Assembly (NCBI GenBank): GCA_900316055.1
Contig: ONBK01000006.1
Coordinates: 1 to 64,000 of the forward strand
Direction: 5' to 3'
DNA: 64,000 nucleotides
From: an uncultured Bacteroidales bacterium
GTDB lineage: Bacteria; Bacteroidota; Bacteroidia; Bacteroidales; P3
Shown piece after piece: positions 1 to 64,000 of the stretch (position 1 is its first letter; each line of letters begins with the position of its first letter). Both the position numbers and the translations under genes were made by a program. The notes beneath the pieces are model-generated. The model searched no databases, was not told the origin of the DNA, and worked only from the letters and a program-made list of their open reading frames with translations.

Positions 1-112
1 CGCCTCGGGCCTCAAAGCCGACCTCGACGTCTCCTCCTGGCCCCGCGGCACCTACCTCCTCCGCATCTCCACCCCCGCCGGCCCCACCACCAAGAAACTC
101 CTCGTCCAGTAA
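1..112 (+). CDS. C-terminal tail of a T9SS-sorted secreted protein (5' truncated)
   Basis: The window opens inside a gene. Reading from base 2, 36 codons run to a TAA at 110-112. The peptide has the pattern of the end of a type IX secretion (Por) type A sorting domain: a strand ending in PRGTYLLRI, then a short turn and a basic hydrophobic end (KKLLVQ). In this family the C-terminal domain directs passage through the outer membrane and is removed on attachment to the surface. The functional part lies outside the window, so cargo identity cannot be judged. Two other genes here (60292-61287 and 61284-62945) end in the same kind of domain. Confidence 0.75.
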   Translation, partial: ASGLKADLDVSSWPRGTYLLRISTPAGPTTKKLLVQ

Positions 113-135
113 CGCTCCCTCCCCCCCTACGGCGG

Positions 136-279
136 ATGCTGACGGCCGAGCCGGAATTCGGCCGCCGCGGGGTGTTCAACATTGACTACCGGAGGTACCA
201 CTATTTCTTCTGCCGGGGTGTGCAGCCGATGTGCCTTTACCTCGCGGATGGTGTGCCAGTAGATGACATACTGATGTAA
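136..279 (+). CDS. Possible 47-residue ORF, unrecognised
   Basis: An ATG at 136 opens 47 codons ending with TAA at 277-279. The peptide is rich in aromatic and hydrophobic residues (YRRYHYFFCRG, MCLYLADG) and looks like the end of a longer protein. It could be a decayed remnant of a gene or a small real gene. No promoter box is seen. I do not recognise the family. Confidence 0.25.
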   Translation: MLTAEPEFGRRGVFNIDYRRYHYFFCRGVQPMCLYLADGVPVDDILM

Positions 280-309
280 AGGCACGTCAAAGTGGGCAAT
301 TATGTTTTT

Positions 310-340
310 TTTGCTGAATCAAAAAAAATTCGTATTTTTG
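310..340 (+). promoter_or_regulatory. Bacteroidetes-type promoter for hicB
   Basis: TTTG at 310-313 and TATTTTTG at 333-340 (TAnnTTTG) are separated by 19 bases, the standard spacing of the Bacteroidetes primary sigma factor. It lies downstream of the GTG at 292 and so decides for the ATG at 376 as the hicB start. Confidence 0.7.
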
Positions 341-375
341 CAACATCTTTCAATGGCAAAAAATACAAAAGAAAC

Positions 376-735
376 ATGGCACATACTAACAATAATACTG
401 AGGAATATCGTTTCTCTATAGAGTATTATGTCTTTCGAGAAAACGACAATCTCATAGCCTATTGTCCTTCATTGGATATAAGCACATCAGGAAAAGACTA
501 CACCGACGCTGTCAAAAATTTCTACGAGCGTTTCCAGATATATGTAGAAACTTGCCTTGAAATGGGCACACTTTGGGACGACCTCAAAGACCATGGATGG
601 AAAGTGTCTGAGAGAAAGTTGACCCCACCTCCTTTCAGCAAACTTGTACGTAAACCCGAGGTGTCAAAACTGCTCGGCGGGCATACCAACTATGAAAAAA
701 TCTCGTCCCCGATGCGTATCAAGGCAATGGCATGA
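376..735 (+). CDS. hicB: HicB family antitoxin
   Basis: A 119-residue protein resembling HicB antitoxins: the N-terminal part (FSIEYYVFRENDNLIAYCPSLDIST, read in pieces, with a following GKDYTDAVKNF stretch) has the degenerate RNase H-like fold pattern of these proteins. HicB binds and neutralises HicA, an mRNA-cleaving toxin, and usually represses its own operon. The start at 376 is chosen because a promoter (310-340) lies between it and the upstream in-frame GTG at 292. Its stop overlaps the ATG of a hicA remnant (732) in the ATGA arrangement, so a toxin-antitoxin operon was present, but the toxin is broken. The gene is therefore an orphan antitoxin whose present role is unclear. Confidence 0.75.
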   Translation: MAHTNNNTEEYRFSIEYYVFRENDNLIAYCPSLDISTSGKDYTDAVKNFYERFQIYVETCLEMGTLWDDLKDHGWKVSERKLTPPPFSKLVRKPEVSKLLGGHTNYEKISSPMRIKAMA

Positions 736-889
736 AGAAACTGTCTAACATCACGTTAAAGGAATTCCGTGACATTATGCTACGGTTAGGGTTGCAGCCA
801 CTAAGAACGACCGGGGGGCATGAAAAAACATTATCCGAGACCTCGGAATGACGCGACAGGAATTCATGGATATACTGGAATCCATGTAA
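732..889 (+). pseudogene. hicA: HicA toxin remnant (internal deletion and frameshift)
   Basis: From the ATG at 732 the reading begins like HicA (KKLSNITLKEFRDIM, then a TTGGHEK region carrying the catalytic-histidine area), but stops at 849-851 after 39 residues. In the next frame from about base 826 the normal HicA C-terminus continues (NIIRDLGMTRQEF, then DILESM) to a TAA at 887-889. Compared with intact HicA proteins of 60-80 residues, a middle segment of roughly 20 residues, including the strand after the active site, is missing and the two halves are out of frame. The toxin should be inactive. Confidence 0.8.
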
Positions 890-906
890 TTTGTTTTTTT
901 TACTAT

Positions 907-944
907 CGGGCTCCACAGAAACGCTGTAAAGCCCGTTTTTTTTT
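907..944 (+). terminator. Rho-independent terminator after hicBA
   Basis: CGGGCT (907-912) pairs with AGCCCG (930-935), with an inner ACAG/CTGT stem (915-918 and 924-927), followed by nine T residues (936-944). It closes the hicB/hicA-remnant unit. Confidence 0.75.
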
Positions 945-1113
945 GTAAAAAAAGCGGGAAAACCTCCATTCCGTCTGGTTTCTAAACCATTGATAGAAAG
1001 CATCCTCTTCTTATCCTCTTCTACTTCTGTTCTTATCCTCTTCTTAATAATTTTTACTTGAGTAGACAATAAATAGAATTTAATATCGTTATAACAAAAA
1101 AAGAATTAAAATT

Positions 1114-1908
1114 ATGGCTAAACAGATTGGCGGTATCGATGGTCCCTATCAGGGAAAAATAGGCAATGTCGTTGGCTATCAGTGGAAAGGGAAATGGGTC
1201 ACCCGGGCGGTGGCGAGGAATTTCCATGACGCGGAATCGGAGTTGCAACTCGAGCAGCGTAACCGTCTCGGTTCCACGATGTCTTTCGCCGCAAGGCTGC
1301 GGGACATCCTGCTCCTGGGGCTGAAGAAACCGGCGCTGGCGGCGCAGATGACGGAATACAACTACTTCTACCATATCAACAAGGGATGCCTGAAGTGGGA
1401 CGGCGAGGCGTTGGAGGTAGATTATGAACACCTGCGCCTGAGCGAGGGGCCTTTGGCTCCGGTGGCGTTCACCCACGTGGAACGAGGGGAGACGAGCGAC
1501 GAGCTGGTGATTGATTTCGAGAAGAATCCGGAGCACCGGAACTGCAACAGCAGCGACAAGGTGTATGTGGCGGCCGTCTGCGCGGAGCGCTGCGAGGCGG
1601 TGCTGACGCTGCCCGTCTACCGCCGGATGCGGCGCATCACGGTGTTGCTGCCGGTGCACTGGGAGGGCCTGGAGGTGCATCTCTACGGCTTCGTGCAGGA
1701 CACTGCCGACCGCACCTCGGAGACTGTCTACATCGGCGGCGGCACGGTGGAGGAGATGGTGGAAGCCTACCGCGAGGAGCCGGAGCCCGGGCTGCCGGAA
1801 GTCACTGACGGACAGCCACAAGTGGCAGAATCGTTGACGCAGAGCGGCACAGACTTTTCTTCTCCCGAAACGGCAATTCCCCGAGACGCCGCCCGAGGTC
1901 CCTCATAA
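1114..1908 (+). CDS. DUF6266 family protein
   Basis: A 264-residue protein with the conserved N-terminus of the DUF6266 family of Bacteroidetes: a Lys-Ile-Gly-Asn-Val core (GKIGNVVGYQWKGKW) within the first 35 residues, followed by a region of beta-strand character. There is no signal peptide. The function of the family is not known. The ATG at 1114 begins the conserved segment directly. It stands alone between the hicBA remnant and a repeat-rich spacer, with no clear operon partner. The C-terminal 40 residues are low in conservation and proline/serine rich. Confidence 0.7.
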   Translation: MAKQIGGIDGPYQGKIGNVVGYQWKGKWVTRAVARNFHDAESELQLEQRNRLGSTMSFAARLRDILLLGLKKPALAAQMTEYNYFYHINKGCLKWDGEALEVDYEHLRLSEGPLAPVAFTHVERGETSDELVIDFEKNPEHRNCNSSDKVYVAAVCAERCEAVLTLPVYRRMRRITVLLPVHWEGLEVHLYGFVQDTADRTSETVYIGGGTVEEMVEAYREEPEPGLPEVTDGQPQVAESLTQSGTDFSSPETAIPRDAARGPS

Positions 1909-1959
1909 AAAAACGGAAGCACAGACAATATAATCCCGCAGGCCTCGTTATGGTCATTA

Positions 1960-2160
1960 TAACGGTTAAAGGTTAACGGTTTTTCGCTGGATTTGATTTA
2001 TTTCAGCGGTGCTCAAGGCCTGCGGAGCAGGCAGAACGGTTAAAGAGGCTGGCGCAGTAACAGGTAACGGTTAAAGGTTTTTCGCTGGATTTGATTTATT
2101 TCAGCGGTGCTCATGGCCTGCGGAGCAGGCAGAACGGGTAAAGAGGGTGACGCGATAACG
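1960..2160 (+). repeat. Two copies of an ~85-base intergenic repeat
   Basis: Two near-identical units start at 1979 and 2077 (98 bases apart). Each contains TTTTCGCTGGATTTGATT, then TTTCAGCGGTGCTCA, then a short palindrome GCCTGCGGAGCAGGC, and is flanked by variants of AACGGTTAAAG. A third copy lies at 4588-4670 and an inverted copy at about 25380-25458. The 301-base stretch between 1908 and 2210 holds little else. Confidence 0.85.
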
Positions 2161-2209
2161 GGGATGGGTTGAGGTGATTACTTTATAAATTATAAACAAT
2201 ATTAAACAG

Positions 2210-3070
2210 ATGCAAGAAGAAAGCAAAGGATTCGGCAACAATTATGACCACGAGGCTACGCGCCGCTTTTTCCGCCGCTGGTGGAAGGTGCTGCTGATAG
2301 TGTTTGTGTTGGGTGCCATCGGCTCGGGCATTGCCGCCTATCTGATAAAACCCCTCTACAAATCGAGTGCGGTGATTTTCCCCACCAACTCGAACCGTCT
2401 CTCGAAGGCCATCATGGACTACCACTACAGCCTGGATTTCATGGACTACGGTATCGAGCGCGACTGCGAGTACGCCATCCAGATTCTCAGTTCGAAGCGT
2501 ATGGAGCAGGCGGTGTGCGACCACTTCAACCTGATGGAGCACTACGGCATCCCTGCCGACGACGAGCATAAGCTCTTCAAACTCGACGAGCAGTACCGCA
2601 GCAATATCACGGTGAAGCGCACGGAGTTCCTGGGCGTGGAGATTGGCGTGCTGGACCAAGACCCGCTGTGGGCCGCCGACATCGCCAACTATATCGCCGC
2701 CATGTACGACACGCTGTGCCACGAGATTCACCACGACCGCGCCCTGTCGGCAGCCGAGGTGATGGACGGCGTGTGTGCGTCGATGGAGCGCGAAATCGAC
2801 TCGCTGGCACAGTTGCCGAAAGCCGACTGGCGCGACAAGCTCATCGCCGAGAAATGCTCACAGCTGGCCGACCTGCAGACCCGTGCCACACAGACCCGTG
2901 TGGACAAGAATCTGGAAGTGAGCTATAAATACAGCGTCGACCAAGCCACTCCCGCCGACAAAAAGGCCTATCCCAAACGCTTGCTCATCATCCTCGGCGG
3001 CAGCCTCGGGGCTGTGGTGGTGGCCATCTTCGCCCTGCTGGTTTTCTGCCCAAACAAAAAAGAAGAATAG
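2210..3070 (+). CDS. Wzz-like polysaccharide chain-length/co-polymerase protein
   Basis: A 286-residue inner-membrane protein with the two-helix layout of the Wzz/PCP family: a first membrane segment near residues 27-47 (LLIVFVLGAIGSGIAAYLI) after a basic cytoplasmic start, a long periplasmic part, and a second membrane segment near residues 260-280 just before the end. Such proteins set the length of surface polysaccharides or help export them. It lies 50 bases upstream of an O-antigen ligase/polymerase-like gene, which supports a polysaccharide role. No tyrosine kinase domain is attached. No sugar specificity can be read from the sequence. Confidence 0.75.
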   Translation: MQEESKGFGNNYDHEATRRFFRRWWKVLLIVFVLGAIGSGIAAYLIKPLYKSSAVIFPTNSNRLSKAIMDYHYSLDFMDYGIERDCEYAIQILSSKRMEQAVCDHFNLMEHYGIPADDEHKLFKLDEQYRSNITVKRTEFLGVEIGVLDQDPLWAADIANYIAAMYDTLCHEIHHDRALSAAEVMDGVCASMEREIDSLAQLPKADWRDKLIAEKCSQLADLQTRATQTRVDKNLEVSYKYSVDQATPADKKAYPKRLLIILGGSLGAVVVAIFALLVFCPNKKEE

Positions 3071-3110
3071 GACATCCTAGGAAAGCCTAGGACATCCTAG
3101 GAAAACCTTA
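3068..3110 (+). repeat. Short direct repeat in spacer
   Basis: AGGACATCCTAGGA occurs twice (from about 3069 and 3089) with a CCTAGG palindrome in each, separated by AAGCCT. It fills most of the 50-base spacer between the Wzz-like and ligase-like genes. Confidence 0.7.
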
Positions 3111-3120
3111 AAAAACAACA

Positions 3121-4557
3121 ATGAAAGACTGGCTCAAGAAGAACCGGGGTCTGCTAATTGCTTTAGCCGTTACGGTGGCGTTCATCGTGGGTGAAGCCTA
3201 CGCCTTATGGTACAAGGGCGACGCCACGATAGCACTGGCACCGTTGGCGCTGTTGGCGGTGTGGCTCTTCGTGACACGCTTCGAGACCGGCCTGCTCTGC
3301 ATGGCGCTGCTGACACCCTTTGCGGTGAATATGGCGCTGATGCCGGGCATGGAGCTTTCGATGCCTGTGGAGCCGATGATGATACTCTTCACGGCCATCT
3401 TCCTTTTCCGTGTGCTGGTGGCACACAACTACGACACCCGTCTGCTGCGTCATCCGGTGAGCCTGCTGGTGATGGCCTCGCTGCTGTGGATGACCATCAC
3501 CTCCATCACCTCGGAATTGCCATGGGTGTCAATCAAATACACGCTGGCGAGGGTGTGGTTCGTGGTGCCGTTCTTCTTCGCTGCCGCACAGATTTTCAAG
3601 GACCAGCGGCGCATACGCCAGTTCTTCTGGGCCTATGCCATCGGCCTGGGAATCGTCATCCTCATCGCCACCACGAAGACTTTGGGCAACTTCAGCGACC
3701 TGCAGACGCTGCACCGCGTGATGAAACCCTTCTATAACGACCATACGGCCTACGGATGCGTCATCGCGCTGATGCTGCCGGCAGCTTTCTACTTCATCTT
3801 CTCGCACAGCATGAAAGGCTGGCGGAGGGTGCTGTCGTTGCTGCTCTTCGCCGGACTCTGCATCGGGCTGTTCTTCAGCTACTGCCGTGCGGCATGGATC
3901 AGCGTGGTGGGCGTCATCGGAGTCTATGTGCTGATACGCATGGGCATGAAGGTGAAATGGATGGTGCTGCTTTTCGGACTCGGCGTGGGCGGATTCTTCG
4001 TCTACCAGAGCGACATTCTCTACAACCTCGGCAAGAACCATCAGGACTCGAGCTACACGCTGGCCGACCAGGTGAAGAGCATCTCGAATATCTCGACCGA
4101 CGCCTCGAACCTCGAGCGCCTGAACCGCTGGGCCTCCGCCTTCCGCATGTGGGAGGAGAACCCTGTGCTGGGTTGCGGACCTGGAACCTACCAGTTCCTT
4201 TATGCCAGCTACCAACGTAGCTATCAACTCTCTACCATCAGCACCAATGCCGGCGACTTAGGCAATGCCCATAGTGAATATATCGGGCCACTGACCGAAC
4301 AGGGGGTGCCGGGAGTGGCGCTGATTTCACTGCTGTTCCTCACCACCTTCGCCACCGGCGTGCGCGTCTACCGCACCGCACGAGACCCCCATACCGCCCG
4401 TCTGGCACTGGCTTTCACGCTGTCACTCCTCACCTACTACATCCACGGTTTCTTCAACAACTTCCTCGACACCGACAAACTCTCCGTCCCCTTCTGGGCC
4501 TTCACGGCCGTCATTGTGGCACTGGACATTTATGGGGAGGAGAAGGGTAATGGGTAA
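3121..4557 (+). CDS. O-antigen ligase/polymerase family membrane protein
   Basis: A 478-residue polytopic membrane protein with about 11-12 hydrophobic segments and one large periplasmic loop (around residues 305-400) containing the NPVLGCGPGTY and GNAHSEY motifs typical of the O-antigen ligase/Wzy family (WaaL/Wzy/TuaE-like). Members join undecaprenyl-linked glycan to an acceptor or polymerise repeat units in the periplasm. Ligase and polymerase cannot be separated from sequence alone. It follows the Wzz-like gene, with which it is probably co-transcribed. The ATG at 3121 precedes the first membrane segment. Confidence 0.8.
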   Translation: MKDWLKKNRGLLIALAVTVAFIVGEAYALWYKGDATIALAPLALLAVWLFVTRFETGLLCMALLTPFAVNMALMPGMELSMPVEPMMILFTAIFLFRVLVAHNYDTRLLRHPVSLLVMASLLWMTITSITSELPWVSIKYTLARVWFVVPFFFAAAQIFKDQRRIRQFFWAYAIGLGIVILIATTKTLGNFSDLQTLHRVMKPFYNDHTAYGCVIALMLPAAFYFIFSHSMKGWRRVLSLLLFAGLCIGLFFSYCRAAWISVVGVIGVYVLIRMGMKVKWMVLLFGLGVGGFFVYQSDILYNLGKNHQDSSYTLADQVKSISNISTDASNLERLNRWASAFRMWEENPVLGCGPGTYQFLYASYQRSYQLSTISTNAGDLGNAHSEYIGPLTEQGVPGVALISLLFLTTFATGVRVYRTARDPHTARLALAFTLSLLTYYIHGFFNNFLDTDKLSVPFWAFTAVIVALDIYGEEKGNG

Positions 4558-4811
4558 CGGTTAACGGGTAACGGTTAAAGGGTAACGGTTTTTCGCTGGA
4601 TTTGATTTATTTCAGCGGTGCTCAAGGCCTGCGGAGCAGGCAGAACGGTTAAAGAAGGCTGACGCGGTAACAGGTAATGGTTAAAGGGTAACGGCTCTGC
4701 CTGGCTCCATAGGAGACACGGCCTGCGACGCAAGCAAAGTCGGTGGGCAGGGGCTGGAGCAAACGGTTAAAGAAGGCTGGCGCAGTAATGGGTAACGGGT
4801 AAATTTAAGAA
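4558..4811 (+). repeat. Repeat-filled spacer
   Basis: The spacer holds a third copy of the ~85-base repeat (4588-4670) and, downstream, a second core (about 4695-4765, with GGCCTGCGACGCAAGC and GGGCTGGAGC) framed by the same AACGGTTAAAG word. The words GGTAACGGTTAAAG recur at least five times. Confidence 0.85.
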
Positions 4812-4829
4812 TTGAGAATTATACAAATT

Positions 4830-6110
4830 ATGAAAAAAATATCTTTGGCGTTTGCTTTGCTTTCGCTCTTTACTTTTTGCTTTTCATTTTCCCGGGCGCA
4901 GTCGCCTGTGACATTCAAGGTTGATATCCTTGGGCACGCCGAGATACGCAAAGGCGGCCTGAAGGACAGCCTGAATTACGACCCGCACTTCTTAGTGAGC
5001 CGCGAACGCCTCATCACGGACTATACCGGCAAGTCGGATAATGTGCGGTGGGACCTGCACCTCACCCTGCAGCATACCACTATCTGGGGACAGAACGGCG
5101 GCCTGAAAATCTTCGAGGGATGGGGCAAGCTCAGCACCCTGTGGGGCGGATTTGTGCAGGTGGGACGCCAGGCGCTGTCGTATGACGACGAACGCATCAT
5201 CGGCATGAACGACTGGGCGATGGCCGCGCAGTCGCACGACGCTCTGCGCGCCGGTTTCGAGCATGGTGCCCACAAGCTGCATCTCATCGCCACCTACAAC
5301 CAGGACGACGATGTGGAGGAGACTGGCGGCAGCTACTACACCATTGACAATGGCTCACAATGCTACAAGACCATGCTGGCGGGGTGGTACCATCTGGAGC
5401 CGCAGGACTTTCCCGCCTCCCTCTCGCTGCTCTTCATGAATGTGGGCATGCAGGCCGGAAAGAAAGGGGTCGACGAACACAACGAATACCAACAGCTCTA
5501 TGGCGGATATGCCAAATTCGAGAAACCTTGGCTGACCCTCGAGGGTTCCTACTACCGGCAAGGAGGCCACGAAGAACACGGACTGCCCATCGAAGCATGG
5601 ATGGCAGCAGTGAAAGCCACCTGGAAGCCTGTCAATCTACTCAACATCAGCGCCGGCTACGACTACCTCAGCGGTGACGAGATGTTCAATGTCCCCGCCA
5701 ATGGTACCGTTGGACTGACACAGCACAAGGTTATCAAAGGATTCAACCCCATCTGGGGCTCACACCATAAGTTCTACGGAGCCATGGACTTCTTCTATGT
5801 CAGCACCTACGTCAACGGTTTCACTCCGGGTCTGCGCAATCTCTATGCCACCGTCGACCTTCACCCCACAGAGAAGCTGGATTTCAATCTCGGGTACCAC
5901 TATCTGGCCACTGCCACCGAACTCGACAACATGGACCTTACCTTGGGACACGAAATAGAACTCTCCGCCTCCTATGACCTCAGCAAGGAGGTGAGCCTTT
6001 CGGCAGGTTTCTCCTATATGACGGGGGACGAGACGATGGACAAGCTGAAACGCAGCACCGACGACTCGCACCTCACATGGGCCTGGATAGACCTACGCTT
6101 TAGAAACTAA
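4830..6110 (+). CDS. Alginate-export-type outer membrane porin
   Basis: A 426-residue outer-membrane beta-barrel. The signal peptide covers about residues 1-24 and ends in SRAQ. The body has alternating strands typical of the alginate export/porin superfamily, including the RERLITDYTG and GRQALSYDDERIIG segments, and it finishes with an aromatic residue near the C-terminus (WIDLRFRN). It probably forms a passage for anionic or sugar substrates; the substrate cannot be named. The ATG at 4830 is preferred over the TTG at 4812 because MKKIS begins a standard signal peptide. Confidence 0.7.
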   Translation: MKKISLAFALLSLFTFCFSFSRAQSPVTFKVDILGHAEIRKGGLKDSLNYDPHFLVSRERLITDYTGKSDNVRWDLHLTLQHTTIWGQNGGLKIFEGWGKLSTLWGGFVQVGRQALSYDDERIIGMNDWAMAAQSHDALRAGFEHGAHKLHLIATYNQDDDVEETGGSYYTIDNGSQCYKTMLAGWYHLEPQDFPASLSLLFMNVGMQAGKKGVDEHNEYQQLYGGYAKFEKPWLTLEGSYYRQGGHEEHGLPIEAWMAAVKATWKPVNLLNISAGYDYLSGDEMFNVPANGTVGLTQHKVIKGFNPIWGSHHKFYGAMDFFYVSTYVNGFTPGLRNLYATVDLHPTEKLDFNLGYHYLATATELDNMDLTLGHEIELSASYDLSKEVSLSAGFSYMTGDETMDKLKRSTDDSHLTWAWIDLRFRN

Positions 6111-6127
6111 CGATTCATTGAAGCCTT

Positions 6128-7930
6128 TTACTCGTCGCTGGTAGCAGAGATGAAGCGGCGGTAGGCGCTGAAGGTATTGGCTCGGGAAAGGAATCCAAGG
6201 TAGCGTTCGCTGTCGTCGATAACCACGAGGTTATAGCGATTGCTGACACGGAATTTCTCCACCACATCGCTTAGGCTGTCGCTGCTGCGCACCAAGTCAC
6301 CCTCGGAGAGAGGATGCATCAGTTCGTCGACAGTCACAGTCTCATACAGTTCAGAACGGAAAATAATCTTTCGGACATCGTCGAGGACGATGACACCGAG
6401 GAACTTGTCGTCGTCGCCGAGGACGGGGAAGAGGTTGCGCTTGGAGTTCTGGATGGCGTCGACGAGATCGAGCAGCTTGTCGCCCGAACGGACCACTACG
6501 AAGTTCGTCTCGATGAGCGACTGCATGTTGAGCAGGTGCCAGGCGGAGGCATCCTTGTCGTGGGTGAGGAGGTCGCCACGCTCGGCAAGCTTTCGGGCAT
6601 AGATGGAATGGCGTTCAAAGGGCGTGATGCAGAGATAGGTCACCGCCGATGCGGTGAGCAGAGGCACCAGCAGCCCATAGCCGCCGGTGATTTCGGCAAT
6701 AAGGAAGGTCGCCATGAAGGGGGCATGCATGACGCCCGTCATCACGGCCGCCATACCTACGAGGGCGAAGTTGGCGGTGTTCTGCGGCGGGAGTCCAATC
6801 GTATTGCTCAGCAAGGCGATGAAGTAGCCGCTCAAGCCTCCCAACACCAACGAGGGACCGAAGGTACCGCCCACACCACCGGAGCCGATGGTGGCAGCGG
6901 TAGCTACAGGCTTGAGGATGATGAGCAAAACCAACAACGCCAATGGCGCCCATAGTTTGTCGGCGAAAGCCTGATAAGGGGCACCCGTGAAAAGCGTGTC
7001 GCTACTGCCATGCAGCAACGTAGAGAGCGAAGCATAGCCCTCGCCGTAGAGTGGCGGGAAGAGCACCACCATCAAACCCAGTATCAAACCGCCAATCACC
7101 CAGCGCAGCCACGGATTGCGACGACGGGAGAACCAACCCTCCACCCTATCGGTGACGCGCAGGAAATAGACAGAGACAACGGCACAGAAAACGCCCAGCA
7201 CCATATAGTAAGGCAGCTGTGAGAGGGCGAAAGGTTCGCCGATGGTGAAGTTGAACTGCACACCCGTTCCCATGAGGAAATAGGCCACCGTGGAAGCGGT
7301 GAGCGACGAGAGCAGCAGCGGCAGCGCCGTGGTGGCCGTAAGGTCGAAGAGGAACACCTCGAGAACAAAGAGGATACCCGCCAGCGGGGCCTTGAAGATG
7401 CCTGCGATGGCACCGGCGGCACCGCAGCCCAGCAAGAGGCGTACACTCTTGGAATTGAGCCGGAACCACCGGCCGATATTACTACCGATGGCGGAACCCG
7501 TGGAGGCTATCGGAGCCTCGAGACCCACACTGCCGCCGAAAGCCACAGTGAGCGTGGAGGCGATAAGGGAGGTGTACATATTCTTGGGCGGCAACTTGGA
7601 ACGCTTGCGGCTGATGGCCAACAGCACTCCGGGAAGCCCGTGACCGATATCGCCTTTGACAATATACTTCACAAAAAGCACCGTCAGCAGGATGCCCACG
7701 AGAGGCAGAAAGAAGATAATGATGAACGATGAGTGATGAGGGATGATTGATGAATCAGTGGACAATTGGGTCACCAAAGCGCCAGCATAGTGCACCAGCG
7801 TCTTCAGCACCACGCCCGCCAATCCCGACAATAGACCCACCACGATGGCCAGCAGCAGCAACATCGTCTGCTCGCTCATGTGGCGCAGGCGCCAACGGTG
7901 GAGTGTCGTGAAGAATGACATATTGTTCAA
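6128..7930 (-). CDS. ClC-type chloride channel/antiporter with CBS pair
   Basis: A 600-residue protein. Residues 20-445 form the ClC membrane domain with recognisable ion-path motifs: GHGLPG (about 96-101, the GSGIP position), GGSVGLEAP (132-140, keeping the gating glutamate) and GGVGGTFGP (third motif). Residues 465-600 hold two CBS domains that usually sense adenine nucleotides. It carries chloride or exchanges it for protons across the inner membrane. An odd stretch at residues 58-71 (SSIIPHHSSF region, DNA 7717-7760) matches the word repeats seen elsewhere in the window and lengthens a loop between helices. A promoter is seen at 7944-7951. Confidence 0.85.
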   Translation of the reverse strand: MNNMSFFTTLHRWRLRHMSEQTMLLLLAIVVGLLSGLAGVVLKTLVHYAGALVTQLSTDSSIIPHHSSFIIIFFLPLVGILLTVLFVKYIVKGDIGHGLPGVLLAISRKRSKLPPKNMYTSLIASTLTVAFGGSVGLEAPIASTGSAIGSNIGRWFRLNSKSVRLLLGCGAAGAIAGIFKAPLAGILFVLEVFLFDLTATTALPLLLSSLTASTVAYFLMGTGVQFNFTIGEPFALSQLPYYMVLGVFCAVVSVYFLRVTDRVEGWFSRRRNPWLRWVIGGLILGLMVVLFPPLYGEGYASLSTLLHGSSDTLFTGAPYQAFADKLWAPLALLVLLIILKPVATAATIGSGGVGGTFGPSLVLGGLSGYFIALLSNTIGLPPQNTANFALVGMAAVMTGVMHAPFMATFLIAEITGGYGLLVPLLTASAVTYLCITPFERHSIYARKLAERGDLLTHDKDASAWHLLNMQSLIETNFVVVRSGDKLLDLVDAIQNSKRNLFPVLGDDDKFLGVIVLDDVRKIIFRSELYETVTVDELMHPLSEGDLVRSSDSLSDVVEKFRVSNRYNLVVIDDSERYLGFLSRANTFSAYRRFISATSDE

Positions 7931-7943
7931 AAAAATTTGGGTG

Positions 7944-7951
7944 CAAAAATA
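7944..7951 (-). promoter_or_regulatory. -7 box for the ClC gene
   Basis: TATTTTTG on the minus strand, 14-21 bases upstream of the start codon, matches TAnnTTTG. Confidence 0.6.
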
Positions 7952-8000
7952 CGAAAAATAATTGAACTGCGTTATCTAACAATAAAAAATAACTTTTTTT

Positions 8001-8996
8001 ATGAAAAAAGCATTCTTTTTTACTGGAATTTTAGGAGTTATGGCGCTCACCTCGTGTGTGTCGCTGAGTGAACATGAGAACCTTCAGGCCAAATATGACC
8101 AGACCGCGAAGCAATACCGCCTCACCCTTCAGGAGCGCGACGAACTGAGGGAGAACAACGCTAACCTCACCAAGACAAACAACGCACTGACAAGTGACTA
8201 CAACGAACTTTCGGCCGCCAAACAACGGTGCGACGGAATGGTGGACAGCCTGACACGCCGCATCGAGCAGATGCGTCACCACTACGACACCACGATGGAG
8301 AACTACACCCAGGCCGTGGCCGGCAAAGACCGTGACCTCACACGTGCCCAGAACCTCCTTTCCGCCCGTACCAAAGAACTCAACGAGAAAGAGCGGGAGA
8401 TCGAGCAGAAAGAGACCGAGTTGAGATTGCAGCAGGAGAGTTTCCTCCTGCAGCGCAGCGAACTGATTGCCAAGCAACAGGAACTCGAGCAGAAAGAGGC
8501 CGCCGCCCGCGCACAACTGGAAGCCATGAGAAACTCGGTCACCCAGGCCCTGATAGGATTTGCCGACAAGGGATTGAAGGTGGAAACCAAAGACGGCAAG
8601 GTGTATGTGTCGATGGAGAACAAACTGATGTTCCCCTCTGCCAGCTGGACAGTGTCGAAAGAGGGTTCCAACGCCATCAAAGAACTGGCCAAAGTGCTCG
8701 AACAGGACACCACCCTGAACATCATGGTGGAAGGCCATACGGACAACGATGCCTACCGCGGTTCGTCGGCTGTGAAAGACAACTGGGACCTCAGTGTGAT
8801 GCGTGCCACCTCCATCGTGAAACTGCTGCTCCAACACGGCAAGAACATCAATCCTGCCCGTATCGAAGCCTGCGGACACGGCGAATATGCCCCGAAAGCC
8901 TCGAACAGCACCGCTGAAGGCAAAGCCGCCAACCGCCGTACCGAAATCATCCTCACACCCAACCTCGACAAGTTGCTGAATGAGATGAACCGGTAA
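8001..8996 (+). CDS. OmpA-family lipoprotein with coiled coil
   Basis: A 331-residue protein with a lipoprotein signal (lipobox ending LTSC, Cys-19), a long coiled coil (about residues 25-180, rich in Glu, Gln, Arg), and an OmpA/MotB peptidoglycan-binding domain (about 200-320) containing VEGHTDND and the NRRTEIIL end motif. The protein is likely anchored in the outer membrane by lipid and binds the cell wall through the OmpA domain, helping envelope stability. It is transcribed divergently from the ClC gene. Confidence 0.85.
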   Translation: MKKAFFFTGILGVMALTSCVSLSEHENLQAKYDQTAKQYRLTLQERDELRENNANLTKTNNALTSDYNELSAAKQRCDGMVDSLTRRIEQMRHHYDTTMENYTQAVAGKDRDLTRAQNLLSARTKELNEKEREIEQKETELRLQQESFLLQRSELIAKQQELEQKEAAARAQLEAMRNSVTQALIGFADKGLKVETKDGKVYVSMENKLMFPSASWTVSKEGSNAIKELAKVLEQDTTLNIMVEGHTDNDAYRGSSAVKDNWDLSVMRATSIVKLLLQHGKNINPARIEACGHGEYAPKASNSTAEGKAANRRTEIILTPNLDKLLNEMNR

Positions 8997-9047
8997 AGGT
9001 TCAACAGGCCTAAAAGGCAAAAAGTTTTTTAGTTCAAAAAAGTTTCG

Positions 9048-9055
9048 TATATTTG
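9048..9055 (+). promoter_or_regulatory. -7 box upstream of the M28-like gene
   Basis: TATATTTG matches TAnnTTTG. It lies about 80 bases before the ATG at 9134, leaving a leader that contains a GCGCTTTGCGCGTATGCG palindromic stretch. Confidence 0.55.
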
Positions 9056-9133
9056 TATGCGCTTTGCGCGTATGCGTAAGGCTATATTATATTGAATACC
9101 AAATTATTGAACAACAATAATAAATTATAGATT

Positions 9134-10654
9134 ATGATAAAAAGGGGAATGCAGAAAAGAAGAGCATGCTTGTGGATACTCACGGCAGCATTGGCTTTCG
9201 GATGGAACACCCAGGCCAACGGCCAAACCAGAGAGCCCTTGGCGATGCCCGTGGTGGAAGAGGACTCGATAATGAAGCACATCATCGAGTTGTCATCGGA
9301 GACCTACGAAGGCCGTCTGGCCGGCACGATTGGGTACGACAAAGCAGCGGACTATGTAGAGAATGTGCTGAGACGCTATGGGGCTTCCATCAGCGAGCAG
9401 CGCTTTGAAGTGGAGTGCAACGAAGTGGAGAACTGCAAGTTCAACATCTATTTCCCCGGTTCCAAAGACAAGCGCACTTTCATCCTGGGCAATGACTTCT
9501 GCTGTGCAGGCATGACTGGTCGCGGCTATGTCGACGCCCAGATGGTGTTTGTCGGCTATGGTATCGACGACGAAGTGCTGAACGACTACAAATATGTCGA
9601 CGTTCAGGGCAAGATAGTCATCGTGCTGACGGGACTTCCCGAAGGCTCGTGGCTTCCCGCCAGCGTGGGCGAGCGTTATGCCACCCTGCGCGACAAGGCG
9701 CGCACCGCCGAGAAGCACGGCGCCCTCGGTATGCTGGCCATCAATATGAGTCCCAGCTGTCTTCCCAACGAGCCGCAGAGCCGCATCTACTGCGGCGCGC
9801 TGCCTCATTTGGCCACCTTCCCCATCCTACACCTGACCCTCAACAGCGGACGCGAGTTGTTCGACGACGAGTCGACCGCTTTCGATGATGCCCTCCAGAC
9901 CATCAACAAAGAGCACAAGATTGCCTCTTTCTCCTTGAAAAAGAAAGCCGAGATTGATGTCAACGCCATCTACCGCCAGCGTGCGGTGACCGCCAATGTC
10001 ATCGGTATCCTGAAAGGCAGCGACAGCCGTTACAATGACGAACTCATCGTGGTGGGTGCCAGCCTCGACCATGCAGGTATCCAGGGCGAGACCTCGCTCT
10101 TCCCCGGTGCCGACATCAACGCTTCGGGAGTGGCAACGGTACTCGAGACTGCCCGTCTGCTGTCGCAGGAGCGTTTCCGTCCCAAACGCAGCATCGCTTT
10201 CGTGCTCTTCAGCGGCAGCGAGCAGCTGTGGATGGGTTCCCGTATTTTCTTACGCAACTACAAAAACATCCGGGATGTGGAAGCCTTCATCAACGTGCAG
10301 AACGTGGGCTACGGCGACAGCATCGTGGTGCTGGGCGAGGCCAACTACCCCACCCTCTGGCAGATCGCCAAAGAGCGCGACGAGATTAACCACAACATGA
10401 TATGGATGGGTGGCAGCAAACTGTCTCTTCGTGGCGATGCCCGCGGATTCGACCAAATGGGAATCCCCTCGCTGGTATTCACCACCCTCAACGGGATGCA
10501 CCACAACCATGTGTCGAGCGACATCTGGGAAAATATCGACCGCAAGATATTAACCCATGTCACCCAAGTGACCGTAGAGACGGTAAGGGAGTTGTGCGAC
10601 GGCATCTACAAAGGCCGCAGCCTCAAGAGCAAATCCATGAGATTCGGGGATTAA
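9134..10654 (+). CDS. M28-like peptidase homologue lacking most metal ligands
   Basis: A 506-residue exported protein (signal peptide to about residue 31, ending NGQ) with a PA-like insert and an M28 zinc-peptidase fold. The usual ligand motifs are altered. Active relatives have a His two residues before the Asp in GAHYDH; here it is GASLDH (Ser-310). The bridging Asp of GADDNASG is Ile-328. The general-base Glu of the GEE motif is Ser-362, with the next Glu kept. The Asp of the later NLDM motif is Gln-389. The last His region (456-459) is kept. Catalysis by the normal two-zinc mechanism seems unlikely. It sits just upstream of the gldFG fusion. Confidence 0.75.
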   Translation: MIKRGMQKRRACLWILTAALAFGWNTQANGQTREPLAMPVVEEDSIMKHIIELSSETYEGRLAGTIGYDKAADYVENVLRRYGASISEQRFEVECNEVENCKFNIYFPGSKDKRTFILGNDFCCAGMTGRGYVDAQMVFVGYGIDDEVLNDYKYVDVQGKIVIVLTGLPEGSWLPASVGERYATLRDKARTAEKHGALGMLAINMSPSCLPNEPQSRIYCGALPHLATFPILHLTLNSGRELFDDESTAFDDALQTINKEHKIASFSLKKKAEIDVNAIYRQRAVTANVIGILKGSDSRYNDELIVVGASLDHAGIQGETSLFPGADINASGVATVLETARLLSQERFRPKRSIAFVLFSGSEQLWMGSRIFLRNYKNIRDVEAFINVQNVGYGDSIVVLGEANYPTLWQIAKERDEINHNMIWMGGSKLSLRGDARGFDQMGIPSLVFTTLNGMHHNHVSSDIWENIDRKILTHVTQVTVETVRELCDGIYKGRSLKSKSMRFGD

Positions 10655-10688
10655 AGGTTATTGAAGAAAAAAAGATAAAAGACTATCA

Positions 10689-13253
10689 ATGTACACGCTG
10701 TATAAGAAAGAGCTGGCCAGTTTCTTCTCCTCGCTGACAGGATATCTCACCATCGCGGTATTTCTCATACTCACAGGACTGATGCTGTGGGTGTTCAAAG
10801 GATACCTTAACATCATTGACTTCGGATATGCCGGCATCGACGGGTTGTTTGCCATAGGACCCTATCTCTACCTGTTCCTCATCCCCGCCATCACGATGAA
10901 ACTCATCGCCGAAGAGCGGCGCGGAGGAACCTTGGAGACCCTGATGACGCACCCGCTGAGCGACTGGACCATCGTGTGGGCCAAATTCTTGGCGGCATGG
11001 ACGCTGGTTCTCATCTCGCTGTTACCGACGCTGGTATACTATTTCAGCGTCTACTCGCTGGGCTACCCGTATCCCGGTAACATCGACACCGGCGGTGTCA
11101 TAGGTTCCTATCTGGGACTATTGTTGCTGGGCGGTGCTTTTGTATCCATAGGACTTTTCTGCAGTTCGCTGACCAAGAACCAGATTGTGTCGTTTCTTGC
11201 GGCAGCAGCATTGTGCTATATCTTCTATCTGGGCTTCGACTCGCTGTACGACCTTGGCCTCTTTTCCGGGAACACCAACCTCGAGGTGAAAAGACTGGGT
11301 CTGTCGGCACATTACGACAGCATCAGTCGCGGCGTGGTGAACACTCGCGACGTGGTCTATTTTGTCGGCGTGATAGCCATTTTCGTTACACTTACCCGCA
11401 TGGTCCTCCAGAGCCGCATGTGGAGCGGATGGAGCCTCCGCGGGAAAGAGAAAAACCGCAGACGCAACCTAAAGATGAGCCATCTACTGGAGCTCTGCGT
11501 AGTGCTGATAGCCGTAGTGTCGGCGAATGTCGCCAGCCACTACCTGTACACCCGCTTCGACTTGACGGCAGAGAAACGCTACTCATTGTCGGACGAAACC
11601 AAGACTTACCTGAAGAATATCGACGAGACTTTGCTGGTCAGGGTGTATCTTGATGGCGAGATGTCGTCCGACTACAAACGGCTGCACGACGAGACACGCG
11701 AAATGCTGAATTTGTTCCGTTCCTACAACGAGAACATCACCTTCGAGTTTGTCGACCCCAACGACGAGAAGGAGTTCTCCAACGAAGAGCGTCAGGTCGT
11801 CTACCAGAAGATGATGCAGAAGGGCGTCTATCCCGTCCAGGAACAGCTGAAAGAGGGAAACAGCGTTCACACGCTGACGCTGCTGCCGGGAGCGGAGCTC
11901 TCCTACAAAGGGCGCTCGACGGCCATCTCGCTGGTTCAAAATCAGCAATACATCAGCGAACAAGGCGATATCATCAACAACTCCATCCAGAATCTCGAGT
12001 ATGCCTTGATTCGAGCCATCCGCAACCTATCGCGTGTGCAGAAACCCACCGTAGCCTTCCTGCAGGGTCACGGCGAGTTGTCGGGTGCCGCCATCTTCAA
12101 CATCGCTGAGGCCATGGAAGAATTCTACAACCTCGACTATGTGACCATCGATGGACAGATTCAAGCCCTGACCAACCACACGCAAAACTCGAAAGACTCC
12201 TCCTTCCGTTTCGTGAACAAGTACGACCTGCTGATTGTAGCGAAGCCTACGCAGCCTTTCAGCGACCAGGACCTGTTCATCATTGACCAATACATCATGT
12301 ATGGTGGCAAAGTCATCTGGTTTATCGATGCCATGAATGCCGAGATGGACAGCCTCGCCAACCGTGGACAAGCGATGGCGACACGCTACCCGCTGGGACG
12401 ACTTGACGAGATGCTCTTCAACTATGGTGTCCGCATCAACTCCGACATCCTCTTGGACATCGTCAGCCAACTCATCCCCATGCCCGTGGAACTTGTCGGC
12501 AACAAGCCGCGCTACGAGTTCCGTCCCTGGTTCTACTATCCCGAACTGGTACCGCGCAGCAACCACCCCATTGTGAAAAACCTCGACCTCATCAAGGCAG
12601 AATTCATCAGCAGTATCGACACCATCCAGAACAACATCAAGAAGACTGTGCTGCTGACCACCTCCGAATTCACACGCACCAAGAGTGCCCCCGCCATGAT
12701 TGACGTCACCGACGCCATGGTTCAACCCGACCGCCGGCTCTACAACCGCAGCCTCGTCCCTGTGGCCGTGCTCCTCGAAGGAGAATTCCGTTCGGCTTGG
12801 CGCAACCGTCTGGCTCCCGAGTTCGTGATGGAGAAATCCATGGGCTACCGCGACCACAGTGAACCCACGAAGATGATTGTCGTCTCTGACGGCGACATCA
12901 TCCGCAACCAGTTCAACCCCAACGAAGGCACCATCTACCCCGTGGGGTACGACTTCTACAGAAAAATTCGCTATGCCAACCGCGAGCTCATCCTCAACAT
13001 GCTGAACTACATGACCGGCGACGAGGGGCTCATGACTGTGCGCAACAAGAATTTCACCCTGCGTAAACTCGATGCCGACAAAGCCGAGAACCGTCGCACC
13101 TTCTACCAGATTGTCAACATCGTGGTTCCCGTGTTGATTCTCGCCCTCGCCGGAGTCTGCATCATCCTGATTGAGAAACGTGTCTATGGCAAGAAAGCCC
13201 TCGCCACCAAAGGGCAAAAGAACGCCAAAAAACAAAAAAACACTAAGAAATGA
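10689..13253 (+). CDS. Fused GldF-GldG ABC transporter protein
   Basis: An 854-residue single reading frame. Residues 1-240 are an ABC-2 type permease like GldF, with six membrane segments and the EERRGGTLETLMTHP motif. After a basic linker (near 250-262) a GldG-like part begins with a membrane helix, the LTAEKRYSLSDET motif, a long periplasmic domain, and a final membrane segment near residues 818-838. In gliding Bacteroidetes GldA (ATPase), GldF and GldG form a transporter needed for motility; in non-gliding gut species the role is unknown. In the classical case GldF and GldG are separate genes. No gldA is in the window. The stop overlaps the DUF4340 start (ATGA). Confidence 0.8.
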   Translation: MYTLYKKELASFFSSLTGYLTIAVFLILTGLMLWVFKGYLNIIDFGYAGIDGLFAIGPYLYLFLIPAITMKLIAEERRGGTLETLMTHPLSDWTIVWAKFLAAWTLVLISLLPTLVYYFSVYSLGYPYPGNIDTGGVIGSYLGLLLLGGAFVSIGLFCSSLTKNQIVSFLAAAALCYIFYLGFDSLYDLGLFSGNTNLEVKRLGLSAHYDSISRGVVNTRDVVYFVGVIAIFVTLTRMVLQSRMWSGWSLRGKEKNRRRNLKMSHLLELCVVLIAVVSANVASHYLYTRFDLTAEKRYSLSDETKTYLKNIDETLLVRVYLDGEMSSDYKRLHDETREMLNLFRSYNENITFEFVDPNDEKEFSNEERQVVYQKMMQKGVYPVQEQLKEGNSVHTLTLLPGAELSYKGRSTAISLVQNQQYISEQGDIINNSIQNLEYALIRAIRNLSRVQKPTVAFLQGHGELSGAAIFNIAEAMEEFYNLDYVTIDGQIQALTNHTQNSKDSSFRFVNKYDLLIVAKPTQPFSDQDLFIIDQYIMYGGKVIWFIDAMNAEMDSLANRGQAMATRYPLGRLDEMLFNYGVRINSDILLDIVSQLIPMPVELVGNKPRYEFRPWFYYPELVPRSNHPIVKNLDLIKAEFISSIDTIQNNIKKTVLLTTSEFTRTKSAPAMIDVTDAMVQPDRRLYNRSLVPVAVLLEGEFRSAWRNRLAPEFVMEKSMGYRDHSEPTKMIVVSDGDIIRNQFNPNEGTIYPVGYDFYRKIRYANRELILNMLNYMTGDEGLMTVRNKNFTLRKLDADKAENRRTFYQIVNIVVPVLILALAGVCIILIEKRVYGKKALATKGQKNAKKQKNTKK

Positions 13254-14296
13254 AGAAACAACAAAAACGCAATATCATCCTTCTCGCCGCCATCGCCGCC
13301 ATTCTGGTTGCAACCGTGCTGATTTGGCTTCTCAGAAAAGACCAGGTGGAAGGAGCGGGGCCTCACGACTCCAGCTACCAAATTGAGGATACCGCCTCTG
13401 TCACCAAAATCGTCATGACCGACAAACTCAACCGCAAGGTGGCGCTGATACGCGAGAAAAACTCCTGGAGTGTCGACGGGAAAAATCCCGCCAGCCTTCC
13501 CATGGTCAACAACCTGCTCGAGACCTTGAAGAAGATGCGCATCCGTTCCGAAGTGAACCGCGATGCCGTACCCAATGTGTTGAAAGACATCGCCGCCCAT
13601 GGTGTCCAGGTGGACATCTACCAAAACGACCAACTGACCAAAACTTACTATGTGGGACGCGAGACACAAGACCACATGGCCAGTTTCATGGTCCGCAAAG
13701 GCGATGATATCCCGTGCGAAATCCATATCCCCGGATTCCGCGGCTATCTGACCCCCATCTTCTCTGCCGAAGCCATCAAATGGCGCAGCCATGTCATCGT
13801 CGACCTCGATGTGTACAATATCGACCGCATCGAACTCGAGATTCCCGCTGTCCCCCAGGAGTCGTTTGCCGTCGTACAGGAAAACAAAGACTTCTACATG
13901 GAGCTGCTTGAGGGTCACCGTCGGCTGCATGGTTTCGATACCGCCCGTGTGAGCCAGATGCTCTCCACCTTCAAGAACCTCTGCTTCGACGAGTTCGCCT
14001 CCATTGTCCCCAACAGCAATGCCGACAGCTGCGTCACCGGTGTTCCCCGTACCATCCTCCGCATCACCGACACAAAAGGCCTTCGTCACGAGGTGAAGGT
14101 CTACCTCAAATACATCAACCCCGCCGACATCGCCGCCATGCCGGATGAAAAGCTGCGTGAGGAACTCGACGTCAACCGTTTATACGCTATCGTCGACAAT
14201 AAGGACACTGTCCTCATTCAGAACTGGATTTTTGACCACATCCTTCAGCCCGCCAGCTTCTTCCAAGGGAAGAACATCACCCTGCCGACAAAATGA
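13250..14296 (+). CDS. DUF4340 domain protein
   Basis: A 348-residue protein with one N-terminal membrane helix (residues 9-28) and a periplasmic DUF4340 domain (about residues 50-180) marked by the SWSVDGKNPA and TKTYYVG segments. DUF4340 proteins are commonly encoded beside GldG-like or ABC-2 transporters, and here the gene overlaps gldFG by four bases and surE by four bases, so translational coupling is likely. It is probably a partner of the transporter. No catalytic motif is seen. Confidence 0.8.
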   Translation: MKKQQKRNIILLAAIAAILVATVLIWLLRKDQVEGAGPHDSSYQIEDTASVTKIVMTDKLNRKVALIREKNSWSVDGKNPASLPMVNNLLETLKKMRIRSEVNRDAVPNVLKDIAAHGVQVDIYQNDQLTKTYYVGRETQDHMASFMVRKGDDIPCEIHIPGFRGYLTPIFSAEAIKWRSHVIVDLDVYNIDRIELEIPAVPQESFAVVQENKDFYMELLEGHRRLHGFDTARVSQMLSTFKNLCFDEFASIVPNSNADSCVTGVPRTILRITDTKGLRHEVKVYLKYINPADIAAMPDEKLREELDVNRLYAIVDNKDTVLIQNWIFDHILQPASFFQGKNITLPTK

Positions 14297-15054
14297 AACC
14301 CCTGATTCTCATCACCAACGATGACGGCATTGCCGCCAAAGGAATCCAGACTCTCACCGAGGTAGCCCGGGAGTTTGGCGATGTGGTAGTGATGGCTCCC
14401 GAAGGCAACGCTTCGGGACTTAGCCACAGTATTGTCTCCTCACGTCCTATCCGTGCAAAAGAGATTAGCAGCGAGGAGGGACTGAAGGTGTGCAGCTGCG
14501 ATGGCACTCCGGTGGATTGTGTCAAACTGGCCATCGAGCATTTCTGTCCCCGCCGGCCCGACCTGGTGCTCTCCGGTATCAACCACGGAAGCAACAGTTC
14601 CATCAACGTACTCTACAGCGGCACCATGGGTGCCGCCATCGAAGCTGTGGCGCTCTGCATCCCCTCTATCGGCTTCTCTCTGCTCAACCACAGCCCCCAG
14701 GCCGACTTCGAGCCCGGCATCCCCTTCATCCGTCAGATTATCCGCACCACCCTCGACAACCGTCCTCCCGCCGGCGTCACCCTCAATGTCAATATTCCCC
14801 GCCTGCCGAAAGACGAAATTCTCGGCATCCGCATCTGCCACGAAGCCAATGCCTGCTGGAACGACAGTTTCGAGAAGCGAATCGATCCGCAGGGGCGACC
14901 CTATTGGTGGCTCACCGGCAAATTCGTCTGCAACGACCCCTCCGAGAGCAGCGACGAATGGGCTCTGTCGCACGGATATGTCTCCATCGTACCTATCCAC
15001 TGCGATTTCACCCACTATCCCACCATCGACAAACTAAAGAAACTCTATGAATAA
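14293..15054 (+). CDS. surE: 5'/3'-nucleotidase SurE
   Basis: A 253-residue protein matching SurE in length and motifs: ILITNDDG at residues 5-12 (metal-binding Asp pair), GNASGLSHS near 38-46, and SGINHGSN near 95-102. SurE is a divalent-metal phosphatase that removes phosphate from nucleoside 5'- and 3'-monophosphates in the cytoplasm. It overlaps DUF4340 upstream by four bases and the small membrane gene downstream by eight. Confidence 0.95.
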   Translation: MKPLILITNDDGIAAKGIQTLTEVAREFGDVVVMAPEGNASGLSHSIVSSRPIRAKEISSEEGLKVCSCDGTPVDCVKLAIEHFCPRRPDLVLSGINHGSNSSINVLYSGTMGAAIEAVALCIPSIGFSLLNHSPQADFEPGIPFIRQIIRTTLDNRPPAGVTLNVNIPRLPKDEILGIRICHEANACWNDSFEKRIDPQGRPYWWLTGKFVCNDPSESSDEWALSHGYVSIVPIHCDFTHYPTIDKLKKLYE

Positions 15055-15343
15055 TCACTTCTTCCTACAAGACAAGGTAACCGTCGGCCTCATTGTCGGG
15101 TTAGGCTCGATGGCCGCAACAGCGTTGCTGCTGACAGCAGGGCTCTCCCTCGCAGGAGAGGCCGTCTCAAATCATCTGCGTTGGTATGGAGCCATCTTCA
15201 TCCCGCTGATTTTCTTTATCCGCTACTATGTCAAACAGCAGCTTTCCGTCGTCACCAAGACCCTCTTCGTAATCTTCTTCCTCACTTTCCTATCCTTTAT
15301 TTTCTTCCTCTTCAAAACACAATCTTTGACCTTTAACCTTTAA
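15047..15343 (+). CDS. Small membrane protein, three predicted helices
   Basis: A 98-residue hydrophobic protein with three likely membrane helices (about residues 12-36, 46-60 and 70-90) and few charged residues. It overlaps surE by eight bases and precedes lpxB by 68 bases, so it belongs to the same transcription unit. In Bacteroidales a similar small membrane protein is often found between surE and lpxB; its function is not known to me. Confidence 0.7.
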   Translation: MNNHFFLQDKVTVGLIVGLGSMAATALLLTAGLSLAGEAVSNHLRWYGAIFIPLIFFIRYYVKQQLSVVTKTLFVIFFLTFLSFIFFLFKTQSLTFNL

Positions 15344-15411
15344 ACATTCTGCCTGCTTGCAGGCCTTGATCACATAACCTTTAACTTGTCTATAACCAAT
15401 AACCTTTAAAA
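15330..15411 (+). repeat. Word-repeat spacer with partial palindromic core
   Basis: The spacer before lpxB consists of repeated CTTTAACCTTTAAA and ATAACCTTTAAC words around TGCCTGCTTGCAGGCCTT, a diverged form of the GCCTG...CAGGC core of the larger repeats at 1979, 2077 and 4588. Confidence 0.65.
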
Positions 15412-16587
15412 ATGAGATATTACATCATAGCCGGCGAAGCCTCGGGCGAGCTCTATGGAGCCAACCTCATCAGAGCCCTGCGCGAGCAAGACCCGCAAGC
15501 GGAGTTCCGCTTCTGGGGCGGCGACGCTATGATGCAAGAAGCCGGCCAACCGGTACGCCACATCCGAGACCTCGCCATCATGGGCTTTGTCGAGGTGGTG
15601 ATGCATCTCCGCACGGTGCTGGGCAACATCAGCTTCTGCAAACGCGACATCCTCGACTGGCATCCCGATGCCGTCATCGGCATCGACTACCCCGGATTCA
15701 ACCTGAAAATCGAGAAGTGGGCACATAACCACGGCATCAAGGCCATCCATTACATTTCCCCCCAACTGTGGGCTTGGAAAAAAGGTCGCCTGAAAGGCAT
15801 GAGGAAATACCTCGACCGACTCTGTTACATCCTCCCCTTCGAGCAGCAGTTCTACGCCGAAAACAACTTGCCGCAAGCCACCTATGTCGGTCATCCGTTG
15901 CTGGAAATTATTCAAGGGCGCCCGAAAGACGAACCTTTTGATTTCGACAGCCGTCCCATCATCGCCTTACTGCCAGGGAGTCGGAAGCAGGAAATCAAAA
16001 ACAGCCTTCACTATATGGTGCGCCTCGCCGCCCAACATCCCGAATATCATTTCATTGTGGCGGGCATGAGTCTCATCGGACCCGAACTCTACGACAGCAT
16101 CATAAAGAAACAATCAAGCAATCAAACAATCCTGCCTGAGCGACAGCGAACGGCCTGCGACCAACGTGGAGCAAAGCAATCAAGCAATCTCACAGTCCTC
16201 TACGACCAGACCTACCGACTGCTGTCGCAATCCTATGCCGCTGTTGTCTGTTCAGGTACCGCCACCCTCGAGACGGGTCTCTTCCACGTTCCTCAGGTGG
16301 TATGCTATCGCGGGAATCCTGTCTCCATCGCCATCGCCCGTGCCCTCGTGGGCAGCCGCATCAACCACATCGCGCTGGTCGACCTCATCGACGACAGCAA
16401 TGTCGTCACCGAACTCCTCCAGCAGGATTTCAACGACGAGCGTCTCGAGCACGAATTCCAGCTCATCACCACCGACAACGCCAACCGCAAGCGCATGCTC
16501 GAAGGCTATCGTCGTGTGGAAGAGAAACTCGGCAGCGCCGGCGCCAGCCGGCGTACCGCCCAAACCATCATCGAAACTATCCAATGA
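15412..16587 (+). CDS. lpxB: Lipid-A-disaccharide synthase with repeat-derived insertion
   Basis: A 391-residue glycosyltransferase (GT19) that joins UDP-diacylglucosamine to lipid X in lipid A synthesis on the inner face of the inner membrane. Family motifs are clear: AGEASGELYGANLI at the start, YYISPQLWAWK-like YISPQLWAWK near residue 118, LLPGSRKQEI near 185, and SGTATLETGLF near 281. Residues about 233-260 (DNA 16108-16190) are extra compared with relatives and are encoded by word repeats: CAATCAAG tracts on both sides of a 45-base core that also occurs in rimO in a different frame. The insertion lies in a loop between the Rossmann halves. Since LpxB is normally essential in bacteria that make lipid A, the loop is probably tolerated. 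Confidence 0.92.
   Translation: MRYYIIAGEASGELYGANLIRALREQDPQAEFRFWGGDAMMQEAGQPVRHIRDLAIMGFVEVVMHLRTVLGNISFCKRDILDWHPDAVIGIDYPGFNLKIEKWAHNHGIKAIHYISPQLWAWKKGRLKGMRKYLDRLCYILPFEQQFYAENNLPQATYVGHPLLEIIQGRPKDEPFDFDSRPIIALLPGSRKQEIKNSLHYMVRLAAQHPEYHFIVAGMSLIGPELYDSIIKKQSSNQTILPERQRTACDQRGAKQSSNLTVLYDQTYRLLSQSYAAVVCSGTATLETGLFHVPQVVCYRGNPVSIAIARALVGSRINHIALVDLIDDSNVVTELLQQDFNDERLEHEFQLITTDNANRKRMLEGYRRVEEKLGSAGASRRTAQTIIETIQ
16108..16190 (+). repeat. Repeat insertion inside lpxB
   Basis: Octamer tracts built from CAATCAAG flank a core at 16131-16175 that begins CCTGCCTGAGCGACAGCG and ends ACCAACGTGGAGCAAA. The core differs by one base from rimO 20804-20848. Total length is compatible with the reading frame. 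Confidence 0.85.
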
Positions 16588-17966
16588 AACATCTTGCTAC
16601 CATATTACTGATACTACTTTCTGCACTCAGCGCCCACGCCGGGAGCCAAGGGGCGCGAGCACCTTTTTCTGAAAACCCCACAGTGAGCAACGTGAAGGTG
16701 CGCCTCTACTCTGCCAACACCATCAAACAACTCAACATCTCCATCGACCTCGGTCACTATAACCTCTACGCCACCGACAACGGAAGCGACGAACTCCTTG
16801 AAGACATGATTGGTGACGGGCGTTCCATTATTCTCCGCTCCGAGGGCAAGAAAGTGCATGTCAGCGTCAATGAGACCGACTACGGTACCTTCAAGTCTGT
16901 CCGTCTCGAAACCGCCGACACCGCCTGCATCCTCTGCCTCAATCCCGCCAACTGCAAACAACGCACCTACGAAGGCAACCTCGAGATTTCCACCCTTAAA
17001 AATGGAAACCTGCTCATCCTCAACGATGTCGAATTCGAGACCTATATCGCCGGTGTCGTGCAGAGCGAGATTTACGGCAACCAGACCGACATCTTCCGCA
17101 TCCAAGCCATCATCTCGCGCACCTGGGCGCTCCGCAATATGAGAAAGCATGCTGCTGAAGGCTACAACTTCTGCGACCATGTCCACTGTCAGGCCTACCT
17201 CAACCGCTGCATCCGACCCGACATCATGCTCGGTGCCATCGAGAGCAGCGGGGAAACCCTCGTCGACTCCACAGGGGCGCTCATCGAAACTCCTTTCCAC
17301 TCCAACTCGGGAGGCGAGACAGCCAACTCCGAAGATGTCTGGCGCGCCGCCCTACCCTACTTGCGTGCTGTTGAAGACACCTTCTCGTACAACATGCGGC
17401 AGAGCAACTGGACCAAGATTATCTCGCGCGACCGCTGGCTTAACTATTTCTCTAAAACACACAAAATCGACATCAACGACTCCACCAATCTCGACACCCT
17501 GCTCTCCTTCACACAGGAACACCGCAAAGTGAACCTCCTCGGAGTTCCCCTCACCTGCATCCGTACCGACTTCCAGTTGAAGTCCACCTTCTTCTCCGTC
17601 ACTGTCGACAGCACCACCAACGACATCATCCTCCTCGGTCACGGATACGGACACGGTGTCGGTCTCTCGCAAGAAGGAGCCATCCGCATGGTCTCCCTCG
17701 GCATCTCCTACGACAGCATCCTGCAACACTACTACACGGGAGCCATACTCTACCACGACCCCTATGCCAACTCTGGTTACGTCGCCGACTACGTGAAAAA
17801 GATATCACAAATCATCGAAGAAGACAAAAACACCAAAACACAAGTCCATTCCAAGAAAAACGACTGGCTGGGGCGCCTCTTCCGTCTGCGCGACCGTGAG
17901 GAACGTGAAGAAATCTATATTGAGGAAGAGCAAGACAACGAGAAAGACTGGGAGTATGACTGGTAA
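16584..17966 (+). CDS. SpoIID/LytB domain exported protein
   Basis: A 460-residue protein with signal peptide (about residues 1-20) and a SpoIID/LytB domain in its middle and C-terminal part. The motifs FHSNSGGETANSEDVW and GHGYGHGVGLSQEGA are characteristic. SpoIID cleaves glycan strands lacking stem peptides, and LytB-type members enhance amidases; in Bacteroidetes the role is less studied but cell-wall remodelling is expected. The ATG at 16584 overlaps the lpxB stop (ATGA). A charged C-terminal tail of about 60 residues (many Glu, Lys, Arg) follows the domain. Confidence 0.85.
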   Translation: MKHLATILLILLSALSAHAGSQGARAPFSENPTVSNVKVRLYSANTIKQLNISIDLGHYNLYATDNGSDELLEDMIGDGRSIILRSEGKKVHVSVNETDYGTFKSVRLETADTACILCLNPANCKQRTYEGNLEISTLKNGNLLILNDVEFETYIAGVVQSEIYGNQTDIFRIQAIISRTWALRNMRKHAAEGYNFCDHVHCQAYLNRCIRPDIMLGAIESSGETLVDSTGALIETPFHSNSGGETANSEDVWRAALPYLRAVEDTFSYNMRQSNWTKIISRDRWLNYFSKTHKIDINDSTNLDTLLSFTQEHRKVNLLGVPLTCIRTDFQLKSTFFSVTVDSTTNDIILLGHGYGHGVGLSQEGAIRMVSLGISYDSILQHYYTGAILYHDPYANSGYVADYVKKISQIIEEDKNTKTQVHSKKNDWLGRLFRLRDREEREEIYIEEEQDNEKDWEYDW

Positions 17967-18021
17967 TGGTAAAGGGTTATAGGTTATGGGTTATTGACTT
18001 TAAAAAGATAAACAAAATATT
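17967..18021 (+). repeat. Word-repeat spacer
   Basis: Variants of GGTTATAGGTTATGGGTTATTG follow the SpoIID gene in broken form: AAGGGTTATAGG, TTATGGGTTATTG. This is the same word class as in the spacers at 19548, 31854, 47228 and 49123. Confidence 0.7.
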
Positions 18022-18576
18022 ATGAAGAAATACATCAAAATATTAGTTTGTACAAGTTTGTTTTTCACCTTTCTCCTTTCACCTTTCACCTCCCTCCGGG
18101 CTCAGGTGAAATGGCACACCATCGAGGAGGCTGCGAGTGAAAAGATAGGCACGAAACTCTATTTCATTGACTTCTACACCTCTTGGTGCGGATATTGCAA
18201 GAAGATGGACCGCGAGACCTTTACCGACCCAACCGTTGCCAAGATTCTCAACAAATACTATTATCCCGTCAAGTTCAACGCCGAAGGCACCAACACCTTT
18301 GTTTGGTTTGGAAAGACCTACAACCCTGCATCTGCTGGCCGCAACCGTACCCACGAATTTGCCAAGGGGGTCCAAGGATACCCCACCTTCAACCTCTTCA
18401 CCGCCGACGGAAAACTCTTCCAATCCATTCCCGGCTATGTAGCCGCCAAAGACTTCACCGTCATCCTCTGGTACCTCGCCTCCGGCGACTACAACCGCTA
18501 CTCCTACGAACAATACCAGAAAATCTTCGACAAAGACATCCGTCCCACTATGGAGAAAGCATTGAAAAACCTTTAA
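18022..18576 (+). CDS. Exported thioredoxin-like protein
   Basis: A 184-residue periplasmic protein of the thioredoxin-7/DUF255-like group. The redox motif WCGYC lies near residue 54-58 within YTSWCGYCKKMD, and the cis-proline motif GYPTFNLF follows near residue 119. It likely reduces or isomerises disulfides in the cell envelope. The signal peptide ends at LRAQ; its hydrophobic core is encoded by repeated TTTCACC words (18064-18100), as in four other exported proteins of this window. Confidence 0.8.
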   Translation: MKKYIKILVCTSLFFTFLLSPFTSLRAQVKWHTIEEAASEKIGTKLYFIDFYTSWCGYCKKMDRETFTDPTVAKILNKYYYPVKFNAEGTNTFVWFGKTYNPASAGRNRTHEFAKGVQGYPTFNLFTADGKLFQSIPGYVAAKDFTVILWYLASGDYNRYSYEQYQKIFDKDIRPTMEKALKNL

Positions 18577-18587
18577 CCTTTTACAAT

Positions 18588-19547
18588 ATGGGCCTATTTG
18601 ATTTCATCCGCAAGAGCAAAGAAGAGGAGAAGCAAACCCTCGACCAGGGATTGGAGAAAACCAAGACCTCACTCTTCCAAAAGATTACCAAGAGCATCAT
18701 CGGCAAGTCCACCGTCGACGACGAGGTGCTCGACAACCTCGAAGAAACCCTCATCACCAGCGATGTAGGCGTCGAGACCACACTCAAAATCATCGACCAC
18801 CTGCAGGAGCGTATCAAACGCGACCGCTATATCTCCACCTCCGAACTCAACTCGGTGCTCAAAGCCGAGATAGCGCAGCTCCTGCGACAGGACACCAGCA
18901 GTTTCCCTGCTGACTTCGACTCCCCTATGCCGAAGAAGCCCTATGTCATCCTCGTCGTGGGTGTCAACGGTGTGGGTAAGACCACCACCATCGCCAAGTT
19001 GGCCTACCGCTACAAGGCTGCCGGCAAGAAGGTCATCCTCGGCGCTGCCGACACCTTCCGCGCTGCTGCTGTCGAGCAGCTTATGCTCTGGGCCGAGCGC
19101 GTCGACGTACCCATCGTCCAGCAGGGCATGGGGGCCGATCCCGCTTCCGTGGCCTTCGACACCCTCCAGTCGGCACTGGCCAAAGAGTCCGATGTCGTCA
19201 TTATCGACACCGCCGGACGTCTCCACAACAAGGTGGGCCTCATGAACGAGCTCACCAAGATACGCCGCGTGATGCAGAAACTCGTGCCCGACGCGCCCCA
19301 CGAGGTGCTCCTCGTCCTCGATGCCTCCACCGGGCAGAACGCTGTCGAACAGGCCCGCCAGTTCACCCAGGCCACCGATGTCAACGCCCTCGCCCTCACC
19401 AAACTTGACGGCACCGCTAAGGGTGGCGTCATCATCGGCATCTCCGACCAGTTCCACGTCCCCGTGCGCTATATCGGCCTCGGGGAGAAGATGACCGATC
19501 TCCAGCTTTTCAACCCCACCGACTTCGTCAACTCCCTTTTTGAATAA
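18588..19547 (+). CDS. ftsY: Signal recognition particle receptor FtsY
   Basis: A 319-residue SRP-type GTPase. The NG domain is complete: helical N part (residues 20-95), P-loop GVNGVGKTT, the DTFRAAA motif, DTAGRLHNK and TKLDGTAKGG. FtsY receives ribosome-SRP complexes at the inner membrane. The acidic A domain is short, as in other Bacteroidetes. The ATG at 18588 is the true start; upstream in-frame sequence belongs to another frame of the thioredoxin-like gene. Confidence 0.97.
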   Translation: MGLFDFIRKSKEEEKQTLDQGLEKTKTSLFQKITKSIIGKSTVDDEVLDNLEETLITSDVGVETTLKIIDHLQERIKRDRYISTSELNSVLKAEIAQLLRQDTSSFPADFDSPMPKKPYVILVVGVNGVGKTTTIAKLAYRYKAAGKKVILGAADTFRAAAVEQLMLWAERVDVPIVQQGMGADPASVAFDTLQSALAKESDVVIIDTAGRLHNKVGLMNELTKIRRVMQKLVPDAPHEVLLVLDASTGQNAVEQARQFTQATDVNALALTKLDGTAKGGVIIGISDQFHVPVRYIGLGEKMTDLQLFNPTDFVNSLFE

Positions 19548-19587
19548 TGGTTATTGGTTATAGGTTATTGAGAAACATTAATCAATA
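19548..19587 (+). repeat. Word-repeat spacer
   Basis: Short spacer made of GGTTATTGGTTATAGG and GGTTATTGAG words between ftsY and rimO. Confidence 0.7.
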
Positions 19588-20931
19588 ATGAAGATTAATA
19601 TTATAACACTGGGGTGCAGCAAGAACACCGTCGACAGCGAGAAGCTCGCCGGAAAACTGCAAGCAGAAGGCCATACCGTTTACTTCGACGGGCAACCCAC
19701 TCAAGCAATCAAACAATCACGCAATCACGCAATCCATTTCGACACCGTCATCGTCAACACCTGCGGCTTCATCGGCGACGCCAAAGAGGAGAGCATCAAT
19801 GTCATCCTCGAGCAAATCGAAGCCAAGAAACGTCGCCACAACAAGACCCGCCTCATCGTCGCCGGCTGTCTTGTGCAACGTTACCAAACGGAACTGCAGG
19901 CCGAGATGCCCGAAGTCGACGAGTGGCACGGAACCCACTTCTTCAGCCTCTCGGAGCCGCTCCGAAGCCTCTCCACCCCCAGTCACTACGCCTATCTCAA
20001 GATTGCCGAAGGCTGCAACCGCAGCTGCTCCTACTGCGCCATCCCCCTCATCCGCGGCGCCCACCATTCGCGCCCCATCGAGGAGATTGTCGACGAAGCC
20101 AAAACCCTCGTCGACAGCGGTGTCAAAGAACTGATAGTCATCTCGCAAGACACCACCTACTACGGTCTCGACCTCTACCACAAACGCGCCTTGGGCGACC
20201 TCCTCGAGCGTCTCGCCACCGAGAGCGGTGCCCCTTGGATACGCCTCCACTACACCTATCCCTCCTCCTTCCCCCTCGACGCCATCGACGTCATCCGTCG
20301 CCACAAGAACATCTGCAACTACATCGACATCCCTCTCCAGCATATCAACACCCGCATCCTCACCTCCATGCAGCGTGGCATCGACCGCGAGGGTACCCTC
20401 AAACTTCTGGAGCATTTCCGCCGCGAGTTGCCCGATGTCTCCATCCGCACCACCCTCATCGTCGGCTACCCCGGCGAAACCCGCGAGGAATTTGAAGAGC
20501 TCAAGGAGTTTGTCCGCACCGCCCGTTTCGACCGCATGGGCTGCTTCGCCTACTCCCCCGAGGAAGGCACCGCCGCCTACCGTCTTGCCGACGATGTGCC
20601 GCAGGAGGAGAAAGAGCAACGTGTAGCCGAGCTGATGAACCTGCAGGAGCAGATCTCCTACGAGAAAAACCAAGCCCGCGTAGGCAACACCTACGAAGTC
20701 CTCGTCGACAGAGCGGAAGGCGATTATCTTGTCGGCCGCACCCAGTACGACAGCCCCGAAGTCGACGACGAAGTACTCATCCCCATTCAAGCAATCAATC
20801 AATCCTGCCTAAGCGACAGCGAACGGCCTGCGACCAACGTGGAGCAAATCAATCAAACAATGATAGGCAACTTCCTTCAAGTCCGCATCACCTCCGCCAA
20901 CCCCCACGACCTCTTCGGAGAAATCATATAA
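19588..20931 (+). CDS. rimO: Ribosomal protein S12 methylthiotransferase RimO with two repeat insertions
   Basis: A 447-residue radical SAM enzyme that adds a methylthio group to an aspartate of ribosomal protein S12. It has the UPF0004 domain (LGCSKNTVDSE, VNTCGFIGDAKEES), the radical SAM cluster motif CNRSCSYC and a C-terminal TRAM domain. Two stretches are extra compared with relatives: residues 38-50 (DNA 19700-19735, CAATCAAAC/CAATCACG words) and residues about 400-425 within the TRAM domain (DNA 20786-20862), which contains the same 45-base core as lpxB read in another frame. All cluster cysteines are kept, so the enzyme is probably active. Confidence 0.95.
   Translation: MKINIITLGCSKNTVDSEKLAGKLQAEGHTVYFDGQPTQAIKQSRNHAIHFDTVIVNTCGFIGDAKEESINVILEQIEAKKRRHNKTRLIVAGCLVQRYQTELQAEMPEVDEWHGTHFFSLSEPLRSLSTPSHYAYLKIAEGCNRSCSYCAIPLIRGAHHSRPIEEIVDEAKTLVDSGVKELIVISQDTTYYGLDLYHKRALGDLLERLATESGAPWIRLHYTYPSSFPLDAIDVIRRHKNICNYIDIPLQHINTRILTSMQRGIDREGTLKLLEHFRRELPDVSIRTTLIVGYPGETREEFEELKEFVRTARFDRMGCFAYSPEEGTAAYRLADDVPQEEKEQRVAELMNLQEQISYEKNQARVGNTYEVLVDRAEGDYLVGRTQYDSPEVDDEVLIPIQAINQSCLSDSERPATNVEQINQTMIGNFLQVRITSANPHDLFGEII
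19700..19735 (+). repeat. CAATCAAG-type octamer tract inside rimO
   Basis: Four CAATC words spaced by AAA/ACG form an in-frame insertion just before the VNTCGF motif of RimO. Confidence 0.7.
20786..20862 (+). repeat. Second repeat insertion inside rimO
   Basis: CAATCAAT words flank a core at 20804-20848 (CCTGCCTAAGCGACAGCG ... ACCAACGTGGAGCAAA) that differs from lpxB 16131-16175 by one base. It is read here as a peptide containing SDSERPATN, unlike the RQRTACDQRG reading in lpxB. Confidence 0.85.
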
Positions 20932-20967
20932 TAATTTTCATTTTTTCTTCGAATCATTTTTTTTTCG

Positions 20968-20975
20968 TACTTTTG
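20968..20975 (+). promoter_or_regulatory. -7 box for the btuB operon
   Basis: TACTTTTG matches TAnnTTTG and lies a few bases before the riboswitch, so the transcript starts with the aptamer. Confidence 0.65.
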
Positions 20976-20979
20976 CAGT

Positions 20980-21158
20980 CGGTTTCGGTTCCCCCGCAAG
21001 GGGGCCAAGAGGGAATCAGGTGAGAATCCTGAACAGTCCCGCTGCTGTGAGTTCCAGAGAGATACACAGTTTTATAAACCACGGTCACTGTGGTGCCAGC
21101 AGGCACTATGGGAAGGCCAAAACTGTGTAGGAACAAGTCAGAAGACCTGCCAAAACCG
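20980..21158 (+). ncRNA. Cobalamin riboswitch
   Basis: The leader contains the hallmarks of the cobalamin aptamer: a closing stem CGGTTT/AAACCG (20980-20985 and 21153-21158), the AAGAGGGAATC and GGTGAGAATCC block, CAGTCCCGCTGCTGTGA, a GGGAAGGCC segment, and the B12-box AGAAGACCTGCC near the 3' end. Such aptamers bind adenosyl- or other cobalamins and lower expression when B12 is plentiful. It lies about 40 bases upstream of the btuB-like gene and controls it and probably the btuG-like gene. Confidence 0.95.
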
Positions 21159-21200
21159 CAATCAATCATTAACAGCCCTCGAGGATAGGACGTTTTGGTT

Positions 21201-23273
21201 ATGAGCATTGTTGTTGAACACATAGTATCGTTTATTGTTTGCCGCCGACATAAAGGCGGTGCCGCACTGCTCAAGACGCTCCTTACCTCGGGGGTCTTTT
21301 TTTTCTCCTTTCACCTCTCACCTCTCACCTTAAACGCCCAGACGCCCGACTCGTTGCGCCGTGAACGTCTCGACGAGGTGGAGATCAGCGCACAGCGCTC
21401 GCCCTCGGAGATGCGTACCGCAGCACCCACGCAGGTGCTCGACATCGAGCACCTCGAGCATACCGGTGCCCTGCAACTCAGCGACGCCATCAAGCAGATG
21501 GCCGGCGTGACCCTCAAGGACTATGGCGGCGTGGGAGGCATCAAGACCGTCTCTGCACGAGGCCTCGGGAGCCAGTTCTCGACCATCACCATCGATGGCA
21601 TCCCCGTGGACGACTCGCAGAACGGCCAGGTGGACCTCGGGCGCTACACCCTCGGCAATGCCGCCTATGTGAGCCTCAGCCAAGGGCAGGAGGAGAGTCC
21701 GCTGCTCTCCGCCCGCGCCTATGCTGCCGGCAGCACCCTCAATATGGAGACAGCCGTGCCGCAGTTCTGGCCCGGAGAGCGTGTGAAATTCAGGGCCGGC
21801 ATCGAAGGTGGCAGCTTCGGATTCCTCTCCCCCACCCTCCTCTGGCAGCAGCGGTGGAACAAGAGGCTCAGCAGCAGCATCTATGTGAACTACCTCCGCA
21901 GCGACGGTGACTATCCCTTCACGCTCTACTATACCGCCTCGCACCAAGACAGTTCCTCCACAGAGCGCCGCCAGCACTCCGCCGTCTGGATGCTCACCAC
22001 CGATGGCAATCTCTTCTATACCTTCGCTCCCGACAACACCTTGATGGTGAAGGCGCACTATATGCGTGGCGAACACCAGCTGCCGGGGCCGGTACACTAC
22101 TACAGCCAGGCCCTCTCCAACGAGAACACCCGCGAGGAGGTGGCATTTGTGCAGGGCAAATGGAAAATGGAAAAAGACAAGTGGAAGGTGCAGTTGCTGG
22201 GCAAGTTACAGAGCACCTATGACTTCTACGAAGACTCCTCCTCGAGCAGCTCCACGGGCTACCTCTTCAACGAATACCGCCAACGCGAGGGCTACCTCAG
22301 CGCCAGCACCAATATCACCCTTACGGATTGCCTCTGGCTCGATTTCGCCGCAGACGGCGACCTGAGCCGGTTGGAGAGCAATCTTGCCCAGCGCAACGAG
22401 GTGACACGGACCAAACTCGTCGCTGTAGCGGCACTGCGCTACCGGCACAAAGCCCTCGAGCTCCGTGGCAACCTCGTCTTCAACAGCATCCGCGACCATG
22501 TGGGCGACCTCGACACCACCCCTCGCTTCCAACGTCTCTCGCCCTACCTCTCGGCGAGATACACCCTCGGCGAGGGCACCACGCTGCGCCTCTTCTACAA
22601 GGAGACCTTCCGCACCCCCAGCTTTGGCGAACTATACTTCTTCCAGTCGCTCCCCCGCAACCTACGACCCGAACGCGCCCACCAGATCAACCTCGGCCTC
22701 ACTCACAGTTTACAGTTTACAGTTTATAGTTTACAGTTCACAGCGGATGTGTACTACAACCACGTCAGCGACAAGATTGTCGCCCGTCCGGGGCACAACA
22801 TGTACTACTGGAGCATGGAGAACCTCGGCACCGTCGACATCCTCGGCATCGACGCCACCGCCGACTTTTCGTTCACCATCCATCATTCTTCATTCAACAT
22901 CAACCTAAACTACTCCTACCAGCATGCCGTCGACCACAGCGATGAAGCCAGCAAAGTCTACGGCCACCAGATTATCTACACCCCGCGCCACTCCGGTGGT
23001 GCCAGCCTCCGCTGGGAGCATCCCTGGGTGAACCTCGGTGCCACCGCAATAGTCGTCGGCGAGCGCTACAGCGGCGCACAGAACAGCGATGCCACCCGTC
23101 TGCCCGCCTACTGCGATGTGGGGCTCAGCGCCGACCGCAGTTTCGACCTCCGCATCGGCACCCTCACCCTCCGCGCCTCGCTAATGAACCTCTTCGACGT
23201 GCAATATGAGGTGGTACGCTCCTACCCCATGATGGGACGAAACTGGAGACTTGGGGTGACGTATGAATTTTGA
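21201..23273 (+). CDS. btuB: TonB-dependent cobalamin receptor, BtuB-like
   Basis: A 690-residue outer-membrane receptor: signal peptide ending LNAQ, TonB-box-like DEVEISAQ, plug domain (about residues 60-165, with DGIPVDDSQNG) and a 22-strand barrel ending in aromatic residues (LGVTYEF). It imports corrinoids using TonB energy. The riboswitch directly upstream and the BtuG-like lipoprotein downstream identify the substrate. Repeat-like DNA lies inside the gene at 22704-22745 (repeated ACAGTTTACAGTTT, an extracellular-loop/turn position near residue 502-515) and at about 22156-22195 and 22870-22900. The signal-peptide core is encoded by CACCTCTCACC words (21303-21335). ATG 21201 is favoured over TTG 21195. 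Confidence 0.9.
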   Translation: MSIVVEHIVSFIVCRRHKGGAALLKTLLTSGVFFFSFHLSPLTLNAQTPDSLRRERLDEVEISAQRSPSEMRTAAPTQVLDIEHLEHTGALQLSDAIKQMAGVTLKDYGGVGGIKTVSARGLGSQFSTITIDGIPVDDSQNGQVDLGRYTLGNAAYVSLSQGQEESPLLSARAYAAGSTLNMETAVPQFWPGERVKFRAGIEGGSFGFLSPTLLWQQRWNKRLSSSIYVNYLRSDGDYPFTLYYTASHQDSSSTERRQHSAVWMLTTDGNLFYTFAPDNTLMVKAHYMRGEHQLPGPVHYYSQALSNENTREEVAFVQGKWKMEKDKWKVQLLGKLQSTYDFYEDSSSSSSTGYLFNEYRQREGYLSASTNITLTDCLWLDFAADGDLSRLESNLAQRNEVTRTKLVAVAALRYRHKALELRGNLVFNSIRDHVGDLDTTPRFQRLSPYLSARYTLGEGTTLRLFYKETFRTPSFGELYFFQSLPRNLRPERAHQINLGLTHSLQFTVYSLQFTADVYYNHVSDKIVARPGHNMYYWSMENLGTVDILGIDATADFSFTIHHSSFNINLNYSYQHAVDHSDEASKVYGHQIIYTPRHSGGASLRWEHPWVNLGATAIVVGERYSGAQNSDATRLPAYCDVGLSADRSFDLRIGTLTLRASLMNLFDVQYEVVRSYPMMGRNWRLGVTYEF
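22704..22745 (+). repeat. TACAGTTT word repeat inside the btuB-like gene
   Basis: Four TACAGTT or TATAGTT words in a row encode SLQFTVYSLQFTA in the barrel. The word type is known in this window only as repeat-like sequence. Confidence 0.75.
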
Positions 23274-23344
23274 TGTAACGTTTAAAGGTTAACGGTTAAA
23301 GATAAGAGATAAGCGATAATAAAAATATTTAAACAAAAAATATC
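23274..23344 (+). repeat. Word-repeat spacer
   Basis: AACGTTTAAAGG, TTAACGGTTAAAG and GATAAGAGATAAGCGATAA words separate the btuB-like and btuG-like genes. Confidence 0.6.
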
Positions 23345-24463
23345 ATGAAACACGCCCACACAAAACACCATTTGTCCTTTCACTCCTTTTCACTCTCTTT
23401 CACTCCTTTTCTCTCCCTAATACTTGTTTCTTTGCTCTTTGTCTCCTGCGAGAAGGACAGCAAGACCGACAGCAACAGCGAAACGGATGTCACTACAGGT
23501 GCCACCAAAGTGCTTGTGCTCAACGAAGGCTCCTGGGGTTCCAACAATGCCACCATCTCCGTCCTCGACCCCGCACACCGCGAGATAACCGCCGACTGGT
23601 TCTCCTCCGTCAACGGACGTGGCCTGGGCGATGTGGCACAGGATATGATAGCCTACGGCTCCAAAGTCTATGCCACCGTCACCTTCTCCAATAGCCTCGA
23701 AATCATCGACCCCAAAAACGGCAGCGCCACCCGCGTTGACATGGGCAACCGTAAACCCCGCTATTTGGCGGCCGATAGAGGCAAAATCTACATCTCATGT
23801 TACAATCCCTGCTCGGTGGTACGCATCGACACCGCTACCCTCGCCATCGAAGCCACTTGTCCCCTCGGCAACTTCCAACCCGAAGGAATCGCCATCTCTC
23901 GAGGAAAAGCTTTCGTGGCCAGTTCCAATATCAGCGATGCTGCGGGCAACTACTCCTATGACGACAAACTCTATGTCATTGACCTCACCACTTTCGACAA
24001 CCCATCCACCATCACCGTGGGATGCAATCCGCAGGAGGTGATGGAGATTAGCGACGGAAAGCTTATCGTAAACTATTGGGGCGACTACGGCGCACAACCC
24101 GCTGGTTCGGCCCTCGTCGACGCCAACACCCTTACCGTCACCCAGACCAACCAGGTACTTTCAAAGATGGCAATCTATAATGGAAAAGCCTATGGCTACG
24201 CCACCACCTACGACGCCGACTACAACCAGACCATCAACTACACCGTCGTCGCTGCCGATGGCACCGTATCCGCTTTCCCCTTCACACCCGACCTTGACGA
24301 AAACCCCTATGGTCTCAGCATCGACCCTGCCAACGGCTATTTCTACCTCTTCACCGATGGCAACTATACCGCCAACGGCTCCGTCTACTGCTTCTCGCCC
24401 ACGGGCAAGAAATGCTTCGTGCGCGAAGCAGCCATACTGCCTAAGAAAGCAATCTTTTTGTAA
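23345..24463 (+). CDS. btuG: BtuG-like surface lipoprotein (beta-propeller)
   Basis: A 372-residue lipoprotein (lipobox VSC, Cys near residue 36) whose body is built of YncE/DUF5074-like propeller blades, with repeated motifs such as LEIIDPKNG, VVRIDTATL and LYVIDLTTF. In Bacteroides thetaiotaomicron BtuG is a surface propeller lipoprotein that binds B12 very tightly and passes it to BtuB; the gene order riboswitch-btuB-btuG here supports the same role. The signal sequence is built of CACTCC/TTTCACTC words (23375-23410). The propeller assignment rests on repeat pattern and context rather than on a long conserved motif. Confidence 0.78.
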   Translation: MKHAHTKHHLSFHSFSLSFTPFLSLILVSLLFVSCEKDSKTDSNSETDVTTGATKVLVLNEGSWGSNNATISVLDPAHREITADWFSSVNGRGLGDVAQDMIAYGSKVYATVTFSNSLEIIDPKNGSATRVDMGNRKPRYLAADRGKIYISCYNPCSVVRIDTATLAIEATCPLGNFQPEGIAISRGKAFVASSNISDAAGNYSYDDKLYVIDLTTFDNPSTITVGCNPQEVMEISDGKLIVNYWGDYGAQPAGSALVDANTLTVTQTNQVLSKMAIYNGKAYGYATTYDADYNQTINYTVVAADGTVSAFPFTPDLDENPYGLSIDPANGYFYLFTDGNYTANGSVYCFSPTGKKCFVREAAILPKKAIFL

Positions 24464-24502
24464 CGGTTAAGGTAGCGGTTAAAGGTTAATGGTCAAAGAA
24501 TT

Positions 24503-24535
24503 GCTTGCGCAACCCAGTGACGCGCAGCCTTTTTT
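24503..24535 (+). terminator. Possible terminator after the btuG-like gene
   Basis: GCTTGCGC (24503-24510) can pair with GCGCAGCC (24522-24529) with one mismatch, followed by a run of T residues. Confidence 0.4.
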
Positions 24536-24539
24536 AACG

Positions 24540-25358
24540 TTACTGCTGCGTAGCAATGAAGTCCATCACCTTCCGCTTGTCACTGTTGAAGGTGAGGATA
24601 TCGATAGCCTTGTAATAATTCTGCGTGTCGACACAATAGCCGTAGGCATATTTCAGCAGTTCCACCTGCGAAGCTGAAAAGTCAAGCAATGAGGCCAGCC
24701 TGCCTATCTGTTCGGCTTTTAGGGTTGATGAGGCCACGATGACTTTCGCCAGCGCCAGACGGTCGCTGTCGAACGACTGGGTCTTCAACCGTAGCATCAT
24801 CGCCACCAGCTCCTCCTCCGTTACCATCTTCTGCTTGGCAACCATAGAATCAGGAAGTGTCAAATCGGAATCTATCATTCGCACTCCTTGCAGTTCCTCT
24901 TGATTCCCTTTCACTTCTCCATAATCAATCTTATTCTTCTGCGCCAAATTATACGACGGCGTATAGAGCGACAATTTTTCCAGCCGAGTGTCGTAATCCA
25001 CATATATGGTCACCACGGGTTCTCCCGGCAACAGCTGTAGCACAGCAGCCTTCTGTTCCGGACTTTTCATCACCACCACCACTTCGTGAGCCTGATTGCT
25101 CACGTCGTTCACCATCACGCGACTCTGTGGCATACGGTTCACCACGTTGCCATCCATAAACACTGTAAACGACTCGAAATTCCTCGACTCAAAATTCAAC
25201 GTAAACCGTTGTACCTCCAGCACACCTTGGGAAAATGAAAATTGGGGGCAGCATAAGATGAGTAAAAAGCAAATGCATTTGCTTTTTCGAAACCAAGCTG
25301 CGTTGACAAAACCAAAATTGAAAACCGAAACTTTCGCTAACAGTAACATCTTCTTCAT
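24540..25358 (-). CDS. DUF4476 domain exported protein
   Basis: A protein of about 272 residues. The C-terminal 90 residues form a DUF4476 domain (helical, with the LASLLDFSASQVELLKYAYGY segment, here cited in two parts: LASLLDFSASQ and VELLKYAYGY). A membrane or signal segment near residues 27-44 (FLLILCC) precedes it, so the protein is likely exported. The start is uncertain: the ATG at 25358 begins MKKML, but the true hydrophobic core comes 25 residues later, and the upstream in-frame part beyond 25358 is encoded by the inverted ~85-base repeat. DUF4476 function is unknown. Confidence 0.65.
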   Translation of the reverse strand: MKKMLLLAKVSVFNFGFVNAAWFRKSKCICFLLILCCPQFSFSQGVLEVQRFTLNFESRNFESFTVFMDGNVVNRMPQSRVMVNDVSNQAHEVVVVMKSPEQKAAVLQLLPGEPVVTIYVDYDTRLEKLSLYTPSYNLAQKNKIDYGEVKGNQEELQGVRMIDSDLTLPDSMVAKQKMVTEEELVAMMLRLKTQSFDSDRLALAKVIVASSTLKAEQIGRLASLLDFSASQVELLKYAYGYCVDTQNYYKAIDILTFNSDKRKVMDFIATQQ

Positions 25359-25379
25359 CTCTAAACCTTTATCTTTAAC

Positions 25380-25458
25380 CGTTTTGCCTGCTCCGCAGGC
25401 CTTTAGCACCGCTGAAATAAATCAAATTCAGCGAAAAAACGTTAACCATTAACCGTTA
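25380..25458 (-). repeat. Inverted copy of the ~85-base intergenic repeat
   Basis: It contains CCTGCTCCGCAGGCC, GCACCGCTGAAATAAATC and the AACGGTTAAAG-type ends in the reverse orientation relative to 1979, 2077 and 4588. It overlaps the spacer between the PHP and DUF4476 genes and runs into the last codons of the PHP gene. Confidence 0.8.
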
Positions 25459-26215
25459 CTCCCCTGAACGCCATCGTATCGATCCACCGACCCTCCTGGC
25501 CTTTCAGCGCCATTGCGAACTCTTTGAAAGAGCGGTGCTCCATGTAAATGACATTGTAGACATCGCCCACATTATTGATGAAATGCGCGTCGCTGTCGGT
25601 GATGAAGCCGAATTTCTTCAGGTAGGCGAACTTCTTGACGAATTCGTCGCGTGTGACAAACTTATTGATTTCCAACCCATCGGCACGAAGGTCTGGCGGC
25701 ACGAAACCCAGCTGACTTGTGAGCGAGGTAGTACCCTTGTTGACGTGTGCCGGGATGAAGAGGCCACCGATGCGGTGTACCTCGTCGTAGATGCCATCGA
25801 TGTCCACATCGATGGCGTTGAGCAGGTGGTACTCTTCCTCGCCTACAATCTCCTCGTTCTCATCGACGATGAGCTGGTATCCAAAGCGGTCCTCATCGTT
25901 GGGAATCTTGGGCAGGTGTTCGTCGAGGAACGCCTGCATCTGGTCGAGCTGTTCGTCGGTCTCGAAGAAGCAGAGGCAGTGTGCCTCTTCTTGCGAAGTT
26001 ACCTCCACGCCTCCCAGTACAAAGAGACCTTTCTCCTTGCCCACCTTTTGCGTCACCTTCACCTGCCGTGTGGTGTTGTGATCGCTGATGGCAATCATAT
26101 CCAGCCCACGCTCGAGCGCGCGGTCCACGATGGCCGTCGGCGACATTTCGAGATCGCCGCATGGCGACAGCACCGTGTGGATATGCAGATCTGCCTTGTA
26201 AGGATTCAACGGCAT
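25442..26215 (-). CDS. PHP domain metal-dependent phosphoesterase
   Basis: A 257-residue cytoplasmic protein of the PHP family. Metal-binding motifs are clear: DLHIHTVLSPCG (residues 9-20), ISDHNTT (near 43-49), the HVNKG segment and TDSDAH near residue 212-217. Members hydrolyse phosphate esters such as 3',5'-bisphosphates or act on histidinol phosphate. The ATG at 26215 starts 17 bases after the DRTGG gene ends, which indicates an operon. The last residues (VTVNG) are encoded in the AACGGTTAA word of the adjoining repeat. Confidence 0.85.
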   Translation of the reverse strand: MPLNPYKADLHIHTVLSPCGDLEMSPTAIVDRALERGLDMIAISDHNTTRQVKVTQKVGKEKGLFVLGGVEVTSQEEAHCLCFFETDEQLDQMQAFLDEHLPKIPNDEDRFGYQLIVDENEEIVGEEEYHLLNAIDVDIDGIYDEVHRIGGLFIPAHVNKGTTSLTSQLGFVPPDLRADGLEINKFVTRDEFVKKFAYLKKFGFITDSDAHFINNVGDVYNVIYMEHRSFKEFAMALKGQEGRWIDTMAFRGVTVNG

Positions 26216-26232
26216 ATTCTTCTTGAAACCGA

Positions 26233-26568
26233 TTAGCAGTTCAGCAGTTGGTAGATTTTTCCAACGGTCTCGTAGGTCTGCATGTCGGTGGAGAGGAACG
26301 GGATGCCTTCCTCGTTGCTCTGCTCCACGGTGTCCTCGCTGGCAGTGAGTCCTTTGACGAGGATGACGCAGGCCAACTCCTTCAACGAGGCGATAGCCAT
26401 CACATTCTTGTGGGTCTGCAGCGTCACCCAGACATTGCCCATCTCGGCATTGCCCATCACATCGCTCAGCAGGTCGCTGACATAGCATCCGTCGATGTCG
26501 CGATCCAAGCCGCTCTCACCGCTCAACACTTTGAGATTCAATTTCTCAACCAATTCTTTTACTTTCAT
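26233..26568 (-). CDS. DRTGG domain protein
   Basis: A 111-residue protein consisting of one DRTGG-type regulatory domain, as found in phosphotransacetylase N-terminal regions and in stand-alone form. In anaerobes stand-alone DRTGG proteins are often encoded next to PHP proteins, as here (17-base gap). The domain is thought to sense a small ligand. The ATG at 26568 fits a -7 box at 26601-26608. Confidence 0.75.
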   Translation of the reverse strand: MKVKELVEKLNLKVLSGESGLDRDIDGCYVSDLLSDVMGNAEMGNVWVTLQTHKNVMAIASLKELACVILVKGLTASEDTVEQSNEEGIPFLSTDMQTYETVGKIYQLLNC

Positions 26569-26600
26569 ATCATTAGTTTTTTTATTATTCAAATAGAGTG

Positions 26601-26608
26601 CAAAATTA
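26601..26608 (-). promoter_or_regulatory. -7 box for the DRTGG-PHP operon
   Basis: TAATTTTG on the minus strand matches TAnnTTTG and lies about 33 bases before the ATG at 26568. Confidence 0.6.
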
Positions 26609-26635
26609 CGAAAAAAAACGAAACCGTGCAAAATT

Positions 26636-27943
26636 CTATCGTCCAGTGAACTTGCCGACAAAGAGTATTACGTCCGACGAGAGCTCGCGGATGACATAAA
26701 CAAACGGACGATTGGCATGGAAGATGATTGGCTGTTCGGGCTCATCGGCAGACAGACAAACAAACTCCTCAACTTTTGTTACAGCGGCGGCTTCGGAGCC
26801 TTTCTCATCAACCTTGATGTGTGCTTTCTGCAGCATGTTGCTTATATAGACATCCTTGTTGCACATGTTCCGTATTTCGGCCTGATACTCATCAAAGGCA
26901 CGGATGACACCCATCTTCTTCATGGTTCCAACCAAGTCTTCTGTCGTCGATTCTGTCTCGAAACGTGGCAGCTTGAGGTCCACATCGCGAGTTTTCATGT
27001 GCGAGAGGAACGACGTGCCCTCTTTGGACAGATAGTCAATTACATCGCTAACGTTTTTCCCTTTTTCGGGCAACATCACGGTCATGCGCCATTTTCTGTA
27101 CCCATAAGGGAGTTCCACCGCCGCAAACACTTTGTTTTTCATATAGCGGAATACATCTTTCTGCCACATCATAGGCAGTTTCTCCGTACCGTTGGCTGTA
27201 GTGAACTCCTCCATCTTCGTATTATGTTCCTCGAACGGTTGGTCCCATGCGGCCTTGAAATAGATGGCATTGAGCAGGTAAGACACAGCCTCCGGATTCA
27301 CCTCGTTGAGAATTCTCGGTATCAATCCCTTGGTCCTGCTATTGCACCAACCATTGATGCGGCTGAGGGTTTTCGGAGACGAAAAGTCGAGCGATTCGGC
27401 ATTGGCGCGGTAATAGCCCTTCATGTCCTGCTGGAATTGTTTTTTCAGCGTGTAGTTTTTGTTCACATAGATAGCGTTGGCGATATGTATCTGCACACTC
27501 GTGTCTACCTTGGGCAAGCCATCAATCAATGCTTTGCAGAAACCGTTTACCTCCTTTATCTCCCCATCGCCGAACCCCAAGGCATGCTGCAGCTCCGTTC
27601 GGGTGGTGCCCTCGGAGCCATCGTTCACCATGCTAAGCACGTAGGTGATGCTCAACGGAGAATAGACAAAACTCTTGCCACTTTTGTCGGCATCGTTCAC
27701 CGCCTTCAGGAATTTGAGCGTAAAGACATTGTTTTCAGCCACATGGTTCCTCTGTCGGGCCGTCAGGGTAACAGCAACCGGAGTGCAGGCAGAAACATCT
27801 TCTATTACCTGCAGGTCTTCTTCTATGGAATCATTCTGCTGGTTGACGGACGTGTTACTCGGCTGGGCACCGGAACGGGCGCACGATGTTGCCAGAATGC
27901 CCATCATGGCAACAGCTGTCAGAAAAACAAATATTCTTTTCAT
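26636..27943 (-). CDS. Serpin family lipoprotein
   Basis: A 435-residue serpin with a lipoprotein signal (lipobox TSC, Cys-21) and a 30-residue linker before the serpin fold. The shutter region, strand 3A (VSYLLNAIYFKAAW) and the hinge (DEKGSEAAAVT) are intact, so it should be inhibitory. By counting from the hinge Gly as P15, P1-P1' is predicted as Cys-Leu. The outer-membrane lipoprotein miropin of Tannerella forsythia is a related example that inhibits a range of proteases. The start at 27943 is set by a promoter at 27983-27990. Confidence 0.9.
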   Translation of the reverse strand: MKRIFVFLTAVAMMGILATSCARSGAQPSNTSVNQQNDSIEEDLQVIEDVSACTPVAVTLTARQRNHVAENNVFTLKFLKAVNDADKSGKSFVYSPLSITYVLSMVNDGSEGTTRTELQHALGFGDGEIKEVNGFCKALIDGLPKVDTSVQIHIANAIYVNKNYTLKKQFQQDMKGYYRANAESLDFSSPKTLSRINGWCNSRTKGLIPRILNEVNPEAVSYLLNAIYFKAAWDQPFEEHNTKMEEFTTANGTEKLPMMWQKDVFRYMKNKVFAAVELPYGYRKWRMTVMLPEKGKNVSDVIDYLSKEGTSFLSHMKTRDVDLKLPRFETESTTEDLVGTMKKMGVIRAFDEYQAEIRNMCNKDVYISNMLQKAHIKVDEKGSEAAAVTKVEEFVCLSADEPEQPIIFHANRPFVYVIRELSSDVILFVGKFTGR

Positions 27944-27982
27944 ATTAAAAGTTTGTTCGACAAAATGACTTATTTTAGATTG

Positions 27983-27990
27983 CAAAGATA
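27983..27990 (-). promoter_or_regulatory. -7 box for the serpin gene
   Basis: TATCTTTG on the minus strand matches TAnnTTTG, 40 bases before the ATG at 27943; it overlaps the longer in-frame extension, which therefore is not translated. Confidence 0.6.
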
Positions 27991-28053
27991 CAACCTTTTT
28001 TCTGATTCAATCAAATATTCTATTAAAAAAAACGACAGGTTAAAAAAAGTTCG

Positions 28054-28061
28054 TACTTTTG
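28054..28061 (+). promoter_or_regulatory. -7 box for the vanW gene
   Basis: TACTTTTG (TAnnTTTG) 35 bases before the ATG at 28096. Confidence 0.6.
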
Positions 28062-28095
28062 CACCCTGAAATTGAACTAATACAAACTAAAAGAG

Positions 28096-28923
28096 ATGAA
28101 ACGAAAACTGTTCTGCGAAATTTGCCCTTTCACCTATCGACTGTCGATGGAGAAGGAAATACTGAAGCGTCACATGAAGGATATGCTTCATAAGACCCAT
28201 TTTGCCAGACAGCGGACGGAAGAGTCGCTACCGACACTCATTTATCGGCACAACTCCCTCATCCGTCGTCGATTGGGAAATGTCGACATGCAATTACAGG
28301 AGAACAAGGCCACCAATCTTGCGCTGGCAGTAACGCATATCGATGGACTGCTCATCCAACCCGGCGAGACCTTCTCCGTATGGAAACAGCTTGGTCGAAC
28401 CTCCGAGCGGAAGGGCTACAAAGAGGGTCTCACCATCGAGAAAGGGTGTCCCTCAAAAGGCATCGGAGGCGGCATGTGCCAACTGTCAAACCTCATCCAC
28501 TGGATGGTCCTCCACAGCGACCTCACCATCACCGAACACCATCATCACGATGGGCTGGACCTCTTCCCTGACTTTGGCCGTCAGATTCCTTTCGGCACAG
28601 GCACCAGCATCTCGTACAACTACATCGACTACCGCGTCAAGAACAACACCTCCAACACCTACCAGCTCCGCCTCCATGTCGATGACGAATACCTGTGCGG
28701 AGAACTACGCGCTGTAGAGTCCCAGTCCCATACCTTCCACATCCATGCTGAAAACGAGTACTTCTCTCGTGAAAACGGCATCGTCTACCGCAACGGCGAG
28801 GTCTATCGCGACACCATCGACTGTACCAATGGTCAACGCATAGAGAGCCTGCTTATCCGCACCAATCACGCCCGCGTGATGTACGAATTACCCCCGACAA
28901 CGGAAATCCGAGAAAATAAATAG
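28096..28923 (+). CDS. VanW family protein
   Basis: A 275-residue protein of the VanW family. The core motifs PGETFSVWKQLG, GGGMCQLSNLIHW and the HHHHDGLDLFPDFGRQIPFG region (cited in parts: TEHHHHDGLD and FGRQIPFG) are strongly conserved. There is no signal peptide. VanW accompanies some vancomycin-resistance operons, but the family is broad and its biochemical function is unproven; no other van genes are here, so a resistance role should not be assumed. It has its own promoter and stands alone. Confidence 0.85.
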   Translation: MKRKLFCEICPFTYRLSMEKEILKRHMKDMLHKTHFARQRTEESLPTLIYRHNSLIRRRLGNVDMQLQENKATNLALAVTHIDGLLIQPGETFSVWKQLGRTSERKGYKEGLTIEKGCPSKGIGGGMCQLSNLIHWMVLHSDLTITEHHHHDGLDLFPDFGRQIPFGTGTSISYNYIDYRVKNNTSNTYQLRLHVDDEYLCGELRAVESQSHTFHIHAENEYFSRENGIVYRNGEVYRDTIDCTNGQRIESLLIRTNHARVMYELPPTTEIRENK

Positions 28924-28944
28924 TTCTATTCGCAGAAAAAGTTG

Positions 28945-28952
28945 TATTTTTG
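28945..28952 (+). promoter_or_regulatory. -7 box for trkA
   Basis: TATTTTTG (TAnnTTTG) with a leader of about 95 bases before the ATG at 29053. Confidence 0.6.
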
Positions 28953-29052
28953 CAGCGTTTTTTTCGAGAGGTCTAAATGGTTTAGACAAGGGGCAAGGTT
29001 ATAAACCTTAAATCTTTTGAGCCATTAAAACCTTTTAAACAAAAATGAAGAG

Positions 29053-30393
29053 ATGAATATTATCATTGCAGGCGACGGAGAGGTGGGTGTCCACTTGGCG
29101 AAGTCGCTGACTGAACTGGACCACAATATCACGGTGGTGGATCCGCACTCGGAGCTGCTGAAACGACTCGAGAGCGAGACAGACCTAATGACCATTACCG
29201 GTGATTCTACCTCGCCGCAGGTACTTATCGATGCCAACGTGGCCGACTGTGACCTCTTCCTGTCGGTGTTGCACGATGAGAGCATAAACCTCGTTACCTG
29301 TATCCTGGCCAAAAAACTCAAGGCCAAGAAGACGGTGGCCCGAATCAGTAATGCCGAGCTGCTCAATCCCAAACACCGCGAGATGTTCCGTGAGCTGGGT
29401 GTCGACGAATTGGTATGTCCCGAACGCATCGCCGCACGCGAGATTACCAACCTGCTGAACAACAGCGTCGCCACAGAATTCTTCGACTTCAGCGGTGGAC
29501 TGCTGACAATGTATGTGGTCCGCATCGACGAAGGCTCGCCCGTGGTGGGTCACGACATGAAAGAGTTGGCGCAAGAGCATCCCGACCTACAGGTGCGTGT
29601 GGTGGCCATCCTGCGTCACGGCGAGACCCTTATCCCGCATCGCGGAATGGCGCTCAGAGTTGACGATCAAGTGTATCTCATCGGCCGCACTAACCAAATG
29701 GAGGGTGTGAATCAGGTGGTAGGAAAACAAGCTGTCGCCATCCGCCGCACGATGATTGCCGGTGGCGGTCGAATAGGCCGTTATGCCGCGATAACGCTGC
29801 AGGACAAAATGCACATTACTCTTATCGAGGAGAACCGTCAGCGAGCCGAAGAACTCAGCTCACTGCTCAACGACACCCTCATCATCAGTGGTGATGCCAC
29901 CGACATCGACCTTCTCAAAGAAGAAGGCCTCGAGAATGTGGATGCCTTCATTGGTGTCACCGACTCGAGCGAGACCAACGTACTCACCTGTCTCCACGCC
30001 AAGCGGCTCGGGGTGAAACGCACCATCGCACTGGTGGAGAATACCGGCTTCATCGACATCTCACAGGATATCGGCATTGACACCATCATCAACAAGAAAC
30101 TCATCACCGCCAGTTACATAGCGCGCTTCATCGTAAAAGGCGATGCCGTGAGTTCGAAGTGGCTCTCGGGTACCAACGCTGAAGTGATGGAACTTATCGT
30201 CGGCAAACGTGCTCCCGCCACGAAAACGCCATTGGGCGAACTGGAGATTCCAAAGGGCGCCACCGTAGGCGGTGTAATTCGCGGCCGCGAGACGCTGCTC
30301 CCCAGCCGAGAACTGCAACTGGCGGAAGGTGACAAGGTAGTCATCTTCACACTGCCCAAGAGCATGTCGAAAATGGTGAAACTATTTGAGTGA
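29053..30393 (+). CDS. trkA: Trk potassium uptake regulator TrkA
   Basis: A 446-residue cytoplasmic protein with two RCK_N (NAD-binding, GDGEVG at 8-13 and GGGRIG near 237) and two RCK_C domains in the order N-C-N-C. TrkA gates TrkH-type potassium channels in response to NAD(H)/ATP. Its stop overlaps the GTG of trkH (GTGA), and a second trkH follows, so one TrkA probably serves both. Confidence 0.95.
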   Translation: MNIIIAGDGEVGVHLAKSLTELDHNITVVDPHSELLKRLESETDLMTITGDSTSPQVLIDANVADCDLFLSVLHDESINLVTCILAKKLKAKKTVARISNAELLNPKHREMFRELGVDELVCPERIAAREITNLLNNSVATEFFDFSGGLLTMYVVRIDEGSPVVGHDMKELAQEHPDLQVRVVAILRHGETLIPHRGMALRVDDQVYLIGRTNQMEGVNQVVGKQAVAIRRTMIAGGGRIGRYAAITLQDKMHITLIEENRQRAEELSSLLNDTLIISGDATDIDLLKEEGLENVDAFIGVTDSSETNVLTCLHAKRLGVKRTIALVENTGFIDISQDIGIDTIINKKLITASYIARFIVKGDAVSSKWLSGTNAEVMELIVGKRAPATKTPLGELEIPKGATVGGVIRGRETLLPSRELQLAEGDKVVIFTLPKSMSKMVKLFE

Positions 30394-31853
30394 AACATCT
30401 AAACTATAGACTAATATCTCGGTTGGCAGGATTATTGACGCTGACGATGGCGGGCGGAATGGTGCTCCCCATCGTGGCTTCGTTCTACTATGCCGACGGA
30501 GCACAATACGCCCTCATTTTCGCCGCTCTGCTGATGGCTTCTGTGGGGCTCTTCCTCCGCAACATTGTGGGACGAAAAGCCTCCTACGACCTCCACGAAC
30601 GCGAGAGTTTCTGGATTACCTCGGTAGTATGGATTACCGTGCCGCTCTGTGGAGCCATTCCCTATCTGATGACTGGGACACTGCAGAGTTTCACGGATGC
30701 TGCCTTCGAGTCCATTTCTGGTTTCACCACCACGGGCTCCTCAGTAATTGTACGTCCCGAAGCCATCCCGGAGAGTGTGCTCCTCTGGCGCTCAATGACG
30801 CAATGGATTGGCGGGTTGGGTCTCATCCTGCTGGTGGTGGCCTTACTGCGACGGCTCAGTGGCGGCTCACTGAAACTCTATTCTGCCGAATTTTCGGGCA
30901 CCCAGCAGCGCAAACTGCATCCCCATATTGCCAAATCGGTGATGCGCATGTGGTTCATCTACATCCTTATCACCGTAGTGCTCATCGCCCTGCTGGCATT
31001 AGCAGGCAACAGTGCCCTCGACTCTTTCTGCTTGGCGCTGAGCACCGTCTCCACAGGAGGCTTTATGACGGCGCAATTCGGTCTTACCGGCTATTCCGAT
31101 TTGACAATCTCCATCCTCACCATCTTCATGTTCCTCAGTGGTGTCAACGTGGCGCTGCTCTACAACCTGTTCACGCTGAAATGGAGTCGTTTCAAGGTAA
31201 ATCACGAGTTCGTGCTCTATACCGTGCTTTTTCTTTTCGCTGCTCTCTCCTGTTTCGTCGCCTTCAGCGTCGCCAACGGCGAATTTTCCCTGTTCAACCT
31301 ACGCTTCTCGCTATTCCACATAGCCTCCACAGTCTCCACCTGCGGTTTCTACACCGCGGGACCAGCAGTGTGGCCTTTCGGGCCCTCGGTGATCACCTTC
31401 CTGCTCATCCTCAGCGGCGCCAGTGCCGGCTCCACTGGTGGCGGACTGAAATTGCGACGACTAATGATCCTCTTCCTCTATCTGCGCAACTACATGACCC
31501 GCATGGTACATCCACATGTAGTCTTCACCATCAAGATCGACCACAAGGTTGTACCCAGCGACTATGTGAACAAGATTTTCGGATTCCTCTTCCTCTACCT
31601 CTGCTTCATCATCGGTGGTGCCTTCCTACTCACCCTATCGGGATCCTCCATCGCCGATGCTTTCTGCCTCTCGTCGGCCAACATCTCGAATCTCGGTCCC
31701 TCACCCCTAATCAACAGTCTGGGAGCCAACCTTGAGTATGCCTCGCTACCCTTGCTGTCAAAATGGACGCTGATGGCCTTAATGCTCGCCGGACGGCTAG
31801 AGATTTTCGCCTTGCTGGCCATTGTCTCCCCAGCGTATTGGAAAAGACGATAA
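30390..31853 (+). CDS. trkH: Trk potassium transporter TrkH (first paralogue)
   Basis: A 487-residue membrane protein of the TrkH/KtrB family with four M1-P-M2 repeats. The four selectivity-filter segments can be located: TTTGSSV, STGGFMT, STCGFYT and SNLGPSP. It conducts K+ into the cell under TrkA control. The start is a GTG at 30390 that overlaps the trkA stop. Confidence 0.93.
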   Translation: MKHLNYRLISRLAGLLTLTMAGGMVLPIVASFYYADGAQYALIFAALLMASVGLFLRNIVGRKASYDLHERESFWITSVVWITVPLCGAIPYLMTGTLQSFTDAAFESISGFTTTGSSVIVRPEAIPESVLLWRSMTQWIGGLGLILLVVALLRRLSGGSLKLYSAEFSGTQQRKLHPHIAKSVMRMWFIYILITVVLIALLALAGNSALDSFCLALSTVSTGGFMTAQFGLTGYSDLTISILTIFMFLSGVNVALLYNLFTLKWSRFKVNHEFVLYTVLFLFAALSCFVAFSVANGEFSLFNLRFSLFHIASTVSTCGFYTAGPAVWPFGPSVITFLLILSGASAGSTGGGLKLRRLMILFLYLRNYMTRMVHPHVVFTIKIDHKVVPSDYVNKIFGFLFLYLCFIIGGAFLLTLSGSSIADAFCLSSANISNLGPSPLINSLGANLEYASLPLLSKWTLMALMLAGRLEIFALLAIVSPAYWKRR

Positions 31854-31913
31854 TAGTTATTGGTTATTGATTGGTTATTGGATATCGGTTATCGGTTATA
31901 GAAAATAGGAAAA
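31854..31913 (+). repeat. Word-repeat spacer
   Basis: TAGTTATTGGTTATTGATTGG, shown here only in part as GTTATTGGTTATTG, then GGATATCGGTTATCGG and GGTTATAG: about seven copies of a GGTTATnG word fill the gap between the two trkH genes. Confidence 0.8.
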
Positions 31914-33395
31914 ATGAAAAGAAGTGATTGGAAAGCAGTGTTACGATTTATCGGGGTACTTCTCATTGCCGAAGGAGCCTTGATGGCGCTGTGTATTGTG
32001 CCAGCTTGGCATTTCGCCGATGGCACCTTGCCGCAGATCGCCCTCTGCTCAGCCATCACTCTCGCCATTGGCACCTTCCTGCGCTTCCGCTACCGTCATT
32101 TCCGCGACATCAAAGACAAGCGCATGTCCTACCTTCTGGTGGTGCTGTTATGGATTATTCTCTCTCTTTTCGCCACCCTCCCCTTCCTTGCCACCGGAAC
32201 GGCACAAACACTCAGCCACTCGCCACTCCGGGCACTATCTGCTGCATGGTTCGAAGCCATGTCGGGTCTCTCCACCTGTGGAGCCACCGTCTTCCCCGAT
32301 GTCGCCGCGTTGCCCTCGTCGATACTCCTTTGGCGCTCGATGATGCAGTGGTTTGGTGGTTTTGGCATCATCCTCCTCGTTCTCGCCCTCACGCCCAAAC
32401 TGGGCATCAACAAATACTCCCTCTATACCGCTGAAGCCTCGGGAGCCGACAATACAGGAGGTACATTTGTGCGTACCGTCGTCACCGTGCGACGCACCCT
32501 CACTGTCTACTTTTCGCTCACCATCCTCTTCATCCTCGCCCTTCTGACAGCAGGAATGCAAGCATGGGATGCTGTAAACCTCACCTTCTCCAACATCTCC
32601 TCCGGTGGTTTCTCCATCAACTCCGATAGCATTGCCACCCTCACACCCATGCAGCAGTACATCCTCACCGGAGCCATGTTCTTCAGCGGCATCAACTTCA
32701 CCCTGCTCTACCTCCTCTTCACTTTCCGATGGCGGAAAATAGGGCACAAACTCGACGAGTTGCGCTCCTACATCCTCCTCTGCCTTGCGGCGGTAACCTT
32801 CGTAGCCATCACCCTACACCTTCGTTTGGAACTTCCTTGGAGCGATGCCATAAGGCTGGGTACCGTGCAGACCATCAGCGCCTTCACCACCACGGGCTCC
32901 GTGGTCGCCGACTACACCCTTTGGCCTGTACCCGTAACCTTCATGCTGCTGATTGTGGCCATCTGCGGCGGTATGGCCGGTTCCACCTCGGGAGGCTTGA
33001 AGACCATGCGTGTGATTATCCTCTTCCGCAACGCCCGTGCCATTCTCCGAAACCGTCTGCACCCACACATCGTCAACCCCGTGCGTCTCAACGGAAAACC
33101 CATCTCCGGCCATATCGCCAACAACGTGATGGTCATCTTTATCGTCTTTGGTGCCTCGCTGATGTTGGGCGTTATGGGACTGATGCTCTGTGGCGTGAGT
33201 CCAACGGAAGCCATCGGAGCCTCTGTGGGCTGCCTCACTGGTTATGGTCCTGGATTGGGACCCTCCGGCGGATTCGGATGCTATGCCCACTTCTCCTCCC
33301 CTGCCCTCTGGCTCTGTTCCTTCCTGATGCTTATGGGCCGTCTCGAATGCATGACCATCATTATCCTCCTACTCCCTCGCTTTTGGAAAAGATAA
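31914..33395 (+). CDS. trkH: Trk potassium transporter TrkH (second paralogue)
   Basis: A 493-residue second TrkH. Filter segments are STCGATV, SSGGFSI, TTTGSVV and GYGPGLG, clearly different from those of the first copy, so the two are old paralogues rather than a recent duplication. The fourth filter GYGPGLG differs from NLGPSP in the first copy and may change ion preference. It is separated from the first by 60 bases of word repeats and is probably in the same operon. Confidence 0.93.
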   Translation: MKRSDWKAVLRFIGVLLIAEGALMALCIVPAWHFADGTLPQIALCSAITLAIGTFLRFRYRHFRDIKDKRMSYLLVVLLWIILSLFATLPFLATGTAQTLSHSPLRALSAAWFEAMSGLSTCGATVFPDVAALPSSILLWRSMMQWFGGFGIILLVLALTPKLGINKYSLYTAEASGADNTGGTFVRTVVTVRRTLTVYFSLTILFILALLTAGMQAWDAVNLTFSNISSGGFSINSDSIATLTPMQQYILTGAMFFSGINFTLLYLLFTFRWRKIGHKLDELRSYILLCLAAVTFVAITLHLRLELPWSDAIRLGTVQTISAFTTTGSVVADYTLWPVPVTFMLLIVAICGGMAGSTSGGLKTMRVIILFRNARAILRNRLHPHIVNPVRLNGKPISGHIANNVMVIFIVFGASLMLGVMGLMLCGVSPTEAIGASVGCLTGYGPGLGPSGGFGCYAHFSSPALWLCSFLMLMGRLECMTIIILLLPRFWKR

Positions 33396-33416
33396 CAAAT
33401 ACAGAATTAGAATACT

Positions 33417-33995
33417 ATGAATAATCTTGCATTATTTTTCACTGGATTGGCTTTGGCCATTTCAACTGTCGTGAATGTACCAGAAAAAGATACTAATAAA
33501 GGATTCGACTTCAACAAATACAAAGAGGCCATGATGGAAATGGCCGAGGTGCGGTTTGCAAAGAGCATCGAGCCCATAAGATTCGAGGCCTATGCCCTTA
33601 TCGACATCGATGGCGACGGTTTATCGGAGGTGTGGGTGCGTGGCGACGAGGGGCAAGACTGGCAAGGGGTATTTTCAATCGAGGGCGACAGTGTAGTGTT
33701 GCTGGCCGATGCCGATGCTACCAGCGAACTAATGTTCTACCCAAATGCCGTAGGCTATTCCGGTTACATCTCTCCTGGCCGGGTGGACGAAGCCTTCTCT
33801 GTACTGAAGAACAGCCGCATTGTTGCTTCGTGCGAGAAGCATGTGGAATTCAACATTTTCTCGGAAGAGATGGAGATAACCTACGAATCCTACCATGTGA
33901 ACGATAAAGCCACCGACGAAGATGGCTACAATGCGTTTGTGATACAGTTGGGCGACACTGTCCCGATGGCCCCTGTATGGCATAGCGTCAAATAA
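33417..33995 (+). CDS. Exported protein of unknown function, related to C-terminus of 48055-49122
   Basis: A 192-residue protein with a short hydrophobic start (residues 4-19). The segment ALIDIDGDGLSEVWV resembles an EF-hand-like/FG-GAP calcium loop, and the same layout (ALIDVDLDGTYEVQV, then VFSI, then VLL) occurs in the lipoprotein at 48055-49122, so the two share a domain. No enzyme motif is seen. It follows trkH by 21 bases; whether that is functional is unclear. Confidence 0.6.
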   Translation: MNNLALFFTGLALAISTVVNVPEKDTNKGFDFNKYKEAMMEMAEVRFAKSIEPIRFEAYALIDIDGDGLSEVWVRGDEGQDWQGVFSIEGDSVVLLADADATSELMFYPNAVGYSGYISPGRVDEAFSVLKNSRIVASCEKHVEFNIFSEEMEITYESYHVNDKATDEDGYNAFVIQLGDTVPMAPVWHSVK

Positions 33996-34091
33996 AACAC
34001 CTCTATTACATTTTTTGTCTGAGTCGCACAATAAAAGCGGAGGGTGTGCGTTGTATTATTTAGAATTTGATTGCCAAGTTTTACTATCAAG

Positions 34092-34802
34092 ATGGAAAAC
34101 GACACCCACACTATTGAAAACAAGACTATTGTACACCTTAAAGGGCTCACCGTCAGCCATGAGAATGGCATCTTGCTGAGCAACGTGAACCTTAATATCC
34201 GCGAGGGTGAGTTTGTATACCTCATCGGCAAGAGCGGTGCTGGCAAGACCTCACTGCTGCGCAGCCTTTATGCCGACCGTCCCATCGACGGCGGCGAGGC
34301 CGAAGTGTGCGGATTCGACATCGCCCACCTCAAACGCCGTCACATCCCGCAGTTGCGCCGCCGGATTGGTATCGTCTTCCAGAACTTCCGTCTCCTCGAC
34401 GACCGCAATGTCTACTCCAACCTCGAGTTCATCCTCAAAGCCACCGGCTGGAAAAAGAAAGAGGAGATACGCCTACAGGTGGAAAAGGTGTTGCACGACG
34501 TGGGCATCGCCGACAAAGCCTACTGCAACCCTCTGCAACTCTCTGAAGGCGAACAGCAACGCGTAGGAATTGCCCGCGCCCTCATTAACAACCCCACCCT
34601 GATACTCGCCGATGAACCCACAGGCAACCTCGACCCAGTAACTTCAGCGGAGATTATGCAGCTCCTTGTGGACATCAACCGTAATACCGGCACCACCATG
34701 TTTATCTCCACCCACGACTTCATGATGATTGACAAATTCCCCGCCCGCGTAGTGGTGTGCGAGAACGGCACAGTGGTGGATACGGAGAAGAATGTAGAGT
34801 GA
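34092..34802 (+). CDS. ftsE: FtsE-like cell division ABC ATPase
   Basis: A 236-residue ABC ATPase: Walker A GKSGAGKTSLL, Q-loop, signature LSEGEQQRVG, Walker B LILADEPTGNLD and the switch His in STHDF. It is closest to FtsE, which with FtsX activates cell-wall hydrolases during division. No ftsX lies next to it here. The ATG at 34092 is preferred over an upstream TTG at 34071. Lol-type ATPases are an alternative, but the length and the signature fit FtsE. Confidence 0.85.
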   Translation: MENDTHTIENKTIVHLKGLTVSHENGILLSNVNLNIREGEFVYLIGKSGAGKTSLLRSLYADRPIDGGEAEVCGFDIAHLKRRHIPQLRRRIGIVFQNFRLLDDRNVYSNLEFILKATGWKKKEEIRLQVEKVLHDVGIADKAYCNPLQLSEGEQQRVGIARALINNPTLILADEPTGNLDPVTSAEIMQLLVDINRNTGTTMFISTHDFMMIDKFPARVVVCENGTVVDTEKNVE

Positions 34803-34941
34803 ATAATGTAGAGTGTAGAGTGAAAGAAATGAAGATTTACCAATACTAAACTAATAAAACAACAATGTCCCAACGGGACAACCGCTCAATAACACTGTAC
34901 GAGGTGCGGTGAAAGAAAGAAATAAACAAAGTCCTTGAAAT
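34803..34941 (+). repeat. Spacer with short words and a GTCCC/GGGAC hairpin
   Basis: TAGAGTG words (34797-34825) are followed by ATGTCCCAACGGGACA (palindromic) at about 34864-34880 and a GAGGTGCGGTGAAAG stretch. It may be a remnant of a Bacteroidetes repetitive element; there is no gene in it. Confidence 0.45.
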
Positions 34942-35889
34942 ATGAAAAAGATAATCAGCTTGTTTTTGGCAGCAATGATCCTCGTGGGAGGCTCGGATGC
35001 CCTCGCCCAGAACAAGAAAAAGAGCAAGAAAGGTAAGAAAGACCAAGCCTCCACCTTTGTGGAAGGCCGCCAGAAAGTGCGCGAATCGGACTATGCCACC
35101 TTCGACAAGTTCACCACCTTCAGTTCGAAGAGCACCACGCTCTATTACTCCCCCTTCGACTATTTTGACTTCTTCGAACTTTGTGCCGACGACAATCCCG
35201 ACTGGGGAGAAGATATCAAGCCGGTGATGAACTACATGGTGAAAAACACCCGTGCCACCATGACCCTCTGTCCTCTCTTTGCCATCAACCCCGACATCAC
35301 CGACCGCACTCAGCGCCAAGAGCTTATCGAAAAAGCCAAGAATGAAGCCCAAGCTGCCATCGATGCCTTCGAAGGATGGAAAAACAGAAAAGGCATGCGC
35401 AACAAGACGCAGTATAAGATTGCCGAACTCGACTACCGCTATTTCAAAGGCACCAACTACTACAACCAACAGCGTAGCGACGATATTATCCGCGTGGGTG
35501 TGCTGCTCTACTTCGGCAGTAAGAAAAACGCCATCTTTGTCCCCGACACCGCTTCGTCGCACACCTTCCCCGACATCAAGTTCTTCCCCAACGATGCCAC
35601 CATCGTGGAGTCGTGGGTTCCCGTGCTCGACGAACTTGCCGAATACATCAACGCCAACGACCGCAAGAGTGTGCTGCTCACCGGCTATGCCGACAATCAA
35701 GGCACCGATGCCTACATCGAAGGCATCTCGCGCCAGCGCGCCACCGAAGTGAAGAAAGCCCTCCTGCTGCGCGGTGTCGATGCTGCACGCATCGAACTCG
35801 AGGTGAAAGGCGATGCCGACCCCATCGGTGACAACAGCACCTATGAAGGACGCATCGAGAACAATCGAGTGAGTATTAAAATTCTATAG
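34942..35889 (+). CDS. OmpA-like exported protein
   Basis: A 315-residue protein with signal peptide (ending ALAQ near residue 23), a lysine-rich stretch (residues 24-36), an uncharacterised middle region and a C-terminal OmpA-like domain (about 200-315) with LLTGYADNQGTDAY, SRQRATEVKKAL and ENNRVSIKI. The domain binds peptidoglycan. The middle part is not recognised. Confidence 0.75.
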   Translation: MKKIISLFLAAMILVGGSDALAQNKKKSKKGKKDQASTFVEGRQKVRESDYATFDKFTTFSSKSTTLYYSPFDYFDFFELCADDNPDWGEDIKPVMNYMVKNTRATMTLCPLFAINPDITDRTQRQELIEKAKNEAQAAIDAFEGWKNRKGMRNKTQYKIAELDYRYFKGTNYYNQQRSDDIIRVGVLLYFGSKKNAIFVPDTASSHTFPDIKFFPNDATIVESWVPVLDELAEYINANDRKSVLLTGYADNQGTDAYIEGISRQRATEVKKALLLRGVDAARIELEVKGDADPIGDNSTYEGRIENNRVSIKIL

Positions 35890-35922
35890 GGAATAAAGGA
35901 GTAGAGGAATTAAGGAGGGGAT

Positions 35923-36852
35923 TTGACTAACAAAGAGATATACCGACAACTATGTGAAACAGAGGGGTCACGAATCCCTCTGTTTCAGCAATATTGGTGG
36001 ATGGAGACGGTATGCGAGGGTAAGGAGTGGGATGTGATGCTGAGTAAGGGTCACGGGCGTCTGTTTGGCGCAATGCCATTTCTCTATGGTCGCAAGTTGG
36101 GAATGAAATATATTCTACAACCCCAGCTCACCCCTTGGTGCGGGCCGTGGGTGGACCCCTCGCTCGACGCCACCAGTCGTCAGTACACTGTCGCAGCTCT
36201 CGCTGCAGGGCTACGCCGCGAGAAGGCTGTACTCTGCATGCAATGCTTCTCTCCCGAGATAAGTGACTGCCAGCCGTTTCTCCAACAGGGCTTCCAATCA
36301 ATCACACGCCACACCTATCGATTCCCGTCGTTGGCCGACCCCGAGGCCCTCTACGCCAAGGCGTCGCGCATCCGCCGTCGTTACGACAAAGGAGTAGAGA
36401 CTACCTGCGTAATTGACGAGCACCTATCGCTCGACGAATTCGTCCCATTCCATATCGACTACTATCGCCGCCGTGGCGAACGCGACCTCATTCCCGAATC
36501 GCTGCTGCGCCGCGTCGTCACCACCGCTTGTGGCCGCAACCAAGGTCTCCTTTGGGGACTGCGCAGCCGAGAGGACAACAGTCTGCAGGCGGCGTGGTTC
36601 GTGGCTTACGACGAGCGCTGTGCCTGGTCGCTTCTACTGGCCATCGGCGAAAATGCCCCCAAAGGAGCCATGAGTTACCTCATGTGGCAAATGCTGCGAC
36701 GCCTCTCCTCCCTAACGCTGAGTTTCGATTTCGAGGGCGGCATGGATCCCAATCTTGCTTTCTTCTACAGCTCCTTCGGCACCGAACAGACACCCTACAT
36801 CTGCATCTATCATTCCCGTCTCCCCTTTGGAAAACGACTTCTTGGCCTATGA
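35923..36852 (+). CDS. GNAT/FemAB-like acyltransferase-fold protein
   Basis: A 309-residue cytoplasmic protein with the pattern of the acyl-CoA N-acyltransferase (FemAB/GNAT) fold: IPLFQQYWWME at the start and the GAMSYLMWQMLRRLS helix followed by DFEGGMDPNLAFFYSSFG, an ending typical of FemAB-like proteins. Substrate is unknown. A TTG at 35923 is the likely start, since no ATG lies before the conserved N-terminus. It overlaps rlmH by four bases. Confidence 0.55.
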   Translation: MTNKEIYRQLCETEGSRIPLFQQYWWMETVCEGKEWDVMLSKGHGRLFGAMPFLYGRKLGMKYILQPQLTPWCGPWVDPSLDATSRQYTVAALAAGLRREKAVLCMQCFSPEISDCQPFLQQGFQSITRHTYRFPSLADPEALYAKASRIRRRYDKGVETTCVIDEHLSLDEFVPFHIDYYRRRGERDLIPESLLRRVVTTACGRNQGLLWGLRSREDNSLQAAWFVAYDERCAWSLLLAIGENAPKGAMSYLMWQMLRRLSSLTLSFDFEGGMDPNLAFFYSSFGTEQTPYICIYHSRLPFGKRLLGL

Positions 36853-37322
36853 ATATCAAGTTGATAGTCATCTCTAAAACAGATATCCCCTACCTCCAAA
36901 CCGGCATCGACGAGTATGTTGGGCGACTGAAGCACTACTGCGACTTCGAACTGGTAGTCATCCCTGCACTGAAGAACATTGGGAAAGCGTCGCCCGAAGA
37001 GGTAAAAGAGAAAGAGGGACTGCTGATACTGAAACAGATAGAAAAGGCCGACCAAGTGGTGCTCCTCGATGAGCACGGCAAAGAATACACCTCCGTAGGC
37101 TTCTCGGAATATCTTCAGAAACAAATGAACGCCGGCACACGGACGCTGGCATTCATCATTGGCGGCGCTTTCGGCTTCTCTCCCGCCGTCTATGCTGCCG
37201 CCCAACATAAGATTTCACTCTCGCAGATGACTTTCAACCACCAGATGGTGAGGCTCTTCTTCACAGAACAGCTTTATCGCGCCTTCACCATCCTGCGTCA
37301 CGAGAAATACCACAACAATTAG
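36849..37322 (+). CDS. rlmH: 23S rRNA pseudouridine-1915 N3-methyltransferase RlmH
   Basis: A 157-residue SPOUT methyltransferase. The trefoil-knot motifs are clear: LDEHGKEYTS, IIGGAFGFSP and the C-terminal LSQMTFNHQMVRLFF followed by EQLYRAF. It methylates pseudouridine 1915 in helix 69 of 23S rRNA. The ATG at 36849 overlaps the previous stop. Confidence 0.97.
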   Translation: MNIKLIVISKTDIPYLQTGIDEYVGRLKHYCDFELVVIPALKNIGKASPEEVKEKEGLLILKQIEKADQVVLLDEHGKEYTSVGFSEYLQKQMNAGTRTLAFIIGGAFGFSPAVYAAAQHKISLSQMTFNHQMVRLFFTEQLYRAFTILRHEKYHNN

Positions 37323-37325
37323 TTA

Positions 37326-37778
37326 TCAAAGATTTTTCGGCACGAAGTCGATGATGGCAAACTGCTCGTCGAAGCTGATATCCTGCAGTTTGATATGGTC
37401 GAACAGACTGCCCACTTGCTGACCGCCCATTGCACCGTTTTCCGCAGCCCGCTGAATCCCTTTACTGAAATTCAACAATATACGGTTGTCAGGCAACAAT
37501 TCCAACATATCAGCTCCCGGCTGATTCTGTGCGTGGTTCAGGGCTGTCCGAATCATAAAATCAATACCCACACCCCCATTATAAGAGAGATAGATATTAC
37601 CATTCTCGTCCACCTGGTCGACGGTGAGGTCGAGTCCGATATTGGTCGTTTTGAACAACACGTTGACATCGATGCCAATACGCACTGTATGAGGGCCGCC
37701 ATAAAGCACCGGAATGGAACGTCCAGCCTTACGAGCTATCAAATCGCTGATTTCCTGATAAGTTAATCTAAACTGCAT
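37326..37778 (-). CDS. Conserved-looking cytoplasmic protein, unrecognised
   Basis: A 150-residue soluble protein with a mixed alpha/beta pattern: a helical start (LTYQEISDLIARKAG), several alternating beta stretches (VRIGIDVNVLF, IGLDLTVDQV) and a helix near the end. No signal peptide or membrane segment. Codon use resembles neighbours, so I consider it real, but I do not recognise the family. It lies convergent to rlmH with a gap of three bases. Confidence 0.55.
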   Translation of the reverse strand: MQFRLTYQEISDLIARKAGRSIPVLYGGPHTVRIGIDVNVLFKTTNIGLDLTVDQVDENGNIYLSYNGGVGIDFMIRTALNHAQNQPGADMLELLPDNRILLNFSKGIQRAAENGAMGGQQVGSLFDHIKLQDISFDEQFAIIDFVPKNL

Positions 37779-37853
37779 GGTTTACTGGGGTAAAAAGATT
37801 TAAAAGGTTTAAGAGGTTAAAAGGGGTTAAGAGGATTAAGAGGTTCGAAAGGG
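37779..37853 (-). repeat. GGTTAAGAG word-repeat spacer
   Basis: About six copies of (A)GGTTAA(A/G)AG in a row between two minus-strand genes (37797-37857). Confidence 0.8.
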
Positions 37854-38765
37854 TTAAAGTACTGGAATGGGGCCAGAGAGGGGGGCTGAGGCGTTGTTGG
37901 TGGAAAAGAAACGGATAACATCCGATGCGTAGCTCTTGGATACTGGAATAATCTTAGATGTATGGTTGATTTCCAGCACCAGACTCCCATGATCCTTGCG
38001 CATGAGTTTGACATTCTCCACGTTGACCATATAGCCACGATGGCAGCGGAGGAAACCCATTGCCAAATAATCCTTCTCAATATCTTTCAATGAGTTATGA
38101 AGGATAAACGCATCCACTTTCTTTCCATTAATATAATGAACATTAGCATAGTTGTCGGCAGCCTCAATATAGAGTACTTTAGAGCAGCGGGTGGTAAGGG
38201 CAAGCCGTCCTCCTTTTTCATAGAAATTAATATGCTGGTCGGGAAGTGACGAGGAAGCCGGAGCCACAGCTACCGGCGCCTGTGCGCGACGTAGCTGTTC
38301 CTTTAGTTCGTGAACACGAAAATCTTGGAATGCCAAAATATTAGGAATCAGAAAAATGGCTATATTCCCAAGAAAGATATCTCCCACAAGAGGCGCCAAT
38401 TTCACTGGTCCAAAGCCACTTACAATCCACGCAAACAATGAAGCAAAAGCAATACAGAGTACTAACTCTGTAGCAATCCAGATGCCATAAACCATAGGAG
38501 AGAGTGTCGTGCGGCGGGCAACGAGCAAGAGGATAACACGACTGATGAGTACCGTAAGGTATCCGGTAAGCGTAATGAGCGCCAATTGAGCCAACGGCGA
38601 CAAGGAAGACAATTGGGCGGTATTGGACAGAACCCCTACCGGTTCAATGAATACCACGAGTACCACAGCGAAAAGAAGACTAAAAGCCAAAAAAAGGAAA
38701 ATAGAGCCGCCGCGGGACAGATATCGGCAGATTGTCGTTATGTTTAGCGTTATGTCAGAATTCAT
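37854..38765 (-). CDS. Membrane-bound LytTR transcription regulator
   Basis: A 303-residue protein with four predicted membrane helices in residues 20-165 and a LytTR DNA-binding domain at about 195-290 (CSKVLYIEAADNYANVHY, FLRCHRGYMVNVENV). LytTR proteins bind direct repeats upstream of envelope or cell-surface genes. A membrane-anchored LytTR without receiver domain implies sensing in or near the membrane. The divergently transcribed fabH cluster lies 144 bases away and is a possible target. The last 14 residues (SAPLSGPIPVL) are low complexity. Confidence 0.85.
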   Translation of the reverse strand: MNSDITLNITTICRYLSRGGSIFLFLAFSLLFAVVLVVFIEPVGVLSNTAQLSSLSPLAQLALITLTGYLTVLISRVILLLVARRTTLSPMVYGIWIATELVLCIAFASLFAWIVSGFGPVKLAPLVGDIFLGNIAIFLIPNILAFQDFRVHELKEQLRRAQAPVAVAPASSSLPDQHINFYEKGGRLALTTRCSKVLYIEAADNYANVHYINGKKVDAFILHNSLKDIEKDYLAMGFLRCHRGYMVNVENVKLMRKDHGSLVLEINHTSKIIPVSKSYASDVIRFFSTNNASAPLSGPIPVL

Positions 38766-38875
38766 TTAACAATATTTTCACCAAAAATAATCAAATTTCA
38801 CCCAAAATAACGCCTATTCACCCAACTTATTGTGCAATTTACTTAAATTAACTTTTACATTTAGGATTTTTAACG

Positions 38876-38883
38876 TTTCTTTG
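38876..38883 (+). promoter_or_regulatory. Possible -7 box for fabH
   Basis: TTTCTTTG, one base from TAnnTTTG, 27 bases before the ATG at 38910. Confidence 0.4.
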
Positions 38884-38909
38884 CACCCGAAAATTTAATA
38901 AATTTTAAC

Positions 38910-39872
38910 ATGAAAATACTAGGAACAGGAAGTGCTCTACCGAGAAAAACGGTCACAAACGACATGCTGTCCGAGTTTCTCGACACGAACGACGAATGGA
39001 TTTCTACCCGAACCGGAATTAAATCGCGCCAAATAATCACCGACGAAAGATTTGAAGAGCTGGCCGCCCTTGCCGGCCAGCGAGCCATCGAGGCCGCAGG
39101 CTTAGTACCCGAAGACATCGACTTCATTCTCTGCCACAATGTATGCAACCTCTACACGACCCCCTCATTGGCAGCTCTCGTACAACATTCTCTGGGCATC
39201 AAAGGTCCCAACTGTCCCACGATGGACATCAATGCCGCCTGTGCCGGATTCACCTATGGTCTGGATATATGCGAGGCATTCCTCCAGACAGGACGCGCCA
39301 ACCATATCCTTTTTGTATGTGCAGAGGAAGTGACCCGCATGGTCGACTGGAACCAACGCGAGACTTGTGTACTCTTCGGCGATGCCGCTGGAGCTGTCGT
39401 CTTAGGAAAAGGAGACAACTATCTGGCCAGCAAACTGACCTCTGTCCCAATGCCCGAAGTTATCTACCACCGTCTCCCCTGCGAACCCACCCCCTACGAG
39501 ACCGGCGAAGGCATCGACACCCATCAACCTCTGGTACTCAAAGGACGCGAGGTGTTCCGTATGGCCGTCACAACAGCTCCGCGCGACATCCGCGATGTGG
39601 TGGAGAAAGCAGGCCTTCAGCTGGAAGATATCGACTACTACCTTCTGCATCAAGCCAATATGCGCATCATCGATGCCATCAAACAGAACTTCAACCTCCC
39701 GGCAGAGCGATTCCTTCACAACATCGAACGTCGCGGAAACACCTCTTCCGCCAGCATCCCGGTGCTGCTCGACGAGAAAGTGCGCGAAGGAGTCATCAAA
39801 CGCGGCGACCTGATGGTCTTCAACGGCTTCGGTGCCGGCTTCGTCACCAGCTCAGCAGTAATGAGATATTAA
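38910..39872 (+). CDS. fabH: 3-oxoacyl-ACP synthase III (FabH)
   Basis: A 320-residue condensing enzyme that starts fatty acid synthesis from acetyl-CoA and malonyl-ACP. Catalytic residues are seen: Cys in NAACAGFTYGL, His in HQANMRII, and Asn in GNTSSASIP. First gene of a fabH-fabF-fabZ-fabG cluster; acpP, fabD and fabI are not in the window. Being a FabH paralogue specialised for another primer cannot be excluded. Confidence 0.92.
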   Translation: MKILGTGSALPRKTVTNDMLSEFLDTNDEWISTRTGIKSRQIITDERFEELAALAGQRAIEAAGLVPEDIDFILCHNVCNLYTTPSLAALVQHSLGIKGPNCPTMDINAACAGFTYGLDICEAFLQTGRANHILFVCAEEVTRMVDWNQRETCVLFGDAAGAVVLGKGDNYLASKLTSVPMPEVIYHRLPCEPTPYETGEGIDTHQPLVLKGREVFRMAVTTAPRDIRDVVEKAGLQLEDIDYYLLHQANMRIIDAIKQNFNLPAERFLHNIERRGNTSSASIPVLLDEKVREGVIKRGDLMVFNGFGAGFVTSSAVMRY

Positions 39873-39896
39873 TAATAAAGAAAACATATTATAATT

Positions 39897-41135
39897 ATGA
39901 ACAGAGTATATATTACCGGCGTGGGATGCATCACCCCTCTTGGAAACGACATCAACACGCTGTGGAACAACATCAAGAATGGTGTCTGCGGTATCGACTT
40001 CATCACCAAACTCGACACCACAGACCTCCCCGTCAAAGTGGCCGCCGAAGTGAAGAACTTCCATCCGGAAGACTACGGTCTCGACAAAACGATGATCCGC
40101 CACAACGACATCTACGCCCTCTACGCCCTCTCTGCTGCCGCACAGGCCATGCAGGATAGTGGCCTGAAGGTGGGCGAAGATGTCGATCCCCGCCGCCTCG
40201 GCGTTGCCGTGGGTAGCGGTATCGGTGGCATACAGACCTTCCAGCGCGAGCATGCCAACCTGATGCAATACGGCCTGCGCCGTATCTCGCCGCTCTTCAT
40301 CCCCGAGATGATTTCCAATATCGCCGGTGGCAACATCGCCATCACCTACAACGCCCAGGGCCCCAACCTACCCGTCGTAACTGCCTGTGCCACTGGAACC
40401 CACTCCGTCGGCGAAGCCTTCCGTCTCATCCGCGAAGGACGTGCCGATGCCGTCATCACCGGCGGTGCTGAAGCTGCCGTCTGCGAGATGGCCATCGGTG
40501 GCTTCAACAACATGAAAGCCCTCACCACCTCCGACGACCCCATGGCCGCCTCGTTGCCCTTCGACAGCCGTCGTCACGGCTTCGTACTGGGCGAAGGCTC
40601 CGGAATCCTCATCCTTGAGAGCGAAGAACTTGCAAAGAAACGCGGTGCTAAAATCTACGCCGAAGTCTGCGGCTACGGCAACACCTGCGACGCTCACCAC
40701 TACACCGCTCCTCACCCCGAAGGACGCGGTGCCGCCGAGTCGATGCGGCTGGCCCTCGAAGAGGCTGGCTTCAAAGCTAGCGAAAAACTCTATATCAATG
40801 CCCACGGCACCGGCACCCCCCTCAACGACAAGGGAGAGACGGCAGCCATTAAGAAAGCCCTTGGTGAAGACGAGGCCCGCAAAGCCGTTATCAGCAGCAC
40901 CAAGTCGATGCATGGCCACATGCTCGGTGCCACTGGTGCCGTCGAGCTGATTATCAGCGCCCTCGCGTTGAAGGAAGGCATCATCCCGCCAACCGTCCAC
41001 CTCGATTCGCCCGACCCTGAGTGCGACCTCGACTACACCCCCCACACCGCCCGCAAGTGGCAGGCCGACATCGCCATCAGCAACACCTTCGGCTTCGGCG
41101 GCCAGAACTCCACAGTGGCATTACGTAAAGTTTAA
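39897..41135 (+). CDS. fabF: 3-oxoacyl-ACP synthase II (FabF)
   Basis: A 412-residue condensing enzyme for elongation. Catalytic Cys in VTACATGTHS, His in NAHGTGTPLND and His in KSMHGHMLGATGA. It lies 24 bases after fabH. Confidence 0.95.
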   Translation: MNRVYITGVGCITPLGNDINTLWNNIKNGVCGIDFITKLDTTDLPVKVAAEVKNFHPEDYGLDKTMIRHNDIYALYALSAAAQAMQDSGLKVGEDVDPRRLGVAVGSGIGGIQTFQREHANLMQYGLRRISPLFIPEMISNIAGGNIAITYNAQGPNLPVVTACATGTHSVGEAFRLIREGRADAVITGGAEAAVCEMAIGGFNNMKALTTSDDPMAASLPFDSRRHGFVLGEGSGILILESEELAKKRGAKIYAEVCGYGNTCDAHHYTAPHPEGRGAAESMRLALEEAGFKASEKLYINAHGTGTPLNDKGETAAIKKALGEDEARKAVISSTKSMHGHMLGATGAVELIISALALKEGIIPPTVHLDSPDPECDLDYTPHTARKWQADIAISNTFGFGGQNSTVALRKV

Positions 41136-41153
41136 TGTTTAAAGTTTAAAGAT

Positions 41154-41591
41154 ATGGAAATACTTAACAGAGACATTATCAAAACCTTCCTGCCGCATCG
41201 CGAGCCGATGCTGCTCATCGACGACGTAGCCATGGAAGGCAACGAAGCCATCGCCCACTACCATGTGCGTGGTGACGAGTACTTCCTGCAGGGTCATTTC
41301 CCCGGCAACCCCATTGTGCCGGGAGTCATCCTTTGCGAAATCATGGGCCAGTCGTGCTGCATCCTCGTGCGCGACGAACTCGCCGTGGGCCGCACACCCC
41401 TCTACAGCGGTATCAAGGAAGCCCGCTTCCGCCAGCCCGTGCGTCCCGGCGACACCATCGAGATTCGCGGCCACATCACCGACCGTCGCAACCTCATCTT
41501 CCACGTCGAGGCTGAAGCCAAAGTCAACGGCAAAACCGCCGTCAAAGCGGTTCTCTCGTTTGCATTAATTGATACTCCCAAAGGGGAGTAG
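41154..41591 (+). CDS. fabZ: 3-hydroxyacyl-ACP dehydratase FabZ
   Basis: A 145-residue hot-dog-fold dehydratase. LPHREPMLLIDDV at residues 12-24 and the catalytic HFPGNPIVPGVI segment (His and, further on, Glu of ILCEIMGQ) are clear. It removes water from 3-hydroxyacyl-ACP. Some Bacteroidetes carry FabZ fused to LpxC; here it stands alone. Confidence 0.93.
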   Translation: MEILNRDIIKTFLPHREPMLLIDDVAMEGNEAIAHYHVRGDEYFLQGHFPGNPIVPGVILCEIMGQSCCILVRDELAVGRTPLYSGIKEARFRQPVRPGDTIEIRGHITDRRNLIFHVEAEAKVNGKTAVKAVLSFALIDTPKGE

Positions 41592-41795
41592 AGGTGGTAA
41601 AGGAGTAAAGGAGATAACCTTGCCAATGATTTAAATTACATAGACAAAGAAAACAATCAATTATTAACCAAGAGTATAGAAGACACAAGTAGACTTTAAA
41701 CAGCTATTATAAAGGAATAGAGACTCGGAATGTCTTGTAACATTCCTACTATACCCCCTTTATTCCTTACTTCTATACTCCAAAACAATGTATTT
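41592..41795 (+). repeat. Spacer of 204 bases, short words only
   Basis: GGTAAAGGAGTAAAGGAG words begin the spacer; further on AAAGGAATAG (about 41710) and TATTCCTT (about 41758) could pair weakly. No promoter box was found. Confidence 0.4.
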
Positions 41796-42542
41796 ATGAA
41801 TCTTTTAAAAGATAAAATTGCCCTTGTGACCGGTGGTTCCCGCGGTATTGGTCGCCGCACCGCCCTCCTTTTCGCTGAAGAGGGAGCCACCGTCATCTTC
41901 ACCGACCTGCAGGAGAACGACAGCAGCCGCGAGACCCTCGCCGAACTGCAGAAATTCAGCCCCCGCTCGATGTTCATCGCCTCAAACGCTGCCGACTACG
42001 ACGAGACCGTCAAGGTAGCCGAGACGGTGCAGAAAGAGTTCGGCCGTCTCGATGTCCTCGTCAACAATGCTGGCATCACGCGCGATAACCTGTTGCTCCG
42101 TATGCAGCCGAAGGACTGGGATATGGTCATCGAAGTCAATCTACGCTCGGTCTTCAACTTCTGCAAAGCCTTTGCCCCGATGATGCTCAAGCAGCGCAGC
42201 GGCAGCATCATCAACACCAGCTCCGTTGTTGGAGTCAACGGCAACGCCGGCCAGTGCAACTACTCCGCCTCGAAGAGCGGCATCCTGGGCTTCTCCAAGA
42301 GCCTCGCCAAAGAGTTGGGTTCCCGCGGCATCCGCTGCAACGCCATCGCCCCCGGCTTCATCGAGACCGTCATGACACAGCAACTCCCCGAGGATGTGCG
42401 CAAGGGCTGGATGGACGACATCCCGTTGCACCGCGGCGGCACCGAGCTCGACGTGGCCAAAACATCACTCTATCTCGCCTCCGACCTCTCCACCTATATC
42501 ACCGGACAGGTCATCTGTGTCGACGGTGGCCTCTCGCTCTAA
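41796..42542 (+). CDS. fabG: 3-oxoacyl-ACP reductase FabG
   Basis: A 248-residue short-chain dehydrogenase. The cofactor motif TGGSRGIGRR, NNAG (in LVNNAGITRDN), catalytic Ser in NTSSVVG and YSASKSG with Tyr and Lys are all present. It reduces 3-oxoacyl-ACP with NADPH. The ATG at 41796 starts the family N-terminus; the upstream in-frame stretch is not conserved. Confidence 0.95.
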   Translation: MNLLKDKIALVTGGSRGIGRRTALLFAEEGATVIFTDLQENDSSRETLAELQKFSPRSMFIASNAADYDETVKVAETVQKEFGRLDVLVNNAGITRDNLLLRMQPKDWDMVIEVNLRSVFNFCKAFAPMMLKQRSGSIINTSSVVGVNGNAGQCNYSASKSGILGFSKSLAKELGSRGIRCNAIAPGFIETVMTQQLPEDVRKGWMDDIPLHRGGTELDVAKTSLYLASDLSTYITGQVICVDGGLSL

Positions 42543-42593
42543 GCTATTAAATAACGTCGTCCTCCCCTCTTTTACTGTCCGACGGCGGAAATA

Positions 42594-42633
42594 CACCGTG
42601 CCATCTCCGACTGGGGTCGGAGATGGCACGGTG
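42594..42633. repeat. Perfect 18-bp inverted repeat
   Basis: Arms at 42594-42611 and 42616-42633 are exactly complementary (CACCGTGCCATCTCCGAC and its reverse complement) around a TGGG loop. It is not followed by a T-run on either side, so a simple terminator is not obvious; it may end fabG transcription with Rho or be a REP-like element. Confidence 0.85.
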
Positions 42634-42982
42634 TTAGTAGGTAGATGGTACGGTGTTGATACGGTGTTGGTATTGTGTTATGACTGATAATCAAAGTGTT
42701 ATACATTCAACAAAATAATAACGCACACATAACCAGAGAATTATACATGCTTTTATGTTTGTAAGTTATTGATTTCCAACCCTCATTTCAGACGGCGAGA
42801 AGAACCCATGGAACCGGTAACCAGTAACCAGTGATTTTTCATTTGCAAAACGTTTTGTAAGAATTGGTTTTGAGGGATAACGACTGGCGAGCGGGAGACC
42901 ATTATTGCTTTCTATGCGGCGGCGGAATCTTGAAAGAAACAAAAAGTTTTCATGTGTCCGCGTGCATGTCGAGTATTTTATG

Positions 42983-42990
42983 TATTTTTG
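42983..42990 (+). promoter_or_regulatory. -7 box for the nitroreductase gene
   Basis: TATTTTTG, 48 bases before the ATG at 43038. Confidence 0.6.
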
Positions 42991-43037
42991 CAGCCGAAAA
43001 AGCATCATTTTTTAAATAAATACAATAAAAATATAGA

Positions 43038-43781
43038 ATGAAAAACGATGTATTGGATGTGATGATGAATCACCGGTCGATAAGGAAATTCACGAAGGAG
43101 AAGGTCGACCCGAAACTGTTGGAGGAGATTGTCAACTGCGGGCTACGGGCCTCGAACACAGGCAATATGCAGCTCTACAGCGTCATTGCCACCCAGGAGG
43201 AGCCGTTGCGCACGGAGCTTTGCGGGTTGCATTTCGGGCAGTGCTCGTCGGCACCGCTCTTCCTCACCGTCTGCACCGATGTGAACCGCTACCACCACTA
43301 CTGCCGCGTGAACGGCTGCGACGAGTCCTACGGCAACATGCTGTGGTTCGTCTCGGCGCTGGTGGATGCCAGCCTCTTCGCACAGAACCTCTGCCTTGCG
43401 GCGGAAGCCCGTGGGCTGGGATTCTGTCATCTGGGCACCGTCAACTACAACACGGAGAAGATTGCCAAGCTGCTGCAATGCCCCAAAGGGGTGGTACCCG
43501 TCATCGCATTGGCGATGGGACATCCCGCCGAAGAGGGTCGCCTGAGCGAACGTTTAGGAACGGATGCCGTGCTGCACAGCGAGATGTACCACGACCCCAC
43601 GGACGAGGAGATAGTGAAAACCCACGCGGTGCGCGACAACGACCCCTTCAACCGGCAGATGGTCGTGGAGAACGGCACGAGAAACTACTGCGAAATCTTC
43701 ACCACCAAGCGCTACCCTCGCAGCCAGAACGAGGCCATCAGTGCCGACCTGCTTGACTTTCTCAAGAAAAAATGGTTATAG
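43038..43781 (+). CDS. Nitroreductase family flavoprotein
   Basis: A 247-residue FMN-dependent oxidoreductase of the NfsA/FRP-like group. The N-terminal HRSIRKF motif contacts FMN phosphate, and the GLGFCHLGTV segment is the usual second FMN-contact region. Members reduce nitro compounds or flavins with NAD(P)H. The physiological substrate is unknown. It is monocistronic with its own promoter. Confidence 0.88.
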   Translation: MKNDVLDVMMNHRSIRKFTKEKVDPKLLEEIVNCGLRASNTGNMQLYSVIATQEEPLRTELCGLHFGQCSSAPLFLTVCTDVNRYHHYCRVNGCDESYGNMLWFVSALVDASLFAQNLCLAAEARGLGFCHLGTVNYNTEKIAKLLQCPKGVVPVIALAMGHPAEEGRLSERLGTDAVLHSEMYHDPTDEEIVKTHAVRDNDPFNRQMVVENGTRNYCEIFTTKRYPRSQNEAISADLLDFLKKKWL

Positions 43782-43805
43782 AAATGTGAATTTTTTTAAC
43801 ATTTT

Positions 43806-43836
43806 TTTGCCATTTTGAAAAAAGTGTGTATTTTTG
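43806..43836 (+). promoter_or_regulatory. Promoter for the acyl-CoA synthetase gene
   Basis: TTTG at 43806-43809 and TATTTTTG at 43829-43836 are 19 bases apart; the ATG follows at 43859. Confidence 0.7.
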
Positions 43837-43858
43837 CATTTTAAAACGATACTGAAAA

Positions 43859-45733
43859 ATGGTAGAAATCACACGCACTTTTGACCTGCTGGACCACTTG
43901 GTGGAGCAGTATCCAAAGGATGACATCCTGGCTGGTAAAGTGAACGGCGAGTGGGTAAAGTACAGCTCGCATGACTATTATAAATATGCCCATTATTTAG
44001 CCTACGGACTCTGTGAGATGGGTCTGAAACAGGGCGACAAGGTGGTGACGATGAGTGCCAACTGTCCGGAGTGGAACTTCATCGATATGGCATTGGCGAT
44101 GAGCGGCATGATACATGTGCCTATCTACCCCACGCTGAACACCGACGCCTATCTCCATATTCTGAAACATAGTGAGGCAACGGCCGTCTTCGTGAGCACG
44201 AAGGTGCTGCTGGGCCGCCTGCGCCCGGCGCTGGAGCAGGTAGACCCGCAACCGCAGGTCTATACCCTCGCCAATATCGAGGGCGAGCACCGCATGCTGG
44301 AGATTCTGAAACTGGGTATCGCCAACCGCGACAAATGGATGGGCGAGATAGAGCGTCGCAAACGCGAAATCAAGCCTGAGGAGTGGATGACGATGATTTA
44401 CACCAGCGGCACCACCGGTATGCCCAAAGGCGTGATGCTGAGTCACCGCAACCTCTGCTCGAACTTCTTGGCTCACGCAAAGGTGCAGATTCTCGGCAGC
44501 AACTGCCGTGTGCTCTCTTTCCTGCCACTGAACCACATCTACGAACGCTCGCTGAACTATCACTTCCAATATCTCGGCGTGAGCATCTACTATGCCGAAA
44601 ACCTCGGCACCATCCAGCAGAACATGCTGGAGATTCACGGTCACGGCTTCTGCGCTGTGCCACGTGTGTTGGAGATGATCTACGACAAAATGTATGCCGC
44701 AGGCAAGGATTTCACGGGCATCAAGAAGAAAATCTACGACTGGGCCTTCCGTCACGGTCGCCACTACGACTATACCGGACTGCGCAAGTTCTCGCCTATG
44801 TATATGCTGGGGCAGAAGATTCTCGACCGACTGGTCTACTGTAAATGGCGCGATAAATTCGGTGGCAACCACTTGGTGATTATCACCGGTTCGTCTTCCA
44901 TCCAGCCCGATATGATACGCGTCTTCGCCGCTGCCGGCATCAATATCTATGAAGGCTATGGATTGAGCGAGACCTCACCGGTGATTGCCGTCAACGACCC
45001 GGCGCACAAGATGGTGCGTATCGGCACCGTGGGCCCCATCCTGAGCGGTGTGGAAGTAAAATTCGCCGACGACGGCGAAATCCTCACCCGCGGACCGCAT
45101 GTGATGATGGGCTACTACAAAGACCCCGAATACACGGCACAGGTTATCGAACCTGACGGATGGTTCCACACGGGCGACATCGGCACCCTCGTCGACGGAC
45201 GTTTCCTGAAGATTACCGATCGCAAGAAGGACATCTTCAAACTCTCGGCTGGCAAATATGTGGCTCCACAGCTCATTGAAAACATGCTGCGCGGAAGCGA
45301 ATATATCGAGCAAGTGATGGTCATTGGCGAGAACGAGAAGTGCGCCGCCGCTATCATCAGCCCGAACTTCAACACGCTGCACTTCTGGGCGCTGAAATAC
45401 AAGCTGCACTACCGCGACAATGGCGAACTCATCACGCTGCCGCAGGTACACGACAAATTCAAGAAAGTGTTGGAGGTCTACAACAAGAACCTCGCGCCGC
45501 ACGAGCAGATCAAGCTGTTCCGCTTAGTGGTGGACGACTGGAATACCTCGAACGGCTTCCTCTCCCCCACCCTGAAGTTGCGCCGAGCCCCGCTGATGGA
45601 GAAATACCAAGACCTTATCTCCGATATCTATGGCAAGGAAAAAGCATCCTCCAACGCCTTCTTCTCGGCCTTCAAGTCGATTGAGTTGCCCTCCATCAAC
45701 CTTCCTTGGCAGAAAAAAGGAGGCAAGGAGTGA
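43859..45733 (+). CDS. Long-chain acyl-CoA synthetase (AMP-forming)
   Basis: A 624-residue adenylate-forming enzyme. Motifs: YTSGTTGMPKGVMLSH (P-loop), the YGLSETSPV segment, the TGDIG segment and the DRKKDIFKLSAGKY hinge with catalytic Lys. It activates long-chain fatty acids to acyl-CoA via acyl-AMP. It lies beside the fab cluster but with its own promoter. Confidence 0.92.
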   Translation: MVEITRTFDLLDHLVEQYPKDDILAGKVNGEWVKYSSHDYYKYAHYLAYGLCEMGLKQGDKVVTMSANCPEWNFIDMALAMSGMIHVPIYPTLNTDAYLHILKHSEATAVFVSTKVLLGRLRPALEQVDPQPQVYTLANIEGEHRMLEILKLGIANRDKWMGEIERRKREIKPEEWMTMIYTSGTTGMPKGVMLSHRNLCSNFLAHAKVQILGSNCRVLSFLPLNHIYERSLNYHFQYLGVSIYYAENLGTIQQNMLEIHGHGFCAVPRVLEMIYDKMYAAGKDFTGIKKKIYDWAFRHGRHYDYTGLRKFSPMYMLGQKILDRLVYCKWRDKFGGNHLVIITGSSSIQPDMIRVFAAAGINIYEGYGLSETSPVIAVNDPAHKMVRIGTVGPILSGVEVKFADDGEILTRGPHVMMGYYKDPEYTAQVIEPDGWFHTGDIGTLVDGRFLKITDRKKDIFKLSAGKYVAPQLIENMLRGSEYIEQVMVIGENEKCAAAIISPNFNTLHFWALKYKLHYRDNGELITLPQVHDKFKKVLEVYNKNLAPHEQIKLFRLVVDDWNTSNGFLSPTLKLRRAPLMEKYQDLISDIYGKEKASSNAFFSAFKSIELPSINLPWQKKGGKE

Positions 45734-45780
45734 GGAGAGAATTGAGAATTGGGAACCGAAAGACGAGAGGTAAATAACGT
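45734..45780 (+). repeat. Word-repeat spacer
   Basis: AGAATTGAGAATTGGG words follow the acyl-CoA synthetase stop. Confidence 0.55.
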
Positions 45781-45804
45781 AAAATATGGAAGTTGAAAAA
45801 TAAA

Positions 45805-45836
45805 TTTGGCCATATCAGAAAAAGGGTGTACTTTTG
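45805..45836 (+). promoter_or_regulatory. Promoter for tRNA-Gln
   Basis: TTTG at 45805-45808 and TACTTTTG at 45829-45836, 20 bases apart, about 28 bases before the tRNA. Confidence 0.7.
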
Positions 45837-45864
45837 TACCCGTTTTTTGAGAAAAAAAGCCGAT

Positions 45865-45935
45865 TGTCCCATGGTGTAATGGTAGCACATCAGATTTTGG
45901 TTCTGCTTGCCCAGGTTCGAGTCCTGGTGGGACAA
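45865..45935 (+). tRNA. tRNA-Gln (anticodon TTG)
   Basis: A 71-base cloverleaf: acceptor stem TGTCCCA/TGGGACA, D-arm with GTAATGGTAGCAC, anticodon stem CAGA/TCTG around TTTTGGT (anticodon TTG), T-arm with GGTTCGAGTCC. The CCA end is not encoded. Confidence 0.95.
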
Positions 45936-46027
45936 CGAAGAGAGTTATGAGGTGGGAGTTATGAGTTAAGAGTTAATGCTTGAGTGCGAGAGTGCTTGAG
46001 CGTTTTTTGTAGATAAAAAACACCAAT
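45936..46027 (+). repeat. Word-repeat spacer
   Basis: GGGAGTTATGAGTTAAGAG then GAGTGCGAGAGTGCTTGAG words lie between tRNA-Gln and the next gene. Confidence 0.6.
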
Positions 46028-47227
46028 ATGAAGAAATTCTTTTTCTCAGTCATGCTTCTGCTGGGTGCCGCCACCTGCATGCAGGCACAAGAAAACGTCT
46101 TTATCACTGACATCGCCGAAGGCTGGAAGACGAAACCCATTGAGAATGTCATCAATGGAAGTCTCGGAATCATGATGGAGGCCTTCCACAAGACCTGGCC
46201 CACCTACGTCACCCGCGATGCCTGCAGTGTGATGGAGGAAGGCCTGGACAAGAAAGTACTCGACCCTGAAACGGACTACACTGTGACTGTCGATGCCGCA
46301 AACGGGTTCCTGTTGGTTGGTGACGGCGGAACCGACGGCCTTTATATGTCGTCCTGCATCTGGAACCGCGACAACGGACACAAACTCTTCGCCGTCATGA
46401 TTGGCAAGCCCACCGACCCCGAACTCGAGGTGGTGTGCTTCTACGACTACGACCCCAAAGCCAAACGTCTGACTCCGGAGCCCAACATCCTATCCGACTT
46501 CAAGCGCAAAGAGGAAAATAGTCAAATCTCCCACCAACTGCCCCGCAAAGGAAAAGAGCTGATTATCCTCGAATATGCCCTGCCTTTCATCTATGCCCAC
46601 CATTTCGCCTGGAACGGGATGCAGCCCGTCTTCGAAAAAGTCGATATCGACAGGGAGAAGATGAAAGAGTTTGGTGAAGAGCCTGACGGGTCTATCTCTG
46701 TAACCTTCAAAGGTCAGAAGCCCGGAATCGGCGATTTCGTGACGGCCATTCTTTCACAAGAAGAACTTGGCGAAGCACTGGGCGGAATGGCTGAGGACTG
46801 GAAGAAATACCAGAAGGGGAAAACGCTGGCCAAGAACACCACCATCACGGTGGATTCCAAAAACGGCTACGTACGCTACGACGTGAATCATCCCGAAGGG
46901 GAGAACCTGTATATCGAGTACTGCTACTGGAACTGTGCCGACGGCAAGCACAAACTGGTGGCGGAGAATGTGTCGTTAGTGGTAAACGGCGAGCCGGTGG
47001 ATACCGAGCTCACGGGACTTTCGTTCTATTGGTACGACAACACCAGCCACAAAATGAACTACAAATATGCCTTCGAACTGGGAGAAGAGATAGAAGCCGC
47101 CTATGGTGCCACGGGATGCATGCGCAATCTGCCCCGTCAAGGAAAGACCATCGAATTTGTGTACTTCACTCCCAAAGGGAAGGTGACAAAGAAACTGACC
47201 TGGGACGGGAGGAAGTTTGTGAAGTAA
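46028..47227 (+). CDS. Exported protein with two tandem domains, unrecognised
   Basis: A 399-residue exported protein; the signal peptide ends near residue 21 (CMQAQ). Residues about 82-210 and about 270-399 are diverged copies of one domain: VTVDAANGFLL pairs with ITVDSKNGYVR, CIWNRDNGHKL with CYWNCADGKHKL, LPRKGKELI with LPRQGKTIE, and FAWNGMQPVF with LTWDGRKFV. The domain is beta-rich. No catalytic motif is visible. First of three exported hypothetical genes in a row. Confidence 0.65.
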   Translation: MKKFFFSVMLLLGAATCMQAQENVFITDIAEGWKTKPIENVINGSLGIMMEAFHKTWPTYVTRDACSVMEEGLDKKVLDPETDYTVTVDAANGFLLVGDGGTDGLYMSSCIWNRDNGHKLFAVMIGKPTDPELEVVCFYDYDPKAKRLTPEPNILSDFKRKEENSQISHQLPRKGKELIILEYALPFIYAHHFAWNGMQPVFEKVDIDREKMKEFGEEPDGSISVTFKGQKPGIGDFVTAILSQEELGEALGGMAEDWKKYQKGKTLAKNTTITVDSKNGYVRYDVNHPEGENLYIEYCYWNCADGKHKLVAENVSLVVNGEPVDTELTGLSFYWYDNTSHKMNYKYAFELGEEIEAAYGATGCMRNLPRQGKTIEFVYFTPKGKVTKKLTWDGRKFVK

Positions 47228-47261
47228 TAGGTTAATGGTTATAGGTTTTTGGTTATTGGTC
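47228..47261 (+). repeat. Word-repeat spacer
   Basis: GGTTAATGGTTATAGG and TTTTTGGTTATTGG words before the next gene. Confidence 0.7.
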
Positions 47262-48032
47262 ATGAAGCATTCTTTAATAATTCTCATATCCTTTTTACTT
47301 TGTGGATTTTCGCAGACGGCGCGGGCCGATGTGATTGCGGATTTCCACTTTGAGGGCACTTTGGGTGACAAGATTGGAGTTTCCATTGAGTTTGCCGTCA
47401 ATGGCGATATGGTTGCCGTTGGCGAGATTGTCTACACCAACCACAAAAACCCCATCCGCATGCTGTTGGTGGGGGTATGGGACGGTGACGAGTACCGTCT
47501 CAACGAGTACAAACTCGACGGCACCGTTACCGGCTGCCTGTATATGAAGATTGACGACACCACCTACAACACGCCCGAAATGACCGAAGGCACCTGGATT
47601 AACTACAAGACCGGAAAAATGTACGAGATGAAGAATATGGAGTATATCGGAACATCGTCGAACAGTTTCTGGGATTACGGCACCCAAGAGACCATCGAAG
47701 GAGACTACTACTTCCACCAGTGGGACACTGCATCGAATTCAATGGTCATCGGAAGCGCCTCCTTCCGTTGGGCCGGTGACCACAAACTGGACTTTGAAAT
47801 TCTCAACGACCTGGAAGTTAGTTACATAAGCAGCACCCCCGGCCGTCCCGCCGAACTCAGGCCCTACACTTACAATGACTTCGTCTATGAGAAATGCAGT
47901 TACGTTTTCGAGGCCCATTTCTTCAAAAATTTCGTGGTGCTAATTACCGACTCGGAACCTGAGAACAATATGTGTGGCGACAAGAACCTCAAAATTGACG
48001 GGGTATACTTTAAAATGAAAAATGAAAAGTGA
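47262..48032 (+). CDS. Exported protein of unknown function
   Basis: A 256-residue protein with signal peptide (residues 1-23, ending ARAD). The body is beta-rich (FHFEGTLGDKIGVSIEF, GEYR-like strands) and resembles lipocalin- or jelly-roll-like exported proteins, but I do not recognise the family. The ATG at 47262 starts the signal sequence; the upstream in-frame nine codons come from spacer words. The C-terminal KMKNEK is encoded by AAAATGAAAAATGAAAAG words, so the 3' end of the reading frame also lies in repeat-type DNA. Confidence 0.6.
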   Translation: MKHSLIILISFLLCGFSQTARADVIADFHFEGTLGDKIGVSIEFAVNGDMVAVGEIVYTNHKNPIRMLLVGVWDGDEYRLNEYKLDGTVTGCLYMKIDDTTYNTPEMTEGTWINYKTGKMYEMKNMEYIGTSSNSFWDYGTQETIEGDYYFHQWDTASNSMVIGSASFRWAGDHKLDFEILNDLEVSYISSTPGRPAELRPYTYNDFVYEKCSYVFEAHFFKNFVVLITDSEPENNMCGDKNLKIDGVYFKMKNEK

Positions 48033-48054
48033 AACATATTAAGAAATTAAGAAT

Positions 48055-49122
48055 ATGAAAACAATCTTTACCTCCTTATTTCTTACCTCCCTACTCTACA
48101 TTGGCTGTGGTAGCAACGGTTCGAAGAGTGACTCTTTGAACGCCATCGACACTGCCGACATTGTGGCCGATGCCACTCAGGATTCCATCCGTCACACGAA
48201 GGAATACATCGCCCAGCGCATCGACACCATCTACAAGTACAAGGACGACATGCGCTTCTGCTCGGCAAAATATCTGTCGTTGGATGCCCATGCCAGCAAG
48301 CTCAGCCATGAGATGGGTTATGTCTACCGAGACTACGACCACTGGGTCGTCGGACAGGATATTGACAAGAAATGGAGCTATAAAATCAAAGAAATCAAGA
48401 ACATCACCGAGGCTACGGCCGACGTCGAACTGACCGTCCACAACTTCAAAAACAGGAAAATCATTCTCAACCTGGTCTTCGAGCGCGGTGACTGGTTCGT
48501 CGACGACTTCCACATCTCCTTCTCCGGCCAAGACCTCGGCAACGTGAGTGAGAAAGCCGACATGCTCACCTTCATCTACACCTGCAACAACGAGAAGATT
48601 GACAAGCAATACGGCAAGACCTTCGACATCAACAAGTATCTGAACGCCATGATCGCCGCCTCGGAACTTGGCGACGAAGTTGTGTTCGATAAGTATGCGC
48701 TTATCGATGTCGACCTCGACGGCACCTATGAGGTCCAGGTACACACCCTTGACGACTTCTACGATGCAGTCTTCTCCATCGCCGACGGCAAACCCGTGTT
48801 GCTGGTCTGTACCGACCCCCATACCATGCTGGACTTCTTCGAGCACGGCGTGGCGGCACAGGGTGGCTGTGGCACCGGCTGCGCACGCGGCGAGTTCTGC
48901 ATCATCAAGGATAGCCGTCCCGTCTGCCGCACCACCTGGATGGACCAGTACAACATGAAAGGCGACAAGATTGACAGCGAAAGCGGTTACACGGTCAACG
49001 ACAAGGGATGCGACGAGGAGACCTACATGAAAGCGATGAGCGCCATCGGCAAATACGTCACCTTCGAGCCCATATGGCACCCCATCGAAGTCCGTAAGAC
49101 CCTCTCCGACTACGCTGAATAA
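48055..49122 (+). CDS. Lipoprotein of unknown function with calcium-loop-like domain
   Basis: A 355-residue lipoprotein (lipobox IGCG, Cys-18). The first 180 residues include YKYKDDMRFC and a region with charge alternation; the last 150 share the layout of the protein at 33417-33995 (ALIDVDLDGTYEVQV then VFSI and VLLVC). A cysteine-rich GGCGTGCARG stretch lies near residue 268. Function unknown. Confidence 0.6.
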   Translation: MKTIFTSLFLTSLLYIGCGSNGSKSDSLNAIDTADIVADATQDSIRHTKEYIAQRIDTIYKYKDDMRFCSAKYLSLDAHASKLSHEMGYVYRDYDHWVVGQDIDKKWSYKIKEIKNITEATADVELTVHNFKNRKIILNLVFERGDWFVDDFHISFSGQDLGNVSEKADMLTFIYTCNNEKIDKQYGKTFDINKYLNAMIAASELGDEVVFDKYALIDVDLDGTYEVQVHTLDDFYDAVFSIADGKPVLLVCTDPHTMLDFFEHGVAAQGGCGTGCARGEFCIIKDSRPVCRTTWMDQYNMKGDKIDSESGYTVNDKGCDEETYMKAMSAIGKYVTFEPIWHPIEVRKTLSDYAE

Positions 49123-49185
49123 AATGGTTATGGGTTATAGGTTATGGGATATAGAAAAAATAGGAATTATTAAATAAATTGTAAT
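49123..49185 (+). repeat. Word-repeat spacer
   Basis: GGTTATGGGTTATAGG and TTATGGGATATAG words between two exported-protein genes. Confidence 0.75.
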
Positions 49186-51705
49186 ATGAAGCATTTGTCC
49201 CCTTCACTCCACTCTCACTTCCCTCTCACTTCCCTCTCACTCCTACTCCTTCTCACCTTTCACCTTTCATCTTTCACCTTGTTCGCCCAGCCCATCCAGA
49301 ACGGCGACAAGTTCTGGGACGGCGCCGTCTTCTATCAGGCCAGCACCTTCAGCAGTGGTGCCGTAGACCTCGTCGGCAAAGATATCAACGGCGACGAATA
49401 TAGCATTGCCCTCATCTGGAACGAAGACAAAAACGAATATTCCGTCTTCTCCCGCAACGGCGCCATCGCCCTGCGCGTCAACGAAGGAGCCAGAGTGAAG
49501 AAACTCTTCATCGACCGCGTTTCCCATTTCCTGGTCTTCTACAATAACAAGGGCGACGCCGCCTGGACGTTGAGATACTTCCTCAATGCCGACCTGCAGA
49601 GCTGCACCCTCATGGAGCGCAACCTCGAGCAGATGCCCACCTCCGAAGTCATCACCACCCACCTGCTCAACACCACCTGGCTGGCACGCTTCCCCAAGGA
49701 GGAGCTGCGCCTCATGCGCAACGAAATTCTCGCCCGTCACGGCTGGAACTTCCAATCCAAAGACCTGCAGGACCACTTCAAGAAAGAGAAATGGTACAAG
49801 CCCGTCAAGGACAACAGCACCGTCGTCCTCAGCGACCTCGAGCGCACCAACCTCGAACTCATCAAAGCCGAAGAGGCCACACCCGATGATTACCGCTACA
49901 GCATGCTCTCACCCGACATGTTCCCCGGCGGTCTGGCCGACGACGGCCGCGGACCCGAAGAGATCAACGGCGTGCAGACCTATACCGTCACCAACGAGCG
50001 CGAGTTCCTCAACGCCCTCGGTCCCAACCGCACCATCGTCCTCGCCAAGAACGTGCACCTCAACCTCTCGCGCGTCCTCGAGAACGAGAGCCTCTTCATC
50101 GACAACCCCAACCGCCGCTGGGTTCAGTCCGGAGAAGACTTCATCGGCACTATTCCCCTCGTCATCAGCGAAGGAGAGACCGACGGCCAGCAGCTCGACC
50201 TCGTCAATATCGACAACCTCACCATCCGCGGCGCCGGCAACGCCAGCATCGAAGTCGACCCGCGCTACTCCTACTGTCTCTACTTCATCAACTGCCACCA
50301 CTGCCGTGTGGAGAACCTCACCATCGGCCACACCGAATACGGTTTCTGCTCCGGCGGCGTCATCGGCGCGAAGAAATGCGACATTCTCGAAGTTCTCGAC
50401 TGCGACCTCTACGGCTGCGGCACCTACGGCTTCGACGTCATGGAGAGCCGCAACCTCGATGTCCGCAACTGCAACGTCCACCATTGCACCTACGGCATCA
50501 TGCAGCTGCGCAAGTCGCAAGGGCTGCACTTCACCAACTGCGACTTCTTCCAAAACAAGGAGTACGACCTCGTCGAAGGCCGTGGCTGCAAGGATATCAC
50601 CTTCACCGACTGCCGCTTCTACAGCAACAAATACGATAACACCCTCTTCAGTTTCGACTCCAAATTCGTCCTCGAAGGCTGCGAGATCTACTGTCCCACC
50701 GACAAACTCGGCACCATGAGCCAAGCCGACCAGTCGGGCAAGAAAAACTTCTTCTCCCCCGAGTCCGACCCCCTCAACCTCGCCACCCGTCCCATCGGCC
50801 CCGACCAGCAGATCCTCGCCTCCATGCCCATGTTCCTCTATATCCTCGACAAGGACCACATGCAGATGGTCTACTGGAGCGACGTGAAAGAACCCGTGCT
50901 GAACGATGAGAGCGCCGACTACTACGAAGCCGAGCATGCCCGCTGGGAGCTGCAGGAAAGTTTCCGCCAGAATGCCGAGAAGTACATCAACCTCATCACC
51001 CCCTCCGGCAAGGTCTGCATCCTCAAACACATCGGCGAGACCCTCAAGGATTCCAAAGGCCGCGACATCTACCCCGGCGAGCTCCACAGCCGTCCCTCCA
51101 TCCCCTCCCCGGGTCTGAAATACGCCTTCGCCTACCCCGGCAACATGCTGCCGGAAGACGAGATGTGGGGCATGTGGGTCGTCGTCACCAACGACTACCT
51201 CCGCAGCCACGCTTTCGTCCCGATGACCTACCATCTCGACAGTCCCAAGACCCTGCCCTCCAAAGTCGTCAAGCAACTCGAGAAGCAGTACAATATGAAA
51301 GCCGAGCGCTCGCAGCTGATAGAATCCAACGACCGCTTCGGCTACGGCGTCCTCCAATTCAAAGGCCCGTGGAAGACCCGCATCGGTGAATACGGCGACA
51401 CCACACAGGTGGCTCTGGCTCTCGAGGTCTTCACCGTCGACGGCAAGGTCTACGCCTACCCCATGGAAGGTTACTACGACAACGTCTATGGTCCCACCTG
51501 GAATGCCGACGATGGTGGCGAATACATGTCAGGTGATGTCATGGTTTTTGACAGTCCCGACGGCCCCGAATTCTGCCATATCCACGGCGCCCCCGAGAGC
51601 ATCACCGTCAGTCTCTTCACCATCCGCGACGGCAAACTCACCCACCAGCGTTACGAAGTCTACCACGCCCTCTACGACGAACCCGACCCCAACTGGGAGG
51701 AATAA
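49186..51705 (+). CDS. YARHG-domain and parallel beta-helix exported protein
   Basis: An 839-residue protein. The signal peptide, unusually leucine, serine and threonine rich, ends near FAQ and is encoded by CACTTCCCTCTCACTTCCC-type words. Residues about 160-230 form a YARHG domain (RNEILARHGWNF, KEKWYKPV). Residues about 330-510 look like a right-handed parallel beta-helix (LTIRGAGNASIEV, VRNCNVHHCTYG, FTDCRFYSNKY). The last 300 residues are not recognised. YARHG domains are extracellular and of unproven role; beta-helices often bind or cut polysaccharides. No lyase catalytic residues could be named. Confidence 0.72.
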   Translation: MKHLSPSLHSHFPLTSLSLLLLLTFHLSSFTLFAQPIQNGDKFWDGAVFYQASTFSSGAVDLVGKDINGDEYSIALIWNEDKNEYSVFSRNGAIALRVNEGARVKKLFIDRVSHFLVFYNNKGDAAWTLRYFLNADLQSCTLMERNLEQMPTSEVITTHLLNTTWLARFPKEELRLMRNEILARHGWNFQSKDLQDHFKKEKWYKPVKDNSTVVLSDLERTNLELIKAEEATPDDYRYSMLSPDMFPGGLADDGRGPEEINGVQTYTVTNEREFLNALGPNRTIVLAKNVHLNLSRVLENESLFIDNPNRRWVQSGEDFIGTIPLVISEGETDGQQLDLVNIDNLTIRGAGNASIEVDPRYSYCLYFINCHHCRVENLTIGHTEYGFCSGGVIGAKKCDILEVLDCDLYGCGTYGFDVMESRNLDVRNCNVHHCTYGIMQLRKSQGLHFTNCDFFQNKEYDLVEGRGCKDITFTDCRFYSNKYDNTLFSFDSKFVLEGCEIYCPTDKLGTMSQADQSGKKNFFSPESDPLNLATRPIGPDQQILASMPMFLYILDKDHMQMVYWSDVKEPVLNDESADYYEAEHARWELQESFRQNAEKYINLITPSGKVCILKHIGETLKDSKGRDIYPGELHSRPSIPSPGLKYAFAYPGNMLPEDEMWGMWVVVTNDYLRSHAFVPMTYHLDSPKTLPSKVVKQLEKQYNMKAERSQLIESNDRFGYGVLQFKGPWKTRIGEYGDTTQVALALEVFTVDGKVYAYPMEGYYDNVYGPTWNADDGGEYMSGDVMVFDSPDGPEFCHIHGAPESITVSLFTIRDGKLTHQRYEVYHALYDEPDPNWEE

Positions 51706-51753
51706 AATAGCCTCGTAACACAATAAAAGCTCTGGTGTGCCGTTATAGGCGGT

Positions 51754-52773
51754 ATGAAACAGAACAAAGTTCTTATCGTTTATACCGGTGGCACCATCGG
51801 CATGGTGCAGGACGAGAACGGCTCGCTGCACCCCTTCGCCCTCGACCGCATCTACGACGCTGTACCACAACTCAAACACTGTGAATATGGCATCGATTCC
51901 GTGACGCTCGACAGCATCATCGATTCCAGTTGCATGACCCCCGCCCTATGGGTGAATATCGCTGAAATCATCGAACGCGAGTATGACCAATACGACGGCT
52001 TTGTTGTCCTCCACGGCACCGACACCATGGCCTACACCGCCTCGGCCTTGAGTTTCATGTTCAAGAACTTGGCCAAGCCCATCGTACTCACCGGCAGTCA
52101 GCTGCCTTTAGGCATGCTGCGCAGCGACGGCCGCGAGAACATCATCTGCGCTCTTGAGATTGCCTCCACACGCCAGGTGACCATCCCCGAAGTATGCATC
52201 TTCTTCGACAGCCACCTCTATCGTGGCAACCGCAGCACCAAGATCAACGCTGAAAACTTTGATGCTTTTGAATCTTATAACTACCCCTCGTTAGCTAAGG
52301 CTGGCATCAACATCTCATTCAAGGAGCACCTCTTTCAGCCCATGCCCACCGAGCCTCTGCAGGTACGCAAGAAATTCGATACCCGCGTAGCCATCCTGAA
52401 ACTCTTCCCCGGCATCGGACCCGAGGTGGTCAACACCGTGCTCCACACCCCTGACCTGCAGGGTGTGGTCATTGAAACCTATGGCTCCGGCAACGCCCCC
52501 ACCGACGAATGGTTCATCTCCGCCCTCGACGACGCGATCCGTCGCGGCATCATCGTCCTCAATGTCACACAATGTAAGGCGGGTTCCGTCAAGATGCGCC
52601 AGTATGCCGCAAGCTGCGATATGGACCGCATTGGCGTCATCGGTGCCGGCGACATCACCATCGAGGCTGCCATCGCCAAGATGATGTGCCTCCTTGGCGA
52701 ATACCCCAACGACAAAGAGCATGTAAAGATACGCCTTAGCCAGTCGCTCCGCGGAGAAATCACAGAACAATGA
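51754..52773 (+). CDS. ansA: Type I L-asparaginase
   Basis: A 339-residue cytoplasmic asparaginase. TGGTIGM (residues 9-15) holds the first catalytic Thr, and HGTDTMAYTASAL the second Thr with its Asp. It converts asparagine to aspartate and ammonia. The stop overlaps the start of the porT-like gene (ATGA). Confidence 0.93.
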   Translation: MKQNKVLIVYTGGTIGMVQDENGSLHPFALDRIYDAVPQLKHCEYGIDSVTLDSIIDSSCMTPALWVNIAEIIEREYDQYDGFVVLHGTDTMAYTASALSFMFKNLAKPIVLTGSQLPLGMLRSDGRENIICALEIASTRQVTIPEVCIFFDSHLYRGNRSTKINAENFDAFESYNYPSLAKAGINISFKEHLFQPMPTEPLQVRKKFDTRVAILKLFPGIGPEVVNTVLHTPDLQGVVIETYGSGNAPTDEWFISALDDAIRRGIIVLNVTQCKAGSVKMRQYAASCDMDRIGVIGAGDITIEAAIAKMMCLLGEYPNDKEHVKIRLSQSLRGEITEQ

Positions 52774-53585
52774 TTAAAGGAGTGAAAAGGAATGAAAAAG
52801 GAGTGACAAGGAGTGAAAGGACAAATGGGCACGACAGCGCTATTGTCCTCTCTCTCCCTTTCACTTCCTCTCACTTCCTTTCTCTCCTCCTTATCCTTCT
52901 CACCTTTCATCTCTCACCTTTCACCTCCCACGCGCAGGTGGGCAACCTCGGTAAGTTCGACTCGCGGCTGTTGCACTACGGCATCCAGGTGGGTTACACC
53001 CAATCGATGTTCGACCTCGAATACAGCGACGAAACCCTCCTCCGCGAGACCCTCCAGGGCGTCACTTCTTACTATGCCGCGGGGTTCCATATCGCTGTCA
53101 TCGGTGATCTGCGCATCAACGACTGGTTCAACCTGCGGCTCATTCCCGGTGTCACCCTCGTCACCCGACAGGTCTCCTACGCCTGGGAACCCGGCTATCT
53201 AAACACGCACCCCCTCGCCGAACGCTGGCGCAATGTCGAATCCGTCTATGGTGACATACCCATCGAGTTGAAGTTCCGCGCCAAACGCTACGGAAACTTC
53301 CGCCCCTACCTCACCGCCGGTGTCAGCTACGGCTTCGACTTCGCCTCGCTGCGCGAGAACAAGAACCTCACAGACGAGAGCATCATCCGCATCCAGCCCC
53401 ACGACCTTCGCTACTGCATGGGGGTGGGCTTCGATGTCTTCCTGCGCTATGTGAAGTTCGCCATCGAATTCAAGATGAACCTCGGCCTCCTCGACCTCAA
53501 AGTCGAAGACCCCGACATCTACATCCGCTCCTTCAACAACCTCACTACCCGCACCTTCATGATTTCATTCACCTTCGAAGGATAA
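52770..53585 (+). CDS. porT: PorT-like outer membrane protein
   Basis: A 271-residue outer-membrane protein with the length and pattern of PorT: a signal sequence ending SHAQ, then a small beta-barrel with LKFRAKRYGNFRPYLTAG (cited in part) and a final phenylalanine-containing strand (MISFTFEG). PorT is needed for type IX secretion in Porphyromonas gingivalis, and this window holds three genes whose products end in T9SS sorting domains. The start ATG overlaps the asparaginase stop. The leader part of about 55 residues before the mature protein is long and is encoded by two opposed word-repeat tracts (52772-52813 and 52855-52925). Confidence 0.75.
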   Translation: MIKGVKRNEKGVTRSERTNGHDSAIVLSLPFTSSHFLSLLLILLTFHLSPFTSHAQVGNLGKFDSRLLHYGIQVGYTQSMFDLEYSDETLLRETLQGVTSYYAAGFHIAVIGDLRINDWFNLRLIPGVTLVTRQVSYAWEPGYLNTHPLAERWRNVESVYGDIPIELKFRAKRYGNFRPYLTAGVSYGFDFASLRENKNLTDESIIRIQPHDLRYCMGVGFDVFLRYVKFAIEFKMNLGLLDLKVEDPDIYIRSFNNLTTRTFMISFTFEG

Positions 53586-53594
53586 TTTGCAGAC

Positions 53595-55535
53595 ATGATG
53601 AAACGATATGCCAGATTCAACTACTTAATTTGCATCTACTTATTAGGAATTGCTTTCTTCACGTTGTTCCGAATTGCAGAGACCATCGCCTATTGTGCAA
53701 CGACTGAGGGTCCTGACGATTTCGGTGGCCTTTACCTCCATGCACTGTGGAACGGATTCCGTTTTGACACTGCTGTGAGCACCTATCTCCTCGCTCTGCC
53801 GCTACTGCTGCTCATCATCGGTGAGATGACACGCTTTAGAAAACGCTGGTATTATGCCGTCATCCATTATATGCTGATGACGTTCTACACGGTGGCCTTC
53901 TTTGGTTGTGCCGCCGACATTCCCTATTTCTGCGGTTTCTTCACACATATCGATGTGGCGGCGTTAGGCTGGCTCGACACCTTCGGCACCCTCACGAGTA
54001 CACTTTTCGGCGACCCGATAAACATTATGTATCTGGTAATCTTTATCGCCATTGCTGTCGGTTGGTGGCTGCTAGGTCGACTGATTTACAGACGTGTACT
54101 CCTATCTCATCTCGGCGAGAATCTGGGTTATAGCCGCAGCATCCCCATTGCGTTGCTGCTGGCGGGAGTACTATTCCTCGGAATGAGAGGCACGATAACA
54201 AAATTCCCCATCCGCATCAGCATGGCCTACTTCTGCAACAATCCTTTCATCAACCAGATAGGTCTCAACCCCGTATTCACCTTCATCAAAAGTATCGAGG
54301 AGTCGGGCCGCGACGCCAACCGACCCGTCCAACTCATCGATGCCAAGGAGGCCGAGGAGGTGTGGCGCGAACAGCAGGAATGGCCTGTCGACGAAAGCCT
54401 CGACGAGGCTTCACTGCGCCTGCCCGATGGAATGAATGTGGTGGTGGTCATGATGGAGTCCATGAGTGCTGCAAAGACCTCCCTCTATCGCTCCGACGAC
54501 AGTTATACCCCGTATCTCGACAGTCTGATGCGGCAGTCGCTGACCTTCCGTGAAACCTACTCTTCAGGCATCCACACCCACAACGGAATCTATTCCACCC
54601 TCTACTCGCAACCCGCCACGCTGGCACGCCAGACGATGCGGAGCGTTCCCATGCCTTATGTATGCGGACTGCCACAAGCTCTCGACGCTGCAGGCTACCA
54701 CACCGCTTTCTTTGTGGGCTACGACGAGAACTATGACAACATGCGAGGCTTCCTCTACCAGAACGGCTTTGACTTGGTGGTAGGAGAACTTGGATTCCCC
54801 CATAAAGAGTCCAAAAGTCAATGGGGTCTCCCCGACCATGTGCTGTTCGAACATGTTATAGAACACTGCGACAGCATCTCCCGTCGCGGCCCTTTCTTTG
54901 CCTGCTGTATGACCTGCAGCGACCATCCACCCTACTATCTGCCCGAAGGGACAAGCTTCGTTCCACACCACGAGAAGATGTCGGAGAAGATGACTGAATA
55001 TGCCGACTGGGCCATCGGCCAATTCATCCAAAAGGCATCGGAGAAACCGTGGTTCGACAACACCCTTTTTGTCTTCGTGGGCGACCACGGCCTCTTCCTC
55101 AAACCCGTATATGATATGGCGTTACCGCACAATCATGTGCCGCTCCTCTTCTATGCCCCAAGTCAGATAGTGCCTCACTTTGTCGACCGCCTGGCCATGC
55201 AAATCGATATTGCCCCCACCATTCTGTCCATCCTCGGCATCGAGGTACCAAAACCCATGCAGGGCATTGATTTGACGCACGTCACACGTCCCTATGCCTT
55301 TTTCAGTGCTGACGACAAGATTGGCTGTGTCGATGGCGAATTATTCTACCTCTTCCGCGTCAAAGCACAAAGTGCCAGTCTCTACCGATACAAGGAACAT
55401 TCGCTCGACGACCTTATCAACAGTCTCCCCGAGCATGCAGAAGCCCTGCGCCGCTATGCTCTGGGTATAACGCAAAAGAGCCAGAACATGCTTGTCGACG
55501 GAACCACCGCCTGCGGTGGCGAACGGAAAAATTAG
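53595..55535 (+). CDS. LTA synthase-like sulfatase-fold membrane protein
   Basis: A 646-residue protein with five membrane helices (residues 1-205) followed by an extracytoplasmic alkaline-phosphatase/sulfatase-type domain: NVVVVMMESMS, SGIHTHNGIYS (the Thr is in the position of the LtaS nucleophile) and FVGDHGLF near the end. LtaS-type enzymes transfer phosphoglycerol or phosphoethanolamine to envelope polymers or lipids. In Bacteroidetes, which have no teichoic acid, lipid or glycan modification is more probable. Confidence 0.85.
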   Translation: MMKRYARFNYLICIYLLGIAFFTLFRIAETIAYCATTEGPDDFGGLYLHALWNGFRFDTAVSTYLLALPLLLLIIGEMTRFRKRWYYAVIHYMLMTFYTVAFFGCAADIPYFCGFFTHIDVAALGWLDTFGTLTSTLFGDPINIMYLVIFIAIAVGWWLLGRLIYRRVLLSHLGENLGYSRSIPIALLLAGVLFLGMRGTITKFPIRISMAYFCNNPFINQIGLNPVFTFIKSIEESGRDANRPVQLIDAKEAEEVWREQQEWPVDESLDEASLRLPDGMNVVVVMMESMSAAKTSLYRSDDSYTPYLDSLMRQSLTFRETYSSGIHTHNGIYSTLYSQPATLARQTMRSVPMPYVCGLPQALDAAGYHTAFFVGYDENYDNMRGFLYQNGFDLVVGELGFPHKESKSQWGLPDHVLFEHVIEHCDSISRRGPFFACCMTCSDHPPYYLPEGTSFVPHHEKMSEKMTEYADWAIGQFIQKASEKPWFDNTLFVFVGDHGLFLKPVYDMALPHNHVPLLFYAPSQIVPHFVDRLAMQIDIAPTILSILGIEVPKPMQGIDLTHVTRPYAFFSADDKIGCVDGELFYLFRVKAQSASLYRYKEHSLDDLINSLPEHAEALRRYALGITQKSQNMLVDGTTACGGERKN

Positions 55536-57109
55536 ACCACTTGATTGATGGCCTCGATGCAACGAATGCCATCGAGGGCGGAACTGACAATTCCTCCAGC
55601 ATAACCTGCACCTTCACCGCAGGGATAGAGTCCGGCGAGCTGGGGATGCTGAAGCGTAACTTTGTCGCGGGGGATGCGTACAGGCGAGGAGGTGCGACTC
55701 TCGACAGCCAAAAGACTGGCCTCCTCGGTAATAAAGCCTCGCATTTTACGATCGAAATCCTTGAAGCCCTGTATCAGACAGTCCACCACGAAAGGTGGCA
55801 ATATCTCGTGCAGTGGCGCGCTGACGCAGTGCCCCATATAGTTGCTCTTGTTGAGATGCGATGAAGATTTACGACGAAGGAAGTCCACGAGACGTTGCGA
55901 CGGTGCATCGATGCAGCCGCCGGCAGCCTCGAAAGCACGCTGTTCAACAGATTTTTGAAAATTGAGCAACGCCAACGGCGAAGCCAATTCTTCATTCTTC
56001 ATTTTTAATTCTTCACTCAGATTTACGGTGACAGCGATGCCGCTATTTGCGAATCCACTGTTGCGAGCGGCATTGCTCATACCATTAACCACCTGTTGTC
56101 CTCCTGCCGTGGCGGCAGGAACGATAACACCTCCGGGACACATGCAGAAACTGAAGACACCATGCTGGTTGCTTGATTGCTTGATTGCTTGATTGCTTGA
56201 GTATACCTGTGTCACCAAGCTGTAAGTGGCTGGCGGAAGCAAAGGAGAGTAACCCTTGCCGTGGTATTGTATCTCGTTGATGAGTTCCTGTGGATGCTCC
56301 ACACGGACACCAAGAGCGAAAGGTTTGGCCTCGAGGAGCCAACCTCGACGGGCAAAGAGTTCATAGATATCGCGAGCAGAATGTCCTGTGGCTAAGATAA
56401 CGGCATCACCTTCGATGAAATTATTCCCCAAGGTAACCACTCCTTTTAGACGTCCCTCTTTGACAATCAAATCAATGACACGCGTATTGAAAAAATATTC
56501 ACCGCCAGATTCCGTGATGGTCTTACGCATATTGCTGATGATGGCGGGTAGGCGGTCGGTGCCGATATGGGCGTGGACATCGACCATAATGTCGGGGTCA
56601 GCACCATGCTCGACAAAGAGACGTAGCACCTGCGACACATCGCCACGCTTGGTAGAGCGTGTGTAGAGCTTTCCGTCGCTGTAGGTTCCAGCGCCACCTT
56701 CGCCAAAGCACCAGTTGCTGTCGGGATTCACCTCCTTGGTACGTACCAGCGAGACTATATCCTTCTTGCGCTCTTCCACAGGCTTTCCACGCTCAATAAT
56801 AATTGGCTTCATGCCCAGCTGCAATGCCCGCAAAGCTGCGAAAAGGCCGGCTGGGCCAGCTCCGACAATGATGATTCGGGGTGCGCTAGGATTCGGAGTA
56901 ATTGGGACAATCGGAGTGTTCTGAGTATTCTGACCAATTACTACAGTACAGTGAAAGAGCGGCCGGCGACGACAGTCGATGCTGCGCCGGGTGATACGGA
57001 AAGGCTCCAAAGCGCTCTCACCCACCCCCAACGCTTTCGCCACAGCACGTCGCACGGCGGCTTGGGAGGCATACTCTTCGGGGGTGAGGTCTATCTGTAT
57101 CTGCTTCAT
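55532..57109 (-). CDS. FAD-dependent oxidoreductase with repeat insertions
   Basis: A 525-residue flavoprotein of the group of uncharacterised FAD dehydrogenases. An N-terminal extension of about 75 residues is followed by the Rossmann motif VGAGPAGLFAAL, FGEGGAGTYSDGKLYT and a FSFCMCPGG segment typical of the group, and ends with a GEGAGYAGG motif. Substrate unknown. Two segments come from word repeats: residues 302-315 ([15 protein letters not shown] 56166-56206) replacing a short turn before FSFCMCPGG, and EELKMKNEELAS (DNA about 55980-56020). The stop overlaps the LTA-synthase-like stop on the other strand. Confidence 0.88.
   Translation of the reverse strand: MKQIQIDLTPEEYASQAAVRRAVAKALGVGESALEPFRITRRSIDCRRRPLFHCTVVIGQNTQNTPIVPITPNPSAPRIIIVGAGPAGLFAALRALQLGMKPIIIERGKPVEERKKDIVSLVRTKEVNPDSNWCFGEGGAGTYSDGKLYTRSTKRGDVSQVLRLFVEHGADPDIMVDVHAHIGTDRLPAIISNMRKTITESGGEYFFNTRVIDLIVKEGRLKGVVTLGNNFIEGDAVILATGHSARDIYELFARRGWLLEAKPFALGVRVEHPQELINEIQYHGKGYSPLLPPATYSLVTQVYSSNQAIKQSSNQHGVFSFCMCPGGVIVPAATAGGQQVVNGMSNAARNSGFANSGIAVTVNLSEELKMKNEELASPLALLNFQKSVEQRAFEAAGGCIDAPSQRLVDFLRRKSSSHLNKSNYMGHCVSAPLHEILPPFVVDCLIQGFKDFDRKMRGFITEEASLLAVESRTSSPVRIPRDKVTLQHPQLAGLYPCGEGAGYAGGIVSSALDGIRCIEAINQVV
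56166..56206 (-). repeat. TGCTTGAT octamer array inside the oxidoreductase gene
   Basis: Four consecutive octamers (TTGCTTGA/TGCTTGAT register) on the plus strand. Confidence 0.85.
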
Positions 57110-57117
57110 GAGAGGTA

Positions 57118-59226
57118 TTATCTGGCGGTGTCGAGAAGAGACTGAAGTTCTTTTATTTCGTCGCGAAACTTGGCAGCAACCAGAAAGTCGAGTTCCTTGG
57201 CAGCAAGCTGCATCTTGCGCTGACGTTCACGTATCTCCTTACGCAACTGTTCTTTTGTCATTGCGAGGAAGGATGAATTCTTTGATTGTTTGATTGCTTG
57301 ATTGCTTGAGTCTTCGACTGGTTCACCAAAGGAAGCGCGGGACTCGGCGGCAATGAGGATATCCTCCTTATAGATGCTGATGGGATCCTTCTCTATAATA
57401 CCACGTTCCTCTGCTGCACGTTCAATGACTGAAGTAGTGCCGAGAATGGCATCGGTAGACTTGACTATCTGGCGCGGAACGATGCCGTGTTCCATATTGT
57501 ATTTTATCTGCTTCTCCCGGTGACGGTTGGTGATGTCGATGGCACGTTGCATGGATCCCGTGATGGTGTCACCATAGAGGATGGCCTTGCTGTGCACATT
57601 GCGGGCGGCACGCCCGATAGTTTGAATGAGGGCACGGTCGGAACGTAGGAAACCCTCCTTGTCGGCATCGAGGATAGCCACGAGGCTCACCTCGGGGAGG
57701 TCGAGACCTTCACGCAATAGGTTGACACCTACCAGCACGTCAAAGACTCCCATACGGAGGTCGCGCATAATCTCCACACGCTCGAGGGTATCTACGTCGG
57801 AATGAATATATTTACTCCTGATTCCCAGATTAATCAGATAGGAAGTAAACTCCTCGGCCATACGTTTAGTGAGGGTGGTGACGAGGACACGTTCGCCTTT
57901 GTCAACGGTGTTCTCAATCTCGTCAAGCAAGTCATCGACCTGACTGACGGCGGGACGAACCTCGACAACTGGGTCGAGAAGGCCCGTGGGACGTATCACC
58001 TGCTCAACAACCACACCTTCAGCCTCGTTGAGCTCATAGTCGGCAGGCGTGGCGGAGATATAGATGGTCTGACCGGTGAGATTGTAGAATTCCTCATAGG
58101 TCAAGGGGCGGTTGTCCAAGGCCGAAGGAAGTCGGAATCCATATTCAACCAACGAGGTTTTACGGCTACGGTCTCCCCCGTACATGGCGCCAATCTGGGG
58201 CACTGTGACATGACTCTCGTCAACGACGAGGAGGAAATCGTCCGGAAAATAGTCAATGAGGCAGAAGGGACGGGAGCCTGGCTGTCGGCCGTCGAAATAG
58301 CGGCTATAATTCTCGATACCAGAACAATATCCGAGTTCCTGTATCATCTCGAGGTCATAGTTGACGCGCTCCTCAAGACGCTTTGCCTCGAGGTGCTTGT
58401 CGATGGAGATGAGATAGTCGCGACGGTCGAACATGTCACGCTGTATCTGAAGGATAATCTCGGGAAGATGATCCTTGGAGGTGAGAAAGTTAGAGGCAGG
58501 GTAGATGATTATTTCATCGAAACGCTCAAGACGCTGACCGCTGATGGGATCGAAGCTCTCAAGCGACTCCACCTCGTCGTCCCAAAAGGAGACTCGGTAG
58601 CAGAAATCAGCGAATGAGGGGAAGATGTCGACGGTGTCTCCCTTGACGCGAAAACGCCCGTTAGTGAACTCAATCTCGTTTCTCACATACTGTCCATCAA
58701 GGAGTTTCATCAGTAGTTGGTCGCGCTGGATTCGGTCGCCGACGCGTATCTCGACGGTACCTTTCTTGAACTCGTCGGGATTGCCGATACCATAGATACA
58801 ACTCACGGAGGAGACCACGATGACATCACGACGTCCACTCAGCAGCGCACTGCTGGCACGGAGTCGTAGTTTGTCGAGTTCGTCATTGATTTGCAGGTCT
58901 TTCTCAATATAGGTATTGGTGGCAGCAATGTAAGCCTCCGGCTGGTAGTAGTCGTAGTAGGAGACAAAGTACTCGACAGCGTTGTCGGGGAAAAACTGGC
59001 GGAACTCTCCGTAGAGCTGTGCCGCGAGAGTCTTGTTGTGGCTCAGCACCAATGTGGGGCGCTGCAGCTGCTGAATGACATTGGCCACAGTAAAAGTCTT
59101 GCCCGAGCCAGTGACACCCTGAAGCACCTGGGCACGCTGGCCACGCTTGACGCCATCCACGAGTTGGCGGATGGCGTCAGGCTGGTCGCCCATGGGGGCG
59201 AAATCAGATTTGAGATTGAAGTCCAT
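57118..59226 (-). CDS. uvrB: Excinuclease ABC subunit B (UvrB)
   Basis: A 702-residue DNA repair helicase. Walker [14 protein letters not shown], the beta-hairpin [19 protein letters not shown], and the UVR motif near the C-terminus ([15 protein letters not shown]) are present. It verifies lesions in nucleotide excision repair and loads UvrC. Residues 639-650 ([15 protein letters not shown] 57279-57311) are a repeat-derived insertion in the linker between helicase and UVR domain, a place where flexible sequence is tolerated. Confidence 0.97.
57279..57311 (-). repeat. TGATTGCT octamer array inside uvrB
   Basis: Four octamers of TTTGATTG/TTGATTGC type in a row on the plus strand, the same word as in lpxB, rimO and the FAD oxidoreductase. 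Confidence 0.85.
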
Positions 59227-59235
59227 TATACAAGA

Positions 59236-60129
59236 CTACTTGGTGGAGACCACCAGGTAATCGGTATACTGCCAGAATTTGGTAGGATTAAGAATGTGGA
59301 GATAGGCGGTGACCTTCTTGTTCTCCTCGTCGGCCACGAACTCGTAGCTACCCTCGGGGTGTTGGCTGACAAGGACAGGTTTCTTGAGATTGAGGGTGAT
59401 GGTGGTAACCTTGGTGCGGTCAATCTCTGTAAACTTGTCGGTCTTCATGTTCGCCACGGTTCCCTGCTTACGGCCAATGCCGATGAAGCCACCAGATTTG
59501 CTTACTACACCAGCTTCCTTGAGTTCATCGTAGGTACCGACGATAAACCATGCGCGATTGGCATCGGCAATCTGCTTGGCAATACGCTGGTCCTTCTCCT
59601 CGTTAGAGGCGGTAAGGTCTGTGACATTCTGGTTAAGGTTGGCAACATTCTGGTGGAGATCCTTAATGACCACCTTGCTGTTCTCGAGTTCGGTAAGCAG
59701 TTCGGCAATCTGAGCCTCCTGAGCTGCGCTGCGTTCCTCAAGACGGGTGATATAAGCCTGAAGGTCGGCATTTTTACCATTAAGGGTCTTGATGCGGCCG
59801 CTGAGCTGACGGATCTTCTCTTTATTGGCGGCCATGGTCTCCTGAAGGGCTGCCATACGATCGGTGATGGTACGGCGGTTGGCCTCAGGGTTCTTGCGGC
59901 TCATCTCTTGCATGACGGCATATTCGGCCTCGAGCTGTGCGAAGGTACTGTCGACCTCGTTGAGCATGGCCATGAGACTGTCGCGCTCAGCAAGACCGAT
60001 GTTCTGCTGGGCGATGATATCACGCATGGAGTCGATCTGCTTTTGAGCTTCGGATTTACCGTCGCCGCCACAAGCCACAAATGCGAAAGTGGCGACCAAG
60101 ATACTGACTGTCAAAAAGATTTTCTTCAT
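59236..60129 (-). CDS. Coiled-coil lipoprotein, unrecognised
   Basis: A 297-residue lipoprotein (lipobox VACG, Cys-20) with a long coiled coil (about residues 25-195: repeated Glu, Gln, Leu, Asn pattern) and a C-terminal globular part with KFTEIDRTK and SYEFVADEENK. It may link the outer membrane with another layer. It is located nine bases upstream of uvrB (in transcription order before it), possibly co-transcribed. Family not recognised. Confidence 0.6.
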   Translation of the reverse strand: MKKIFLTVSILVATFAFVACGGDGKSEAQKQIDSMRDIIAQQNIGLAERDSLMAMLNEVDSTFAQLEAEYAVMQEMSRKNPEANRRTITDRMAALQETMAANKEKIRQLSGRIKTLNGKNADLQAYITRLEERSAAQEAQIAELLTELENSKVVIKDLHQNVANLNQNVTDLTASNEEKDQRIAKQIADANRAWFIVGTYDELKEAGVVSKSGGFIGIGRKQGTVANMKTDKFTEIDRTKVTTITLNLKKPVLVSQHPEGSYEFVADEENKKVTAYLHILNPTKFWQYTDYLVVSTK

Positions 60130-60235
60130 TTTTATTAAAGTTGTTTTGTTATTCGAATCTATTTCCTCCTAAATATGGTAGCGAAATAACGCACCTATAT
60201 TTATTTCTATTGTACGCGTCCTTGTTAAAAAAATA

Positions 60236-60270
60236 TAAAAAACCGCAACAGCCGTCACGGCCACTGCGGT
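60236..60270 (-). terminator. Rho-independent terminator after the T9SS pair
   Basis: On the minus strand ACCGCAGTGGCC pairs with GGCTGTTGCGGT (two mismatches in the middle) around GTGAC, followed by a T-run. Confidence 0.7.
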
Positions 60271-60291
60271 CATATTAATCAAAACAACTCT

Positions 60292-61287
60292 TTATTTCTT
60301 TACTATTTTGCTTGCCAGGCCTTCGCAACGAAGCATGTAAATCCCTGCAGGAAGCTCAGTGAAATCGAGGGTATTGCGTCCTTGACAGAGATTATAAACA
60401 GAGACTATGAGGCCTCTGGCATCGACTAAGATTGCTTTGGAGGGACGCAACAGGGTGACGAAGAGATAGTCGGTAGTGGGGTTGGGGTAAACAACAAGTT
60501 TAGATTCGAGAGGTGTGAGCTGATTGTCGTCGATACCCTGAAGGGCGGTGAGGACAGCAACACCAGTGAGGTCGAAACCACCGCTGGCATAATTAGCGTA
60601 CTCGTTGGTGGGATAGGGATCGTTGACCATGTGGCCAAAGGCATCATAGGTAGCATACTGCGGATTGATGGTACCCACGACATCGACGAGGCGCACATGG
60701 GTGATGTTGTCGATATCGAGGCCCACACTGTCGCGCAACTCCTCAAGGTCGAAGGGTGTACCATAGCCCACTCGGAACTTACCTGCAAGGTTGTTGAGGT
60801 TGGTGGGGTCGACAGAACCGTTGGAACCCACTTGCACCTCGGTCTGGGTGAGCGAAGTGGAGGGGAAGCGCACGAAGCGCTCGCCATCGGAACTCACTTC
60901 AACAAAAGCCAACTCGAGAAAATTGTCGTTGAAAGAGTTCTCATAAACCGCAAAATCGGGACCCGGCACATTGTGGATGGGAGCACCGAAGGTGAGAGTA
61001 GCAGTACCGCCGTCACCAAGGCTGACAGCCGAAGTAGTGATGGTACCAGCAGGGCCAATACCGTATTCTTCATTACCATAACGTGCACGAGGGCCATCGG
61101 GATTAACGATATCAACAGGGCCTCGTTCCACAGTACAACCCGTAGCCCAGCCGATAATGACACTGCTGTCGCAGTGAATGGCATTGCATCCGGGAGTGCC
61201 CACAGCACCGCAAAAAGAGCCCTGCCCCCAGGCACTCAACGAGAGGCCCAAGGACAGCGCCATCATAAAAAAGACATTATTCTTCAT
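60292..61287 (-). CDS. T9SS-sorted cell surface protein
   Basis: A 331-residue secreted protein. The signal peptide ends at WGQ (about residue 21). The central part (residues 85-245) has GPDFAVYENSF, FLELAFVEVSSDG, TPFDLEELRDS and DPYPTNEY motifs of a family of Bacteroidetes surface proteins that, as I recall, occur in B12-related loci. The end (about 265-331) is a type A sorting domain with VVYPNPTTDYL and LPAGIYMLR. It overlaps the upstream gene by four bases (ATGA) and so belongs to the riboswitch operon. Cys-25 region (FCGAVGTPGC, HCDS) is cysteine rich. Confidence 0.75.
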   Translation of the reverse strand: MKNNVFFMMALSLGLSLSAWGQGSFCGAVGTPGCNAIHCDSSVIIGWATGCTVERGPVDIVNPDGPRARYGNEEYGIGPAGTITTSAVSLGDGGTATLTFGAPIHNVPGPDFAVYENSFNDNFLELAFVEVSSDGERFVRFPSTSLTQTEVQVGSNGSVDPTNLNNLAGKFRVGYGTPFDLEELRDSVGLDIDNITHVRLVDVVGTINPQYATYDAFGHMVNDPYPTNEYANYASGGFDLTGVAVLTALQGIDDNQLTPLESKLVVYPNPTTDYLFVTLLRPSKAILVDARGLIVSVYNLCQGRNTLDFTELPAGIYMLRCEGLASKIVKK

Positions 61288-62945
61288 TCTTTAATGATTT
61301 TCACAACACTATCATCCACGCGGAGCATATAGATTCCGGCAGTCAGACGACCGAGGTCGAGACGGGTCTCGGTGCCATTGACAGCGAAGGATGCCACAAT
61401 ACTACCGCGCATGTCGTAAAGGACAGCTCGGCCGTTACCCTCGATACCACTGATAGTCACCATGTCGGCAACGGGATTGGGATAGACGTTGATGCTGACA
61501 TTTTCAGTGTTGACGATACCTTGGGTCTGGGGAACGCCGACAGGATGAATCTCCATAGGGTAGACATAGGAGTAGTACCAGTATCCATTATACTCCATGC
61601 TGTCAACGATGACACCGGCAGCGGGTTCGGCCCACTTCTCGAAGTCACCGTTATTGAGGGTCTGCGCCATACCGGCATCACTAATACCGTTATTCTTGCT
61701 CTCCCAATAACTATAAGCCTGCTTGCGGAGGGTATCGCCAGGGGCGACGACAAAGAGGATATCGTTGAGATAAGCACCGTCCATGGTGTAGCTGAAACGG
61801 GGGTCAGCGGCAGCGATATCCGTCATCATGTCACTGACAGTCTTGGTACCGTTGAACTTATATCCCCATGCAAGGGCGGTGTCGGCCCAGTTGACGGCCA
61901 TAACCACCTCGTTGGAACCTTCGCCCACCCAGTAAAGGATGTCACTGGCGGAAATGGTAGACTCCTCGGGCATCGGAGCGGCGGGAACACTGACGGGATT
62001 GATAGCCATGGGATAGACATAAATATAGGACCAATAGGTCTCTCCTCCCCACTCATAGCTGAAGCTGTCGACAACAACTCCGGCGGCGGGTTCGGCCCAT
62101 TTCTCAAAGTCACCGTTATTGAGGGTCTGCGCCATACCGGCATCACTAATACCGTTATTCTTGCTCTCCCAATAACTATAAGCCTGCTTGCGGAGGGTGT
62201 CGCCAGGGGCGACGACAAAGAGGATGTCGTTGAGATAAGCACCGTCCATGGTGTAGCTGAAACGGGGGTCAGCGGCAGCGATATCCGTCATCATGTCGCT
62301 GACAGTCTTGGTACCGTTGAACTTATATCCCCATGCAAGGGCGGTGTCGGCCCAGTTGACGGCCATAACCACCTCGTTGGAACCTTCGCCCACCCAATAG
62401 AAGATGTCACTGGCGGCAATAGTGGCCTCGACGGGCTGGTCGGGAGCATTGGGATCCTCAAGGAATATGATGGTGTCTGCAGCGAATTGACCCATATCAG
62501 ACCATTCAACAAAATCGCCATCACTTATTGACTGGCTGTTAATGGCGCTTGCCATATCGCCATTGACGGTATACATCCACCAACCCATGCCAGAGCCATT
62601 AAGTTCAAGACCAGTTTCGGTGTTAGCGTAGGTCATGTCGTTGATGAACGAACGCCCTGAATTCATGGAGATGCTTAGATTGGCATCATAGGTCGAGATC
62701 GTGTCCATCAGACTGTTGCAAAGGATTGTACCATTGAAGCGAACTCCCCAGACGGCACCGATATAGTATTCGTCGCCGTCACCGTCAAGTTCTTCCCATG
62801 TGATAAGCACAACAGCTTGGTTGCTGCCGCTACCGACCCAGTAACGGACATCGCTGGCGGCGATGGCAGCCGTTTTGGGTGTCTGGGCCATTGCTCCAAT
62901 GAAGAGCATCAACCCGAATGCTAAAGTAAGTACTTTTTTTACCAT
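61284..62945 (-). CDS. T9SS-sorted surface protein with three repeated domains
   Basis: A 553-residue secreted protein. Signal peptide to about residue 21. Three related domains of about 155 residues each begin with the YWVGxGSN motif at about residues 35, 180 and 335. The second and third are nearly identical also in DNA (62080-62400 and 61600-61930). The first is diverged (GWWMYTVNGD, then SDGDFVEW), with a pattern similar to the VNG...GD...W pattern of DUF4430 (transcobalamin-like) domains; that similarity is weak and is an inference. The last 65 residues are a type A sorting domain (NVYPNPVADMV, LTAGIYMLR). It is the first gene after a cobalamin riboswitch. Confidence 0.78.
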   Translation of the reverse strand: MVKKVLTLAFGLMLFIGAMAQTPKTAAIAASDVRYWVGSGSNQAVVLITWEELDGDGDEYYIGAVWGVRFNGTILCNSLMDTISTYDANLSISMNSGRSFINDMTYANTETGLELNGSGMGWWMYTVNGDMASAINSQSISDGDFVEWSDMGQFAADTIIFLEDPNAPDQPVEATIAASDIFYWVGEGSNEVVMAVNWADTALAWGYKFNGTKTVSDMMTDIAAADPRFSYTMDGAYLNDILFVVAPGDTLRKQAYSYWESKNNGISDAGMAQTLNNGDFEKWAEPAAGVVVDSFSYEWGGETYWSYIYVYPMAINPVSVPAAPMPEESTISASDILYWVGEGSNEVVMAVNWADTALAWGYKFNGTKTVSDMMTDIAAADPRFSYTMDGAYLNDILFVVAPGDTLRKQAYSYWESKNNGISDAGMAQTLNNGDFEKWAEPAAGVIVDSMEYNGYWYYSYVYPMEIHPVGVPQTQGIVNTENVSINVYPNPVADMVTISGIEGNGRAVLYDMRGSIVASFAVNGTETRLDLGRLTAGIYMLRVDDSVVKIIKE

Positions 62946-63081
62946 ATTGATATTGTTTTTTTTGTTAATATTTCAATGTCAATATCGGCATCTTACTTTT
63001 TTCGGGGGAAAACACATACAGACGCGACAAATCACGTCTCTACCGGAGTGCTTTTTCCTCGAAAGCGGTACCGATTTTAGT

Positions 63082-63248
63082 GATTTGGCAGGTCTTCTGG
63101 CTTGCTCTCTCGGCTCTGTCTTCCCATATAACTATAGCGTTATACAGTGACACATCATATTGAGCTTCAATACCTGAGCTTACAGCAGCGGGACTGCACC
63201 GGACTCTCACCGGTTTCCCTCTTGGCACCTTCGGCAGGTGACCAAATC
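63082..63248 (-). ncRNA. Second cobalamin riboswitch
   Basis: Reading on the minus strand from 63248: closing stem GATTTGG/CCAAATC, AAGAGGGAAACCGGTGAGAG-type block, CAGTCCCGCTGCTGTAAGC, a GGGAAGAC segment and AGAAGACCTGCC before the end. This is the same aptamer class as at 20980. It stands 136 bases upstream of the first codon of the triple-domain protein. Confidence 0.95.
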
Positions 63249-63253
63249 GGCGG

Positions 63254-63284
63254 CAAAAATACAAAATAAAATTAAACCGACAAA
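63254..63284 (-). promoter_or_regulatory. Promoter for the riboswitch-T9SS operon
   Basis: On the minus strand TTTG (63281-63284) and TATTTTTG (63254-63261) are 19 bases apart; transcription should start just before the aptamer. Confidence 0.7.
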
Positions 63285-63380
63285 ATAATTTATTATTATG
63301 AACGTTAACAATAATATTGAGAAGCCGACTACCAAGCCTCACCAAAACACATAACCCTAATCAATAATTCTTTTTGCTCC

Positions 63381-64000
63381 ATGAACGAACAATTAGCCAA
63401 ACAGATACTTAAAATCTTTGCCAACAATCCCTTCGATGCCTACAACCACAAGCAGATTGCCTCCCGCGTGGGTGCCAACAGCAAAGCCGAGCGACAGGAA
63501 GTCATTCGCACCATGCAGCAACTGGCCGAAGAGAAGCACCTCGTAGAGGACGATCACAAAGGGAAATTCAAGATTAATCCAAAGTCCATCAACGACGACC
63601 TAATGCCCCACAACTACGTCACCGGCACCATTGACATGAAGCAGGGCGGCAAGGCGTATGTGATTCCTGACGAAGAAGGCCGTGAAGATATCCAGATTGC
63701 TCCCAACAACACCCGTCACGCGCTCCACGGCGACACGGTGAAAGTACTGATGTTCCCGCAACGAAAGATGCACAAGCCTGAAGGTCAAGTGGTGGAGATT
63801 ATCAAACGGGCCAAGACACACTTCGTGGGCGTCATACAGCGGCAGGAACGCTTCGCTTTCATGGTCAGCGACAGCCGTACCATGCAGGTCGATATCTTCA
63901 TCCATATCGACGACCTCGCCGGCGCCGAGAATGGCGAGAAGGTGCTGGTAGAGATGATTGACTGGCCCGAGCGCATGAACAACCCCGTGGGCCGCGTCAT
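63381..64000 (+). CDS. rnr: Ribonuclease R, N-terminal part (runs off the window)
   Basis: The ATG at 63381 opens a frame with no stop to the window end (206 full codons). The N-terminal helix-turn-helix-like region (YNHKQIASRVGA, then ERQEVIRTMQQLAEE) is followed by the first cold-shock domain (TGTIDMKQGGKAYV, then RHALHGDTVKV) and the second cold-shock region (FIHIDDLAGAENGEKV), the order of RNase R. It degrades structured RNA 3' to 5'. The catalytic RNB domain lies outside the window. Confidence 0.93.
   Translation, partial: MNEQLAKQILKIFANNPFDAYNHKQIASRVGANSKAERQEVIRTMQQLAEEKHLVEDDHKGKFKINPKSINDDLMPHNYVTGTIDMKQGGKAYVIPDEEGREDIQIAPNNTRHALHGDTVKVLMFPQRKMHKPEGQVVEIIKRAKTHFVGVIQRQERFAFMVSDSRTMQVDIFIHIDDLAGAENGEKVLVEMIDWPERMNNPVGRV

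Follow-up and report, generated by a model that had tools for sequence, protein, structure and literature searches.

Evidence for a mini-element nested in phase within short-word tandem arrays in conserved genes of a Bacteroidales genus

Conserved genes in a genus of the Bacteroidales probably carry two nested layers of repeat DNA, in which a mini-element inserts cleanly at Y^AA within tandem arrays of short words and keeps their phase; we put the probability of this reading at about 0.6. The observation from which it starts is a pair of near-identical inserts in lpxB and rimO, both of which lie in the window, the stretch of 64,000 nucleotides from an uncultured Bacteroidales bacterium that was analysed here.

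Results

The first-pass annotation had described a 45-base repeat core, inserted in lpxB at 16131-16175 and in rimO at 20804-20848 and read there in different frames. Both cores are present, one base apart, and the repeat is real, but the discrete unit is 42 nt long (Table 1), and its two copies are indeed translated into different peptides. The CAATCAAG words reported to flank the cores do surround both of them; these words, however, form tandem 8-mer arrays that also exist core-free and are not the ends of the element. Since core-free arrays occupy the same loops and cores lie within other words, the CAATCAAG word was rejected as a part of the element. With the flanking words included, a 78-nt stretch is 94% identical between the lpxB and rimO sites, while the inner 35 nt of the core occurs twice in the window and has no match at up to three mismatches in 100 dinucleotide shuffles. 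Two of the three forward frames are open through the core, the third being stopped by TGA in the lpxB copy and by TAA in the rimO copy; on the reverse strand no frame of the lpxB copy contains a stop. As had been proposed, both enlarged proteins stay within their families with the frame unbroken (profiles in Table 1). The nearest database proteins, P0121 and P0001, differ by three substitutions each and have inserts identical to those of LpxB and RimO here; each of the two belongs to a 90% cluster of 15 sequences.

Table 1. Array and element features and their host genes, with positions in the window
Feature	Position	Strand	Support or remark
Family-2 element, 53 nt, in GGTTAAA-type array	1982..2034	-	
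Family-2 element, 53 nt, in GGTTAAA-type array	4591..4643	-	
lpxB ORF (lipid-A-disaccharide synthase), 391 aa, array and element	15412..16587	+	PF02684, 251.8 bits; PDB 5w8s/5w8n homologues
lpxB left tandem array, CAATCAAR words, period 8	16111..16131	+	
lpxB 42-nt family-1 element, LpxB residues 241-254, read LPERQRTACDQRGA	16132..16173	+	exact pattern match; in-register junction
lpxB right tandem array, in register with left	16174..16189	+	7/8 matches at offset 0
LpxB stretch LPERQRTACDQR			in the LpxB protein
rimO ORF, 447 aa, two altered loops	19588..20931	+	PF00919, PF04055, PF18693; PDB 4jc0
rimO loop-1 array without element, QAIKQSRNHAI	19702..19731 (approx.)	+	
rimO loop-2 left array	20788..20804	+	
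rimO 42-nt family-1 element, RimO residues 406-420, read CLSDSERPATNVEQ	20805..20846	+	one base off the lpxB copy
rimO loop-2 right array	20847..20862	+	
RimO stretch SDSERPATNVEQ			in the RimO protein
CAATCAAG array in another predicted ORF	56164..56204	-	
CAATCAAG array in another predicted ORF	57276..57312	-	

Family 1, to which both copies belong, begins with CTGCCTG and continues through a variable, mostly hairpin-forming stretch, GGCCTGCGACC and a short loop to GGAGCA. The set comprises 77 distinct copies with 52 distinct sequences of 35-45 nt: 12 from this genome, 17 from its relatives and 48 among the matches listed in a scan of named genomes. The copies kept from that scan lie in Bacteroidales metagenome-assembled genomes (MAGs), taken without genus placement and many of them from rumen; the scan used a short pattern, and its listed matches in Streptomyces and other phyla were removed by requiring the full element. 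Stems in the variable stretch differ by subtype (TGACC/GGTCA, CTCC/GGAG, CCCC/GGGG, TGC/GCA) at the same place, and the longest stem has a mean of 3.58 in the elements versus 2.43 in shuffles; the AGCGACAGCGAAC subtype, which includes the lpxB and rimO copies, is a weak hairpin case without a good left stem. Family 2, with seven copies, has its left part in common with family 1 and a right part of the form TTGAGCACCGCTGAA...AGCGAAA; copies within long open frames measure 57 or 60 nt, the others 53 nt. Terminal inverted repeats are absent, the CTGCC and GGAGCA ends not being complementary, and the element flanks examined in either family show no target duplication. Rfam at gathering score gave three matches in the window, none of them over the cores, and a known RNA family was on that ground rejected for the core.

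The exact family-1 pattern was found in 26 of 120 genomes of the genus versus none of 294 genomes sampled from the rest of the order, a reversed control pattern had no matches in the same sets, and a similarity search with the core placed it in 1 of 12 genera among 121 genomes of the family. Judged by these searches, no sampled genome outside this genus carries the element. The genome under study has 13 exact-pattern copies, the rimO copy, which deviates at one fixed base, making a 14th, and 25 other genomes of the genus are positive; copy counts in individual genomes include 18 (G002), 13 (G000), 11 (G060) and 9 (G086). The host group is one of uncultured gut Bacteroidales. Carriage by phages or plasmids was rejected, as a blastn comparison of positions 16108-16190 with 50,697 phage and 72,556 plasmid records gave no match and a longer pattern had none in viral contigs; two short-pattern viral matches lacked both CTGCCTG and array flanks in the sequence shown and were set aside.

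The junctions are highly uniform. The left base is a pyrimidine in 77/77 family-1 elements and the right bases are AA in 76/77, and, as read from these borders, insertion is clean, at Y^AA and without target duplication. Periodic flanks, defined by a self-match of at least 0.7, are present in 22 of the 77 elements, the other 55 being without clear periodicity, and across all 22 an offset of 0 was the best and unique register, with matches from 4/7 to 7/7. These elements span about ten words by eye; random phase would give 22/22 with a chance of ~2e-18 assuming independence, which the copies do not have. In family 2 offset 0 was best in 7/7, with one tie. Elements also lie in periodic flanks more often than random positions do: flanks were periodic in 15 of 48 elements among the matches listed in a flank-blind scan, versus 69 of 20,000 random positions of this genome. 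The register of the arrays fixes each insertion site at single-base resolution, with no need for a pair of strains to compare.

Copies of the element lie outside genes as well as in frame within conserved ones. Twenty-four of 84 elements lie in open frames of at least 220 aa, 20 in sense and 4 in antisense, the latter frames perhaps not being genes. The length is divisible by three in 23 of these 24 copies versus 26 of the 60 others (Fisher p 4e-6, the copies not being independent). Among the hosts are LpxB, RimO, an LpxH-like protein and a nucleotide-sugar dehydrogenase. In the structural model of LpxB, pLDDT falls below 50 only at residues 240-255, between a helix and a strand, where the element supplies 241-254; in the RimO model residues 40-47 and 408-416 are two of six low-pLDDT segments. 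Thus, with elements and arrays in frame in conserved genes, ordinary enzymes appear to gain loops of imported sequence while their frames stay open.

The arrays that host the element are abundant. A 400-kb contig not chosen for repeats (C26) holds 96 arrays, 74 with period 7, and its shuffled control holds none (one mononucleotide shuffle per sequence, two sequences). Of the 96, 46 lie inside predicted ORFs, 24 between them and 26 at edges, the last assigned to neither class, as were 2 of the 10 arrays in the window; 33 of the 326 predicted ORFs in the 400-kb sample are touched by an array. Among relatives in the genus, 20 stretches around lpxB-rimO (379 kb) contain 79 arrays, 37 in ORFs, versus 3 arrays and 0 in ORFs for 20 control stretches from the family and order (340 kb), which were drawn from contig starts and are mostly of lower G+C. 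The CAATCAAR word pattern is present in 28 of 99 genus genomes versus 0 of 246 sampled genomes outside the genus, and identical words turn up in many unrelated genes. The sense strand is stop-free in all three frames in 28 of the 46 in-gene arrays, whereas intergenic arrays have stops in all three frames of both strands in 13 of 24 cases and are stop-free on a strand in only one of 24, a contrast that is partly biased because the longest-ORF rule by which genes were called pulls stop-free arrays into ORFs. The same rule left tract 18062-18092, inside the thioredoxin-like ORF 18022-18576, misfiled as intergenic, and some in-gene tracts close to ORF starts may fall in false extensions. Profile matches put names to ten ORFs of this genome that bear an array or an element, to which LpxB and RimO add two: an LpxH-like phosphoesterase (below model cut-offs), a nucleotide-sugar dehydrogenase, a sulfatase-domain protein, MutL (array), MutS2, a KpsF-type isomerase, a subtilase, an LptF/LptG-type permease, an [FeFe] hydrogenase and leucyl-tRNA synthetase (array).

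Orthologous sites in relatives include empty ones for both LpxB and RimO, and the inserts are thus not universal. LpxB loci were shown for 30 of 94 matching genomes, 5 of the 30 having no usable start and appearing as gaps (L034 and L036 were later read by pattern), and the core is in 0 of the 26 readable loci. In the LpxB loop, read out in 13 of 15 rows tried, G055, G019, G067 and G062 have an array only, and several other relatives have no array. Database protein P0122 is 96% identical to LpxB and 22 aa shorter, a difference that in a protein-level comparison equals the 42 nt plus three 8-mers. For RimO, read out in 21 of 30 relatives at loop 1 and 19 of 30 at loop 2, elements were found among the matches listed for 30 relatives in G055 and G002 only. 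Loop 1 has six residues in 24 of 30 leaves and is longer in six: G176 and G000 have an array only, G055 an array and one element, and G002 an array and three elements, with a fourth element in loop 2. Bare, single and triple states all lie inside open frames. On the RimO tree, which omits one truncated row (G081), loop 1 lengthened in at least three changes and loop 2 changed nine times, a rough figure since the loop-2 pattern clipped some loops. As relatives show the simpler states, the simplest order, on the sequences compared, would be array first and element second.

Taken together, the copies in the genome, the pattern in 26 of 120 genus genomes and the orthologous presence and absence support the earlier suggestion of a small gene-invading element that is open in more than one frame. 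The comparisons also favour spread into genes, although many copies lie outside long open frames and movement is deduced, neither excision nor new insertion having been observed in the genomes compared.

Discussion

In the reading that we prefer, short-word arrays, mostly of 7-8 nt, would arise in tolerant loops of conserved proteins, and a mini-element of 35-60 nt would enter at Y^AA, often within these arrays, without target duplication and with register kept. Inside genes it would be tolerated where its length is divisible by three and the frame in use is stop-free, its residues then forming a flexible loop, and its effect on the host protein is, we infer, close to neutral. The unit may move single-stranded, recognised through its hairpin and mobilised by an enzyme acting in trans, such as a Y1/HUH transposase. 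Single-strand insertion of the IS200/IS605 type leaves no target-site duplication and uses a fixed short target, and the present elements resemble it in their fixed Y^AA target, the lack of duplication and the phase kept in 22/22; their stems, which could correspond to subterminal hairpins, exceed shuffles on average and are weak in the lpxB/rimO subtype. Of 99 genus genomes, 63 have genes for Y1_Tnp (PF01797). Their presence is not associated with that of the element (14/19 carriers versus 49/80 others, p 0.43, hand tally); carriers G093, G038, G066, G042 and G096 have no Y1 match, two of these genomes being 75-80% complete, and among 20 Y1 loci a full core-like copy lies near one and a right-half-like motif near one more. 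A Y1 transposase as obligate partner is therefore unsupported by co-occurrence or neighbourhood.

It could be argued that the core spreads instead by gene conversion, a filled donor array pairing with a bare one of like word and copying its core into it. This main rival predicts in-register junctions without target duplication, and some core subtypes are confined to one word, as conversion would give too: the exact copies of the lpxB subtype (L001, L003, L061, L076) and a one-base variant (L002) all lie in CAATCAAG arrays, in open frames of two species. Related cores are nevertheless found, all in register, in about ten words judged by eye (TTTAACC, CAATAAC, CTATAAC, CTATTAT, CAATTCT, CATTCCT, CAATCAAG, CTCCTTAT, AACGCT and CCCTCCAA types), and many elements lie outside clear arrays. 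Homology alone cannot transfer a core between words. Gene conversion thus accounts for register within a word but not for passage between words, and we find it doubtful. The unit might also be a classical REP/BIME mobilised by TnpA_REP (RAYT), which it resembles in being short, mostly hairpin-forming and presumably trans-mobilised; the absence of target duplication fits as well, PF01797 is widespread in the genus, and REP-like hairpin arrays are seen by eye around several Y1 genes. REPs are mainly extragenic, however, whereas the cores are frequent in open frames. The Y1 gene on G000:C12 carries YIHQNP, as in Bacteroidetes subclass 2.6, and NHFH, one residue off the NH[LIV]H listed for that subclass in the accessible part of PMC6006769, but no core-like copy lies beside it. 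GTAG and CGTC, given as REP end tags in the accessible part of PMC3733652, occur in the outer 8 nt of 0/52 distinct sequences on either strand, and these differences, with the lack of Y1 association across genomes, make a REP/BIME identity unlikely.

Selection for the inserts, as adaptive loop variation or, between genes, as three-frame translation stops, would draw on the open sense frames of in-gene arrays (28/46), the six-frame stops of intergenic ones (13/24) and the repeated loop changes on the RimO tree. That stop contrast is biased by the longest-ORF rule, however, and the word at one loop varies between species, so the peptide is not conserved; such selection seems to us very improbable. 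The named carriers of the full element, where titles could be matched, are MAGs or uncultured isolates, which might point to an artefact of assembly or annotation. In contrast, near-identical yet distinct database proteins (P0121, P0001) share the inserts, the 25 other genus genomes carry the pattern, and the inserts stand mid-protein within conserved families; this explanation is scarcely credible and was set aside. Insertion of the mini-element at Y^AA within pre-existing arrays is thus the reading that we retain.

Several known repeats offer partial parallels. The STRR of filamentous cyanobacteria are dispersed arrays of heptameric words, and the present arrays are scattered likewise, but in another phylum, in 33/326 predicted genes and as hosts of a second element. 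Bacterial intragenic minisatellites, the subject of PMC2884548, are also small variable segments inside genes; here, in contrast, periods of 7-8 dominate, which are not multiples of three, and words recur across unrelated genes. MITEs differ from the present elements, which have neither terminal inverted repeats nor target duplication. By analogy, the closest habit is that of the Rickettsia palindromic elements (RPE), small stem-loop repeats that are both intergenic and in frame in conserved protein genes, with an RPE-bearing Gmk that is a translated, active enzyme, according to the accessible part of PMC2229807. The present habit works like this one, in and between genes, yet nests in phase within intragenic arrays, a nesting not described for RPE in that part of the source. 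RPE are 105-146 bp long with terminal inverted repeats (PMC2229807, same part), whereas the present elements are 35-60 nt without them, and the RPE hosts belong to another phylum, the likeness resting on description rather than sequence comparison; from size and end structure the element is not a member of RPE. The same part of PMC2229807 describes RU/ERIC and Correia as small non-autonomous elements fused in frame to genes; its table lists both terminal inverted repeats and target duplications for ERIC/RU-1 and Correia, neither feature being seen here, a target duplication only for RU-2, and gives RU-3 as unknown. A literature search, mainly outside subscription papers, found no description of the element, its peptides or intragenic 7-8-nt arrays in Bacteroidales, nor of in-phase nesting within intragenic arrays.

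On the retained reading, bacteria remote from Rickettsia would also have short repeats routinely built into their conserved enzymes, and within one genus the bare, single and multiple states can be compared across species. How proteins come by insertions, and whether selfish DNA is a source of them, is an old question that thereby becomes directly accessible to sequence comparison and to mass spectrometry on samples from gut or rumen. A broader possibility, which we advance tentatively, is a genus-wide two-layer engine that enlarges proteins, with separate word dictionaries for coding and intergenic DNA and arrays that serve as landing pads. If so, an unknown process would seed 7-8-nt arrays, with gene words open in the sense frames and intergenic words stopped; the arrays would offer a safe place of entry to a novel class of duplication-free hairpin elements; and the loops of LpxB and RimO, together with the array-bearing leucyl-tRNA synthetase and MutL, would have been repeatedly rewritten.

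Additional repeats and regulatory features

Each of the 98-nt repeats of the window, two of which lie in tandem, consists of an element resembling family 2 (the 53-60-nt unit whose left part is common to the core) within a GGTTAAA-type array. The copies of the longer, 300-nt direct repeat are 96% identical and spaced by 465 bases. By eye, the ORF downstream of the forward-strand cobalamin riboswitch resembles a TonB-dependent receptor.

Repeats and riboswitches in the window
Feature	Position	Strand	Source
98-nt repeats, tandem pair	1960-2155		
98-nt repeat, separate	4569-4666		
Inverted copy of the repeat	~25372-25459		
300-nt direct repeat	61599-61898; 62064-62363		
TTTCACC-type arrays, close to ORF starts	18062-18092; 21301-21331; 49249-49281		
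Cobalamin riboswitch	20969-21168	+	Rfam RF00174
Cobalamin riboswitch	63070-63261	-	Rfam RF00174

Inspection by eye of the Y1 transposase genes of the genus, considered as possible mobilisers of the element, showed flanking REP-like hairpin arrays of other families at 12 loci (L337, L339, L340, L342-L345, L347-L349, L352 and L353). At L339, in the copy-rich relative G002, a core-like copy lies among these arrays.

In the 492-residue LpxB homologue P0207, a DSSL-containing repeat of ~10 residues is present twelve times at another loop; its copy number varies among close homologues. The RimO homologue P0005, which may be a recombinant or a chimeric assembly, resembles the window protein in its N-terminal part, including the element-free loop-1 array, and is divergent in its C-terminal part. 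Two of the three TTTCACC-type arrays, reading FTFLLSPFTSL and SFHLSPLTLNAQ, seem to encode a stretch of signal peptide.
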